DNA of 64,000 nucleotides from Branchiostoma floridae (lineage: Eukaryota > Chordata > Leptocardii > Amphioxiformes > Branchiostomatidae), in contig NC_049979.1 of the NCBI RefSeq assembly GCF_000003815.2, positions 6,816,833-6,880,832 on the forward strand, written 5' to 3'. The notes under the pieces are model-generated. The model had not been told where the DNA came from, ran no database searches, and saw only the letters and a program-made list of their open reading frames with translations. A program made the translations under genes and the position numbers. Position 1 is the first letter of the stretch, and each line of letters starts with the position of its first letter. Shown piece by piece: positions 1 through 64,000 of the stretch.

Positions 1-2700
1 TCGTTTCTCCTGGTTTCTCCTAGTTTTTCCAGTATTCTCCTGGATTCTCCTAGATTCTCCTGGTTTCTCCTGTATTCTCCTGGATTCTCCTGGATTCTCC
101 TAGATTCTCCTGGTTTCTCCTGGTTTCTCCTGGTTTCTCCTGTTTTCTCCTGGATTCTCCTGGATTCTCCGGGTTTCTCCTGGTTTCTCCTAGTTTCTCC
201 TGGTTTCTCCTAGTTTTTCCTGTATTCTCCTGGATTCTCCAGGTTTCTCCTAGTTTCTCCTGGATTCTCCGGGTTTCTCCTAGTTTCTCCTGTATTCTCC
301 TAGTTTCTCCTAGTTTCTCCTCGTTTCTCCTGTATTCTCCTGGATTCTCCTAGATTCTCCGGGTTTCTCCTGGTTTCTCCTAGTTTCTCCTGTATTCTCC
401 TGTATTCTCCTAGATTCTCCGCGTTTCTCCTGGTTTCTCCTAGTTTCTCCTAGTTTTTCCTGTATTCTCCTGGATTCTCCTAGATTCTCCGGGTTTCTCC
501 TAGTTTCTCCTGGATTCTCCTGGATTCTCCAGGTTTCTCCTAGTTTCTCCGGGTTTCTCCTGGTTTCTCCTGGATTCTCCTAGATTCTCCTGATTTCTCC
601 TGGTTTCTCTTAGTTTCTCCTGGATTCTCCTAGATTCTCCGGGTTTCTCCTGGTTTCTCCTAGTTTCTCCTGGATTCTCCAGGTTTCTCCTAGTTTCTCC
701 TGGATTCTCCAGGATTCTCCTGGATTCTCCTGGATTCTCCTGGATCCTCCGGGTTTCTCCTGGATTCTCCTGGATTCTCCTGGATTCTCCTAGTTTCTCC
801 TGGATTCTCCTGGATTCTCCTAGATTCTCCTGGTTTCTCCTGGTTTCTNNNNNNNNNNNNNNNNNNNNNNNNNNNNNNNNNNNNNNNNNNNNNNNNNNNN
901 NNNNNNNNNNNNNNNNNNNNNNNNNNNNNNNNNNNNNNNNNNNNNNNNNNNNNNNNNNNNNNNNNNNNNNNNNNNNNNNNNNNNNNNNNNNNNNNNNNNN
1001 NNNNNNNNNNNNNNNNNNNNNNNNNNNNNNNNNNNNNNNNNNNNNNNNNNNNNNNNNNNNNNNNNNNNNNNNNNNNNNNNNNNNNNNNNNNNNNNNNNNN
1101 NNNNNNNNNNNNNNNNNNNNNNNNNNNNNNNNNNNNNNNNNNNNNNNNNNNNNNNNNNNNNNNNNNNNNNNNNNNNNNNNNNNNNNNNNNNNNNNNNNNN
1201 NNNNNNNNNNNNNNNNNNNNNNNNNNNNNNNNNNNNNNNNNNNNNNNNNNNNNNNNNNNNNNNNNNNNNNNNNNNNNNNNNNNNNNNNNNNNNNNNNNNN
1301 NNNNNNNNNNNNNNNNNNNNNNNNNNNNNNNNNNNNNNNNNNNNNNNNNNNNNNNNNNNNNNNNNNNNNNNNNNNNNNNNNGGATTCTCCTGGATTCTCC
1401 TAGATCCTCCGGGTTTCTCCTGGATTCTCCTGGTTTCTCCTGGTTTCTCCTAGTTTTTCCTGGATTCTCCTAGATTCTCCGGGTTTCTCCTGGTTTCTCC
1501 TAGTTTCTCCTGGATTCTCCTGGATTCTCCTAGATTCTCCGGGTTTCTCCTGGTTTCTCCTAGTTTTTTCTGTATTCTCCAGGTTTCTCCTAGTTTCTCC
1601 TGTATTCTCCAGGTTTCTCCTGTATTCTCCTAGATTCTCCTAGATCCTCCGGGTTTCTCCTGGATTCTCCTCGTTTCTCCTGGTTTCTCCTAGTTTTTCC
1701 TGGATTCTCCTGGATTCTCCTGGATTGTCCTAGATTCTCCTGGTTTCTCCTAGTTTTTCCTGTATTCTCCTGGATTCTCCAGGTTTCTCCTAGTTTCTCC
1801 TGGATTCTCCGGGTTTCTCCTGGTTTCTCCTAGTTTCTCCTGGTTTCTCCTGTATTCTCCTAGTTTCTCCGGGTTTCTCCTCGTTTCTCCTGGATTCTCC
1901 TAGATTTTCCGGGTTTCTCCTGGTTTCTCCTAGTTTCTCCTGTATTTTCCTGTATTCTCCTAGATTCTCCGGGTTTCTCCTGGTTTCTCCTAGTTTCTCC
2001 TAGTTTTTCCTGTATTCTCCTAGATTCTCCGGGTTTCTCCGGGTTTCTCCTCGTTTCTCCTGTATTCTCCTGGATTCTCCAGGTTTCTCCTAGTTTCTCC
2101 GGGTTTCTCCTGGTTTCTCCTGGATTCTCCTGGATTCTCCTAGATTCTCCTGGTTTCTCCTGGTTTCTCTCAGTTTCTCCTGTATTCTCCTAGATTTTCC
2201 GGGTTTCTCCTGGTTTCTCCTAGTTTCTCCTGTATTCTCCAGGTTTCTCCTAGTTTCTCCTGTATTCTCCAGGTTTCTCCTAGTTTCTCCTGTATTCTCC
2301 AGGTTTCTCCTGTATTCTCCTGGATTCTCCTAGATCCTCCGGGTTTCTCCTGGTTTCTCCTGGTTTCTCCTAGTTTTTCCTGGATTCTCCTGGATTCTCC
2401 TAGATTCTCCGGGTTTCTCCTGGTTTCTCCTAGTTTCTCCTAGTTTCTCCTGGATTCTCCTGGATTCTCCAGGTTTCTCCTAGTTTCTCCGGGTTTCTCC
2501 TGGTTTCTCCTGTATTCTCCTGGATTCTCCTAGATTCTCCTGGTTTCTCCTGGTTTGTCCTAGTTTCTCTTTTATTCTCCTGGATTCTCCTGTATTCTCC
2601 TTGTTTCTCCTGGTTTCTCCTAGTTTCTCCTGTATTCTGCCGGATTCTCCTGGTTTCTCCTGTATTCTCTTAGATTCTCCTGGTTTCTCCTGGATTCTTT
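1..2700. repeat. 10-bp minisatellite array (TGGTTTCTCC-type units)
   Basis: The sequence is an almost uninterrupted run of 10-base units ending in TTTCTCC or ATTCTCC. The common variants start TGG, TAG, GGG, AGG or TGT. The phase is kept across the whole block, including both sides of the assembly gap, so the gap is probably more of the same array. The opposite strand is strongly purine-rich (GGAGAA-based). Units near the right end (about 2560-2700) are the most degenerate, as is usual at an array edge. The last clear units end about 200 bp before the TMEM179-like start codon. Confidence 0.97.
849..1381. other. Assembly gap inside the minisatellite
   Basis: Run of 533 N. The tandem repeat continues in phase on both sides, so the gap reflects unresolved repeat copy number and not missing unique sequence. 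Confidence 0.99.
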
Positions 2701-2904
2701 TGGTCTTCTTGATGCATTCATAGTTATTTGCATGCATCTCTTTAATATTCTCGGGACAACTTAGTACTCATTTACATGCTCGGGACAACTTAAATGATCC
2801 CTTTACCAAACATTGGTTGGGGCAGAAAAATGGAGGAAATTGTGAAACAAGTAACGTCAAATTTATAGTTTATTTCTAGCGATGTCAAATCTATTCACAC
2901 AGTC

Positions 2905-5900
2905 ATGGGTATAGGAAACACTCTCCTACTGTCCCAGTGCACAGCGTACCTGCTGGCACTGGTGTTATCCTTTTTCATGGCGGTTCCTATGGGACAGAAT
3001 CAGAGGAACTTTGACGGCAAATGCTTGTTGTATGCCAGGGGAACATGGAGTGTGAACGCCAGCTCGGAGGTAGGGTGGAAGATGGACATCACCTACTGGG
3101 GCTCCCAGTCCGTCTGTAACTACTCCATCTACATGGGCATCGTCACAATGATCGTGGCCTTCGTACAGGTCGTCAGGACTTCGTACTTCCTGTACAAGGG
3201 CCTGGACAGGTAATGGAACTGAAACAAGAACACATCGTGTTTTGCAACTTCGATGTTGTAATACTATTTTGTCTTTGATGATAAAAAATGACAAAGTTAC
3301 CATATCTGCTTTGAATGTATTGGTCACCAACAGTATACAGTTATTTCAAATAGCCACAGTTATACAAATCCAAAGTTGCAAATCGTGTTACTGTACGTCA
3401 TCATCATAATCACCGTGTGAATTGTAGTCATGTGTTGAAATAATCTGTGGTAAAAAAAAGTTGACTGGATAGCCTAAACCCCTCATCGGTCCAAGATATG
3501 TTTGTTCAACAATAAACATATAGAAGGAGGTTATATATGCATATAGTACTTATAAGGAGGTTATGATAACTTCCTTGGTGTGATCAGACATCACTTTGTG
3601 TCATGTGACCATAATGGTGGTGTCATGTGACAGTCACATGTGGAGGGAATGCATTGTTCTAGGATTGATGGGTGTACACTAGAATGGTTGTTACTGTTGT
3701 TTAATAGCTGCTGCAACTGACTATTAGATTTAGTGAGGTGTTCAAAGGAAGTTTCCCTTTAAAAGTGTATTTTCCACTTTACAGTTTTTCCTACACGCCC
3801 TTCTCGTCATCGAAATTTAAAAAAAAGTTTTGGACAATTCTTCAATAAAGTAAATCCTTCATACATATCCTGTAACCTGTGTTGTTTACAGTTCCTTCCT
3901 GGATGCCTTTGTGTCCTTCGTGGTGAACTTCATCCTGACGACGATGCTGTTCACATCCGCCCTCATCCTGACCATGGGGCTGAGTGCCTGGTGTCGGGAG
4001 GTCACACAGCACATCTACATGTCAGTCCAGCTTCAAAATTCCTGTTTCAATCACCATAGAAATCTTACTTTGCAGGGGTCGAAATACCCACTTGCCCTCT
4101 TGAAAATGCAACCTCATTTTGCTTGGCGCAACTTAATTTTAAACCCAGGTTGCACACTGCGCAACCTGAAATTTTGCAGTTGGAACACTGCTTTTCCCCC
4201 TCCTACGTGCATATTTATAATTATTTTTTGATAACATCATCATCATCACGGGCTGGTTGCCCGGACCAGGATGGTGCAACCCTTGGACAACCTGGCTGAA
4301 AAAAGTATTTCAGGCACTGCTTTAAAATGATTGTGGGATGTCGATGCTGTAGAATTTGTTGGTGTTTATAATTCTACCTGTTTAAATTTTTTTTTAAGAA
4401 TCAGGCACAGTTGTTAACTTTCACTAGTATTACAAAGACATTTTGCTTGTTTTATGGCAAGTAACAGTGTGTGTTTTTGTACTGAACTAGAAGTGTACTT
4501 TTCTTATGAGTCATACATAAAAATAAATGGAAAGAAATACTTGAGGACACACCATGTCTGGCTAACAGCTTATTATGTCTACAAAACTTTAGGGTTTACG
4601 GAAAAGCCTGGGCCCAGCAGGCTAGCCTGCAGGCTAGCCAGGCCACCCTTTTTGGGCCCCAAGGCTATTGATGGGGTTTGACCCATAATAGATTTTTTTT
4701 AAACCTAAAAACCGACAATTCCAGTGCATGCAGAGTGCATTGGACAGAAGGCAACAGTCTGGTCATATCTATGGGGGATTGGGGTTGGTTTACAAGCAAT
4801 GAACAATCAACATCAACTACAGTAACTCCAAGGGTTATTAGTACATTTACTTTTCCTTTGACTATACTGGCAGTCATTCCTACAATACTTATAGTGGCTA
4901 TCAGTAATTGTCCTGCATGAGAGAAACGAATAGCACAAACAACACTAACGTTACACGTCATATTATACACCACCTCACATACAATTAACACATATAAACA
5001 CATAACATACATCCATTCCTACATCCATGCTCACTGACACTTGATGTTTCAGACATCTGTTTCAAATTTGATGTTTTGGCAAACAGCCCCTATCCTAGAG
5101 GACCAACTGTTGTCTTAGGCCCACTTTACATTACGTTTTTCGCGTTAGCGGGACTGGCGTTAGCGTGACTGCGTTAACGGGAGCCCCGTGTAAAGAGAGT
5201 TCCCGTTAACGTAGTCCCGCTAACGCCAAATTTTCTCCCGTCCACTCCGAAGCGTACGGCCGTAGGCTCAGCGGGAGTCCCCGTCAACGCCAAACTGCGT
5301 ATAAAGAGAACACGTCGGGCTCGCGTTAGCGGCCAGTCTTGGTTGAGTTATTCATTGCAAGCCCAGCAATATGATCAACTGTTACCTTCCCCATCCCAGC
5401 CCCATCCCATCCACAGCTGGGATTGTCATTGACCCAGTTTTTTTTATTTAAAAAACTTAAACTGCAGGCCAAACCCCATGCATAGCCTTGGGGCCCAGAA
5501 AAGGTAGGTTTTCAGGCTAGCCAGCCCAGCTCCTGGGCCCAGGCTTTTCCGTAAACCCAAAACTTTATATTTTGCCCAGACTTGTGCATCATTGTGAAAT
5601 TGTATCCTATAACATAGGTGCGAGGAAGCCCAGTACTCAAGCTGGCTGAATTGGAAGGGGATTGACACATCATTCTTCTACATCCAGCTGGGGATGGCTC
5701 AGGTACATGTAGCTTGTACCACAGCTTTTATATTCATTTAACGTGACATACTACTAGTAAATGCAGTATGTACAATATAAGCTATTTTCCAGTTGTACAT
5801 TTATTTGCAACCAAATTTGGTGCCAGAAACTCCTACATAAAAACAACAGAGTCCTGCCATTTATCTTCTTTTTGATTAGTAAATGTCATATGATTTTCAT

Positions 5901-6149
5901 AGCAACACAGTTTTCAATGACAATTTTCACAGTATTTTATGACAGTTTTCAACACATGTTTGTGACCCTGTGATTCCTTATGTACAGTTTGGCAGCTGGT
6001 GTGGCTGGGTGTGTTGGCTAATCGCCACCATGTTGACCGGCCTGAGGGTCTACAACTACCACCAGCGGGAGGACATCCTGCGCAGCCTGCGGCGGGAGAA
6101 AGACCGCTTGGTGGGCTCAAACACAGAGCAGAGGCCCTTACTCATCTAG
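2905..6149 (+). CDS. TMEM179: TMEM179-like four-pass membrane protein, 4 exons
   Basis: Coding exons are 2905-3209, 3892-4020, 5618-5702 and 5988-6149, each with GT/AG borders and phases that close (2, 2, 0), giving 226 residues. The family is about 230 residues. The N-terminus (LLLSQCTAYLLALVLSF) and the RCLLF-like motif (KCLLYARGTW) match vertebrate TMEM179, as does exon 2 (SFLDAFVSFVVNF). The third exon carries the conserved CEE loop, and the last the final membrane helix followed by a YNYHQREDIL tail. Four hydrophobic helices are visible, consistent with a multi-pass membrane protein; its biochemical function is not established. The start has a good Kozak context (G at -3, G at +4). Intron 2 contains an inserted inverted-repeat element. 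Exon borders were assigned by eye, so shifts of a few bases are possible. Confidence in the family is high because every exon aligns to the same protein in order. Confidence 0.9.
4592..5558. mobile_element. 967-bp DNA transposon-like element with long terminal inverted repeats
   Basis: Both ends carry the same inverted sequence, starting GGGTTTACGGAAAAGCC on the left and ending in its complement on the right. The arms run about 110 bp inward (to about 4700 and from about 5450) and include a shared GGGCCCCAAGGCTAT block. The element is flanked by identical 9-base copies of AAAACTTTA at 4583-4591 and 5559-5567, a target-site duplication. No transposase is seen inside, so it is non-autonomous. 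It sits in TMEM179 intron 2. A 9-bp duplication fits several superfamilies (for example Mutator-like), so I leave the class open. Confidence 0.85.
5131..5335. repeat. Inverted GTTAGCGGGA/TCCCGTTAACG-rich palindromic repeat nested in the element
   Basis: The block is built of short inverted copies of CGTTAGCGGGA and CCCGTTAACG around a GTGTAAAGAGA/TATAAAGAGAAC core, and is much richer in CpG than its surroundings. It lies in the middle of the 967-bp element, so it is either part of its core or a later nested insertion. Confidence 0.6.
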
Positions 6150-6328
6150 ATGGCAAGGACCATGAATGATTGAAAAGGGAAATGTCTTTATAGCCTGTCT
6201 AACACTGATTTGAACTGGGGGTGGTTGAAGTTTAGGTGAAAATCTGACATTGTAGTCTTTTCGTTTTGCAAAAGTCTACATTTTCAGTATCTAAGAAAAG
6301 GTTTGCAAGCTGAGAATGTTTTGGTTGC

Positions 6329-6334
6329 AATAAA
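6329..6334 (+). other. Candidate polyadenylation signal for the TMEM179-like gene
   Basis: AATAAA, 180 bases after the stop codon at 6147-6149. No competing coding sequence follows for over 1 kb. Confidence 0.45.
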
Positions 6335-6397
6335 GGGACAAAGTTGTTGCATACAAACAACATCAAGATGCATTGTTGGATTGATAACAAAACAAGT

Positions 6398-6586
6398 TAC
6401 TGTAAATGCAGAAATGTTCGCGGTGGATTAATGTTCGCGGTTTTCGCGGTGACGACGGTAACATTTTTCTATTATGGTATTAGATTGCAGTCTATGGTGT
6501 TACCGCGAAATTAAAACCACCGCGAAAAGTCATTTTTCCCGCTACCGCGAAATTAAATCCCCGCAAACTTAAATGCATTTACAGTA
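6398..6586. mobile_element. Palindromic MITE-like element (TACTGTAAATGC ends), copy 1
   Basis: The element has inverted ends TACTGTAAATGC / GCATTTACAGTA and an interior of repeated TTCGCGG / CCGCGAA motifs that fold back on themselves. A close second copy lies at 54033-54244. No coding capacity. Confidence 0.8.
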
Positions 6587-7724
6587 CTCTTGCTTTGTTC
6601 AGACGTTAGTTTATGGTTGGGATTAGTGCTTAAACCATTTAGACATGTGTAACAAAATATAAGTCCATGTTAGTTATAATTGAAGCATTGCAACCTGTAT
6701 TATGAGGCATAGGAGCCAGGTTAAAGCTTTGTTAACAGTATTATGTTTAGGCCCTTCATATGATGTACAAAGAGAACTTAATTTTACTTTTTTGCTGGTT
6801 TCATATTGGATGGCCAGGAATTGCAATAACATTTTCCAGACCTTACTATTCTAATGTATAGCTGTACTAATGTTTCTTTGATACTCAAGCTTGGGTCTAT
6901 TGGAGCTGATGGTAAATTAAGTTATTAACACTAAATATGTACTATGTAGTCCTTTGTCTTTAACTGAAAATTCCTGTTTCCTTTTTGGAAAGGAGTATGG
7001 TGGTGGCTACTGAGACAGTGAATTACAATATGTATCAAAGAAAGATGGTTATATCTCTTCTAAAAGGCAGGGTGTATCTAAATGTCGGAAGAAGTTTCTG
7101 TTTATTATTATGTGGCTATCTATGATTGATTGCTGGAAATATTACAAGACTTAAAATACATACAATACAGTATGTTATATATTATCTTATTGCCATGATG
7201 TACATAATTTTCTTGAAATGAAGGAATCCAAATCTATTAACCAAGTTGCCATTTATGTTATCCCTCACTGCATATCCTTTGCAGTATTTGATAAGTTTAT
7301 ATCTTTGAACACATAGAGCTGAAGAAGTCTGTGGTAATATGTTAATGTTGAGCTGATGCACACAGCTGGTGTGGATTGGCAGTGGTGGTGGCTGGTTATG
7401 TGCTTTAAATGCTGCTTTTACGTGATGGTGTCTTACAGATATGTAACCATTCATTTAGTGTCTTATGGTGGTACTTCAACGTGGACCTGACTGATAGATT
7501 TCTGTTTTTCCTAGGGACCACAAAGCTCCTTATTTATGTAAACTTTACAATGGTATGTTCCTTCCTAACCAACTTATTGAAAGAAGAAGTTTTGAAACTA
7601 TTTGAAGCTGGTTTATGGTGCCAGGTGTTAAATGATTTAACACATAAAGGCAACCGGCCAATAGCTGTCATCCTCACAAGAATAAATAAGTCAAAACCAA
7701 AAATTCCTGATTTGTGTTATTGTT
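6587..7724. other. Intergenic, no recognised feature
   Basis: AT-rich sequence between the TMEM179-like gene and a LINE fragment. It may hold distal 3' UTR of the TMEM179-like gene. I see no gene or clear repeat in it. Confidence 0.5.
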
Positions 7725-7950
7725 TCCCAGCACTTTTCCAGAACTATCGTAGAGTGGAATTTGTTATCACCAAGTACAGTAGGGGCATCTTCTCTTGGTA
7801 GTTTTAAAGAACGCTTGCAGAGCAGAGCAAAAGCTAGGTGTGACGAGTCGTTCGGTGTAATATAACCAGCTGCTGCCGCGCCGCGCGCCTGCGAAGCTGG
7901 TGTGTTACGCCGAACGGCGGTTATACCGGCTATATAGATATAGATAGATA
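7725..7950 (+). mobile_element. LINE 3' end fragment (reverse-transcriptase tail plus 3' UTR)
   Basis: In the plus frame the sequence encodes a reverse-transcriptase C-terminal tail ([15 protein letters not shown], then SFKERLQ) ending in a stop at about 7869. A GC-rich 3' UTR and a TATAGATA-type microsatellite tail follow. The same tail plus UTR occurs in reverse at 57163-57489, and the UTR alone at about 26794-26850. The copy is 5'-truncated, as is usual for LINE insertions. The CR1/L2-like class is inferred from the tail only. Confidence 0.75.
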
Positions 7951-8087
7951 TAGATTGTTGATACATACACCTACTTATCATACCCAATACACCTTCCCAT
8001 ATTCCAAGCTGTCACAAGTCAGCCACCCATTAATATGGATAATGATTCTAAATCGCTAATTGAAGCTGCAAGACGAATCGAGCTTGA

Positions 8088-9236
8088 TTACTGCATTTTG
8101 TCCATTGCCATGTTCTCGTAAACGTAGTCGCTCTTCTCAGACTTCGTGTCTGCCTGAGCCTGCTCTGCCGTCCCGTTGCTGAGCGCTTTCTCCTGACGCC
8201 GGTTATTAGTTTTGGGTAGGTTAAACTCTGTCTTGTCCGGCTCATCTAGACCCTGAATTCCCCGTTTCAGGAGATCGAACACCATAGCGAGGAACGCCAG
8301 GCCGCTGGCAATCCAGAAGAAGATGAGGATCTTGTAGGCGACCCAGTAGGACTTGCCTATCTGTACTCCCGCCACGTAGTCCCCAAACCCGATGGTGCTC
8401 AGCGACACGAACATGTAGTACAGAGACTCCGGGTACGACCAGTTTTCCACAAGTGAGATGACCAGCGCCGGCAGCAGGTAGAACAAAAAGAGACCAAACG
8501 TAAACAGGCAAAACCAGACGATCCTTCTGACAGTTTTGGCGTTCCAGCCCTTGGAAATATAGACGCGGACGGCTAAATCTCGGACAAGTCCGCCAGGTAG
8601 CCTGCCTAAGCCGTCAATAAGAACTAAGTAAATAGGGATACCGATGAGCCCGTAGACAACACAGAGGGCCTTCCCAGCCCAAGTGCTTGGTGCGATGTTT
8701 CCATACCCTATGGTAGTGACCAGGGTTAAGGAGAAGCCGACGGCGGGAATGAAGGACCATTGTGGAGGAGAGCTGTTCTGCTGGGTGCTCAAGGGGTTAA
8801 GACCTCGTCTGCCGGCTTGGTGCGCCTTCAAAATGATGTCGTCCAGCTGCCTGTGTGTCAAAACCAGCAGAGGTATATCTATGGTATCAATACATTTCCC
8901 TTGGTTGGTCAGATTCTGTCCTCTCTTGTTTACATCAGTGACGACGGACTGCAGGACCCTTGTCACGTTCTCAGACGCCACGCAGTCCTGTATGGGACAG
9001 TCCAGGTCGGGCGCGTCAGGGGAAGGGGTCTCGGACGACGCTCCGTGGTGGCAGCCGTGGATATCATGGCTACCGACAAACCTTACAAGTGTATAAAGCA
9101 GTTCGTCTTGTGTTTGGAAAAGGCCCGCTCTCATTTTCTCTTCTTCGTGCGCTTCTAGCCAGTGGAAAATTCCCCCGCCTGCGAAAATGTACCCCACAAA
9201 CACAACAAGTAGGATGAGCAAAGTCACCTTCCTCAT
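8088..9236 (-). CDS. Two-pore-domain K+ channel (TALK/TASK-2-like), intronless copy 1
   Basis: Forms a K+-selective leak pore as a dimer in the cell membrane. The 382-residue reading frame has the K2P layout: TM1 at about 5-26, extracellular cap at about 30-160, first filter TTIGYGN (Gly-Tyr-Gly at 177-179), TM2 and TM3, second filter STIGFGD (280-286), TM4 at about 300-324, then a 58-residue cytosolic tail. The GYGNIAPST and STIGFGDYVAG motifs look most like TALK/TASK-2 (KCNK5/16/17). The cap is about 80-90 residues longer than in human channels and has NVT, NLT and NSS glycosylation sites. I start at the ATG at 9236 because both paralogs begin at the same point (MR-) and its context is good. 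An in-frame ATG at 9251 is the alternative, with a weak context. No intron is seen in the coding region. Exact subfamily is uncertain. Confidence 0.92.
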   Translation of the reverse strand: MRKVTLLILLVVFVGYIFAGGGIFHWLEAHEEEKMRAGLFQTQDELLYTLVRFVGSHDIHGCHHGASSETPSPDAPDLDCPIQDCVASENVTRVLQSVVTDVNKRGQNLTNQGKCIDTIDIPLLVLTHRQLDDIILKAHQAGRRGLNPLSTQQNSSPPQWSFIPAVGFSLTLVTTIGYGNIAPSTWAGKALCVVYGLIGIPIYLVLIDGLGRLPGGLVRDLAVRVYISKGWNAKTVRRIVWFCLFTFGLFLFYLLPALVISLVENWSYPESLYYMFVSLSTIGFGDYVAGVQIGKSYWVAYKILIFFWIASGLAFLAMVFDLLKRGIQGLDEPDKTEFNLPKTNNRRQEKALSNGTAEQAQADTKSEKSDYVYENMAMDKMQ

Positions 9237-9692
9237 GGCGGAACTTTCCATACGCGACTGTACAGGTAACCTCGAGCTCCTGCAGTTCGCCTTGAGTCTT
9301 CTATCAGCCAGGTAAGCAATCACAAGTCGTTAAATCCACTATCCAAATCATTGTTACGATGCTGACGGCGGACTACTGGTTGGCGTGACAAGCAAGTTAA
9401 ATATTTCAAGTGAGCACGCACCTGATCCAGTGACGCAAGGTGTCACGCAGATGCCACAGTACACACAATATACCCGCAAGCCGATGCTTGAGCGTTACTT
9501 AAACGACTCATTACTTCAGAATATCTTATAGTGAAAGTGAAGCGTCCCATGATAATCCCTGAATATCACAGTCTTTTCAAACGCACAGAGGCACAACTAT
9601 CCCGTCGTGCCCCGCCCACAGAAGTAGCAGAATGCATGACTTAACTGGTATTATTGCGACTTGACCCACAATCCAACCTTGCTTCAGCGCGA

Positions 9693-9860
9693 CAGAGCTG
9701 TAGGTAATACAGCAGAAGCCATATAATTGCACAACGGATTAACGCACACTTCTGTTAACTGCACGGAATCCCCAAATCCCAAACTGGTGTGGTTCAGCTA
9801 GGTGACTTCGCATTATTGCACCAGCCGGTTAATTGCACGAAATTCACTGGCAAATAGGCC
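9693..9860. mobile_element. Degraded DNA-transposon terminal sequence (TTAATTGCAC type)
   Basis: Contains GGATTAACGCACACTTC, TGCACGGAATCCCCAAATCCC and inverted TTAATTGCACG / CGTGCAATTAAG pairs. The same block occurs at about 54491-54560. The pattern resembles pogo/Tigger-type ends, but no transposase is present and the class is a guess. Confidence 0.5.
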
Positions 9861-10025
9861 GTGCAATTAAGCGGCTTTTTTTTTTACTAAATTTAATGCA
9901 TAGTACGGACATTGATCATGATGATATGAGACCCAGTCCAAGGAAAAAGAATCCGCTTTCCCGCACACCCGTACACGTAAAAAATCACATAAAATACACA
10001 ACCTATTACCTTAAAAGGTGCATAG

Positions 10026-10165
10026 TAGGCTCCAGCTTGTTTTGGACATCTTTTTATGTGTTTCATTGGGCTTTCTATTTCGTTTAATCAAACAAAGTAT
10101 AACCTTGACAAAAAGAAAACTTAACGAAATAGAAAGCCCGATATAAATGCATAAAAAGATGGCAG
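10026..10165. mobile_element. Diverged palindromic element related to the TACTCTCC family
   Basis: Inverted halves share GGGCTTTCTATTTCGTT / AACGAAATAGAAAGCCC and a CATCTTTTTATG / CATAAAAAGATG pair. The interior matches the better preserved copies at 10796-11008 and 16245-16441, but the terminal repeats are eroded. Confidence 0.65.
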
Positions 10166-10458
10166 TTATCTTTTTTTTTACCTTTGACAAAAAGGAAACC
10201 TGGCAAAATAAAAAAAAAACATTAAAACAAAATGGAGTCGACGCTCTGCATGGATAGTCTTTCATTCCATCAAGAGTCATGGCAGGTTCAACTATATAGC
10301 TAATGTTCTGGCTTTGGAATAGAAGCAACAATCAATGAAACTTGAACGATTGTACATGTAATAGCTTAAACAGAATCGTTTTCATTATTACTGGTTTACT
10401 CCCTTGAAATAACATTTTTTCAGTAGTACAGTAGTACATTAACAAATGTATTGATACC

Positions 10459-10606
10459 ACCCTCCCACTCAGGATTGAATATCTCGGCAAAGCCGAACGA
10501 TATCGTTAGGCATTGCCGCGATAGTCAACCCTGAGGGGAGGGTGATTGACACATCAGTTGCACATATAACCAAGGAGGTTATATTCAGAATATAACCTCC
10601 TTGATA
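10459..10606. repeat. Two adjacent hairpins
   Basis: The first (about 10459-10546) pairs ACCCTCCC with GGGAGGGT around an internal palindrome containing CGATATCG. The second (about 10569-10606) is a near-perfect ATAACCAAGGAGGTTATATTC / GAATATAACCTCCTTG stem. The TAACCTCC stem also recurs near 3525-3560 and 62080-62140. Likely remnants of small inverted-repeat transposons. Confidence 0.55.
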
Positions 10607-10795
10607 TAACGATAAATCGGTAGTGCAGTAGTACTTATAATGATACATCGATATCAGGGGTGCAGTAATATATATAATGGTACATCAGTGCACAGTTACT
10701 TTCGTACTTAAATGATACATCAGTGGTATAGCAGTACTTATAATGATACATCAGTAATACAACGGTGCTTATAAATAACATACTTGCCTTAGCCC

Positions 10796-11008
10796 TACTC
10801 TCCACGCAGAAGTTAGGCTCCGGCTGCTTTTTAACGTTTTTTTAGCCGTTTTTATCGGGCTTTCTATTTGTCATTTTTCTTGAAGTACGCCAGCCAAACG
10901 TTAGGTTTTGACACAGCAAGATAAAATACAAAATAGAAAGCCCGATAAAAACGACTGACAAAGAACGTTAAAAAAAACAGCCGGAGCCTAACCTCTGCTT
11001 GGAGAGTA
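10796..11008. mobile_element. TACTCTCC-family palindromic MITE, full copy
   Basis: Ends are TACTCTCC...GGAGAGTA, with long inverted arms containing GAAGTTAGGCTCCGGCTG / CAGCCGGAGCCTAACC, then TTTTTATCGGGCTTTCTA / TAGAAAGCCCGATAAAAA. The outer TA may be the target duplication, as in Tc1/mariner-type elements. Related copies: 10026-10165, 16245-16441, 29098-29258, 62808-62911. Confidence 0.85.
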
Positions 11009-11838
11009 CCTTAGCACCAGTACACTTGCCTTACGGAATTGCGCCACTAGTAAGCCTATAGACCCCTCTCACCTGTGTACCGACTACCGGGGCGGACGCA
11101 AACTGCACGATGGCCGTGTCTCTAGAAATTTCCCATTGTGCTGTAAGTAAGGCCATGTTGATTTGATTATATGGATTACATCCTCTGGGAATCTAAAAAC
11201 TGATGCAAGCGTGCGAATAAAAAAAGTTTGATCCAAAAATAAGTTGCCTTCATTATGAAATCTAAGTGGTCAGGAAGGTTGAACAAATGACTGAACACAC
11301 AGAATGTACTAGTAGTATACGGAACAATAGTTTCTTCATGTTTGTCCTTTCACATCTTCTTTGACCTTGGAATATTCTTTGAAATTAGTATACGTTTTCC
11401 GATTTTATTTTTTCAACCCACGGCATATATTTGCTTATTTTGAAGCTGCTTTGTACGATTTAGAGTATGGTTGAAACCTTTGGGGGGGGGGGGGGGGATA
11501 TGGCCGAAAATTGATGCGCGCGTGGATGCCATCCATAGTATCAAATCAACATTACCTTAGCCTGTAACGATATAAGCCAACTCTCGCGAGACTCCTTAGC
11601 TATATAGGCTCATCACTGGCATCATATTGTGGACCTCCCATTTAATCAATCACCCCATAAAAGCATCCAATAAACTGTCACTACTGATTAGTCACAGTAG
11701 GATGGATGCTTTCATAAAATGATTAACGACGTTTTAGACTTCCTCCCTCTTCTTTTCCCACTTCGCTAAAGTCGACAAGAACACTTCTTTTAGGATGTTG
11801 CACTGTCCTCCAGAACGAAAAGACCTCTCTGTTTTCCA

Positions 11839-12021
11839 GCCTCTACCAGGCTTCGTGGATCGNNNNNNNNNNNNNNNNNNNNNNNNNNNNNNNNNNNNNN
11901 NNNNNNNNNNNNNNNNNNNNNNNNNNNNNNNNNNNNNNNNNNNNNNNNNNNNNNNNNNNNNNGGACTCTATTTGTCCAATTTCTACAATTAGACCACCGA
12001 TCCACGAAGCCTGGTAGAGGC
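11839..12021. repeat. Inverted repeat split by an assembly gap
   Basis: The left arm 11839-11862 (GCCTCTACCAGGCTTCGTGG...) is repeated in reverse at 11998-12021, on either side of a 100-N gap (11863-11962). A palindromic element probably collapsed the assembly here. A related CCACGAAGCCTGGTT end occurs at about 19428-19441. Confidence 0.75.
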
Positions 12022-12357
12022 TATCTGTTTTCCCAGACTTTCAAAACCTGGCAAGTTGGGACTTGTACTTAAATGTCACCAATTTGAACAGACAATTGGC
12101 AGAGTGTGGGCGTGGTCAATTTTGTTACTTGTTGCGCTTGAAGGCACTAAGCACAGAATACTAACAACTGGTAGCCTGGGTGCCATTCTAGCCAATTTAC
12201 CGGGGCTCCCCGACCCGCTACCACCACCCAAAGAGATGTTACAGTAGCCAGACCATGTGTGAAAGTGAGTATGGGAGCCCGGGTAAACTAGCTAGGATAG
12301 CACAAAGGTCAAATTCATCCCTTTTGGGAGAAAATAAAACAGTACAAACTAGGAAGC

Positions 12358-12457
12358 NNNNNNNNNNNNNNNNNNNNNNNNNNNNNNNNNNNNNNNNNNN
12401 NNNNNNNNNNNNNNNNNNNNNNNNNNNNNNNNNNNNNNNNNNNNNNNNNNNNNNNNN
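12358..12457. other. Assembly gap (100 N)
   Basis: A fixed-length run of 100 N, so the true size is unknown. Low-complexity and repeat-like sequence (GTAGCCTGGGTGCCATTCTAG and its near-inverse) surrounds it. Confidence 0.98.
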
Positions 12458-13664
12458 ACGCCTTAAGCACGTAAAAACAGTTGGAGCTGAACCTTAGCAT
12501 GGTATCCGCGGAGAGGACTGAAAAAACGTGAAGCTATAATACGGCTGGATACCAGGCTAGCCAAACCCCTGCTTGGAGATTAGACCAAACGATTGTAGAT
12601 GGTTACGACCATTTTGACGCGGGAAGTCAGAGGAGATATCCACAGTTCCAATTACACCCATAACTCATATCAGACAGCGCGAGAAATGTTTGCAAACTGA
12701 TGGCTTTAACGGAGACTATCCAATTCTAATCAACTTGGTTCCATTAGTCACGGATCGGTGCCATTGACGTAAACCAGCGTCCCGACTTTACATGATGCTT
12801 ACCCCACTTTCAATTGTCTCCTTGTATGATGTACACATCACAGAGCACTTTTCATTACATTCTCCGTAACAATGATAACAATGGTGAGCTCTTTGTGTTT
12901 CGTCCCTACGGCCTTCAGACGTCCCAACTGATATATACCCGCATGCTTACTTTTGATGTTGTGTGTCGAGCAAGACTCGCTTGTCGATGATATACAGTAT
13001 ATAACCTGTCTTTATAAGCTTTCTCTGTAGTTAGGGCATGGCAAAGCAACCAGAGAGGTACCCGTGCGATATAGCAGATACAAAACAATATACAACTCAG
13101 ATGGAGCTAAGTGAAGATATTCTTCTTTTTCAAATACATGCGACGTTACATAGTCGATGACATTGTTGCTTACGTGTTGACGGACATACTCCACATCATG
13201 TATTTTCTATACAATAAAGAGACATGCCTAGTTACTGTTCTGTATGCTGAGCGATGGACACCCAACACCCAACAACATGCTGGACTGATGCTGAAGGGAC
13301 ATATACCGACTTTTATCCGAGTTGATAACTACAACACAGCTGAATGATAACGTGTGCAACGGTGTACGTGTGTTGCCTCGGATGGAATCATGCCTTTACA
13401 CTCTTAACAATGTAACTTGATTTAAGTGTGAAATAACGTTCCTATACGCAAAATCAGGGTAATCTATTTGTTTCCACATTGTACAGGCCTTACGATACAC
13501 GACATCACTGCATAGACTGTATTAGGCAACATATAGTCTTCCACATATATTGCAGTGGTCGTATATGTAACTAACACCAAGTTCTTCTACAAAATAGATA
13601 TGTAGCACATTGATGAGTGCATCAGAGATATTTACATTTCGAATCATGTAGCATATTTGCTCCC

Positions 13665-14825
13665 CTAGGCCAGTGTGCTCGGACGAACCTGTTGCTTTTT
13701 CTGTCCGTCTTTACCCGTATGATCTGATATTGTCCCCATAGGCATCGCTTCTTGTTCTTCACATGTTCCACCGTCTTTGTCAGATCCCGTCCCGACGTCT
13801 TGCTCATTGGAATCGATGCTCTCTATCCCGCGCTTCACGAGGTTGAAGACCATGGCGAGAAACACGAGCCCACAGGTGATCCAGATGAACATCAAGGGCT
13901 TGTATGCGGTCCAGTACTCTCTTCCCTTCTCCTTACCTGCCACAAAGTCCCCGAAGCCGATAGTGCTGAGAGAGATGAACATGTAGTACAGCGACACTGT
14001 GAAAGTCCAGTCTTCTGCGAAGGAGACAACTACAGCAGGGAGAAGGTAGAAGAGGCACAGGCCGATGGCGAACGTGATGGCCCAGGCGAGCTGCCCGACC
14101 CTCTTGACACTCCATTTGCGAGAGACGTGAGCTTTCATGGCAATTCTGCGAACCATTTTGCCCAGGAGTGCTCCCACGCCGTCCAGAATGACTAGGTAGA
14201 GTGGAATACCTATCAGTGCGTACACGACGCAGAACACCCTGCCACCCACCGTGGACGGAGCGATGTGCCCGTACCCTATAGTCGTCACGACGGTCAGGGA
14301 GAACCCCACCGCCGCCGAGAAGGACCACTGGAGCGGAGTGCTGTTAGTGTCCGTGCTCGTGGGATCAATGCCATGCTGGCCGGCCAGGTGGGCCTCGTTG
14401 ATGTGACGCTCAAATTGCCGACGAGACATGATCATCACAGGTATGTCGTCATCCTGGATACAGTCCTTACCGGCCGTCAAGTTCTTGAGCTTACCTTTGA
14501 GTCTGTTAATGATGATTCTCTCCAGCATTTCCAGGCTTTCCACGGAGATACACGACGCACCTTCTTGCTCACACACGGCATCTTTCTTAGGATTAAGACC
14601 AAGTTTGTTGTTTAGCAGTCTTTGAGTTGTCGTTGGCTGCAAACAAGTGTTTTCCATGCCTTCCGTTGTGTTACGTTTCATGTCGTCGACGTCCTTGTGC
14701 ATTTTGAAGACTTCCTGTCTGATCTTCTCCTCCTCCGCATATTCCAAGAAGTGAAACACCCCGCCTCCTATCAGCACGTAGACCACGAAGGCAAAAACAA
14801 GGCCAAACAGCCGGAGGTTCCGCAT
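13665..14825 (-). CDS. Two-pore-domain K+ channel (TALK/TASK-like), intronless copy 2
   Basis: This 386-residue K2P channel subunit has TM1 at about 5-26, a long cap at about 30-165 and a first filter TTIGYGH (Gly-Tyr-Gly 184-186, His 187). The second filter STIGFGD ends at 293, TM4 lies at about 306-330, and a 55-residue acidic/polar tail follows. Cap glycosylation sites are NTT (52-54), NLT (115-117) and NST (161-163). The ATG at 14825 is the natural start and aligns with both neighbours. It differs from copy 1 in having His directly after GYG, as in TASK-1/TASK-3, where that residue senses extracellular protons (known for those channels, inferred here). Single exon, same strand as copies 1 and 3, so tandem duplication of an intronless ancestor is likely. 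Confidence 0.93.
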   Translation of the reverse strand: MRNLRLFGLVFAFVVYVLIGGGVFHFLEYAEEEKIRQEVFKMHKDVDDMKRNTTEGMENTCLQPTTTQRLLNNKLGLNPKKDAVCEQEGASCISVESLEMLERIIINRLKGKLKNLTAGKDCIQDDDIPVMIMSRRQFERHINEAHLAGQHGIDPTSTDTNSTPLQWSFSAAVGFSLTVVTTIGYGHIAPSTVGGRVFCVVYALIGIPLYLVILDGVGALLGKMVRRIAMKAHVSRKWSVKRVGQLAWAITFAIGLCLFYLLPAVVVSFAEDWTFTVSLYYMFISLSTIGFGDFVAGKEKGREYWTAYKPLMFIWITCGLVFLAMVFNLVKRGIESIDSNEQDVGTGSDKDGGTCEEQEAMPMGTISDHTGKDGQKKQQVRPSTLA

Positions 14826-16244
14826 TGTCGGGAAGTAGAGCTGGATACATGAAAGAACGCTTCAAACCACCGCGATAGTTCCTCCCTTTGGTAACGGCAA
14901 GGAATGTATGTTAACGATGTTGCTGTGAATAATACAGTGGGCGTACTGGTGTAGTCACGAATACGCGGCAACTCCGACAGGTGATCACTCTGCACTGACG
15001 CCCTTGAAAACAACCCAGACAATAGCAATGCACCCTAGGGCAGACAGTATGTGTTGGTTCATGGAAAGTATGGCATCAAGTTCATACTTCCGGTGAAGTC
15101 TGACACGCAAACCCTATCCAAGTTCAGGGGATGCGTACGATGTCTAACATCGGCATACGTGTGGTCGTTCGCATCGGCTTACCTTAAAGATTCCTTGCCA
15201 TTGACAAGTTGGCTTCCAAATGACGAGATGAGTTTCGGCTTGCACGAAACTATTAGCTGGTTAGTTCCTTCACACACGTATCCTAGGCGAGTGACGGGTT
15301 ATGACTGGCGACAACAGAACAAAGAGCCTAACAGTTCACTTTGGATTATCAGCGTTTTCGTATACAAATCAAGCAAATTTGACTAAGTCGGCTGTTCCCC
15401 ATACGTCAGATCAAACGTACGCTTCGGAAAGACGCACAGGTCATAGTGAGTCAGCATGATATTTTTCTCACTGTTGTTTAATATTCTGGCATCGCCTATT
15501 CCACAGGATGTGTGGACCGAATTGTTATGAGGATTAATCCATTTCAAATATGACGGGGGTGGCGTGGGGATAAGTTACCAAAGATTGCCGTTTCAGTTAT
15601 TTTACCGATCTACTTTGTGTCAAACTCATTTTAACCATTCATTAATACTATGTTACCCCCCCAAAAAAAACATCTATCTTTATATCTTAAGTATTTGCCC
15701 ATCCTTCCCGATAAGATGCCAGATGGAGTAGTCTGAAGTACAGATGTGGAAACAAAGCGTGCACCTGTTGACGTCTGACAGGGTTAAAGATCACATGCAC
15801 TTGTCTGCGGAACCCGGGAGTCTTTTTACCGTGTGGGCGTGACGAAAACATTACTAAAGCAGAACAACTTCTCCATTATGGGCTTAGTAAATCTCCTTAC
15901 ATGTTGACTTCCGAGTATAACTTGACTGTCCCGTTTTCTGATACAAAGCTGAAAAACCAACATGCCTAAAAATTGGGAAGATAAGAAATCGTCTGTTTCT
16001 CTATCCAATATCATTTAGAAATTAACTGCTAAGTATTACTTATTCATATATATATTATGTACTTATTTATGTGTTATGGCAGGCCCATGACGAGCAGAAT
16101 AAAAACACAAATTGAAGACTGTGTCAAATCCCTAATGTAAACGGGTTTAGGTAAATGAACGTGATCCATCAATTACTAGTAAATTGAGGCACAACAGACC
16201 TTTCTCAGTCGGAATGCTCAGCCACAGGAGATACTGTATAATAG
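14826..16244. other. Intergenic between K2P copies 2 and 3
   Basis: Probably holds the 5' UTR/promoter of copy 2 just above 14825. No coding exon or clear repeat is seen before the palindromic element at 16245. Confidence 0.45.
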
Positions 16245-16441
16245 TACTCTCCAAGCAGAAGTTAGGCTCCGGCTGTTTTTTAAACGTTTTTTTAGTCGTT
16301 TTTATCGGCCTTTTTTTGTATCTTGCATTGTCAAAACCTAACTTTGACAATACAAGATACAATACAAAATAGAAAGCCCGATAAAAACGACAAAAAAAAA
16401 ACGTTAAAAATAGCCGGAGCCTAACCTCTGCCTGGAGAGTA
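16245..16441. mobile_element. TACTCTCC-family palindromic MITE, full copy
   Basis: Ends TACTCTCCAAGCAGAAG...CTGCCTGGAGAGTA, with the same inverted arms as 10796-11008. It lies between K2P copies 2 and 3, about 330 bp from the stop codon of copy 3. Confidence 0.85.
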
Positions 16442-16768
16442 GTATATAGTAGGGCATGCCCATGGTCAATAGACTCAATACTGACAGATGGAGGCCATTG
16501 TTAGGCATTGCGTCATGTCGCGTAGAAAAACAAAGAACTCGGATCAAAGGTAGCAACGGTTCAATGTTGAGCACGTAAGTGAAAGTTCTGACACTTGCAT
16601 ATACTATTCATGTAGTATTTTGATGATACCAGAGTCATGAGTATCCAGAATGTTTATTATATCATTCATAAAAGCTCACTCCTTGAGAGCAGTTCACATC
16701 ACAACACAGGGGGAAATGACATGCAGTATACGCACGAAAACTACCCTCTACGCAACACAGTTTCAATT

Positions 16769-17923
16769 TTAAACGGTAGTTTCTCGACAGAGGTCTTGTC
16801 TTTCCTCCTGTCCTACGTCACCATTCCTATCCCCGTCGCCCTTCCGGGGACCCCCTATCCGGGTGTCCAGTCCTTTAATCCCCAGGGAGATGAGCTCGAA
16901 GATCGTGGCCAGGTATTCGATCCCGCAGAGGATCCAGGTGAAGATGAGTATGATGTAGCCTGGCCAGTACGTCACTCCAGCCTGCTGTCCGACAACATAG
17001 TCTCCGAACCCGATAGTACTTAGGGAGATAAACACGTAGTACAGCGTTTCGAGGAACGTCCAGCCCGGCTCGACAGTCCAAATCACCAACGTAGGCAAGA
17101 GAACGAAGAAAATCACACCGAGTAGAAGTAAAGTTATTCCTGTAAGTCTTTTGATTCTCTGCGGGCTCCACTTGGGATGGTCCTTGTGTACTTTTAGCGC
17201 CGCCTTGCGGATCTGGTTTCCCACATGGTGAGCGACGTTCGTGACGAGGACGGCTGTAAGGGGGATGCCGAACAAGGCGTACAAGACACAGACCGCCTTA
17301 CCGATAGCGGAGGCAGGAGCGATGTGACCGTATCCTATAGTTGTCACCACTGTTAAAGCAAAGCCTAGTGACGCCTGGAAGTCCCATTTCGTTGTGTTGT
17401 GTTCCTGTTGTCCGGTTACCGGATCCATGCCTTCCTTTCCGGCCTGGGCCGCTCGCCTGACTATGGACTCCAGCTCTTGGTACGACAGGAGCACCAGAGG
17501 GATATCCCTGGTTTTCACACAGCGACCAGTATCATTCATGTCTTTGTGTAAATCAGTTATGATATCTTCAACGCGACGTACCTTTGCTCTTAAGGACTCC
17601 AGGACTTCTGAGAGACCTTGGTGGTCACAGGATATGTAACCGGTGTCCATGTTGTGTTGTCCCTCAGTTGAACTTAACGTTTCCTCGGGGCTAAAGTAAT
17701 CCTTTTCACCTGCTGTCGATACGAGTTGAGAATGCAGGTGCGTTGTATGTGTCGTGGTCAGATACTCTTCGGACTGTTCCTCTAACATCTCCTTCAAGTC
17801 GAAAATTTCCGGTGGACGTTTCTGGCTCTCATTCTCGGACTCTAGGTAGTGAAATATCCCGCCGCCCAGAATCACGTAGGCTACATATCCACAGAACAGC
17901 ACCGCCGTAGTTCTCATTCGCAT
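16769..17923 (-). CDS. Two-pore-domain K+ channel (TALK/TASK-like), intronless copy 3, PDZ-ligand C-terminus
   Basis: This 384-residue K2P subunit has TM1 at about 5-26, the longest cap of the three (about 30-180, with NES, NDT and NTT glycosylation sites) and a first filter TTIGYGH (Gly-Tyr-Gly 197-199, His 200). The second filter STIGFGD ends at 308, followed by TM4 at about 320-345 and a short tail. The protein ends in ETTV, a class I PDZ-binding pattern (Thr at -2, Val at 0) absent from copies 1 and 2. The first ATG (17923) gives MRMRTT; an ATG two codons later (17917) is equivalent. It lacks introns. The cap segment DIPLVLLSYQELESIVRRAA corresponds to the second cap helix in known K2P structures. 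Confidence 0.93.
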   Translation of the reverse strand: MRMRTTAVLFCGYVAYVILGGGIFHYLESENESQKRPPEIFDLKEMLEEQSEEYLTTTHTTHLHSQLVSTAGEKDYFSPEETLSSTEGQHNMDTGYISCDHQGLSEVLESLRAKVRRVEDIITDLHKDMNDTGRCVKTRDIPLVLLSYQELESIVRRAAQAGKEGMDPVTGQQEHNTTKWDFQASLGFALTVVTTIGYGHIAPASAIGKAVCVLYALFGIPLTAVLVTNVAHHVGNQIRKAALKVHKDHPKWSPQRIKRLTGITLLLLGVIFFVLLPTLVIWTVEPGWTFLETLYYVFISLSTIGFGDYVVGQQAGVTYWPGYIILIFTWILCGIEYLATIFELISLGIKGLDTRIGGPRKGDGDRNGDVGQEERQDLCRETTV

Positions 17924-18938
17924 GACGATAGCTGCTTACATGTACAGTACCGCCAGAGGAAAACATTACTCATCATCAGGCTGTCTCGCTATTTTGTTAT
18001 GTTCTGGCAATAAGTCACTTCTGACCTTTGCCCCTTAAGTACACCCTTTGTCCTCTTGGATTGAACTATTTCGCAGCCAGGGATATAATGATTTTTTAAA
18101 ATCTTCATTGAACGAAATCATTCGTGAGTTTTGATCTTCCCCATTTCAACACAATAGTCTTTCCATGATTTAATACTAGTATATGATCATTCAATGAACT
18201 GTCCATAGCCCTGTACCTAGTTCGGTCAGTGGTTCACTCCGAGACGCTGTAACGGAAGTTTGTTTGCCATGTCTGCTGTTATCGATCTTGGCTTAGTTTG
18301 ATAACAAAGGAGCACCACGTGAGACTGACACAGTGACGGTAGAACGGCGAACCTACTCGCCCAAGTAAAAATAAGGACCACATATAATATTCAAGCTAAC
18401 TGGTAACTGACTTGAGTTCAAGTTAAGCGAAGTTCAAGTTGAGTTCAAGTAAATGGGTAAAATTACACTGTTTGATTGGATACACCTGTCAGTGATTGAC
18501 ATTTGTCAGATTAACAGGTCTCTCGCCACGTTTGTTATCACTAACTTCAACCACCTGAGATTTAATTTGAAAAGCGTTCAATATAATGTATACTTCGAAG
18601 AATAACAATATGGCTATGAACACGTTGTAGAAATCGAATTTGCACTAAAGCGCAGACAGCTCACAGTGTTGTATCAGCGCGGACATGACAATGTTACAAT
18701 GCGGCTGAAGACGTATTTCCTGCTATGTCCCTGCCTCCCTCTACAATCACGATAAACATCTAAAATGATGAAAGACTCGAAGTGAAAGGTAACCCTATAG
18801 TACTTTATTTTCATGCCGGAGGAGGTAGATATAAAATGTGCATCTTACGCACAGTTGACATATCAACAGGAAATACATATGCGTGTACGTGGTTACTAGC
18901 ACCGAGGCTTAATGATTGTCAGGAAAGGAGAGTTTTTT
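17924..18938. other. Intergenic, no recognised gene
   Basis: Lies upstream of K2P copy 3 and downstream of the SLC5A stop codon, so it should contain the promoter of one and the 3' UTR of the other. A short direct repeat, AAGTTNAGTTCAAGT, is visible near 18417-18450. No gene is seen. Confidence 0.45.
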
Positions 18939-21900
18939 TCACAGAGACGTCGCTTCTTCCTGCTGCGCTTTTCCGTCTGACTTTCTGTTAGACTGTTCCT
19001 TTGTTGTGATCGACTCGTCCTCGAGTTCTGCAGATGTGCGCGCCTTTGCGTCGTCCATGTCCTGGAAAGACAACGAGAAACAGAGATTACCACCAGGCTG
19101 TGACAGTGTACCTCACTAACTCATCAACATGGAAACAAACAGGTCAGCCTGGAACCATCATGATTAGGGGCGGGTACCGGTACAGACAATCCAGGTACAA
19201 GTACGGTCCAGGTCCAGAGGATCAGGTCCAGGTCCGGACTTGAACCTGGACCTAAAACACGTGAACGCCTACCGGTATCATATCTGTTCATTTTCTAATT
19301 GGTCCAAAATCCGTTCTCCTGATTTTTTTCAGGTTCGGTTTTTCTGGACTGGTCCAACAAAAAAAGGTTTTGTACTGGAATCTATGACATCAGCGTCAGG
19401 ACTAAATTTACAAGCATCACTTTGTCCCACGAAGCCTGGTTAAGAAAGACAAGAGTACACATCGATTCTCACCTGGTCTCCGTACCTAACCCCACATCTC
19501 AGCACCTTCCGCACCTTCTCAGGCAGACAGCAGAATAACTGGTCATAGATGGGAACTATCAGCCTCGGGTTCACCTCACGAGGGTCCTGGGGGTCTGTGG
19601 GATATAACACTTTAGTACACAGCACAGTAAAGAAATGGTCTATATTAATAAAACAGTGGCTAAAACTGCCATGGGTGTGATTGAAAAGTTGACACAGCTC
19701 GACTTTCTGCTATCAAAGCGTTTAAAAACTAATATTGCTACTGATATGCTAGGGGGAGGGGTCTGTACCCGTTTGTAAACTATATTTGCAGGTGCTACGT
19801 CATAGAAATAATCTTTTTGTTGTGCTCTTTCAAACCAGAACCAGCTGAAGTGGTACAGTATAATAAGTTGATTTAGTGTATTAAGCACATTTTAGTTTAT
19901 TTCTTAGATAGATTTTCTCGATGGTGAAAGCTCGGGATTGCGGTAACAGTTTACAAGTCTGCTCATTTCCGTTTCATCCAGAAATACACACACAGTAACG
20001 CAGGTTCACTTTTATCCGTGGGGTAACCTATATCCGTTGTATTTAGAAGCAGGGTATTTGGGATAATTAAGTCGACGGACTGTGGTTTTACATTGACATT
20101 TTGTCAAAATATTGCTGTTTGAACCACTGTCAGATAACCCTAAATACCCTGTTTTTAAAAGGACGGATACAGGTCACCCGCGGATAAAGGTGAACTAGCG
20201 TTACACCGTGCGCAGTAATAGATCATGAGGTTGTTTCATGTGCTGCGCCTGCGGCATCAGGTGTGTTGACGTCATGACGCACCTGTGAGGAAGCTGACGG
20301 CCAGACCGATGATGACGCAGCTGAGAACAGCCACCGTCGCTAGCCAGGCGTACGACAGTTGGTACAGGGCAGCTTCAGGAGGACTGCAGCACAGAGAACA
20401 CGTTAGCAACAGCTAATAGCACTCTTGAACTAGTTTAACTGTAATATCCGACACAAAAATTGGACTCACCCAAATTTTCGACTGGACAGCACCGGTCTTT
20501 GTCAATGAATGAACAATCCACTGCTGTTGTGAGGTCACGTTATTGTTCATTCCTTGACAAAGACCGGTGCTGTTCAGTCGAAAATTTGGGTGAGTCCAAT
20601 TTTTGTGCCGGATATTACAGTTAAACTAGTTCAAGAATGACACAGATAACTTTCAAGTTAAGCTTATAGCACTGTTGCGAGAAAAGACTCATGCTGTTAT
20701 ATAATCCTGCATATAAATTTAGATATAGATGTATATACTAGTATCGACTAAAACAAAAGATGTTGCCAACGTTGAAATATGAAATATGTGGCTTACTAGT
20801 TTAAACCGCTATTTGCTGAAGTCAGATTCCCGCCAAATGAGGAAAGCGTGCTATTGAGAACTGTCGTTTGCGTCACATTTGCTGTTGTCTCCACAGTAAC
20901 CCTGTACAGGTCGGCTGCGGTGGCGTTCGCAGCGGTGAGGTTTACCGGGCACTGGTCCGTGGAGACGGGAGGCAGCCACCGCCGTCTGGGCCACACTATG
21001 CTGCCGATACCGATCCACAGGGTGAGAACGAGGCTGGACAGGAGGCCGACCAACCCGCCCTGCAAGGGTGAGATGTAACATTTTATATATGTTATCAGAC
21101 AAACCGCCATTCTGGGGTGATATAATCTTAAATTGACATAAAATGTCTCATTGTAGCCAGATTTTCTCACATTTGTAGAAGGCGACACGACTTCACGTTT
21201 GCATTCAGGCCAGTTGGGAACAGCGCTTTCATGCAACGAGCGCCCACAGGATACTCAAAGTTCAAAGTAGCTGTTTGTTGCAAAGTACCAACATATACTT
21301 TACGTTGCCAAAAGCGACCTTTCTTGAGTAGCTGGACTTACTTCTAAACCCTTCACGTATTGTGAAAATGCAAGGTTTTTAAGTTGTCACTCTAGCCACT
21401 GATTCCCATGCAACGTCTATCATATACTCATTTTTGTATCCAAGAAGCTTTTATACAGATAAAAGCTCCTTGGTGTATCCTACCGTAGAATTGGCGCACG
21501 GGAACATCATGCCGAGGATGAAGATGCCGAGGATAGGTCCGCTGATCATGCCGAACACGCTGATGGCGGCCTGGGCCAGCGGGCCGAGCAGGGACGCAAA
21601 GCTCGCCACCAGCACCATCAGGACCCCGTGCAGCAGCACTGTTGGAGATTAGGCATCAGACAATCATCATCATCATCATCGGTCGACGCGCTTACACACG
21701 ACGGGGTTATACCGCCCCTCACGGGGTGACATACCCTTTCGCTGGCTAATAACAAGACGGGGATGCGCCAGGTCTCCCGTCCGGGTGAATGATGTAAATC
21801 ACCGTATGGCTGATATGAGACAGAGGTTCGCCAGGCCTCCATACGGGTGATTTGAAGTGAATTACCTACTCCAGACAGAACGATTTGCTCCATCGCGTAC

Positions 21901-24900
21901 CGAACCATTCGCACGTGTGGTGGGTTCTTTAACGTGCTTGGGGCGGTCCTAGCCGAAGCTAGGTAATAAGGAGCTTGTTATGATACCAAAATGTCAAATC
22001 ATGTCTAAATCTCTCTCGAACAATCTTTCGACAATGGAAGAAATCCCTTTAACCCACCGAGAGCCTTGGAAATGGTGGTGTACTTGATGTCGCTAAGTTT
22101 GGGCAGCCAGGGCTTGACGAAGTCCTCTAAGGTGACGGCAGACAGGGAGTTGAGGCCCGAGGAGAGCGTGCTGAGCGCTCCGCTGGCTACACACGCCACG
22201 AACAGACCCGGCATGCCAGGCAGGAAGCTCAGGATGTCCATCACGAAGTATGGGAGAATCTGAGGAGCGTAAACTTTCGTCGTCAATAAAGCTATGTCAG
22301 TTTTGGGGAATAAAACTTACGAGAGAACTTTTTTTAACGAGTTTGCTCAGTGCAAGGCCATTGACCACTTCTAGACACCGAACTACGCTCAATGTGACAG
22401 CAAGTATTTCTTCTTCCTAAGTCAGAAACATCAAGCTTCAGCAAGTTCGACTAACTGACTCAATAGGCAGATAGGCAAAGCAGGGTTTACGAGGCTGCTC
22501 GGGAAATTCCCTACCCCATTTAGCCGGAATGGTTTGAAGCACTCACTCCGGGAAGATCCCCTACTCTTTTCGATAATGTAACAAGAAATACCCTACTTCC
22601 TCCACCCGTAGCAATTTTTCCTTATGGCATACTGCAAGTTCATGTGTTGCAGGAATAAAACTCCTATAGCACAGACAAGACGACAACAATTGCACAACGC
22701 TAGGCTATGGAAAATGAACCTTGTCACAAACTTAACGTATACTTTTAAGCATGAAGAATATGATACAGTCAACATCCTTCCTATTCCTATGCCTGCAAGT
22801 TTTCAGTTAACAGTTTAGGTGCACACAAATCTTTCCAGTATCACAGCCTGTCAGGAATATGGGTGGTCCACGCCTTACCTGGTCCCTACTGGTGATAGCG
22901 CCCGCCAGGAGAGGGTCACAGCCGTGGTACCGGGCATAGATCACCAGTCCCGACAGACACGCGCACGACGTGATGACGGCGATACCCACAATGTTCAGAT
23001 ACAGCGCTCTGCAGGGAGAGGGGCAGGAACATTAAAGGGGCATTCCACTCCAGAAGGGAGTGTTGTTTTCCAATAGATATGTGTCAATGAATACATAATC
23101 AGCCGAATTTTGTGGAATTCACCTTGGGATGAATTACGTGATGTGTGTTTTATAAAACAAATAATTAATGACACTTACTAAACCCATGCAGACCCTACCC
23201 ATGCATTCCCTATACGCTTAGACACTTTGTTTATCGTAAATAAATGAGGTACGCTGAGCACACCGAGAAGGCAAATAGCTCATAAGATAGCAAAGAATAC
23301 AAGAACAAGACGACATTTCTTAGCGAACCTGAAATTAGTTTGGTAACCTTACCTAAAATTTCTGCATTGTATTCAGCCATAGGATTAATTCAATTAGAGG
23401 GTACTTGGGGAGTTTAGTAGAAGACTGAATGCTTTTGAGGCATGTGCAGCAACTGGGTACTTTATCGTATAATGTGAAGTCGTATGCAGTTATCACTTCC
23501 TAAAATGAATATCTATCGGAAAATAACACTCCCGTGTGGAGTGGAATGCCCCTTTAATCTCCAAGCTGATCTTACGGTGGCATAAGATAGTATCATAAGC
23601 TGGGGAAGGAGTTTCATTCGCCACCGAAGCGGTGGAATAAAAGTCCTCTGCCGGCTAAACTCCTTCCCCAGCTTATGATATTATCTTAAACCACCGCAAG
23701 ATCTGCTCGGAGATTACAGGAACATGACCATGTTGCAAAACGTCTGTCGTCAAATTGAGAATGGAATGTCCCCTGGCCCACAGGCATGGCCGTGGAGTCG
23801 AAAAGTACATCACAACAGCTACTTATGACTGGTGAATAAAACTGGTTCATGTGCGCTCTCACTTGGGATGCATGACTGAATCAGGCTATAACTACGCGGT
23901 CACATCCGTCGTATATAGGTCGTCATAACATTTTTATGTTGCATAATTTTCAGGCAGGCCGTGACAGAACCAACCGTTGACAAGGTGTTAAGAAAACTTT
24001 CGTAGGACACATCATGAGTAGGTAAGAAAAGTTTGCGATCGTGCGTCGCTTGTAAGACGTACGCGACAGGGCTTTAAAATAGATGGCAATTTCTAGACTT
24101 GGCCAGGCAAAAATGTCAAAGGGAAAGGAACGATGCGATGGAAATCAAACCTTATTCACTCACTATATGTGTCTGTGCCAACATTATGCCAAGTGAAGTA
24201 GACCAATACCTACGTTCGCGCCTTTTCCAAAGACGGGCAGCTGAGGTACCGTTGAACCTGCGCCTGGTTGACACCATATATGGATGCTGACACAAAAACG
24301 CCCCCTACCCAGATGTTCCAGTTTGTGTGGCGCACTCGAGGGTCGGGATCAAAACTGTCGAAAAACAGGAAAGACATCATTTAAAAGGGGCGTACCAGGG
24401 GCGTGCTAGGGAGGAGAGAGTCGTGAAATTCCTTAGGTCGAAGGTTCGCGTGTACTTTGTCGCACCATCCACACCTAGTGTACTTAATTGGTTTTAAAAC
24501 CACAACCCACTTAACACCCACCCTTGTCCATGCAAAAGGCAGTTGTGGAATGGATATAGCATAGATACCATTCAAAGTACTTACTTCATCTCAAGTACAC
24601 AGTTACGGTCAAATGTCTTATAAACTGGGAAACCATTTTCAGAAGACTCTGTCGCAATTTCCGTACCATAACACAGTGTTGAACATACAACATAGAATTC
24701 CGCCAGTCCATTACCGATCCGTATTGGCGTCATTGGACATTAAAACCAATAAAACATACCATCTATCTCATGATAACACTCGTCTGTTTACATCCATCAA
24801 CCGTGCTCTGCTCATGTGGGTTCGTTTAGAGGCGTTCGTTTTAGAGAGTTCGTTACACCCAATAGACTTTCAAGGAGAGAAAAACAACAGACTGAGAAGG

Positions 24901-27693
24901 TGTGTAGCCTGTCGCCTAAGGGTCGCGCCCCAGAACTTGGGTTCCTGCCACGGTATGAACGACAAAACGTCTGGCATGAAAATATTATTTCAAGATGAGC
25001 CGTTTCTGTGGAAAAACAGGATACTTTCTTTAATCTGGGAGGGAAGATTGCCAGAATGTGACACTTGAACGAAAACGTATGAAGAGAATATAAGAGGATA
25101 AAGTAGAATGTGCTAGCTTATCCTGGCTTGGCATTGGGAAATCCGATATAGACAATTTCCGCGTGTTAACATTTCTCAACATGCCTGCACGTCCTCTCAG
25201 TGTTAACATTGTCAAGTTCTTTACTTGAATATCTCCAGCCTGTGTCCCTGGGAGGCGATCTCCCACACCCTGCCCAGCCCGCCAGCCTCGATGGAGCCCT
25301 GGATGATGACAGCTAGGAAGCCCGTTACCATGACAACCACCTGGAACGTGTCGGTCCACATCACCGCCTTCATCCCGCCCTGAGGAACGAAATGACGACA
25401 GGTGAAGTTTTCAGCGCGTCAATGTCGGAGACAACACGTCTCTTGACGGGTCCCTGGCAAATATTTTCCAACCCCTTCAAGTTCAACTTCGAAACGCCAA
25501 AAGGTCTTTCTCTTTTCGAGTATGTAACAGCACTCGATAGGTATTAGCGTTTTCGGTCAAGCCTGCGAAGTTGTTTCCGATTTCTAGACTTGGACAAGCA
25601 CTTATCAGATAAACCACATAACCTCATTGCTTGACATTTTTCCATCCAAAAAGCTACAAACGAATAAACAGAAACGTTTCCAATCTCTACATAATGGGTC
25701 ATAATGGTCTAGGCGTGCTATACGGATATGCAAAGTGAGCAATGCTGACTAAGAACATACCTGCTAAATAAAAATTCTATTAACTAGCCTACTGGAGACT
25801 CACAATTGTAGTGTAAAAGGTGCAAACGATTCCCATGGACAGAATGGAGCCCCACAGCGACATCCCTGTAACTGAAAAAAGCGTAAAAAACATAGTACAA
25901 AGGGTGAAAAGTCAGTGAGAGCAGGGTTCTTCGATTGTGACCAAAAGCCAGAGTTTTTTAAATACCGAAACAGTATCGTTATTCGACCCATTCGTAACAC
26001 ATGCCAAGTCGAAGTGGAAAATCATCATTTACTTGTTTTGAAACATTACTAATCTACATACCACAATGTTATCCTCCGAACCAGAACCAACAGGAAATGG
26101 GGATAATACTGAGATGTAAAGTTGGACTCTCACTGCACATGGGGCACCGGCATGGCACTGCGAGGTTCGTGGATGACTCAACGAATTTCAGAGATAAAGA
26201 ACGAATTTTCTTTCGTTTGGTGTATTTTGTCGTCTTCTAAGTCATACTTTTACGTATTTCGCAATATCTAGATTTTTAAAAATTGCGAAAATAACAAAAC
26301 AGTGTCGCAGTGAGCGAACCCCGCAGTGCCACAACGGTGCCCCAAGTACAGTGAGAGTCCTCCTTAACCAAGGCAAAATGAAGCAGACATACCCACACTG
26401 AGGGCCAGGGCGGGGGCGTACAGACCCAGTCCCATGTAGATCACCTGAGGGTGTAAAATACGTACTGAATAAGATATATAAGCAATTTTTTGCAAATAAT
26501 TGACGAAAAGAATCTATTCGGTGTACAACAAGGAGAAACATCACGTTTTCCTTACCATGTTGATCATAAATGCAAAGGAACAGAGACGCCGCACACTCTT
26601 GGAAAACCTTTTCTCCAGGTACTGTAGAAATGGGCAGTGAAGGAAAGTTAGCACCAGGTGTTATACAGCCAAATCATCAAATGATATCTGTAGTAGTAAA
26701 GATTGCGATTTGTTTCCCCCACCCTCAACCCCCAGGCTTATTCACATCAAATTGATACTTCAGTTTATTTGGGAAAGTGTCTTCTTTTTATCTGTATCTG
26801 TATCTATATAGCCGGTATAACCGCCCTTCGGCGTAACACACCAGCTTTAATCAATTGACTATGGTCGAGAATGGTCTTTCGTACCGATAACAAAACGACA
26901 TCTACATTTAGATCGACCAAACAGAAAGCTGTTTACATATTTGACATCATAAAGTCCATAGAGTCTCATAGAGTTGGTCAGGCCAGGTAGGAACGGTTGG
27001 TTCCATTTTAGGCCGGGCTCGTTTTACGCCCCTTGCGAAAGTTTAAAGCAATCCCTTACACAACATGTCTGAGCCAAGCCATGTAGTTGAAGGCCATCAG
27101 AAGGTCTGATTCCAAACACCTGTAACTTTTACTTTTATTCTTCCCTGAAATAAAAAGTTCATCGAAAATTTCAAGCAACACAGAATGTAGCGTGCACTAA
27201 AACTAAGCTTAAAAGCTTGGTTTTAGTGCACGCTACATCTGTATTGTTTAAAAGCTTGGTTTTAGTGCAAGCTTAAAAGCTTGGTTTTAGTGCACGCGTA
27301 TATCTGTCTGCCACTAGAACCAGGAGACCGTCGACAAACCTCGTACGTGCTCGTCATGCCCAGGTCGAAGAAGATGGGCAGGAAGAGCCGCGAGCAGACG
27401 ATCATGGAGAGGACAGACGACACCAGGTTGTTCCAGTACATGGTGCCGTTGGTGTAGATCTCCGCCGTGGTGCCCAGCACCGTGATGGCGGAGCTGAAGG
27501 AGGCCAGCAGGGACATGGTGACGGGCAGGACGGACATGGACCGGTCCGCCATCAGGAACTCCCGCTGGGTGCGCTGCCTGCCCCCGGTGCAGGCGTAGTA
27601 CAGCCCGATGGCGGCCGACACGGCCAGCAGGACGGAGAACACGACGTAGTCGGCCACCGACAGGTACCGGACCACGTGGCCGCCAGCAGTCAT
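18939..27693 (-). CDS. Sodium:solute symporter, SLC5A5/6/8/12 group (monocarboxylate/multivitamin/iodide type), 13 coding exons
   Basis: Na+-coupled solute carrier of the cell membrane. Coding exons in transcript order: 27693-27340, 26621-26556, 26444-26393, 25871-25804, 25379-25225, 24354-24214, 23008-22879, 22259-22058, 21638-21484, 21059-20797, 20383-20283, 19594-19473, 19061-18939. All have GT/AG borders and the phases close to 643 residues, the size of SLC5A5/6/8 (610-643). Diagnostic blocks are [104 protein letters not shown] and [18 protein letters not shown]. The loop encoded at 21059-20797 is rich in N-glycosylation sites. The exact substrate cannot be told from sequence. An acceptor at 27701-27702 (TTTTCAG) just before the ATG implies an upstream non-coding exon. 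Confidence 0.93.
19995..20204. mobile_element. Palindromic MITE-like element in an SLC5A intron
   Basis: Inverted ends GTAACGCAGGTTCAC...GTGAACTAGCGTTAC, with arms sharing TTTATCC(G)TGGGG / CCCGCGGATAAA and GCAGGGTATTT / AAATACCCTG. Lies between the exons at 19473-19594 and 20283-20383. Confidence 0.8.
20422..20638. mobile_element. Fold-back element, ~95-bp near-identical arms
   Basis: The left arm starts CTCTTGAACTAGTTTAACTG and the right arm ends in its complement. The two match almost base for base through GACTCACCCAAATTTTCGA and ACCGGTCTTTGTCAA, leaving a loop of about 30 bases. The high identity suggests recent insertion. It lies in the SLC5A intron between 20383 and 20797. Confidence 0.85.
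21645..21960. repeat. Repeat-like intron block (unclassified)
   Basis: Starts with a CATCATCAT run and contains internally repeated phrases (CGCCAGGTCTCCCGTCCGGGTGA and CGCCAGGCCTCCATACGGGTGA), ending in TGGTGGGTTCTTTAACGTGC. The doubled phrase and its location inside an intron suggest a SINE-like or satellite fragment. I cannot name it. Confidence 0.4.
23036..23553. mobile_element. 518-bp element with TTAA target sites (piggyBac-like MITE)
   Basis: Inverted ends AGGGGCATTCCACTCC / GGAGTGGAATGCCCCT (arms about 50 bp, including GGGAGTGTTNTTTTCC), flanked on both sides by TTAA (23032-23035 and 23554-23557). TTAA duplication is typical of piggyBac-type elements. No transposase inside. It sits in the SLC5A intron directly upstream of exon 22879-23008 in transcript direction. 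Confidence 0.75.
23556..23715. mobile_element. Palindromic element abutting the TTAA element
   Basis: Ends AATCTCCAAGCTGATCTT...AAGATCTGCTCGGAGATT. Inner arms share CATAAGCTGGGGAAGGAGTT / AACTCCTTCCCCAGCTTATG around a CCACCGAAGCGGTGG core. One half-copy is at about 49487-49550. Confidence 0.75.
26794..26850 (-). mobile_element. Short LINE 3' UTR fragment
   Basis: The segment TATAGCCGGTATAACCGCC...GCGTAACACACCAGC is the reverse complement of the 3' UTR seen in the LINE tails at 7725-7950 (+) and 57163-57489 (-). Confidence 0.6.
27183..27300. repeat. Short tandem/inverted repeats next to the SLC5A first coding exon
   Basis: Three direct copies of AAAAGCTTGGTTTTAGTGCA, plus one inverted copy (TGCACTAAAACTAAGCTT), end 40 bp from the splice donor at 27339. 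No function is evident. Confidence 0.7.
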
Positions 27694-28360
27694 CTTGAAC
27701 CTGAAAAGGAATATCAAATCGGAAATCAGGGCGTAGAATCCTTGCTACAGACCAGGTCATTTTCTAAACTCCATTCATCGGACGTAAAGATCCTGGAAAA
27801 AATCAGATGCAAATACTTCCATAATGTGCATAAAGAACTTTCATGACGTCGTGGGTACACCGGTACTGAAATCATAACCAGGTGCCGGGGAAAGAAATGT
27901 TACCCTGAATAATCAGGAACAGTGCACATATTGCAGATATCGACTGAACGATACATTCATACATAAAAAAAAATTACTTGTCCAAAGCAAGTTTTCACTT
28001 TCCCGAAATTCAAAATTAGCAGTGAACCGGTGGAAAACAACAAAAACGTCAGCAGTGAGGGGGATGCACTCTTGGAAAATCTTAGTCGCCCGATCGGGCA
28101 AGTGGGGTAGGACACGAGCTTTTCCGAACAGCACTTTCACTTGCCCTCGACAATAGGACTATTGCCATCGTATTCCGGGACTTGTCCAACACTGAAAACA
28201 CTGTTGCTTTGCTTCTTAGGACCCAGAAACTAGTAAGACCAAAGGGGCGTTATCAAAACCTCATTGGTAAGACTTTTTATACTAGCCCATCCTTCACTAT
28301 CAGATCTCACAGATTGAGCCCCCGCCCCCGACCTGTCTCGTCCTCACGTGGGACAGGTGT

Positions 28361-28498
28361 AGTCTCTACCAGACTCCATAGGTCGCTGGAAAAACCGTAG
28401 AAATGGAACAAATAGAGGAGTGAGCCGGCCAGAGAAGTACAGCTCGCTAGGAAACATTTCTACGTTTTTTCAGCGACCTATGGAGTCTGGTAGAGACT
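28361..28498. mobile_element. Palindromic MITE-like element
   Basis: AGTCTCTACCAGACTCCATA at the left is matched in reverse at the right (TATGGAGTCTGGTAGAGACT). The arms continue through GGTCGCTGGAAAAA. It lies in the 5' intron of the SLC5A gene. The TCTACCAG/CTGGTAGA ends resemble the gap-split repeat at 11839-12021. Confidence 0.75.
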
Positions 28499-29097
28499 AG
28501 GGCAGGTGGCCCCGGTCAGCGCATCTGCCTACTTTCCCCTAAGCCCGAGGTAGGGCGTGCGTGCCAACCGGCTGAGTCTGTTTACATAGGGACATCCCAG
28601 GATTACCTTTGGGTCAAGGATGAAGACTTTATCAAAAATAATTACCAAAAGTCGACCTTAATAAGCTTCCGTCTGCTTTTGAGGAAAACAGGACTCTGAC
28701 TGTGTGGAAGAATTATGCACGGAATGTTTTCTGAGGGAGACAGGAAAATCGGCGTCCGATCGCGACGTCCTGTAAATTATCTGCGTTTGATCGCAAAGGC
28801 AAGCTGTAGCGCTAGGTGAGATTCATTCCCGTGCGTCAGATTCCATACTAGCTCAGATACATTACAATTGCTCTGACAGGTAGCCTCTACTGTTTAGACT
28901 ACGCAGAAAATAAAGTGACTGAAGACGACGATAAACGTCACATTTGCAAGGGAAATTCCGCTTGAGACGTTTCTGTCATTGCTGGTTATGTACAGTACAT
29001 AGAGTTGCGTTGTCAAATTGGACTCCAAGACGTTAATTGGTAATAATAATCTTCTTCATTCGTTTTACATTAGTGAGTGTGCAGGGGTCCCTTTTTC

Positions 29098-29258
29098 TAC
29101 TCTCCAAGCAGAGGTTATGCTCCGGCTGTTTTTTGACGGGTTTTTTTAGTGGTTTTTATCGGGTTTTCTATTTTGGACTTTACTCTTGTATCATGTATGT
29201 CTCACGGCCGATAAAAACGACTATAAAAACGTCAAAAAACAGCAGGAGCCTAACCTCT
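29098..29258. mobile_element. TACTCTCC-family palindromic MITE, right end lost
   Basis: The left end TACTCTCCAAGCAGAGG is intact. The arms show TTTTTATCGGG / CCGATAAAAA and end at CCTAACCTCT without the final GGAGAGTA. It lies in the SLC5A 5' intron. Confidence 0.75.
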
Positions 29259-30658
29259 AAATATCAGTTCAAACCTTTTCTGTAAGATGGGTTGAACGAA
29301 ATCATTTTTTTCAGGCCTTGGCTCCTGTACTATTGAAGAGTGCACTATTTCCTCAGATTATTAGGACAGCGACATGATAACGAGCTTATAGACGTCTCCT
29401 GCTGCGTACGGTGGGAGTCAGCTGCTGGCTGCAAGTGGAATGTAGACAGCAGGCGCTCCTGGAGTCCATGTTTGATAGATAAGGATAGATCTCAGATGAA
29501 ACAACTTTTGCGTCTTCTTGTTTGGTGAGTGTTTTGGTAAGCCGGACTTCGATGGATAGTTGCCTGGGTGGCAGTGGATGTCACCCTGTTTACTATGAGT
29601 CCACTTCTGTGGGATCATCAATCGAATCGGACGTAAACTAACCAGGATGATCCAGGATGGCTGTCTTCGAGCAGAGATTGATGGGTATTATAACTGACAG
29701 AAAAAGACGGCATATTATGAGAAAAAAGGTCACGATTTGCCCCATCAACCTCTTCTTGGAGAGTACCAGGATGGTACTCTAATGAGGGACACAACAGTAA
29801 TAGTAGAACATGAATATGACTGTGGTGGGGTGTAAGCTGAAGTTTGCAAGAACGCCCCAGATGGCTGACAACATGAAGGCACTGTACCGCTGGGTGGTCC
29901 AGACGTCTATTAAAAGAGGGTCAACACTATCAAAACGAAACGTCAAGATTTGCGTCACTGTCGAATTGAACGACTGTTGTTTTTGTTGGCATATCAAATA
30001 AGAGAAAATCCAAGATGTCATCGCTCAGTTTCATTTACACCGGACGCTGTGCGCCGTGTTGAAAAATAAATCTGGAGCCAGGAAAGAAAATACACAGAAA
30101 ATGGTATGACGTCATCTGAAGGAGGATACATGTAGAAGATGTATTAAAACTAAAAGCAGCAACATTTGGAGGAGAAGCAGATGTGTGTGAGGCAAAGTTG
30201 CACATGAGGAAGAAATGGTATTTCAGAGTTCATCATGGGGGAGATCGCTAGCTTAGGGAAAGCTTATAATCGTGTAACTTTCCAGATCTTTCCAGTGTTG
30301 ATCAGCGTTGCCACCCCCTTCATATGCACGGCTGCCCAACTTGCAGGCGCTTAATTATAACTTGTCCCAATATTTGACGTCTTACCCTTAACACTGCCTC
30401 ATTTTCACAATTCACTCCCTTAAAGTGCAACAAAACTATAAGCTCAATAGCGACTGCACGACTCCAGAACTCTATTCTACTCTACCGTTTCTCAAATCCC
30501 ACATGTATGGCTGATATGATAATAAACGGAAGGTGCCTATGTATAATGTGAAGTGAAGATTAATCGCCCCATTCCAACACGTCCGGCAGAATAAAGAACA
30601 CTTCCAGCGTCTACTAGGTAATACTATAAGCTACTCCATAGATCAAGGTTATACTCAC

Positions 30659-30860
30659 AGTTGCAGGCAGAGTCTGACCGCGAGAAGAGCACAAGTTCGC
30701 CCCGCTTGTTGCTCAGAGCCGCTCTCTGACTCCCCCGGAGTTGTGGTTCACAGCGGGAGCCGCATGACGATGTGTTGGGTGACAGCTGAGTGATCTCCAC
30801 AGGCCCCTCCCAGTAACGAGAAGCAGACGCGCACTGACGGTCGGCTGTTGTTTAATCTCT
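30659..30860 (-). other. Probable non-coding first exon and promoter of the SLC5A gene
   Basis: A strong donor (T|GTGAGT, exon edge 30659) faces the acceptor at 27701-27702, on the correct strand and with no other candidate nearby. The 5' limit is unknown. If this exon is used it contains a six-codon upstream frame, ATG at 30765 to TGA at 30748 (MRLPL), a possible brake on translation. Inference only. Confidence 0.45.
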
Positions 30861-31489
30861 CAAAGGTCGGTAATAAACAGTACAGTAGCACATGTCAAGC
30901 CGGGGTCAAGGCCTTGTTAGGGTGATGGATCAATGATCACCTTCGTGGAGACAGCTTTGGTTGATCTTTAGTCCGTCCCTCGCTTCGGCAGAATCAAGGA
31001 CATAATGTGAATGTGTAGAGCTCAAAGCTCCTATTCTCGATCGTTCTCTGGAACAAGTACAGCCTGATCTCCAAGCAGGCATGTTGTTTTGTGCATTTTT
31101 CAATATCTTTCAATCCGTACACACTGCCCATTTGTCACAGAACTTGTGTTCTTGGTGATAGGGCGACCTCCAAGCAGAGGTTAGGCTCCAAGCGTTATTA
31201 TCTGCTGGTAACTAAACACAGGCCTTTGTCCATTTTTGTCAGATATTCCGAGGATTAGGATTTCGAGTGTTTTGAAGGCCTGTGAGGGCCTGTGAGGGTA
31301 AAAGGCGAGTGCCAGTGAGGGTAAAATGTTTAATAGTATCCAGTCTTTTTCACCTAAAAAACAGAAAGAACACCACGGAAAGACGTCATAGCCCAAGTGA
31401 TGTAATCCCATCATGCACCGCAAGGGGATCCCCCGACCCCAATGACGTGTGGAAACCACCGGGACAAAAAGGGATGTAGCGGACTTCCG

Positions 31490-31564
31490 CAAACCATTTT
31501 GGGACGGAGCGCGAGGACAACCGCTTTCATATTCGTAGCTTTCTGCATAACCAACTCCTCACAG
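31490..31564 (+). other. Probable non-coding first exon of the TPR gene
   Basis: CTCACAG|GTTAGT at 31564/31565 is a good donor. The matching acceptor (TCCTTCCATAG) ends at 32460, eight bases before the TPR start codon. The 5' limit is a guess. It lies about 0.8 kb from the SLC5A first exon, head to head. Confidence 0.4.
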
Positions 31565-32467
31565 GTTAGTTACTCTTCAGGTGTCTCATAATTAGCCATG
31601 AGTATCATTTGTGATTAGTTTGCACGTAAGGTTAACCACCTGTAATCGTCAAATCGAACAAACTCTAGATTCGGATGCTAGTATAAGAAGTCGACACCCG
31701 TGACAGGTGTTTTCCTGGTTGTGCTGACTTCAGTCAGTAAGCGTTCGCCATGTTAACTGCGTATAAAGAGATTTATATGACGTATTTTCGTTGCGGCATT
31801 ATTGTGTAATGCTGTACATGTATCAATCATCCATGATATGGTCTTATGTTTACGTCGACTATTACAAACAGACAAAAGTTAGGTGCACGTATTAAACGTT
31901 ACAAGTGACTTACCGAGTACTAGTATTAGCGACTCAAATAAATAGTGCAAACACTGTACAGTCTTACTCCCAATAACAGTATGGTCTTTTTTTGTAGAAG
32001 TAATCTGAAACGTTGTACATGTGTTGTCAAATTGTGAAGCCTTTAGAACAGACCAATGATGTGACGCGTCGAGATTTCACCGGCCAAAGATTTGATAGTC
32101 ACTATGCTAACAGTTCAGTTCAGTTCATCCTCAGAGAGGTGACACGCACATGAGCCCCGATGGTAGGGGTAACAACACTTAGCACTATTTCTCTCTAGCT
32201 ATTCTCAAAACCGATAGCAAAGTGCCAAACACTTGATCATCCATGAGTAATCGATCAAAGGTTATTAAAATTTACAACTGGATAAGAGCGTCTCCTGGCG
32301 GTATTCATGTGCACAGCATCGACGTCTTCATATCAGCTTCTTAAAGTTCTTTAGATCATTTAGACTTCAGTCACCTCACCCTTTCGAAATAAAATCTTAT
32401 CAACGTGTTTGATATGATATTGATGCATGTTTTAATTGTTTACCATCCCTCCTTCCATAGGATCACA

Positions 32468-34237
32468 ATGGAGAAGGTGGATTTCAAGCAGAAGTGGGCC
32501 CAACCGGTGCAGGTTGGCATGATGGACGAAGCAGAACGCTTCTACACCGAAGTGCTTACTTCCGCGTGTAAGGAACGAACCAGCATCCCGATCGGCCAGG
32601 CCTGTGCAGTGGTGGGGCTGGGAGAGTTGTACCTGCTGCGTCACGATCCCAAGTCCCTTGTGAAAGCAGCGGCCCTCTTTAACACCGCTCTAGAGCTGTG
32701 TCAACAAGAACGGCTGAGTCTGGGTGAAGACGGTGCTCAGAATACTACCTCGTCCCCGCCGTCAGCGCTAATCGAGCAGGAGGAACAACAAGGCCTACTT
32801 GGCGACTACAAGCGACGACTCTCCCATAGAAGGGAGAGATGCGCCGCAGCATTCGCGCTTCTCCTTCAATCACGGAACAGAGCTGAGGCAGCCGACATCG
32901 CCGACATGCCTGAAACCCATCGCCCTCAGATTGACTCAGAAGGTTCCTCTCCTGCAAGCTCCCTGGCCAGCCAAGGATACTCCTGCCTGAAGGATGACGA
33001 GTTCCCAAAGGCCGCCTTTCTTCTGAAAAAGGCGTTGGCTGCTTGCGGAGAGAAGGATACCGAGGACAGGGCCAAGTACAGCCAAGATCTGGGAGACGCC
33101 TTGCGGAAGATGGGAGACGTGCAGCAGGCAATTGTCCATTTGCAGAGAGCTTTGCAAGAGAGAATCCTGCTGAACGACGAAGCGGACGAGGGTGACGTCG
33201 CCACTGCGCAACTGTTGGTGCTGTTCGGAGAGTGTTTGTCCGCTGGAGAGCAGTTTGACCTGGCCTATGCGTACATGGAGGCTGCCGAGGAGACCCTCCC
33301 GATGTACCTTGACGAGAACGACCCCGACTTGAACGAGAGCAGAAAAATGAACGACTTGCTGAGGATGGCGTCTCTCGCTCGGGAGGGGAAGACCGAGGAA
33401 GCTGGGACAATCTTTCGGAACGTCGACCCAACCGCACCGGACCTGTATCGGAGTCTGGCAAGCCACACTTACGACAAGGGGCTGTTGTTAGAAACAATAC
33501 AGTTCCACGAAACAGCCATGGTGTTCGCGCCGGACAACACTTCCAACCAGCACAACATGGCCTGTATGTATCATGCACGAGCGCAGTACGCAAGGGAGGC
33601 GGGGAACCTCGACATCTACAACAAGATGGTCCGACTTGCCGAGAAAAACTTCCGACAGGCCATCAGTCAGAATGAGAAGGATGGAAATCCAGGTATGGGC
33701 TTGTTGGCTGAGTACGGGAACTTCCTCTGTCGGAACGAGCGATGGGCGGACGCGATCCCCGTGCTGAAGGAGGTAGTGGATCGCCCCAAGTCTTCTGAAG
33801 AAACCTCCGGTCTCATCTACAACCAGATGGAAATGATCACGCTACTTGACGAGATAAAGGCCGAAGTGAAGAATGCCAAGGACAAGTCCCTACCAATGTC
33901 CCAGCGTCACCTCGCCTACTACCTTCTGACCCGGGCGCTGAAGGAAACAGGCGAAGAAGGGAAAGCCGACCAGACCGCTCAAGAATTTCAGGCAGACCTG
34001 GATAGTGGCGACAAGCTATTTTCCTGGTCGTTGCTAGGGTACGCGTTGAGGCACGCGGGTCGTCCACAAGAGGCAAGTGCCGCGTTCATGCGAGCGTTCG
34101 ATGACGAGAGGTCAGAAGACCTGGCAAGACAGAACTTCTCGGCCTGCCTCGTCTCCTCCAACCTGAACAAGCCGGACGGACCTGCCGAGCAGCCGACCTA
34201 CAAACCGACCCAGGAGGAAATCCTGGACCTCGACTGA
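32468..34237 (+). CDS. Tetratricopeptide-repeat protein, 589 aa, single coding exon
   Basis: TPR proteins are helical scaffolds for protein-protein contacts. Several TPR-like helix pairs are readable: about 43-74 (VVGLGELYLL...LFNTALELC), about 160-190 (GYSCLKDDEFPKAAFLLKKA), about 200-230 (LGDALRKMGDVQQAIVHLQR), about 335-360, about 425-445 and about 520-545 (LLGYALRHAGRPQEASAAFM). No second enzymatic or membrane domain is visible; the protein ends EEILDLD. It looks cytosolic. The frame is open upstream with in-frame ATGs (first at 32414), but a splice acceptor lies between them and 32468, so I take MEKVDFKQ as the start. I recognise no specific orthologue. Its coding sequence has no intron, unlike the SLC5A gene it diverges from. 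Confidence 0.85.
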   Translation: MEKVDFKQKWAQPVQVGMMDEAERFYTEVLTSACKERTSIPIGQACAVVGLGELYLLRHDPKSLVKAAALFNTALELCQQERLSLGEDGAQNTTSSPPSALIEQEEQQGLLGDYKRRLSHRRERCAAAFALLLQSRNRAEAADIADMPETHRPQIDSEGSSPASSLASQGYSCLKDDEFPKAAFLLKKALAACGEKDTEDRAKYSQDLGDALRKMGDVQQAIVHLQRALQERILLNDEADEGDVATAQLLVLFGECLSAGEQFDLAYAYMEAAEETLPMYLDENDPDLNESRKMNDLLRMASLAREGKTEEAGTIFRNVDPTAPDLYRSLASHTYDKGLLLETIQFHETAMVFAPDNTSNQHNMACMYHARAQYAREAGNLDIYNKMVRLAEKNFRQAISQNEKDGNPGMGLLAEYGNFLCRNERWADAIPVLKEVVDRPKSSEETSGLIYNQMEMITLLDEIKAEVKNAKDKSLPMSQRHLAYYLLTRALKETGEEGKADQTAQEFQADLDSGDKLFSWSLLGYALRHAGRPQEASAAFMRAFDDERSEDLARQNFSACLVSSNLNKPDGPAEQPTYKPTQEEILDLD

Positions 34238-34969
34238 GAGTGACGATAGGAAGGATGGCAGCCACAAACTTAGACGTGTTTTCCTTTTTCCATCCACTCC
34301 AGATCATAGCTATATAGGTGCTGTCATGTACTGAATTATCTGGTTTAATGTAAAGTAGAGAAGAACCTTATGCGGAATTGTAATGTACTTGTTTAAAGCA
34401 TTGTCGTGCATCAAATTGTCATTCTGTAGTTGAATTTTCATGCATAGACAAGAGGTCTTGATTGGTGTTGTAGAATGTTGTACATGTTCAAGCTGCACAA
34501 AGTAACTGCATCCTAACATCAACTTGACACTATCTATGTGGAGACATTGGTGACTGTGTTAACCAATTAGAAATAAGAAAGCAAAGAGAATAGTACGTTT
34601 TAGTAGAGCAGACTACAAGTCACACTTGTTAAAGTGGTTAGAAAAGGCACAGAACTGACAGAAGAATCAAACGTATTTATCCAAGATTGATATATAATGA
34701 TAGAACTGATGGATGTAATAACAAATGGAAGTTGATATTCTTATTGTAATGTAGCAGTTAAGCACCGATTTTAAACAACAAGAACTATAGTAGTTTTTAA
34801 GGAATTGTAGATATGTTATATTTTAGAGCTTTATTGATCTTAGACGTCTGTTAGTGATTCAGTCCGAGTTGTACGACTTTGTTGAACAGTGCAGTTCAGT
34901 TAACTACATGTACATCTAATTAACTGCTATCTAATTAACTGCTAGACTGCCATTTTGAATGTTCAAATC

Positions 34970-34975
34970 AATAAA
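34970..34975 (+). other. Candidate polyadenylation signal of the TPR gene
   Basis: AATAAA about 730 bases after the stop at 34237. The whole stretch between is AT-rich and non-coding, consistent with a 3' UTR. A second AATAAA-like site follows near 35151. Confidence 0.5.
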
Positions 34976-35300
34976 ACCAAATCATCAGTATCATATTTGG
35001 TTTTCTAGGTGTGGCCTTACTGTTAACGTGCTAACGTTATATTCCATGCGATGTGTTACTACATTCTACCCTGGGTAGCATTCATGATTTCTTTCTGTTG
35101 TTAGAATTCATCTGCACAGATGGGATCTATTGCCTTTTCTTTCCATATTACAATAAATGTAACTAGTTGCCAAAGTTGTCGAGTGAATCTAATGAGAAGT
35201 TTTAAAAAATTGTCAAGTGCTTAACATAATTTCTTTAATTCGAATGCAGTACAGCACATATGAGAACTGTTCTATGGAGTGAAACATGCTCTGTGTGACG

Positions 35301-38086
35301 TTATGACTTGAGGCCGACCATCCTCTCACTGACGTCCCAGAGTCTGGCAGCTGCCTCGTCATCCATGCCTGCCGCTGACGTCTCCTTGGGCACGCAGTCA
35401 CTGTAATATGACACAAACAGTTTGCTAAAACTTTCTGTGTGGTACTTATATAGTGACACTCATGTGTAGCCACATGCCCTGATTGTCTGGGGGTTTTCTT
35501 AATATCCTACATTCACACATTGTTTAGTTGAGTTTTAAGATTAACTCTGTATCCACTTTGTTTTTGTAGTTTATATTTGACCAAACAACTGTACCTTTTG
35601 TCGTGTCAATAAAGCTTGCTATAAGCAGTTGAAGAGCACCAAGAAAGATAATCCGATATAAACGCACGGCTGGAAGACAGAAGACCAACCTGAAGTAAAG
35701 TCCGGTCGTGTTTTCCAGGTCCTCAGCCACGGCACAACAAATGCTTGTCTGCGCACCTTCCTCTACGGTTTTTCCGAACACGGAAAAAATGGCTCCAACC
35801 ACCTTCCTTAACGCACTGGCAACGTGTTCGCCAAATTTCCCCTGCCACTCGTCCCGTCGGTAGCGCATCAGGTCGGACTCCATAATGACTCCAGGATGAA
35901 GAGAATTTGAGGTGACTCCGGTACCTGTGTATGATTGGTAAAAACGTGCTATTTAGCTTCGGCGTCTACATCAGTACCTCAGTCTGTCAAGTTCTGAATA
36001 AGGTTTCGAGCTGAAACGTCGACTGCGTGTACATGTTCACAGTTGCAGCCACATTCTCGTAAAATGAGGCTGATCTTGTAGGAAAGAAAATAATGATAAG
36101 GGTTATGTCACAGTCTGGAGCTGTACAAAGTCGATAGTTTTCATGGAATAATACTCTTTGTGTGTGTCCCTATTCAACACTCAAAACTTTCGCTGGCTGA
36201 CAAATACAACATAAGCCCTGTTAACTATCTCAAATGTTGTACATGAGACAATGCACATCGTTTAGATAGGCTATTTGGTAGCGGTTGCCCTTACCTTTCA
36301 ATTTCTTTGAGAGCTCCCGTGAAAACAGAACATTAGCCAGCTTGCTGCGATCATACGCTTTTTCCAAATGATAGCTGTTCTGAGAATTGATATCGTCAAA
36401 GTCGATGCCGCTTGTGAAGGTGTGTGCCAGGGAGGCCACCGTGACAACTCGGCTGGGTGCGGACTGCCGGAGTTTGTCCAGGAGGAGGTTGGTGAGGAGG
36501 AAGGGGCCCAGGTGGTTCACTCCAAACTGCATCTCAAATCCGTCCTCTGTCTCCCATCTGGGAGTGTGCATCACGCCTGCGGAAAAACGAATCGGTGATC
36601 GCATGACCTTCGATGCTAATTAAGGTTTGTGTCTTATAATACAAATGTATAAAATGTATAAAACACATCGGATCTCAATGGTTACCTGCATTGTTAATCA
36701 GGACATCCAATCTTGGCTCAGCATCATTGATCACCTTTGCAAACTGTCTCACTGACGTCAGAGACGCCAGGTCAAGTTTGTGCACGACGACATTCTTGTT
36801 TCCCGTCTGACTGCGGATTTCTTTAGCAGCCTCCTCGGCTTTCTCCAGACTCCTGCAGGCGAGAATGACACGGGCACCTGGGATGGATGGAAACAATTAC
36901 TTACAACAATCTGTATAATCACGGTCATTTATAGGAACTGTACATGTGCGCTTCTGACAGAGGTCTAATTTTTTGTGTCAGTGCATTTCTGTACCTGCAA
37001 ACGGATTTTCGTCCTATAGGACCGCACTGTGAGTCAATGTTTTCTGACGTATCTCATATAAATTTGGTTCATTATATTAGTTCATTTTCCGCGCTCTGTC
37101 ATGTATACGTAGCCTTACCTCTCTCCGCCATGTCCCTGGCCGTGACCTTGCCGATGCCCGTGTTCGCTCCCGTGATGATGACCGTCTTGCCGTCCATCCT
37201 AGCCTGACTCTCACACACCCCTCCAGCTGCCCACCTGCGTACTGGCACGTACAGCACAGCTGCGGGGGCAAACAAGAAATAGTCAGCAAACAGCACGCTT
37301 ACTCGGGTCGGAACACCTGTGACGTACGTAATGGCGTGTACCGTTACAGCCTTGTTAGCTTTATGCCTTTAGTTCGTTTCCACGTGGGAATGCAGGACAT
37401 AAAAAAATTTAAAAAATAAAAAATAAGGGCCCACTGCTACATAATACGTTACTGCCATGCACTGAGAGGACACATAAACAAGTCGGTGTAGGCAGGCAAC
37501 AATGAGCTAACGTTTCCTGGCGTATGCAACGCGCAATAAAACAAACGATTATTTACATCAAGCGTTTCCATGGTCTAAACCGAAAAAAACTTTAACTATT
37601 TATCAACGAAAAAAATAAGAACTGCAATCTAACATTACAGCCATGTAAACGCATGTTGCTTCCCACAATTGATTCGAATCCAGGCATCGCTTACAAGTTA
37701 CATTATCAACTTGCCTGTATTATACTCTTCAAGCATTGCGTTTGAAATGAGATCTCATGTAACGTTATCAGTTCCAGCATGACGTGTTGACCGTAAGGGC
37801 AATGACCTCAGTAGAGCAAACTATCACAGTTACATTTCCGTCATGGTAGCCATTGAGCGGTCGTGAATTAGTTTCTCTCAATTTTGAAACTGGCATGGAA
37901 TTTGGCTGCTCTGATCCGAAAGAAGACCAAAATGTAGAACGAAGAAAGAAAGGTCAGGGGTCCATAATGATAAATCCAGCACCAGAATTAACCGGACCAA
38001 CGTGACTCGCTGTACATAGCATGACTGTGTTTGCTAACGTTACCTGCCACTAACACGACTGCAGCGATCTTGAGAAATTGCGCCAT
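35301..38086 (-). CDS. RDH13-like short-chain dehydrogenase, copy A
   Basis: NAD(P)(H)-dependent retinol/retinal (or related carbonyl) oxidoreductase, membrane-anchored by its N-terminus. Exons in transcript order: 38086-38044, 37259-37119, 36877-36686, 36576-36295, 35924-35690, 35400-35301. Phases close to 330 residues, the size of RDH13. Motifs: hydrophobic anchor [24 protein letters not shown] linker, Rossmann [17 protein letters not shown] region, catalytic Tyr-Lys pair YDRSK, HPGV. The tail ends [14 protein letters not shown], the family's usual ending. The substrate is inferred; related enzymes also act on other lipid aldehydes. An alternative upstream first exon pair exists at 39149-39194 and 38736-38816. 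It is the most diverged copy in exon 5 ([20 protein letters not shown]). The stop is TAA, as in B; C, D and E use TGA. Confidence 0.92.
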
Positions 38087-38287
38087 TGTAAGAATTCTGT
38101 CAGCACACGGGTTTCACGCTGCGCACGTCCGAAGTAGTTGCGTTGATTCTGAAGAAGTGGACTAGTCCTGTCTTCGACTGACTACCACACTAATACAGTA
38201 CAACGGGGCAGGAACAGGTGATCATGACCTGGGTCATGCCGTGTTTGACAGGAGTTAACCAATCACCTCCCTGTATTCATACTCTTA

Positions 38288-38300
38288 AGGTCATTGACCT
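38288..38300. promoter_or_regulatory. Perfect IR-1 nuclear-receptor-type site (AGGTCA-T-TGACCT)
   Basis: Two AGGTCA half-sites are inverted with one base between them. They lie about 200 bp upstream of the copy A start codon, close to a CCAAT box (TTAACCAATCA). A near-palindromic TGACCTGGGTCA lies at 38225-38236. In the duplicated block the matching site at 39396-39408 has one changed base. IR-1 sites are bound by RXR heterodimers such as FXR/RXR in vertebrates; use here is inference. Confidence 0.5.
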
Positions 38301-38352
38301 ATCGGTCACTCTGACATGCATGTCACGCCGACTAGAAATGAATGAGCTATAA

Positions 38353-38613
38353 CAGGGTTGGACTATGTCCCGGGCAAGCCAAGTGAAATAGCCTAGCTAT
38401 ATAATGACCTACCCCACTTGCCCGATCGGGCAAGTAAGATTTTGATATGCTTGTTACTTTTCACAGCCATGGCATCAGACATTGGTCAACACAGGAAAAT
38501 AGAGCCAATGATAAAATAATTCATGCAAATGAAAAAGAAAAATGCTTTTAAAAAATCATTTAAATTTCGGGCCAGGGAAAATAAAAAAAAAATAGATAAC
38601 TTGTCCAACCCTG
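38353..38613. mobile_element. hAT-like non-autonomous element (CAGGGTTGGAC ends)
   Basis: Left end CAGGGTTGGACTATG and right end CTTGTCCAACCCTG are inverted. The interior carries CTTGCCCGATCGGGCAAG. Relatives: about 39424-39691 (part of the segmental duplication), about 28065-28200 and 56765-56885. No obvious target duplication remains. The hAT assignment rests on the terminal sequence only. Confidence 0.6.
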
Positions 38614-38735
38614 GATACGGTATTTAATCATTTATGATTTGAAAACACGGCTATTCATGCTGACTTCACCTTCTCTGTATCCAAGTATACAAGAGCACTG
38701 TGAGGAGGGGGCGATATGGGTATAGCGATATTTAC

Positions 38736-38816
38736 CTGCAGCCAAAACTACGATCGCAGCGATTCTGGAAAGTCTCGCCATGTTAGAAGGATCCGAGTTG
38801 AACACGTACAGCACAG
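38736..38816 (-). other. 81-nt phase-neutral alternative N-terminal exon upstream of copy A
   Basis: Acceptor CTGCAG|CTGTGCTGTAC and donor GCAG|GTAAAT are both intact, and the exon is exactly 27 codons (phase 1 in, phase 1 out). It encodes [27 protein letters not shown], so it carries both the linker start (AVLYV) and a second membrane anchor with its own ATG (38781). It could be skipped, included, or used as a first exon. Confidence 0.6.
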
Positions 38817-39148
38817 CTGCAGGGGCAAAAAAGAGTCAGAAAACACTACAACACGCGGGCACAGCTGCTCACCGTGATGTGATTGTCATGCAGAAGGACA
38901 GCTGCGTACTGGCACGACTCTCTGTAGTATGACTGATTTCTAACGTTAACATCAACTCATAATTCCCGGAGCCCGATGCCATAATACCACCACATGGCGA
39001 AAAAGGCATGATTATACGAAGGTAATTTAAAGAGATGCATCAATGTAGCATTAGTAATCCTGACTTTAGATCTTTAGGTGTTGAAGACAATCTTGAGAAG
39101 GCCTCTGTAACAATGTTTTTGATGTGGCTGTATTTGAGTAGATGTTAC

Positions 39149-39194
39149 CTGCGGCCAAGACGGTGATTGCAGTGAACCTAAGAAGTGGCGCCAT
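39149..39194 (-). other. Alternative outer first exon upstream of copy A
   Basis: ATG at 39194 encodes [15 protein letters not shown] and ends in GCAG|GTAACA, phase 1, compatible with the 81-nt exon and with exon 2 of copy A. It lies in the distal copy of the duplicated promoter block, so copy A may have two promoters. It could instead be the remnant of a lost gene copy. Confidence 0.55.
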
Positions 39195-39750
39195 GGTGAG
39201 ATCTCTGTCAGCACACGGGTGTCACGATGTGTACGTCCGAGGTAGTTGCGTTGATTCTGAAAAAAAGGACCAGTCCTGTCTTCCACTAACCACCACACTG
39301 CTACAGTACGACAGGTCAGGAACAGGTCCGACTGAGCTGAGTCATGCCGTGTTTGCCAGGAGTTAACCAATCGCCTCCCTGTATTCATAATCTTAAAGTC
39401 ATTGACCTATCGGTCACTCTCACATGCATGTCCTACCCCGGCCCACTTGCCCGATCGGACAAGTAAGATTTTTCAATGAGCGAGATTTTGATATGCTTGT
39501 TACTTTTCACAGTCATGGCATCAAACATTGGTCTACACAGGAAACTAGAGCCAATGATAAAAAGATTCCATCTTCGGAAGTGAAAAAACATAGAAAAAGG
39601 TCGGGCTAGTGAAAATTTGTTTCGGGTAAGTAAATTTCCTATGTACTTGACCGATAGGATAAGTGTATTTTAGAAAACTTGTCCAACCCTGGATAAGGTA
39701 TTTAATCCTTTATGAATCGAGAACACGGCTATTCATGCTGACTTGACTGC

Positions 39751-41087
39751 CTCGGTCACAATACATATAGAACACAACACGGTGTATTCCGTATCACCCG
39801 AGGTACCAGCCCGACCGCCGGTAGGATCCCCCGGCATTAAGTAATGTTCCGACGTCCGGATCAGGTATTCGAATTTTCGACCGCACCGCGCTGGCGTGCA
39901 GGGCTGGCGTGTACAGAAACAGTTCGAATTATTCGATAAAGCCAGAGTGATATAACTTCGAATCCTCTGTATAGTAGTGCGACTTTTTATCACACGGTCC
40001 GGAACACCTGTATTGAACGTCATCGCGGCCCAGGCATGACATAAAACTACTCTTTTAGCATTAGTAATGTTGTAAGCCTTACGGTATACAGCAAGGAAGT
40101 AGGTAATCAATCCCTTGCATTGGAACATTCTTCACAGAGAGCTCGAGAGTGGGAAAATTCTCGACACGAACACATACATGTACAATACAAGTTACCCCCA
40201 TGGCACAAAAGTAAATTTATTTTGCAACAAACGTAAAGTCTACAACAGTGTTCTTTATGCTCCAGTAACTACAAAAGCTAATAGTATGTATAAACTGATG
40301 CATTTCTAAGGATGAGAATATAACGTTATAGCAACAAGGAACAGGCAGTGAAGGGCCAGTAATGATTGGAACCTGGATGCAACCACTTGTCCTACATTGA
40401 ACTTCAGCAGTACCCTGTTCAAGTGGGTATTCACATCATTATATACCATTTTATCAAAGAACCCACACATTATAAAGGAGTGGGTAACTTCGTCTTCCAC
40501 TGCCCAAAAAGAAGAAATCAAACCTAACAAAATTGGTATAATGTACACTTAAGTAGCACAGCATAGTCATAGAATGTTGTTCCTAGCACCTCTGTACCTT
40601 CCGTTATTATACATGTTGCTTGTACCTGCAATTAGCGCTCGGGCATGAACTTGCAATAAACGTATAATTGTATTTTTATTGATTAACAGAGTACAGTACA
40701 GGACAGAGAGGTGGTGCACTCTATCAACATGCCAATATAAACATCACCCCTAAAAAAGATTACAACTGACGAAGACAAATAAAATGATATCAACAACAAG
40801 CAATTCACAGCAATTGCAAGTTACTAATTGTTTGTGTAGTCCAAGATACATAAAATGTAACAAGCTTAAGTTATTGATTGAAGGGTTTAGTAGGTGGTTA
40901 CAAAGCGTTTAGTACCTACAATATAAGTTTGGGTTAAGTTTAAAATTCTGCTGTTTGTATCATATGACATATTCATTATACAAAATGTAATTGAATATGT
41001 TGACAATGTAATAGAACTCCGTCCGTCTTATAAGTTACTAGCTAGCGGGAGTAACCCTATGTAGAGTGAAACATGCTCTGTGTGACG
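39751..41087. other. Intergenic between RDH copies A and B
   Basis: Contains a CpG-richer, partly palindromic patch at about 39780-40040 (GGATCAGGTATTCGAA and TTCGAATCCTCTGTAT in inverse) and then AT-rich sequence. Open frames here show no family signature. Confidence 0.45.
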
Positions 41088-43998
41088 TTATGACTTGAGT
41101 CCGACCATCCTCTCGCTGACGTCCCAGAGTCTGGCAGCTGCCTCGTCATCCATGCCTGCCGCTGACGGCTCCTTGGGCACGCAGTCACTGCACAGGGGAG
41201 TCAAATGTGATACTAGTAGTCAGATTTATGTGTCTCGTGTTGGCAGGAGTTTTGCATGTATATGTATAAGGACATCGCCTCAACACCAATACAGGTGACA
41301 CCTACCTGAAGTACAGACCAGTTGTGTTCTGCCATTCCTCAGCTACTGCACAACAGATAGTGGTCTGGGCTCCCTCCTCCCAGGTCTTTCCAAATATACC
41401 AACAAATCCTTCTATGACCTTATTGGCCACCTTGGAAAGTTGTGCCCCTTCTGCTCCATGTATGAGTTCCTCTTGATACCGGTGTAGTTCTGTGTAGATG
41501 ACCCCCGGATGGAGGGAATTTGATGTGACCCCAGTACCTGCAAAGTTTTACAAGAAGAATTTTTGTACAGATTTCCCCCCTAATCTTGCTATACTTCAGC
41601 GTATCAAGTTGCAAGCTTTACCTTTACAAACAGCAGTGGCGGTTCACTGAACTTTCATATCAACATCAGCAAGAGACTATAAAACTCACCACTCAACCTA
41701 AAAATCAGTTCTTTTCGATTTGCAGTTATACAAAGTGTCCTCAATGATTTATATCATTCTGCTGTCACTATATCCTAAAATGTAATCATTCTTTTCAACA
41801 CTTTATCGAGTTGACTGACATTTATGTTATCGTGTGTATTGTTTTTACCGTCTATATATTTCACACGTCTTGGAGTTGAACATCATGTTCATCATTTACC
41901 TTCTAACCTCCTGGCAAGTTCCCCGGAGAAGAGTACATTAGCAAGCTTGCTTCTGCGGTAGGACTCCCCTTTATCATAGTCCTTTTCATAGTTGATGTCG
42001 TCAAAGTCAATGCCACTCGTAAAAGCATGTCCCAACGAAGACACCGTGACCACCCTGCTGGGAGCAGACTTCTTCAGCAGGTCCAGGAGGAGGTTGGTGA
42101 GGAGGAAGTGGCCCAGGTGGTTGACTCCAAACTGCATCTCAAACCCGTCTTCTGTCTCCCATCTGGGACAGCCCATCACACCTGTACCAGTAATAGTGGT
42201 TATATATGGGAATTTACAACCAGACTAAAAAAACTTCGATCCGCCTCCAGCTCAGCAGTCAATGAAGCTTTGTATAACGGTAAAACAATTTCCTGTACTT
42301 CCGAAAGCGCCACCTACATCGGCTACACATAGCGGTGAGAACTCTGACGAAGGTGTCTGAGAGACATCGAAACGTAAGCAATGTAAGGACCTGCTGGTTG
42401 TGTAAAAAGAATCCTCCTATTTCCAATTTGCTGTACTTATGTGAAGAAACTTCTACTGTACCTGCATTGTTAATCAGGACATCCAATCTTGCTTCAGCAT
42501 CATTGATCACCTTTGCAAACTGTCTCACTGATGCTAAAGATGCAAGGTCAAGTTTGTGCACGACGACATTCTTGCTTCCCGTCTGACTGCGAATTTCTTT
42601 AGCGGCCTCCTCTGCTTTCGCCAAACTTCTGCAGGCAAGAATGACACGGGCTCCTGGGACAGCAGAGAATTAATTGAAAGAGGGAATGAATTAACAAATA
42701 AATGAATGAATTAATGGATGAATGAAATTATTTCTAAATATATTTTAGCTGTTGAACATAATCCACTTGCACTTTTATTTATGACAGATAAGTTTTTACC
42801 ATCGTCTGATTTTCTCAGGAAAGATAATTCTAATTAATTACAGGTTCCTCTTGTCTCTCCTTACCTCTCTCCGCCATGTCCCTGGCCGTGACCTTGCCGA
42901 TGCCCGTGTTTGCTCCCGTGATGATGACCGTCTTGCCGTCCATCCTAGCCTGACTCTCACACACCCCTCCAGCTGCCCACCTGCGTACTGGCACGTACAG
43001 CAAAGCTGCGGGGGCAAACAAGAGTCAGCAAACACTACAGCACTTCTTGGGTTAACAGTACCATGTGGTGCTATTCACAGGATTATTATATCAATAGCGC
43101 AAGAAAAAAATGACTGACAGGAATATCGTGTCAATATTGCAAAAACACTCTTATTGATAGGAACATACTATCTCTTCTTGACAGGAACATTTTGTCGACA
43201 ATAGTGCGACAAATAACGTCCTTGGTATCAGAGATCGGATCGAAGAAACCATCAATGCCTCAGGTGTAACGTATTGTACCAACAATACGTGTTCGGTGAC
43301 CTGCCTTGCCAAGTTCTCTAAAGATCTATAACATGTTGTCAAGGATCTTATACTCAATGTAATGCCCTTGATGTGGTTAGGACGCGATTCCTGAGGATGC
43401 AGTATCCAAGTATCCAAGAGCACTGTCGGGAAGGGGGCGAAGTGAGTATTGCGATATTTACCTGCAGCCAAAACTACGATCGCAGCGATTCTGGAAAGTC
43501 TCGCCATGTTAGAAGGATCCATGGTGAACACGTACAGCACAGCTGCAGGGGAAAAAAGAGTCAGAAAACACTACAACAAGCTTTAAGCGGACACAGCTGC
43601 TCACCATGATGTGATTGTGTATTGATATAAGGTCACATAACATTATATAGGACAGCTGCAGGGACGAATCAAACAAGACACAATAAGTAAAATTATCATA
43701 ATACGGACACAGAAGGGCAGTTGCGTACTAACATGACTTTCTGTACTTTCTGTGCTCTAATGATTCCACCAGATGACATAATACTGCCACATGGGGAAAA
43801 TGTCTGAAATTAAAGTGATTTAAAGAGATATACTAATGCAGCATTAGTCCAGACTTTAGATATTTAGGTGTTGAAGACAATCTTGAGAAGTACTCTATAA
43901 CAATTTTTTTTATATATGGCGGTATTATGGCACCCGGCGGAATAGATGTTACCTGCGGCCAAGACAGTGATCGCAGTGATCCTGAGAAGTGACGCCAT
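41088..43998 (-). CDS. RDH13-like short-chain dehydrogenase, copy B
   Basis: Same fold and role as copy A. Exons in transcript order: 43998-43953 ([15 protein letters not shown]), optional 43542-43462, 43005-42865, 42653-42462, 42181-41900, 41537-41306, 41187-41088. The frame closes to 330 residues without the optional 81-nt exon, or 357 with it. Motifs: [33 protein letters not shown], catalytic [23 protein letters not shown]. Against the other copies it has [10 protein letters not shown] in exon 4 and a lone SLGHAF variant near the catalytic serine region. Both N-terminal exons keep good splice signals, which makes B the clearest example of the ancestral layout. Its upstream sequence is related to the copy A promoter blocks. 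Confidence 0.92.
42306..42380 (+). repeat. Retroelement-tail-like fragment (pair with 47199-47287)
   Basis: CGCCACCTACATCGGCTAC...GAGACATCGAAACGTAAG occurs here on plus and, slightly changed, on minus at 47199-47287 in an intron of copy C. Its 'GACGAAGGTGTCTGAGAGACATCGAAACG'-style ending (read in two parts) resembles spacer sequence that follows many metazoan retroelements. The class is unproven. Confidence 0.4.
43462..43542 (-). other. 81-nt phase-neutral N-terminal exon of copy B
   Basis: Acceptor CTGCAG|CTGTGCTGTACG, donor GCAG|GTAAAT, 27 codons reading [22 protein letters not shown] and on to VLAA. It has the same borders and phase as 38736-38816. Including it would insert a second hydrophobic anchor after the first; starting at its internal ATG (43507) would replace the first anchor. 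Confidence 0.65.
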
Positions 43999-44639
43999 GG
44001 TGAGGTTCGTGTCAGCACAGGTGGGCCACGCCTGATGTGTGCACCCGAAGACGTTGCGTTGATTCTGAAAGAGGCCCAGTCCAATCCTCCACTAACACAT
44101 TAGTTCAGCACAATATGGTAGGAAATGGTAAGGACTGTGCAGATAACTTCGTGTAAACAGAGGGTCATTAGCCTATCGCCCAACACTTCATCCGCCAAAG
44201 GAAGTTAATGATTGATCATCCATTGATTATTATCGGGAACAGCGTTTTTCATACCTTCGGTTACGACACAACATTTTAATGAATATTTAAACATTTGTAT
44301 TGGTACAGGTTTTACCACCAGATTTGTGGTATGAATTTCATGAACCGAAAGAAGAAAGTAAGAAAATTCTTCACACAAAAAGAAGATACTAGTAGCCATT
44401 ATATTGCAAAAAGTTTATTTTGTAACCCAACGTGCAAAACAGCATATGCAGTATCCTCCTTCAGAAGTAAGTAAAGATAAGTGTGGCAATAAAAACTATT
44501 GCCATGGTGACGGTTTTACTGTTTATATTAATTACTAGTATTGATGATTGTTGTTTTAGGTGTGTTGTAGTTATATTCTATCCTTTCGCCTGGCTGTATG
44601 TATGAAGATTGCTTTATGTAACATGCATGTTTGAAGGGC

Positions 44640-45600
44640 ATTGCTGTTAACAAGAAAGGCGATCTCTTGTGACGAGTGACCTATTATAAATGTTTCTCAT
44701 TGATCATACAAATGAGGTCCTAATTTGCATAAACGATATCAGTTGATCATCTCCTCTGCTTAAATAACAATGTGTTCAAAGTATGAAAGTCTTAGCAAAG
44801 AAAGCTATTGTAGCATTTTCTCATCATGTAAAAGAGACCCTAATTTGCATGACTTACGTCTGCATGTTCAACTTAACGTACATGTTCCTGCCAAATGTCG
44901 CAAGAATGGAATTTTCGTCATTTAACACTATGATACAAAATTTCTCATCGATTATGTAAAATAGGTAAAAATTTGCATAATTGATGTCTATCGATATTTC
45001 TCTCTTTTCAAGTTACATATGTCATGTTTAACAGTTGAAGTGTCCTAGTATAATGAAATTAGTATTATGTGGCTTAATAAACTGTGCCAATTAGTTATGC
45101 AAATTATCCCATGGTTTGCATTAATAGTCCTTATTTATAGAAGGCATCTCCGAAGTTATTTACATATCAAAAATCACGATGATCCGTCAACCCTTTCCCG
45201 AGTTATTCCCTTCCAAAAGTGTGGTGCAAATGCGCACGTGCAGATGAATTGCTGTGGAATTTCGAGAATTTTTGCCAATCAGATATATACCTAACAATAA
45301 ACCTTATAATCCTCTCTTTTTTAGTTACATATGGCATATTTAGTCGTATTCTAACATGAAATGCAGTGTATTTATGAACTGTCCTCATTAATTATGCAAA
45401 TTAGCCCTTGATTTGCATCATTAGCATTTAATCATGTAAGGCATCTCTGAAGCTATCTACATTTCAAATATCATGAAGATCCATCAACCCATTCCCGAGT
45501 TATTCCTCTCTAAAGGGATGATGCAACTACACAGACGTGGAAAAATTCATTTTGGGAATTCTTGTCAAACGGACGCACACTATACTAGTAGGCTAGCACT
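44640..45600. repeat. Octamer-rich dispersed repeat family, copies upstream of RDH B
   Basis: Two or more diverged units with ATTATGCAAATTAG/ATTTGCATCATTAG inverted pairs and AAGATCCATCAACCCATTCC-like phrases. Same family as 49826-50360, 53632-53945 and 59995-62141. No coding capacity. Confidence 0.65.
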
Positions 45601-45951
45601 GATGATTGCAACCTAATCTAAATACACGTACTACATTGCACTTCAGCAGTAATATGTTCACGCAAGTATCCATCTGATAATAACCGAATATTCCAGGAGG
45701 CAAAAAACTACATTGATAAGGCACCAGTTGTATAGCTTACATAGGCACACATTCTACAGTACTTTACATGGCACAGTGTCTCAGAGGTCAAGTTAATTCT
45801 AGCTTTTTTTTTCAATCTGGAACTTGTGATGCACTCACAAATAAGCATAATTGCATAGCTCTGTAACATGACTGTAGTCACATCATCTGTGATTGTACAT
45901 TTCTACAAGGTGGCTTTAAATTTCGCAACCCATGACATTCTCTGAGTGACG

Positions 45952-48900
45952 TCATGACTTGAGTCCGACCATCCTCTCACTGACGTCCCAGAGTCTGGCA
46001 GCTGCCTCGTCATCCTTGCCTGCCGCTGACGTCTCCTTGGGCACGCAGTCACTGCACAGGGGATTGAAATATGTCAGGTAATCGTATGGGTCTTACTTTG
46101 GCAGGAAATTTGCATGTAACATTACATGAATATCACCACAAAGTCATTACTAACAAAGGTGGCACCTACCTGAAGTACAGACCAGTTGTGTTCTGCCATT
46201 CCTCAGCTACTGCACAACAGATAGTGGTCTGGGCTCCCTCCTCCCAGGTCTTTCCAATCACACGGACAAATCCCTCCATTAAAATGTTGGCCACCTTGGA
46301 AAGCTGTGCACCTACTATTCCACGTATGTAGTCCTCTCGATGTCGGTTTATTTCTGTGTAAATGATTCCCGGATGGAGTGAGTTCGATGTGACCCCAGTA
46401 CCTGCACGGAAGAATTTAACAGATTGATCAAATCTTGATCATAGTATCAGCACATCTTAGGCTGAGAAGCTTTTCCTTAACAAATTAGAGCTGTGCCGAC
46501 AACAAACACATAGAACACTCAAACACAAAGACACACTCAAAACAACATGTCCTTTTTCACAGAGGTAAACCTGGTTATTCATTGAAGCTTTGTCCCAACA
46601 CCAGTAAGCGTTTATAATTATTTCATACCCTTCATAATTCATAACACTACAACCTAAAAGGTAGTGCTTCTTTTATTTCAGATGCACAAAATGACACCCA
46701 TGATCTACATTACTACAAGCACTAAAACGTTAACATTTATTTAGCATTGAACATGTTCATTCATGTACCTTCTAACCTCCTGGCAAGTTCCCTGGAGAAC
46801 AGTATATTGGCCACCTTGCTTCTGTAGTAGGACTCCTCTGAATCATAGTTATTCTCATAATTAATGTCGTCAAGTCATGCCATTCGTAAAATGTGAGCCT
46901 CAGAGGCCACCGTGACGACCCTGCTGGGGGCAGACTTCTTCAGCAGGTCCAGGAGGAGGTTGGTGAGGAGGAAGTGGCCCAGGTGGTTCACTCCGAACAT
47001 CAGCTCAAACCCGTCCTCTGTCTCCCATCTGGGGCAGGCATACACACCTGCACCAGTAATAGTGATTATATATGGGAACTTGACAGTCAAAGTCTTGAAG
47101 ACTTCGACTTCAAGACCTCGATCCATCTTTGGTTAAGGAAGCTTTGTTTAACAGCAAACAATTTCTCACACACATTCATTTTTTTCTCATCTACTGACGT
47201 TTCGATGTCTGTCAGATATCCTACTCAGAGCTCTAACTGGAGTTCTGCTTCTCGCCGCTATATGCACCCGATGTAGGTGGCGATTTTGCGGCGAGAACAC
47301 TATCCCAAACATGGCTTAGCAAAGAAAACTCTAATGTCCTATGATGCACCAACCTGATGAAATTATTTTAGGGAAGAAAACAATTTCCTGTACTTACATG
47401 TATGAATGGCCATATCACCGAACTTGTACTGTACCTGCATTGTTAATCAGGACATCCAATCTTGGCTCAGCATCATTGATCACCTTTGCGAACTGTCTCA
47501 CTGACGTCAGAGACGCCAGGTCAAGTTTGTGCACGACGACATTCTTGTTTCCCGTCTGACTTCGGATTTCTTTAGCAGCCTCCTCTGCTTTCTCCAGACT
47601 TCTGCAGGCTAGAATCACACGGGCACCTGGAGGATGGACAGAGAATTGACTGGGAATAATTTCCATTGAAACATTACATTGCACAGTTTTTTCTCTTCGG
47701 ACTTACAAAGTTTTGTATCAATTGATAACGTTTACCTCAAAAGGGCTTAAGGATTAAGGTATGGTACGGCCGTCTGGCGCTTGGGATACACCCAATCCCT
47801 CGATCTAGGAAGTTAAGCAACATGCAGTCCGGACAGCTCTTGGATGGGAGACCACTCAAGGACGACCGGATGCTGTAGCCCGACCAGGTCTGAGCCCGAC
47901 TCAAATGTCCACGAAATCGTCTTTCGGAAGGGACGTAAAACGGGGGTTCCGTGTTCGAGGAGGCGCCTCAAGCACGCATTAGCTCGATCATACATATTTT
48001 CACACTTAACAAATTAACGTTGCACTTGAATCTAAAAGATTAATATATATACTCTTCACGACAGATGTTTTTCCTCTCTGTAAGGTTTACAAAGACCATT
48101 GTAATCTTGTTAACTAGTTGAATCACGTTACTCCTTGCTGTGTCTCCTTACCTCTCTGCGCCATGTCCCTGGCCGTGACCTTGCCGATGCCCGTGTTCGC
48201 TCCCGTGATGATGACAGTCTTGCCGTCCATCCTAGCCTGACTCTCACACACCCCTCCAGCTGTCCACCTGCGTACTGGCACGTACAGCACAGCTACAAAC
48301 AAAAAGCAGTTAGCACACTGACTCAGACTGCACAACTACGGCATATAAATACCTTGATATCGCATACAGGAGCGGCGTCCGCCTGTTGTGCCCTGTTCTT
48401 CGCTCTTCATGTGACGTACCTGCGACTCTGGCCTAGTATCTATCTAGCCTAAGACCTGAACTGGTAAACGCTATCAGCTGTAACGTATACTACTGCATCT
48501 GGTAAAGAGTTCCAGTTAGAGACAGTTCTGACACTACAGCATAGCTGCAGGGACAAGACACAGTCGGTAACACTTATTGCGTACTAACGTGAGTCAAGGT
48601 TGTGACATAATCCTCTCTCGGGTCCGATCACCCTCCGGCCTTCGGGCGATCATCTTCACGATCGGGCTGGAATACACCGTCTTGTATTCAAGCGTCATAG
48701 TTTGTGGCAGGTGGAAGATTAGCAAATAACAATTATGCAAATAAGTCCCTAATTTCCATGATTAATGTAAAAGTGTCAATTATTCTAAGTAATGTAGCAA
48801 ATAATTGGATTGTCAAAATTGTGACCTGTGTAAGTAGTAATAGTTAAAGATTTTTGTTTTATTTAGATCTCCGTTAGTGATATTGTTGACAGGAACATTT

Positions 48901-49243
48901 CTGTTATTGCAACAAATTCTCATTGACGGGAGCGTCCTGTCATTCAATACCCTGGGTTATTAAGTGTCCGATTGAAGGAACCATCAACTTCGGGTGCAAC
49001 GTAATATGACGTTACCGACACTGCAGTGAAATACGTATTCCATGCCAAGTTCTGTTAATAGTCAAAGGTCTATAACATGTTGTCGACCTTTATATGTCCA
49101 ATATAACGTCATTGATGTTGTTAAGGATGTGGTTCAGGATGCAGAGCACCGTGGGGAGGGGGGCGATATGGGATCATATGGGTGTGGCGATATTTACCTG
49201 CAGCCAAAACTACGATCGCAGCGATTCTGGAAAGACGCCCCAT
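45952..49243 (-). pseudogene. RDH13-like copy C, frame broken in exon 4
   Basis: Six exons align with the other copies: 49243-49198 ([15 protein letters not shown]), 48292-48152, 47626-47435, 47047-46769, 46401-46170, 46051-45952. All splice sites are intact. Exon 4 is 279 instead of 282 nt: three one-base T deletions (minus strand) lie within about 25 bases at about 46870-46895, where copy D reads CACGTTTTTACGAG...GACTTTGAC. Between the first and last deletion the frame is shifted and meets TGA, so the protein would end after [10 protein letters not shown], before the catalytic YYRSK. Downstream the frame is restored. Everything else ([14 protein letters not shown]-terminus) is normal. It is either a young pseudogene or a consensus error in T runs; the intact remainder leaves both open. 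Confidence 0.8.
47757..47995 (+). mobile_element. 5S-rRNA-derived SINE (SINE3-type)
   Basis: The head follows 5S rRNA: GGTACGGCCG, then GATCTAGGAAGTTAAGCAAC (5S has GATCTCGGAAGCTAAGCAG), AGCTCTTGGATGGGAGACC and GACCGGATGCTGTAGCC. These cover the internal RNA polymerase III promoter of 5S. An unrelated body (GGGACGTAAAACGGGGGTTC..., CGCATTAGCTCG) follows. It lies in the first-half introns of copy C, antisense to the gene. It is not a functional 5S gene because the 5' helix is mismatched and a non-5S body is attached. Confidence 0.85.
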
Positions 49244-49486
49244 GTTAGAAGGGTCCAAGATGAACACCTGTCTTGTCGGCAACTGAACAGGTGAAAAAAT
49301 GTCGACAGGACCGACAGGTTACTAGGTAACGTTATCAAACCCGGATCTACGGTGCCGGCTGCCCTGCGTTGTGTAACCGTGACGAAGAAGAGGTCATCGC
49401 CCTACAGCCCGTTGACACTCTTTTTCCCATTCCATGTGACAGTTCCCGGTGGCCAATGCATGCCCCCCAATTGCAGGCTGACCCTA

Positions 49487-49560
49487 ATCTCCAAGCAGAT
49501 TCCTCCGTGGCATAAGACAGTAACATAAGCTGGGGAAGGAGTTAAGCCGGCAGAGGAGTA
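49487..49560. mobile_element. Half-copy of the AATCTCCAAGC palindromic element
   Basis: TAATCTCCAAGCAGATTCC, the GTGGCATAAGACAGTAACATA phrase in part, and AGCTGGGGAAGGAGTTAAGCC match the left half of 23556-23715. The right half is missing. Confidence 0.6.
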
Positions 49561-49825
49561 AAATTGATTAGGCTGGCCCTTCTTGCTCCTGGGAGCAGGG
49601 TGCGCGGCGTTGCTGTGAGAACGCGTAGCCACATGAGATAGCGATGGTTATCATCGGCTAACTCGGTATCATTACCGGAGGGACCCGAGCATCGCAGCTC
49701 AGTCAGTCAGTGGTTATAAGATCTATAACATGAGGTATCACTGATGATGCCAAAGAAGAAAAAAAGCCAGGACAACTTTGTTTGACCCGGAGAATAGGAA
49801 GAGAATTGAATGGAATGAATGAATG

Positions 49826-50360
49826 AAATAGTTCGGTGACCTCATACCCCCATGAAATAGACTTTATGCAGATGACTTCCACATTTACATAATTTGTGCA
49901 TAGTGATGTTCACCCTCAGCTAACATACACACATAATAAATATAAAGATTCCGCCATTTATGACTCATTTATCATTAAGCAGTTCCTCCTTTGCATGTTT
50001 CGCATCTGTTTAAGTTCCACCCGCCATGAATTACATGACGTTTTACATATATTGAAGTTCACCGATGGAAAGATACGATTTCCTCATTAATTATACAAAT
50101 TAAGTCCTCATTTGCATAATATGCATATATTAAACCGTGTACTTATTTGTCTAAGCTTCCTGCATGGCTATAATGATGGAAGTCTGTCATTCCTTTCTTC
50201 AGTTATCCTCTTTGAAATATTTTGACAAAAATGGCCCTGCAGTACCAAAATTAAATGTTAGGGGGTCCGGGGCGGGGTTTGGTCAAACATGCCCCACCTT
50301 GTCCTGACATAAAAAACAATCTGCCACCCAAAAATGTGAAGTCAGGGACAAGGGATACAT
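49826..50360. repeat. Octamer-rich dispersed repeat, copy upstream of RDH C
   Basis: Starts TAGTTCGGTGACCTCATACCCC and carries the CTCATTAATTATACAAATTA / CTCATTTGCATAATATGCAT pair, then ACAAAAATGGCCCTGCAGTAC. Same family and order as the units at 59995-62141. Confidence 0.7.
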
Positions 50361-50425
50361 TTAAAAACTGCTATGATAAAACATCTCATTGAGCAAGACG
50401 GTAAAAATCCTGACTACTATCTCAA

Positions 50426-50479
50426 CAACCCAACCTCTGCTTGGAGAATAGCCAAGACTGTCCTGAGAAGTGACGCCAT
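50426..50479 (-). pseudogene. Relic outer first exon of copy C, donor replaced by a MITE end
   Basis: ATG at 50479 starts MASLLRTVLA, the same as the copy B first exon apart from a small deletion. Where B has GCCGCAG|GTAACA, this copy runs into ATTCTCCAAGCAGAGGTTGG, the terminal repeat of the local TACTCTCC element family. No donor remains, so copy C must start elsewhere (49243). Confidence 0.65.
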
Positions 50480-50879
50480 GACGACTTCAGAACACACCAT
50501 CTGGACTTCTTCGGTTACAACACAACCTTTTAATGTTGATGTGAACACTATACACAGTGTATATCCATATCATGATACATGTAAAATAGCATTTCAGAAG
50601 GCAAAAAAGAATACATTGAAAATTCATTTATTGTATAACTTACCAGTGTTGCCACGAAAGTATGTACATGCACACAAACAGACACACATGCTACAGTACA
50701 ATTCAAATTCACCCTCCATCCAACCTGGAACTTGTGATGCACACACAAATAAAGCACAATTGCATAGCTCTGTAACATGACTGTAGTCACATCACTTGTA
50801 ATTCTAGATTTCTAAAAGCGGGCTTTATATTTTGCAACCCATGACATACTAGTACAATGTACTAGTACTCTGTGTGACG

Positions 50880-53312
50880 TCAAGACTTGAGTCCGACCAT
50901 CCTCTCACTGACGTCCCAGAGTCTGGCAGCTGCCTCGTCATCCTTGCCTGCCGCTGACGTCTCCTTGGGCACGCAGTCACTGCACAGGGGATTAAAACAT
51001 GTCAGGCAATCGTATGTGTTTTACTTTTGCAGCAATTTTGCATGTAACGTTACATGAACAACACCACAAAGTTAATACCAACGAAGGTGGCACCTACCTG
51101 AAGTACAGACCAGTTGTGTTCCGCCATTCCTCAGCTACTGCACAACAGATAGTGGTCTGGGCACCCTCCTCCATGGTCTTTCCAAATATACCAGCAAATC
51201 CTCTCATGATCTTATTGACCACCTTGGAAAGTTGTTCACCAACTATTCCACGTATATGTTCCTCTCGATGTCGGCTTAGTTCTGTGTAGATGACCCCCGG
51301 ATGGAGGGAGTTCGATGTGACCCCGGTACCTGTAGAAAAGAATTTAAAGATTTACACTCAAAGCTTGATCACAGTATCTGCTGACAAGCTTTTCTTTTAT
51401 AAATCAGACATTGAAGATCTACATTACTACTGGCTCTAAAACATCAACATAAGTTTTTGAGGCAAACACCAAGTTCATTATTTACCTTCTAACCTCCTGG
51501 CAAGTTCCTTAGAGAACAGTACATTAGCCAGTTTGCTTCTGTAGTAGGACTCCTCTCTACTGTAGTCATTTTCATAGTTGATGTCGTCAAAGTCAATGCC
51601 ACTCGTAAAAACGTGTGCCAGAGAGGACACAGTGACAACCCGACTGGGTGCGGACTGCTGGAGTTTGTCCTGGAGGAGGTTGGTGAGGAGGAAGTGGCCC
51701 AGGTGGTTCACTCCAAACTGCATTTCAAACCCGTCCTCTGTCTCCCATCTGGGACAGGCCATCACACCTGCACATATAGGCCATATTCATTTACTAGTAT
51801 CTAGAGGCCATGTTCATTTTCATATGTTGGGAGTTAATAGTGAGAGGAAATACACTACACACAGTGCAGAAATGGAAATTACGGGACACAAGTCTCTATG
51901 AAGCTTAAGAATAAAAAACAAAGCTTTAATATTCAAGAATTACATGTACTTTTAATAACCATGTCAATGAACTTGTACTGTACCTGCATTGTTAATCAGG
52001 ACATCCAATCTTGGCTCAGCATCATTGATCACCTTTGCAAACTGTCTCACTGACGTCAGAGACGCCAGGTCAAGTTTGTGCACGACGACATTCTTGTTTC
52101 CCGTCTGACTGCGGATTTCTTTAGCAGCCTCCTCTGCTTTCTCCAGACTTCTGCAGGCGAGAATGACACGGGCACCTGGGGAAAAAGCAGAGAGTTGATT
52201 GAACATTGTTGAAATTTATCCCCAGTTGGGCAAAGCTTTTTTTAGGCTTACTTCTATACCTTAGAATTACACTTGAATCTAACAAAGGAGATTACAGAGC
52301 ATATACACTTTATGACAGATAATGTTCTTCCTCCAGGTAAGGTTTTTAGGTTACATGAATCACGTTACTCCTTGCTGTCTCTCCTTACCTCTCTCCGCCA
52401 TGTCCCTGGCCGTGACCTTGCCGATGCCCGTGTTCGCTCCCGTGATGATGACCGTCTTGCCGTCCATCCTAGCCTGACTCTCACACACCCCTCCAGCTGC
52501 CCACCTGCGTACTGGCACGTACAGCACAGCTACAAACAAAAAGCAGTTAGCATACTGACTCACAACTGACTGCACAACTAACGTTGAATACCTTGATACC
52601 GGATACAGGAGAGAAGGCGTCCGTCTGTTGTGTCCTGACTCCTGGTCTTCACTCTTCATGCGACTCTCCCAGTATTTATCTAGCCTAGACTTGAACTGGT
52701 TAACGCTATCAGCTGTAACGTTAACTACTATATTATGGTAAAGAGTTCCAGTTAGAGACGGTTCTGAGATTATGGCATAGCTGCAGGGACAAGACACAGT
52801 AGGTAACGTAACACTAATTGTAACACTAAGGTGTGACCTGTGACCTATTCCTGCCCTCGGGTCCAATGGTCACATGGGTGACAATGCTATGGTCTTGATG
52901 TTTACGTTACAGTAAAATACGTCTTCTGTGACCGGCCATTTTCTTTCTTTCTTTTCTTTCGTTTTTGAGGCTACCAACTTCAATTTGCTGAAGACTTTTG
53001 TAGCCTATATAGGAAAGTCGTGTAAAGTGCCTTTCCCAAGGGCACAAGACCGGTGACGGTGGTCCTTCTGGACCTGAGTCAAACGTGCTGACGATTGCGC
53101 CACGCGGTCCCACAATGTTCTGTTAATAGTCAAAAATCTATAACATGTTTTCAAGAACCTTAAACTCAATATAACGTCCTTGATGTGGTTTAATACGAAT
53201 ACTCACGGTTCAGGATGCAGAGCACTGTGGGGAGGGGGGCGATAAGCCGGGTATGGCGATATTTACCTGCAGCCAAAACTACGATCGCGGCAATTCTGGA
53301 AAGACGCGCCAT
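50880..53312 (-). CDS. RDH13-like short-chain dehydrogenase, copy D
   Basis: Exons in transcript order: 53312-53267 ([15 protein letters not shown]), 52529-52389, 52175-51984, 51767-51486, 51329-51098, 50979-50880. The frame closes to 330 residues. Motifs are complete: [39 protein letters not shown], catalytic [23 protein letters not shown]. The first exon is the type that is internal in copy B. Here its acceptor (CTGCAG|CTGTGC) is missing and it must act as exon 1. This copy is intact and the best reference for the broken copy C. Exon 2 and exon 3 are nearly identical to those of A, C and E, as expected for recent duplication or gene conversion. The retinoid substrate is inferred from the family. 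Confidence 0.93.
53010..53115. repeat. Retroelement-tail-like fragment (GTGCCTTTCCCAAGGGCACAAG)
   Basis: The phrase GTGCCTTTCCCAAGGGCAC followed by AAGACCGG...GATTGCGCCACGCGG is a common metazoan repeat-tail motif. It sits in the first intron of copy D. Class not assigned. Confidence 0.4.
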
Positions 53313-53631
53313 GTTAGAAGGATCCAAGGTGAACACCTGTCTTTGTCGCCAACTGTATAGGTGTAAAAAATGTCGACAGGATCGACAGTTTTCTAGGTAA
53401 CCCGGATTTACGCTGGTGCCGCCCGCCCTGCGTTGTGGAACGTTTACACTACCACTGGAACATGACGAGGTCATCGCCCTACAGCACGTTGGCACTCTTC
53501 TTTCCCTTCCACGAGATAGATATAAAAGGCACCCATGATACTGATAAAAGCTCCTTGGATAGACCAACGGCCCGCATAGAGCTTTAGAAGACCCTTCTTC
53601 TGGGAGCAGGGTGCGCGATGTTAGAACTAGT

Positions 53632-53945
53632 TCGGTGAGATCATACCCCCATAAAATACTAAGACTGTAATGCAGATGACTTCCATAATGATGCATAGTG
53701 ACATGTTCACCCTCAGCTAACTTACACATAGAATAAATATGAAGTTCCCGTCATTTATCATTAAGCGGTTCCTCATTTGCATGTTTAGCATCTGTTTATG
53801 TTTGCACCCGCCATGAATTACTTGTTTTACATATATTGAACTTCACTGATGGAGAACGTTGGAATTATTCGAGTTCCTCATTAATTATACAACTTAAGTC
53901 TTCATTTGCATAATATGCATATAACTGTTCTTTGTCTAAGCTTTT
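53632..53945. repeat. Octamer-rich dispersed repeat, truncated copy upstream of RDH D
   Basis: TAGTTCGGTGAGATCATACCCCC, then CTCATTAATTATACAACTTA / CTTCATTTGCATAATATGCA. It aligns with 49826-50160 and occupies the equivalent position relative to its gene, so it was probably duplicated with the gene. Confidence 0.7.
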
Positions 53946-53949
53946 TTTT

Positions 53950-54017
53950 GACAACCCAACCTCTGCTTGGAGAATAGTCAAGAAGGTGATTGCAGTGATC
54001 CTCAGAAGTGACGCCAT
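53950..54017 (-). pseudogene. Relic outer first exon of copy D, donor replaced by a MITE end
   Basis: ATG at 54017 encodes [14 protein letters not shown] and then runs into ATTCTCCAAGCAGAGGTTGG, exactly as in the copy C relic. The shared breakpoint means the insertion preceded the duplication that separated C and D. Confidence 0.7.
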
Positions 54018-54032
54018 GACTACTCGAGAACA

Positions 54033-54244
54033 TACTGTAAATGCAGAAATGTTCGCGGTGGATTAATGTTCGCGGTTTTCGCGTTGACCACTTCACTGGG
54101 AACTTAAATCCACCGCGAATATTTTTCTATTATGGTATTAGACTGTAGTCTACGGTGTTACCGCGAACTTAAAACCACCGCGAAAAGTACCTTTTCCCGC
54201 TACCGCGAAATTAAATCCCCTCGAACTTAAATGCATTTACGGTA
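54033..54244. mobile_element. Palindromic MITE-like element (TACTGTAAATGC ends), copy 2
   Basis: Ends TACTGTAAATGCAG...AAATGCATTTACGGTA with TTCGCGG/CCGCGAA interior, closely matching 6398-6586 but with an extra block (GACCACTTCACTGGGAAC). Only 16 bases from the relic exon of copy D. Confidence 0.8.
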
Positions 54245-54490
54245 CCAACTCGACTTCTTCGGTTACGACACAACCTTTTAATGTTGATGTGATCACTTGT
54301 ATTGGAACAGGTTTTACCACTAGATTTTGTGTATTGATTTTATGAACTGAATAAAGAAAGAATGTAAGACATTTCTTCGCAAAACAAAAATATATATATA
54401 GTTTATTTGTACCAAACCCAGCGTGCACAACAGCATATGTAGCATCCCCGTTGCTTTAAGAAGAGAATTAAAAAAGCTGATACAGTGGAA

Positions 54491-54560
54491 GCCAGTTAAT
54501 TGCACCTCGGATAAACGCACACTTCGGGTAATTGCACGGAATCCCCAAATCCCAAACCGT
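54491..54560. mobile_element. DNA-transposon terminal fragment (TTAATTGCACCTCGG)
   Basis: CCAGTTAATTGCACCTCGGATAAACGCACACTTC then TGCACGGAATCCCCAAATCCC (given in two parts). It matches 9693-9790. Probably one end of a pogo/Tigger-like element. Confidence 0.5.
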
Positions 54561-55067
54561 CTCCCATTCACTCCATTGTTAGTAAGATGTGACCTGACGC
54601 ATTAATGGAGAGGATATAACAATATCATCATATCAACAAAGGAAAATAGTGGAGGAGCACCGGGTTGGAACCTAGTTGCAACCACATGTACTACATTGCA
54701 CTTCAGCAGTAATCTGTGCAAGCAAGGTCCATATCATAATACATGTTTTTAAATAACATTTCAGAAGGCAAAAAACTACATTTAAAATTCACTTGTTGTA
54801 TAACTTACTCGTGTTGCCACTGAAGTATGTACATGCACACAAACAGACACACATTCTACAGTACAATTCAAATGTACTTTACATAACACAGGGTCTCCAA
54901 GGTAAAATTCAACCTACCATCCAACCTGGAACTTGTAATGCACAAACAAATAAGCAGAATTGCATAGCTCTTTAACATTTCTGTAGTCACATCATTTGTG
55001 ATTCTAATTTTCAAGGAGCAGGCTTTGTACTTTGCGACCGGTAACCCATGACATTCTCTGTGTGACG

Positions 55068-58000
55068 TCATGACTTGAGTCCGACCATCCTCTCACTGAC
55101 GTCCCAGAGTCTGGCAGCTGCCTCGTCATCCATGCCTGCCGCTGACGGCTCCTTGGGCACGCAGTCACTGCACAGGGGATGGAAATATGTAAGACACTTT
55201 TACGTGCTTTACTTTGGCAGGAATTTTTCATGTATACATGAATATCACCACACAGTCAACACCTACGAAGGTGACACCTACCTGAAGTACAGACCAGTTG
55301 TGTTCTGCCATTCCTCTGATACTGCACAACAGATGGTGGTCTGGGCTCCCTCCTCCAAGGTCTTTCCCATCATACGAAAAAATCTCTCTATTATCATGTT
55401 GGCCACCTGTGTACCAACTATTTCACGTACAAAGTCCTCTTGATGTCGGTATAGTTCTGAGTAGATGACCCCCGGATGGAGGGAGTTGGATTTGACCCCA
55501 GTACCTGAACAGAAGAATTTAACAGATTTACAATCTATTATATATCTTGATCACCGCATCACATTCTTTTGATACTGACAAGCTTTTCTTTTACAAACCA
55601 AAGCTATGCTGGCCACAAAACATTCAGAAACACAAAAGATACACATAGACACACTCGAAGCAACACCTCCATTTTCACAGAGATAAAAACAATGGCTATT
55701 CATTCAAGTTTCCTTCAAACATCAGGTAGTGATTACACTTTAATTTCACACTCTTCATAACAGTACAAGCCAAATGTTGGCGAGTTTTTATTTCAAGTTA
55801 ATTAAAATGAGATCTATTATCTACATAATTACTGACAACAAAAAATCAACATAAAGCTTTTGTAGTTGAACACTATGTTCATTATTTACCTTCTAACCTC
55901 CTGGCAAGTTCCCTGGAGAACAGTACATTAGCAAGCTTGCTTCTGTGGTAGGACTCCCTTCGATCATAGTCCTTTTCATAGTTGATGTCGTCAAAGTCTA
56001 TGCCACTGGTAAAAGAATGTGCCAGAGACGACAAAGTGACAACCCGGCTGGGGGCAGTCTTCTTCAACAGGTCCAGGAGGAGGTTGGTGAGGAGGAAGTG
56101 GCCCAGGTGGTTCACTCCAAACTGCATCTCAAAGCCGTCCTCTGTCTCCCATCTAGGACAGACCATCACACCTGCACATAGGGATCATATTTCTTATGTC
56201 CATATATGGGGACGTGACATAACACAGATGTGGATCTTAGCAAGAAGCAGAAATATAAACTCAGTCAAGGAAGTTTTGTGTGACAAAGAAAACAATTCTA
56301 TGTAACGGTTATATGTACATTTGGATGACCATACCAATGAACTTGTGCCGTACCTGCATTGTTAATCAGGACATCCAATCTTGGCTCAGCATCATTGATC
56401 ACCTTTGCGAACTGTCTCACTGATGTCAGAGACGCCAGGTCAAGTTTGTGCACGACGACATTCTTGTTTCCCGTCTGACTGCGGATTTCTTTAGCAGCCT
56501 CCTCGGCTTTTTCCAGACTTCTGCAGGCGAGAATGACACGGGCACCTGGAGAAAAAGCAGAGAGTTGATTGAATAATTTCCATCAAGTTTTGTTTCCTCA
56601 GATATACAAAGCTTTGTGTCTTCTATCTCAGATGCTTAGTGCATAGTAGGCATTAAGCACTTCCAGTAATAAAATTCTTTTACTATTGGTTAAATTTTTC
56701 TGTGTTGAACAATGCTTAATTTCATGCCTGTATAATGTAACAAGTACATGTATACATATCAAAATCTCACCCATTGAAAAATCTTACTTGCTCGGTCGGG
56801 CAAGTGTGGTAGGACATGCACTTGCCCGATCTGCACTTTCACTTGCACGGGACAATTGGACTAGTGGAAACTTGTCCAACCCTAATATATCTTTATGACA
56901 GATAATGGTCTTCCTCTAGGTAAGATTTTTAGGTTAACTGAATCAAGTTACTCCTTTTGTCTCTCCTTACCTCTCTGCGCCATGTCCCTGGCCGTGACCT
57001 TGCCGATGCCCGTGTTCGCTCCCGTGATGATGACCGTCTTGCCGTCCATCCTAGCCTGACTCTCACACACCCCTCCAGCTGTCCACCTTCGTACTGGCAC
57101 GTACAGCACAGCTGCAAGTACAAACAAGAAACAGTCAGCAACATTATTCTGTATCTGTATCTATATAGCCGGTATAACTGCCGTTGGGCGTAACACACCA
57201 ACTTCGCAGGCACGCGGCGCGGCAGCAGCTGGTTATATTACACCGAACGACCCGTCACACCTAACTTATGCATATCTATCTGCAAGCGTTCTTTAAAGCT
57301 ATCCAGAGAAGATACCCCTACTGTCCTTGGTGATAACAAATTCCACTCTACGATAGTTCTGGGAAAATACGAATTTTTGAACACATCAATCCTAGGTTGG
57401 TAACTCTGGTACATGTACTTGAAGTCATGGCTGTTTCTTGTTCTTTTTGCCTTGCCGCCAGGCAAGGCTTTACGCCAGCTTTCTTCCATGGACGGACGGA
57501 CGGACCTTTTAACCCAGCCCTTCCAAAGCCCCTTCCAAAGGCCCTTCTTTCCTTGCCGAGTTTTATGGCTTAGTTAGACAATAGTACATTCCAGGCGAGT
57601 ATTAAAACGCTCTTCTAGACGCATGTTACTGTATGTGGTCCAGCGTAATAAATCTACGCTTTAACTCACCATGTTTATATAAATATATATCACAAATTGC
57701 ATCAGAAGGAACTTAGTTTGTAATAAAAAATAATGCATATTCATTGTGGGTCAAAAAGTTTTACAAAACCTGTTTAATGTGCCAATAATTCATCTGACAT
57801 AAATTATGATACTGAGGGGGGGAGGGGGGCGACATGTGGAACTCGGGATTTTTAAGCGTAGAATCTAGTCTATCTTACCAAAATAACATAAAATACGCGG
57901 CAAGGCACAGCTTTTTTAAAAAGATTTCTTGTTTGAGCTGGTATAAGATAATTATCAGTCGGCACGTCCACCATTATTATAACAGTAGAAGGACAAGAAT

Positions 58001-58908
58001 CAGGGTGGACACCTGTGACATACTAATATGTATATTCCTTCAGGGACGACATAAACCACTGTTTCTTGACTGGTAATCTAATGTAATAATTTGTTGCCAT
58101 GCCTATTAATAGGAACATTCTGTCAATAGTGAAAAATTCGTGTTGACAGGAAGTAACAGCAATTCTTTTGAATCAGTTTAACGTTATATCCAGTTAGTGA
58201 ACTATATTATGACCTAGACAGAGGTTACATTGATAGCATTGCATTAGAAGGTCCATTTTATTGCATCATATGGTCCGAAGAGCCATCGCCTACAGTGGAC
58301 CCAGCATCTGGAACAGTCACCACCAGACATACGCACATCCCCAACTCTGGCTTCCTTTAAGACCGAAATGAATGGACTGGAATCATGTCTCTCGCTATTA
58401 TGTATTTTGTACGTTATGTAAGATTATAACGTTATCTTACATAACTTACACAGTTATAAGACTCATTAGGACTTTAAACTGCATCTCTGTTATATACATT
58501 GTCTGACCCTTGCCTATTTCCTCATGACCTTTATGAAAAGCGGCCTGCAGGCCGATTTGAGCTTTCATGAATAAACAAACGTTCAAACAAACAAAATATC
58601 CAGTCGATAGCCTCCGGCCATAACATCATTGAACAGACGGACGGTGACGATTTCGGGTGTAAACTAACATGTGCAAAAAATATACCAACATCGCAGTAGA
58701 AAACGTCTTCTGTGAGCTGACATGCCGAGTTTTGTCAATACTTAAAGGTCTATATAGCCTATATAACGTTAACGCTCTGTATTGTGGAATCAAATGGTTC
58801 TGGATGCGCAGGGTAATCTTACTGTGGGGGAGGGGGGGCGATGTGGGTGTGGCCATATTTACCTGACGCCAAAACTACGATCGCTGCGATTCTGGAAAGA
58901 CGCCCCAT
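55068..58908 (-). CDS. RDH13-like short-chain dehydrogenase, copy E
   Basis: Exons in transcript order: 58908-58863 ([15 protein letters not shown]), 57111-56971, 56545-56354, 56171-55890, 55504-55282, 55167-55068. The frame closes to 327 residues. Exon 5 is 9 nt shorter than in B-D, removing three residues in frame (GAQLSKVAN becomes GTQVAN). Motifs intact: [39 protein letters not shown], catalytic [23 protein letters not shown]. Exon 5 starts with VKSNSLHPG where others have VTSNSLHPG. Its start codon lies only about 225 bp from that of the divergent GST gene, so the two probably share a promoter region. Intron 1 holds two LINE fragments. Confidence 0.92.
56765..56885. mobile_element. hAT-like element fragment (CTTGTCCAACCCT end)
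   Basis: AAAATCTTACTTGCTCGGTCGGGCAAG...GGAAACTTGTCCAACCCTAA, related to 38353-38613 and to about 28065-28200. One terminus only. Confidence 0.5.
57163..57489 (-). mobile_element. LINE 3' end fragment (reverse-transcriptase tail plus 3' UTR)
   Basis: The minus frame from about 57489 to 57238 encodes [20 protein letters not shown] and continues [10 protein letters not shown]...SFKERLQ, the C-terminal tail of a LINE reverse transcriptase, ending in a stop. The 3' UTR follows, shared with 7725-7950, and ends in TATAGATACAGATACAGA repeats. It lies sense to copy E in intron 1. Confidence 0.8.
58255..58595 (+). mobile_element. Second LINE family, 3' end fragment
   Basis: GTCCGAAGAGCCATCGCCTA encodes [15 protein letters not shown], a pattern typical of LINE reverse-transcriptase C-termini, then a UTR with GCGGCCTGCAGGCCG and a tail of AATAAACAAACG...CAAACAAAC. 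Different family from 57163-57489. Confidence 0.65.
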
Positions 58909-59133
58909 GTTAGAAGGATCCAAGGTGAACACCAGTTTTTGTCGCCAACTGTAGAGGTGAAAATTGTCGACAGGATCGACAGTTTGCTTGGAATACAATA
59001 ACCGGGTCTACAGTGCCGGCCGTCCGCCTGTTCAACAAACTGATATAGTAAATCACGGAACCTGAACTTCAAGAGGTCATCGTCCTCAATTGACCTCATC
59101 ACTTTGCTTTCTCTTCCAGGTTTCCGGATTCCA
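58909..59133. promoter_or_regulatory. Shared divergent promoter region, RDH copy E / GST
   Basis: Only 225 bp separate the two start codons. The block is homologous to sequence above copies C (49244-49440) and D (53313-53510): GTCGCCAACTGTA, TGTCGACAGGATCGACAG, and AAGAGGTCATCG (or a close variant). AGGTCA lies at 59074-59079 (49391-49396 in C, 53468-53473 in D), with an inverted TGACCT at 59091-59096. An acceptor just before the GST ATG (CTCTTCCAG, AG ending 59119) suggests that GST has an upstream non-coding exon, so the real promoter may extend into copy E. Confidence 0.5.
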
Positions 59134-62100
59134 ATGGCACCTAAGTACAGGCTGGTATACTTCAACCTAAGGGCGCGAGCGGAGCCAACAAGACTAGTGT
59201 TCGCCGCTGCAGGGGTAGACTATGAGGACGTCAGGATCCAAAGGGACGAGTGGCCTGGTCTCAAGCCCAGTATGTCCCGAGGAGTATTAAGGGGTGGCGT
59301 GTTGGGAGGGGGGCGGGGAAGTGGGATCTTACGGTAGTCTAACGGACGCCTTGGCAAGTACTAATATTAATACCCCCTGCTTGGACCATCCTTGAAACAG
59401 GGATGTTCAGGCTCTGGGGAGATTTTCATCTCCTTGACTTTCAAACGGGGGCCAATTCCGTCTTATTTTCTTACGGCGATGTATTTTCCATGCAGTCGAA
59501 TAAGGATAGAATGAAGCAGGTATGGTCATGCTTATTCAATTTGATATTAATGACAAACTAAGTTTTTGAAGGCAGACTGTGGTAGGCATGGGGAAAACGG
59601 GATAGAGGGATGTCGTTTGAATAGAAGTAAGCTTGAGTACAAAACCACCAAACGTTGGTAAGCCAAAAAATAAAATTAGAGACCACGTGCAGCTCAGTTC
59701 GGTTGGCAGGAGCCCCGTACAGCACCATTTCTCTTACGGGTGATCTTCCAGGTGAAAATTCAAGACATGAGAGAATTTCTCTTGTTCCCCCAGACACCCC
59801 CATGGGCCAGCTGCCTGTGCTGGAGGTGGGCGGGGTCACCATCTGTCAGAGCATGGCGATAGCGCGCTACGTCGCCAAGGAGACCGGTAGGTCGCAATAG
59901 CGCGTCAAATATTTGCTAGCCTTACAATGTCAATGTTCGATTGGGGGAGACATCGTGTTTTCTTAATAGCCTTTGGTATCTAGACAGATAAAGAACTAGA
60001 GTTCATACCTCCATGAATATTTAGAGCTTTTGTAAATTTCATGCAATTGACTGATACATTAACATAATTTCTGCATGGTATTGTTCACCATTGACTAACG
60101 TACACGTGTCACAATAATAAAATTCCCACCATTAATTATAAAGTGGTTTAGCAACTTTTACATAAATTATGCAAATAAGTTCCTCATTACCATATTTGGT
60201 ATCTGCTTTTAATCCACCCATCATAATTAACATGTGTTACATTTATTGAAGTCCAGTTATTGAAAACAATCGAACTATACAATTTCCTCATTGATTATGC
60301 AAATTTATTCCTCATTTGCATAACATGCATATCATTATGAACATCTTTGCCCAATGTACCTGCATGCCTAATATGATGCCAATGCCTCAATCCTTTCTGC
60401 AGTCATCCTCTTTGGAATGTCTTGACAAAAACGCCCCTGCAGTTCCCAAATTAAATGATAGGGGACTGAAACTTGCTCCATTTTGTCGTGACACAAAAAG
60501 CTATCTACCGCTTAAATGTTAAGACCATAGCATGTCTAGAACAAGAGATACATTGAAAAACTGCTATGATAGAATGTTGTCATTAATTATGCTAATGTGC
60601 TCCTATTTTGCATAATTAGTATTTTATCTTGTACAACATTGTCTAAGGTACCTACATACCAAAAATGATGAAAATCCGCTGTTGCCTTCTTGAGTTATCC
60701 TCTTCAGAAGTTTTTGACAAAAATGCCCCTGCTATCCCAAAACTAGACGCTAGGGAGCCCAAACTTATGTCGCTTCTTCCTGAGCACAAGAGCTATCTAA
60801 CACCTCAAAATCGTGACCATAGCTTGTTCAGAACACCTAGATAGCAAAACCGGAAGTTGCGCTGCAGTACCAAGGGGAGTACCTAGGGGGCCCAAAATCT
60901 AATCATTTCCAGCTTTCATCACACACTACCAACACACCAAGTATGAAACCAATCCAATCAACCGTTCTTGAGTTATTTTGTTTACACACACACAGACAGA
61001 CAGACAGACACACACACAAACGCAGGGTAAACTAGAGTTTGGCGACCTCATACCTCCATGAATATTTAAAGGTTTTGTTAATTTCATGCAAATGACTTAA
61101 CATTAACATGATTTATGCATGGTGTTCTTAATCATTGAATAACGTACAGTACACATGTCACAAGTAAAATTCCCAATTCAGATCATCAATCATTAAGTTA
61201 TTTGCAATTTTTGCATGAATTATGCAAATAAGTTCCTCATTTGCATATTTGATATCTGCATATGTTCCACCGATTATAATTAACAAGTGTTACATTTATC
61301 GAAGTCCAGTTATTGCAAACAATGGAATTATACGATTTCCTCATTAATTATGCAAATTAATTCCTCATTTGCATAAAATGCATATCATTATGAACATCTT
61401 TGCCCAAGCTATTTGCATACCTAAAATGCAGGCAATCCGTCGTTCCTTTCTGCAGTTATCCTCTTTGGAGTGTCTTGACAAAAACACCCCTGCAGTTCCA
61501 CAATTAAATGTTAGGGGACTGAAACTTGCCCCACTTTGTCATGACGCTAAAAGCTATCTACCACCCGAATGTCACGACAATATCCCGTCTGAGACGAGAG
61601 ATACATTAAAAAAACTTCTATGATAGAATATTCTCATTAATTATGCAAATGTGGTCCTATTTTGCATAATTAGTATTTTATCTTGTACAACATTGTCTAA
61701 GGTACCTACATACCAAAAAACATGAAAATCCGGTGTTCCCTTCTTGAGTTATCGTCTTCAGAAGTTTTTTTACAAAAATGCCCCTGCTATCCCAAAACTA
61801 GACGCTAGGGGGCCCAAACTTATGTCATTTCTTCCTGAGCACAAGAGCTATCTAATACTCAAAAATCGTGACCATAGCATGTTCAGAACACCAAGATAGC
61901 AAAACCGGAAGTTGCGCTGCAGTACCAAGGGGAGCCGCTAGGGGGCCCAAAATCTAATCATTTCCAGCTTTCACCACACCCTACCAACACACCAAGTATG
62001 AAACCAATCCACCCAGCCGTTCTTGAGTTATCTTGTTTACACACACACAGACACACACACAGACAAACGCGGCGTAAAATATAACCTCCATGACATTTCA

Positions 62101-63780
62101 TGGAGGTAAATATAACCTCCATGACATTTCATGGAGGTAATTACCTTACCTTAGTTACTCTTGTGTCTTGCGGTGCGATCATGTCGGGCCGTTCTCCTCC
62201 GTCTTCTGCTGTGCTTGTCTCACCGTTCTATACCAAGTGATAAAGACTGACTTTGTGATTATAGGCCTCGTTTTCTTCAATATTTCTGTTAGTGAATGTT
62301 AAGTTCAAAGACATATTAGCAGCAGATTTGGTGTGTAATTCGGTACCATACTCGGTACCATACTCTTCCCAAGGTCTCGCTAAAGAACTTTATCGCATCA
62401 GGAACTGGACTATGTGACCTGACTGTAATGATGGATGATAGATCGCACTGGAAGCGAAAATGTGATAATGCTACAACTCAATAAGAGTATGCATGTATGT
62501 ATGAATGTATGCATGTAGGTCTCGCAGGGAAGACTATCTTGGAGCAAGCGCAGGCCGACATGCTGGTGGACGGACTGGACGACCTCAGAGGCAAGCAGGC
62601 GGTAATCCGGAAGGCACCTGAGGACAGGAAGGTACGTAACTATGTGTTCATGGAGTCAAGAGCGATGTCAGTGAATGGTCGTCTGTATCTAACTTAGAAA
62701 GTCCACCAATAATCATAAAAGCACAATCTCATCAGATACGACGCAGTATTCTGCAAGGTGTATGTATTAATGGATGTTGCTATGTGACAGAAGTTGTCAC
62801 TGACTATTTTTGACGTTTTAGGCGTTTTTTATCGGGCTTTCTATTTGTATCGCTTTGATGTCTCGCGGCCTAGGCCGGAGCCTAACCTCTGCATGGAGAG
62901 TAAAATTTTATGGCAATTGAAATTCAAATTATGGGGTCACAATGAATAAACCAAATCCACCAGTATTGCTCTTGACTGTTGTGACGACATGGATGTTTGA
63001 CAATCCTTGAAATGAATGAAGCAAACAATACATCTTGTTTTAGGTAATAACTTCATCATTAAAATACCCTGTACCATAGGAACAGTGCAAGAAAGAACTT
63101 GCAGATTTTGCTCCCGACTTCCTCAGCAAGTACGAAAAACTCTGCGGGCCGCAAGGTCATCTTGTTGGCGATAGCGTGAGTATTGTTATTACGATACCAC
63201 ATTTTATATATAAAGTTATAACGTTATATATAACGTTATATCCGACATCAGCAATCAAAAGACTTAGTTATCGTGATGGCAGATAAGAAAACGTTTAAAA
63301 TGTTTTACAGTGTACAAATGAATCCGCAGCAGCTTCGAATTCGGAATTGTTGTTCAGTTTTTGTTCGACTAAACATTGTGCAATAGATCGATCCCATAGC
63401 CCCAGTCAAAACATGCAATATAAAAACATGAAATGCAAATATTTGACGAACTTACAGCCACTACTCATTCCACCGATGGTCGAACTGTTACGTGTCATAT
63501 TATCAATTGAAATGAATACTAATTGTAATGGACAGTCCGGTTCGGTCTAGATCTATTGCTGGACGCATTTTTTTGTTGCTTTTAAGGACCCTAACATTTT
63601 CCGTCTATTTCACAGTTGACCTGGGCTGACCTGGTGTTCTATGACGTCACGTCGAAGGTCCTCGCGGTGCTACCGGGCGCTCTTGATGACCTCCCCAAAC
63701 TCTCCAAGGTCATGGACACGGTCACAGCCAACGAGCGGATTGCAAAGTGGCTAGCCAAACGCCCCGACACTCCACACTGA
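59134..63780 (+). CDS. Sigma-class glutathione S-transferase (HPGDS-like), 5 exons
   Basis: Cytosolic enzyme that conjugates glutathione to electrophiles; vertebrate relatives also isomerise prostaglandin H2 to D2. Coding exons are 59134-59269, 59794-59886, 62528-62631, 63080-63175 and 63616-63780; phases close to 197 residues (family about 199). The N-terminal thioredoxin-like domain has the catalytic Tyr at residue 9 within KYRLVYFNLRARAE, then WPGLKP, GQLPVLEVGG and the glutathione-binding CQSMAIARYVA. The helical domain covers exons 3-5 (DMLVDGLDDLRG, SLTWADLVFYDV). The start was chosen because MAPKYRLVYFN aligns with sigma GSTs; the in-frame sequence before it is split by a splice acceptor. 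Intron 2 is swollen by a tandem repeat. Whether it makes prostaglandin D2 cannot be told from sequence. Confidence 0.95.
59995..62141. repeat. Tandem duplication of a ~1.03-kb octamer-rich repeat in GST intron 2
   Basis: Copy 1 (about 59995-61030) and copy 2 (about 61030-62080) run in the same order: ACTAGAGTT...CATACCTCCATGAATATTTA, ATTATGCAAATAAGTTCCTC, TTGACAAAAACNCCCCTGCA, AAAACCGGAAGTTGCGCTGC, and a CACACACAGACAGACA microsatellite followed by AACGC. Copy 2 is followed by two direct ATAACCTCCATGACATTTCA hairpins (62085-62141). Shorter relatives lie above RDH B, C and D. Confidence 0.85.
62808..62911. mobile_element. TACTCTCC-family element, internally deleted
   Basis: TGACGTTTTAGGCGTTTTTTATCGGGCTTTCTATTT at the left (read in parts) and GGAGCCTAACCTCTGCATGG then GGAGAGTAA at the right. 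The left terminus is gone. In GST intron 3. Confidence 0.6.
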
Positions 63781-64000
63781 TCTTGCAGGAACTGCTCGTA
63801 CGCTGGAGGAAAATCATTCAGGAGGCCGAATCATTTGGGGCTTCTAAATTACACCTCTCAGATTAAGGGAGACAGGTAGGGAGTCGGAGACCGGTGTTTG
63901 GCAGCAGTTTGAAGTCTTTAATGACCAAACTTCGGCCAACAGCTAAAACGAGCTGTCAGCAAAACTTCGAAAATAAGAGACTAAACTATTAACGACCTAA
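63781..64000 (+). other. GST 3' UTR / window end
   Basis: Follows the GST stop. No polyadenylation signal is obvious before the window ends. A short inverted AAACTTCGGCCAACAG/CTGTCAGCAAAACTTCG pattern is visible near 63927-63970. Nothing else seen. Confidence 0.4.

Follow-up and report, generated by a model that had tools for sequence, protein, structure and literature searches.

A hybrid exon in a tandem array of dehydrogenase-like genes of Branchiostoma floridae suggests that a first exon became internal

Deletion between tandem paralogs is a known source of hybrid genes, among them the Lepore-type globin and CYP2D hybrids, which resemble the locus described here in that the 5' end of one tandem copy stands on the body of another. 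Those hybrids are joined at homologous places, whereas here exon 2 meets a 5' leader, with the apparent outcome being a change of exon role and not a swap. Exon shuffling and intragenic exon duplication offer a second parallel: part of the protein, in this case the N-terminal anchor, is repeated by an additional exon of compatible phase. The extra exon at this locus differs in being a hybrid with what seems to be a former untranslated leader, one that does not come from the leader of the outer exon. A third parallel is HYDIN2, outlined as a gene born by incomplete duplication and fusion, a truncated copy gaining another gene's 5' end (PMC5345166). Set against that outline, the donor at the present locus would be a paralog within this array, and the former first exon would survive as an internal exon. 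The listings and abstract openings returned by a literature search held no recognised account of this array or of a first exon internalised in this way.

The array and its two types of 5' end

The window, a stretch of 64,000 nucleotides of B. floridae, carries five tandem SDR/RDH-like gene copies on the minus strand, A to E, which we take to be RDH11-14-like short-chain dehydrogenases (SDRs); no further copy was found in the 40 kb on either side (eight pieces of 10 kb). SDRs are recognised by a TGxxxGxG cofactor motif and a YxxxK catalytic motif. Inspected by eye, the translations of all five copies contain TGANTGIG, and the catalytic motif reads YYRSK in C and D, YRRSK in B, YHRSK in E and YDRSK in A. 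The D protein contains the adh_short domain PF00106 (E 7.1e-33), and the PDB matches were bacterial and plant SDRs. Hydropathy over 17 residues peaks above 2 in the N-termini of D, of A' and of the outer exon of B; as in RDH11-14-like enzymes, a hydrophobic anchor precedes an SDR domain that contains TGANTGIG. Copy C has an in-frame stop within exon 4.

The copies differ in their first exons, of which A has three, B two, C and D a relic and one, and E one (Table 1). The original prediction placed an outer first exon and a phase-neutral 81-nt exon in B, and both lie where it put them, the outer one being 46 nt long and of phase 1; its inner ATGs at 49243 in C, 53312 in D and 58908 in E were likewise correct. 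Absent from it was the finding that copy A also has an outer exon, an 81-nt exon and a third first exon, A'. These 5' ends fall into two types: type X, an outer exon with a block of its own (A', A and B, with a relic of the exon in C and D), and type Y, an inner exon preceded by a 24-nt leader and by a block which in E extends as far as the divergent GST-like gene (E, D and C). Sequences upstream of X and Y exons were unlike in all four ranges compared (p 0.12-0.91). The block of A' matches that of the A outer exon at 72% over 306 bp (39747-39442) and 86% over 237 bp (39432-39196).

Table 1. Positions in the window of the first exons, hybrid exons, upstream blocks and repeats
Feature	Position	Strand	Remark
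A', third first exon of copy A	38044..38086	-	phase-compatible with exon 2
Type X upstream block of A'	38088..38669	-	diverged duplicate of block before A outer exon
A hybrid exon	38736..38816	-	81 nt; 96% to B
A outer type X exon	39149..39194	-	
B exon 2	42865..43005	-	
B hybrid exon	43462..43542	-	81 nt, phase-neutral
Hybrid, right part	43462..43531	-	24-nt leader plus type Y first exon; from nt 12 on
GTG overlap at hybrid junction	43529..43531	-	3 bp
Hybrid, left part	43529..43578	-	copies exon-2 acceptor region and first 14 nt of exon 2
MITE-like element in B outer intron	43763..43943	.	starts 9 nt after donor
B outer type X first exon, coding part	43953..43998	-	46 nt, ends GCAG/gt, phase 1
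C first exon, type Y, coding part	49198..49243	-	
C type Y leader and upstream block	49244..49442	-	
Dispersed repeat between C relic and Y block	49830..50390	.	
C outer-exon relic	50426..50479	-	runs into repeat terminus
D first exon, type Y, coding part	53267..53312	-	
D type Y leader and upstream block	53313..53519	-	
D outer-exon relic	53950..54017	-	same repeat terminus as C
E first exon, type Y, coding part	58863..58908	-	
E start codon to GST start codon	58909..59133		225 bp, type Y block
GST-like gene	59134..63777	+	five coding pieces, head to head with E

The 81-nt exons of A and B are hybrids with an open reading frame, and at their junction the sequences upstream part into two classes. 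The left part consists of 14 exon nt and about 36 nt of preceding intron from the exon-2 acceptor region: B 43578-43529 matches B 43042-42992 at 88% over 51 bp (E 1e-12), and A 38854-38803 matches the exon-2 acceptor region of B at 90% over 52 bp. The right part matches C, D and E at 91-93% over 65-70 bp, this homology beginning at B 43531 and A 38805. In the 60 nt upstream of the junction, the hybrids of A and B match the B exon-2 region at 49/56 and 47/54 positions (p 0.001 by shuffles), and the pairs C-D, C-E and D-E are alike (p 0.001 each by shuffles); comparisons of A or B with C, D or E gave p 0.04-0.61, with five of the six pairs not above shuffles and B against C marginal (p 0.04, the sole pair below 0.05). 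Over the 130 nt downstream of the junction, all ten pairs of A to E match at 85-93% (80-92% in a second run). Immediately ahead of its ATG the hybrid has 24 nt that match the Y leader (p 0.005) and not X (p 0.28), in a comparison whose window was off by one base for the hybrids, and for this reason an internal tandem duplication of the X exon is disfavoured as their source. Among the 40 of 829 candidates that were scored, the hybrid exon was seen only in A and B.

Direction of the change in exon role

That the left and right parts of the hybrid each exist unfused in sister copies, as expected of a hybrid formed by deletion, makes the fused state most simply the derived one. We propose that a first exon probably became internal in the A/B lineage, the opposite of the direction first put forward, and we hold with good confidence, judging from the sequence, that exon 2 of an X gene was fused to a Y leader and so internalised the Y first exon. 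In the lineage that gave rise to B and to the 5' stub of A, an X gene would have been cut 14 nt into exon 2 and joined to a Y leader at GTG, in the simplest case by a deletion between neighbouring tandem copies. This would have removed the Y promoter and placed an exon-2 acceptor before the Y first exon, which with its leader would thereby have turned into an internal exon, 81 nt long and in frame, downstream of the promoter and exon of X. C, D and E would retain the older Y start, with the X exon of C and D having decayed separately. The order of events, the deletion mechanism and all use of promoters and splice sites in this account are what we infer from these comparisons. Of the proposed switching of exon roles across paralogs, the part supported at the level of sequence is that a homologous exon has different roles and different upstream sequence in different copies; its internal-to-first direction, and a MITE as its cause, are not supported.

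If spliced in, the 81-nt exon would give two hydrophobic segments instead of one. In support of this, the outer and 81-nt exons of A and B together encode two separate regions with 17-residue hydropathy above 2, and a read-through form of A or B would differ from RDH11-14-like SDRs in carrying two anchor segments. Such a doubled anchor makes a testable prediction about the membrane topology of an SDR enzyme. The splice sites were scored with an acceptor matrix built from 25 array acceptors (scores 4.8-17.7) and a donor matrix built from 20 array donors (8.0-12.6). Since the outer donors of A and B score 6.6 and the hybrid acceptor of B 9.0, against 15.9 for another AG at 43655 in B, use of the route through the hybrid exon is uncertain. 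The 81-nt exon could be a passenger that is rarely or never spliced in; B would then splice straight from its outer exon to exon 2, which keeps the frame, and A would start from A'. We give this an appreciable chance, if one clearly short of even. The frame from the outer exon, or from A', to exon 2 is also open, and the 81-nt exons of A and B differ at 3 of 81 sites, all in the leader-derived part, where no constraint is evident. The acceptor of the A hybrid, near the top of the array at 17.6, and the strong donors of both 81-nt exons, identical at 11.6, count against a mere passenger.

The same polarity could have arisen without loss of an X gene, if template switching or conversion inserted a copy of the exon-2 acceptor region into the Y leader of a gene in which X and Y already served as alternative first exons. 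We regard this as possible, though rather unlikely. The X exon does lie upstream of the Y exon in B, C and D, and clear likeness to the exon-2 region is limited to about 51 bp, both of which would suit copying; what speaks against it is that the B outer intron, outside its MITE-like element, shows weak similarity to the 3' half of intron 1 in C (p 0.004) and D (p 0.012), as a complete transferred first intron would be.

Under the direction originally predicted, the ancestor was B-like and C, D and E lost the outer exon and the acceptor and gained a new promoter block; in a variant, E, for instance, captured the GST promoter and passed it to D and C. We consider this improbable. The block is indeed shared by C, D and E, but its newness is not borne out: in each of them it continues without a break into the first exon, and in E it takes up the whole 225 bp as far as GST, and so looks ancestral, and between E and GST it is probably a two-way promoter. 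Nor does the upstream sequence of C, D and E read as a decayed form of that in A and B, which disfavours loss of an acceptor, given the shuffle results above. Gain of the block would also have had to fall within the 3-bp junction of an existing hybrid, by a rough count 3 of about 75 usable positions; since the exon-2 likeness switches on at the same 3 bp where C, D and E continue into their block, an internal-to-first direction needs a coincidence. A fusion event would be required in any case, the left part of the hybrid being a copy of exon 2. A B-like ancestor does gain from the outer-exon relics kept in C and D, which imply that the inner exon of these copies was formerly preceded by an outer one, and from the presence of the hybrid in both A and B, A being deepest in the tree of the gene body (where the placement of B is weak, 52). 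The history of the A stub differs from that of its body, however: the tree of the inner exon and intron splits A and B from C, D and E with bootstrap 100, and the stub is 92% to B while the body (exon 4 to intron 5) is 55%, so A is chimeric. Without that chimerism, a hybrid in A and B would be ancestral. One finding goes against a fusion inherited by A through its stub, namely that the outer block of A is nearer to A' (86%) than to B (75%), which a stub copied from B does not predict, and conversion within the array can scramble the order of events.

It is also quite unlikely that the inner exon of C, D and E is itself an internal, UTR-bearing exon entered, from an unseen first exon further up, through an acceptor-like AG that lies some 40 nt ahead of the ATG (at 49282, 53352 and 58948, respectively), given that only 225 bp separate the E ATG from the GST start, even though these AGs score 11.9, 10.2 and 7.5 and only 37 of 4007 AGs on the minus strand, training sites included, score at least 10.2; the resulting exons of 85, 86 and 86 nt would not be phase-neutral.

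Fusion of exon 2 to a Y leader, if correct, gives a base-resolved example, from one array and at the level of sequence, of the way in which a first exon, together with its untranslated leader, might be recruited as an internal coding exon, and suggests that in such cases the junction itself can reveal the polarity. We tentatively extend it to the whole array, which may have shrunk by deletions between copies, each of which left the deleted gene's 5' end attached to the next copy downstream, with one break inside exon 2 internalising the neighbour's first exon and leader and doubling the anchor. Were this so, alternative first exons piled up in tandem gene families would be remnants of genes since lost, and the alternative promoters found there may be traces of neighbours that were deleted. 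A better lead may be the exon-confined homogenisation within this array.

Outer-exon relics and neighbouring repeats

The outer-exon relics of C and D have lost their donor at the same place to a common repeat terminus, TATTCTCCAAGCAGAGGTTGGG, as had been predicted. Around it, C 50457-50425 and D 53983-53951 match at 97% over 33 bp, and the 22-mer recurs six more times in the window at 2-3 mismatches, where 0.00 such matches are expected. A cryptic GT donor within the terminus (score 8.4) does not rescue the relics, because it would yield exons of 45 and 57 nt in phase 0 where phase 1 is needed. No terminal pair that would mark a complete element starts at either relic (three inverted pairs in 49780-50480, none in 53630-54060), and another repeat lies within about 60 bp of the terminus. 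That a MITE destroyed these outer exons is not established, since the promoter segment preceding the outer exon is missing in C and D too: the upstream match ends in B at 44255, 257 bp before the outer ATG, and the corresponding point lies 30 bp from the relic ATG in C and 240 bp in D, about 208 bp of the latter being an insert relative to C.

Both other repeats near these exons are dispersed. For the one between the C relic and the Y block, 75 of 78 match rows lie outside the array, mostly at query positions 91-651 (40 of 2598 candidates scored), and for the MITE-like element in the B outer intron 39 of 46 do (40 of 829 candidates scored). The latter has 30-nt terminal inverted repeats that are 80% complementary; the element is also present in A, in a copy where these terminal repeats were not found. 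The outer donors of A and B are intact despite the element 9 nt behind them.

Organization of the array and its first exons

On the minus strand of the window (6816833-6880832; genome of 513.4 Mb in 431 contigs), an SDR gene is present in five tandem copies, arranged in the order E, D, C, B, A between 58.9 and 35.3 kb. PF00106 is found in the D protein (E 7.1e-33), and no additional array copies were found within 40 kb on each flank. At 58863-59134, E lies head to head with a GST-like gene, and the E side of this block is also present in C and D. The coordinates originally given for B, C, D and E were correct, as was the common terminus abutting the remnants of the outer first exon in C and D: a 22-mer is exact in both, and six further occurrences with 2-3 mismatches lie elsewhere in the window (0.00 expected). 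The outer and 81-nt exons of B are also present in copy A, which has, in addition, a third first exon, A'; none of these was in the original prediction. These three first exons (outer, 81-nt hybrid and A') are stacked within 38044-39747, where the block upstream of A' is a duplicate of that preceding the A outer exon.

Features of copy A and of the neighbouring gene
Feature	Position	Strand	Remark
A outer exon	39149-39194	-	same as B outer exon
A 81-nt exon	38736-38816	-	same as B 81-nt exon
A' third first exon	38044-38086	-	
A exon 2	37119-37259	-	homogenised
A exon 3	36686-36877	-	homogenised
A exon 6	35301-35400	-	homogenised
GST-like gene	start 59134	+	start codon 225 bp from E start codon

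The outer exon of C and D continues into the repeat terminus, followed in C by another dispersed repeat (49830-50390), and the segment preceding the outer exon in B is also missing from both copies; either loss may have come first. Relative to C, D has ~208 bp inserted ahead of the relic exon (54036-54243), with ends that look inverted by eye. Exon 4 of C (46769-47047) is interrupted by an in-frame stop and measures 279 nt, against 282 nt in A, B, D and E, so the claim that the inner exon is the only usable start may not matter in C, which is probably a pseudogene unless exon 4 carries small assembly errors.

Composition of the 81-nt exon

B 43578-43529 resembles the acceptor region and first 14 nt of B exon 2 (43042-42992; 88% over 51 bp, E 1e-12), and the A 81-nt exon resembles the same stretch (90% over 52 bp). 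Likeness to the C, D and E first exons begins at B 43531 and A 38805, and the two homologies overlap in a GTG. Over the 60 nt preceding this junction, A and B match the B exon-2 region (49/56 and 47/54, p 0.001 each) and C, D and E are alike among themselves (p 0.001); the six pairs of A or B with C, D or E gave p 0.15, 0.48, 0.61, 0.04, 0.13 and 0.10. Downstream of the junction, 10/10 pairs agree at 85-93% over 130 nt (80-92% by MAFFT). The 24-nt leader, from junction to ATG, resembles that of the inner first exons of C-E (p 0.005) and not that of the outer ones (p 0.28), two types whose upstream sequences had no detectable relatedness in the four ranges tried. An in-frame ATG, absent from the other four copies, has arisen in the B hybrid.

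Direction and mechanism of the change

Since both halves of the hybrid occur unfused in sister genes, and in C-E upstream block, leader and exon follow without a break, the fused form is most simply read as derived. The exon-role change across paralogs is real and traceable, as originally predicted, but its direction is most likely the opposite of internal to first. It is a rearrangement of an ordinary kind with an unusually legible junction. A deletion that cut an outer-exon copy 14 nt into exon 2 and joined it to the leader of a downstream inner-exon copy would account for both the promoter swap and the acquired acceptor, and would automatically make the splice phases at both ends compatible; that 81 is divisible by 3 is either a one-in-three accident or selected. 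Leaving aside its MITE, the B outer intron shows weak similarity to the 3' half of intron 1 in C and D (p 0.004, 0.012), as expected if it were another copy's first intron; the similarity centres around a relic acceptor. This exon-2-like site (ccctgcag|ct) lies at ~43655 in the B outer intron and at ~48545 and ~52782 in intron 1 of C and D.

A serious competitor to the deletion, with the same polarity, is that the acceptor region was copied locally. Confidence in the rival explanations overlaps, as some address mechanism or use rather than direction. The originally proposed direction, in which the internal exon of a B-like ancestor became first in C-E, draws on the main argument against a derived hybrid, namely that A, with the deepest body, carries it as well. 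However, the A stub (inner exon and intron start) is 92% like B, whereas over the body (exon 4 through intron 5) the value is 55%, and likeness to the B inner intron stops at 38677, shortly ahead of the start of the A' upstream block (38669); on these similarities, A is chimeric at its 5' end. One complication is that the A outer upstream block is 86% like that of A' and 75% like that of B. The body tree places B weakly (52%), and the inner exon splits A+B from C+D+E at 100. The originally proposed direction would also require the same 3 bp to have been broken twice, and is most likely wrong.

Predicted splicing and exon-confined homogenisation

Reading frames are open through outer exon, 81-nt exon and exon 2 in both A and B, and these predicted forms have two hydrophobic regions, others one; omitting the 81-nt exon likewise keeps the frame. 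With a small matrix trained on the array's own sites, the acceptors of the A and B 81-nt exons scored 17.6 and 9.0, and an unused-looking AG at B 43655 scored 15.9. Donors scored 11.6 for the 81-nt exons and 6.6 for the A and B outer exons, vs 8.0-12.6 for 20 array donors. Given outer donors below the array range and the stronger AG at 43655, use of the outer exons is only putative.

Across the five copies, identity is 96-100% in exon 2, 91-99% in exon 3 and 95-99% in exon 6. Between A and the other copies it is 35-58% in introns, 73-78% in exon 4 and 61-65% in exon 5, and fourfold sites differing between A and D number 0/26 in exon 2, 1/31 in exon 3, 19/28 in exon 5 and 2/16 in exon 6. The homogenised segments end at or near splice sites. 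Ahead of exon 2, the likeness of A to B and E continues through ~20-33 nt of intron, a continuation with which DNA-level conversion would fit better than a cDNA template.
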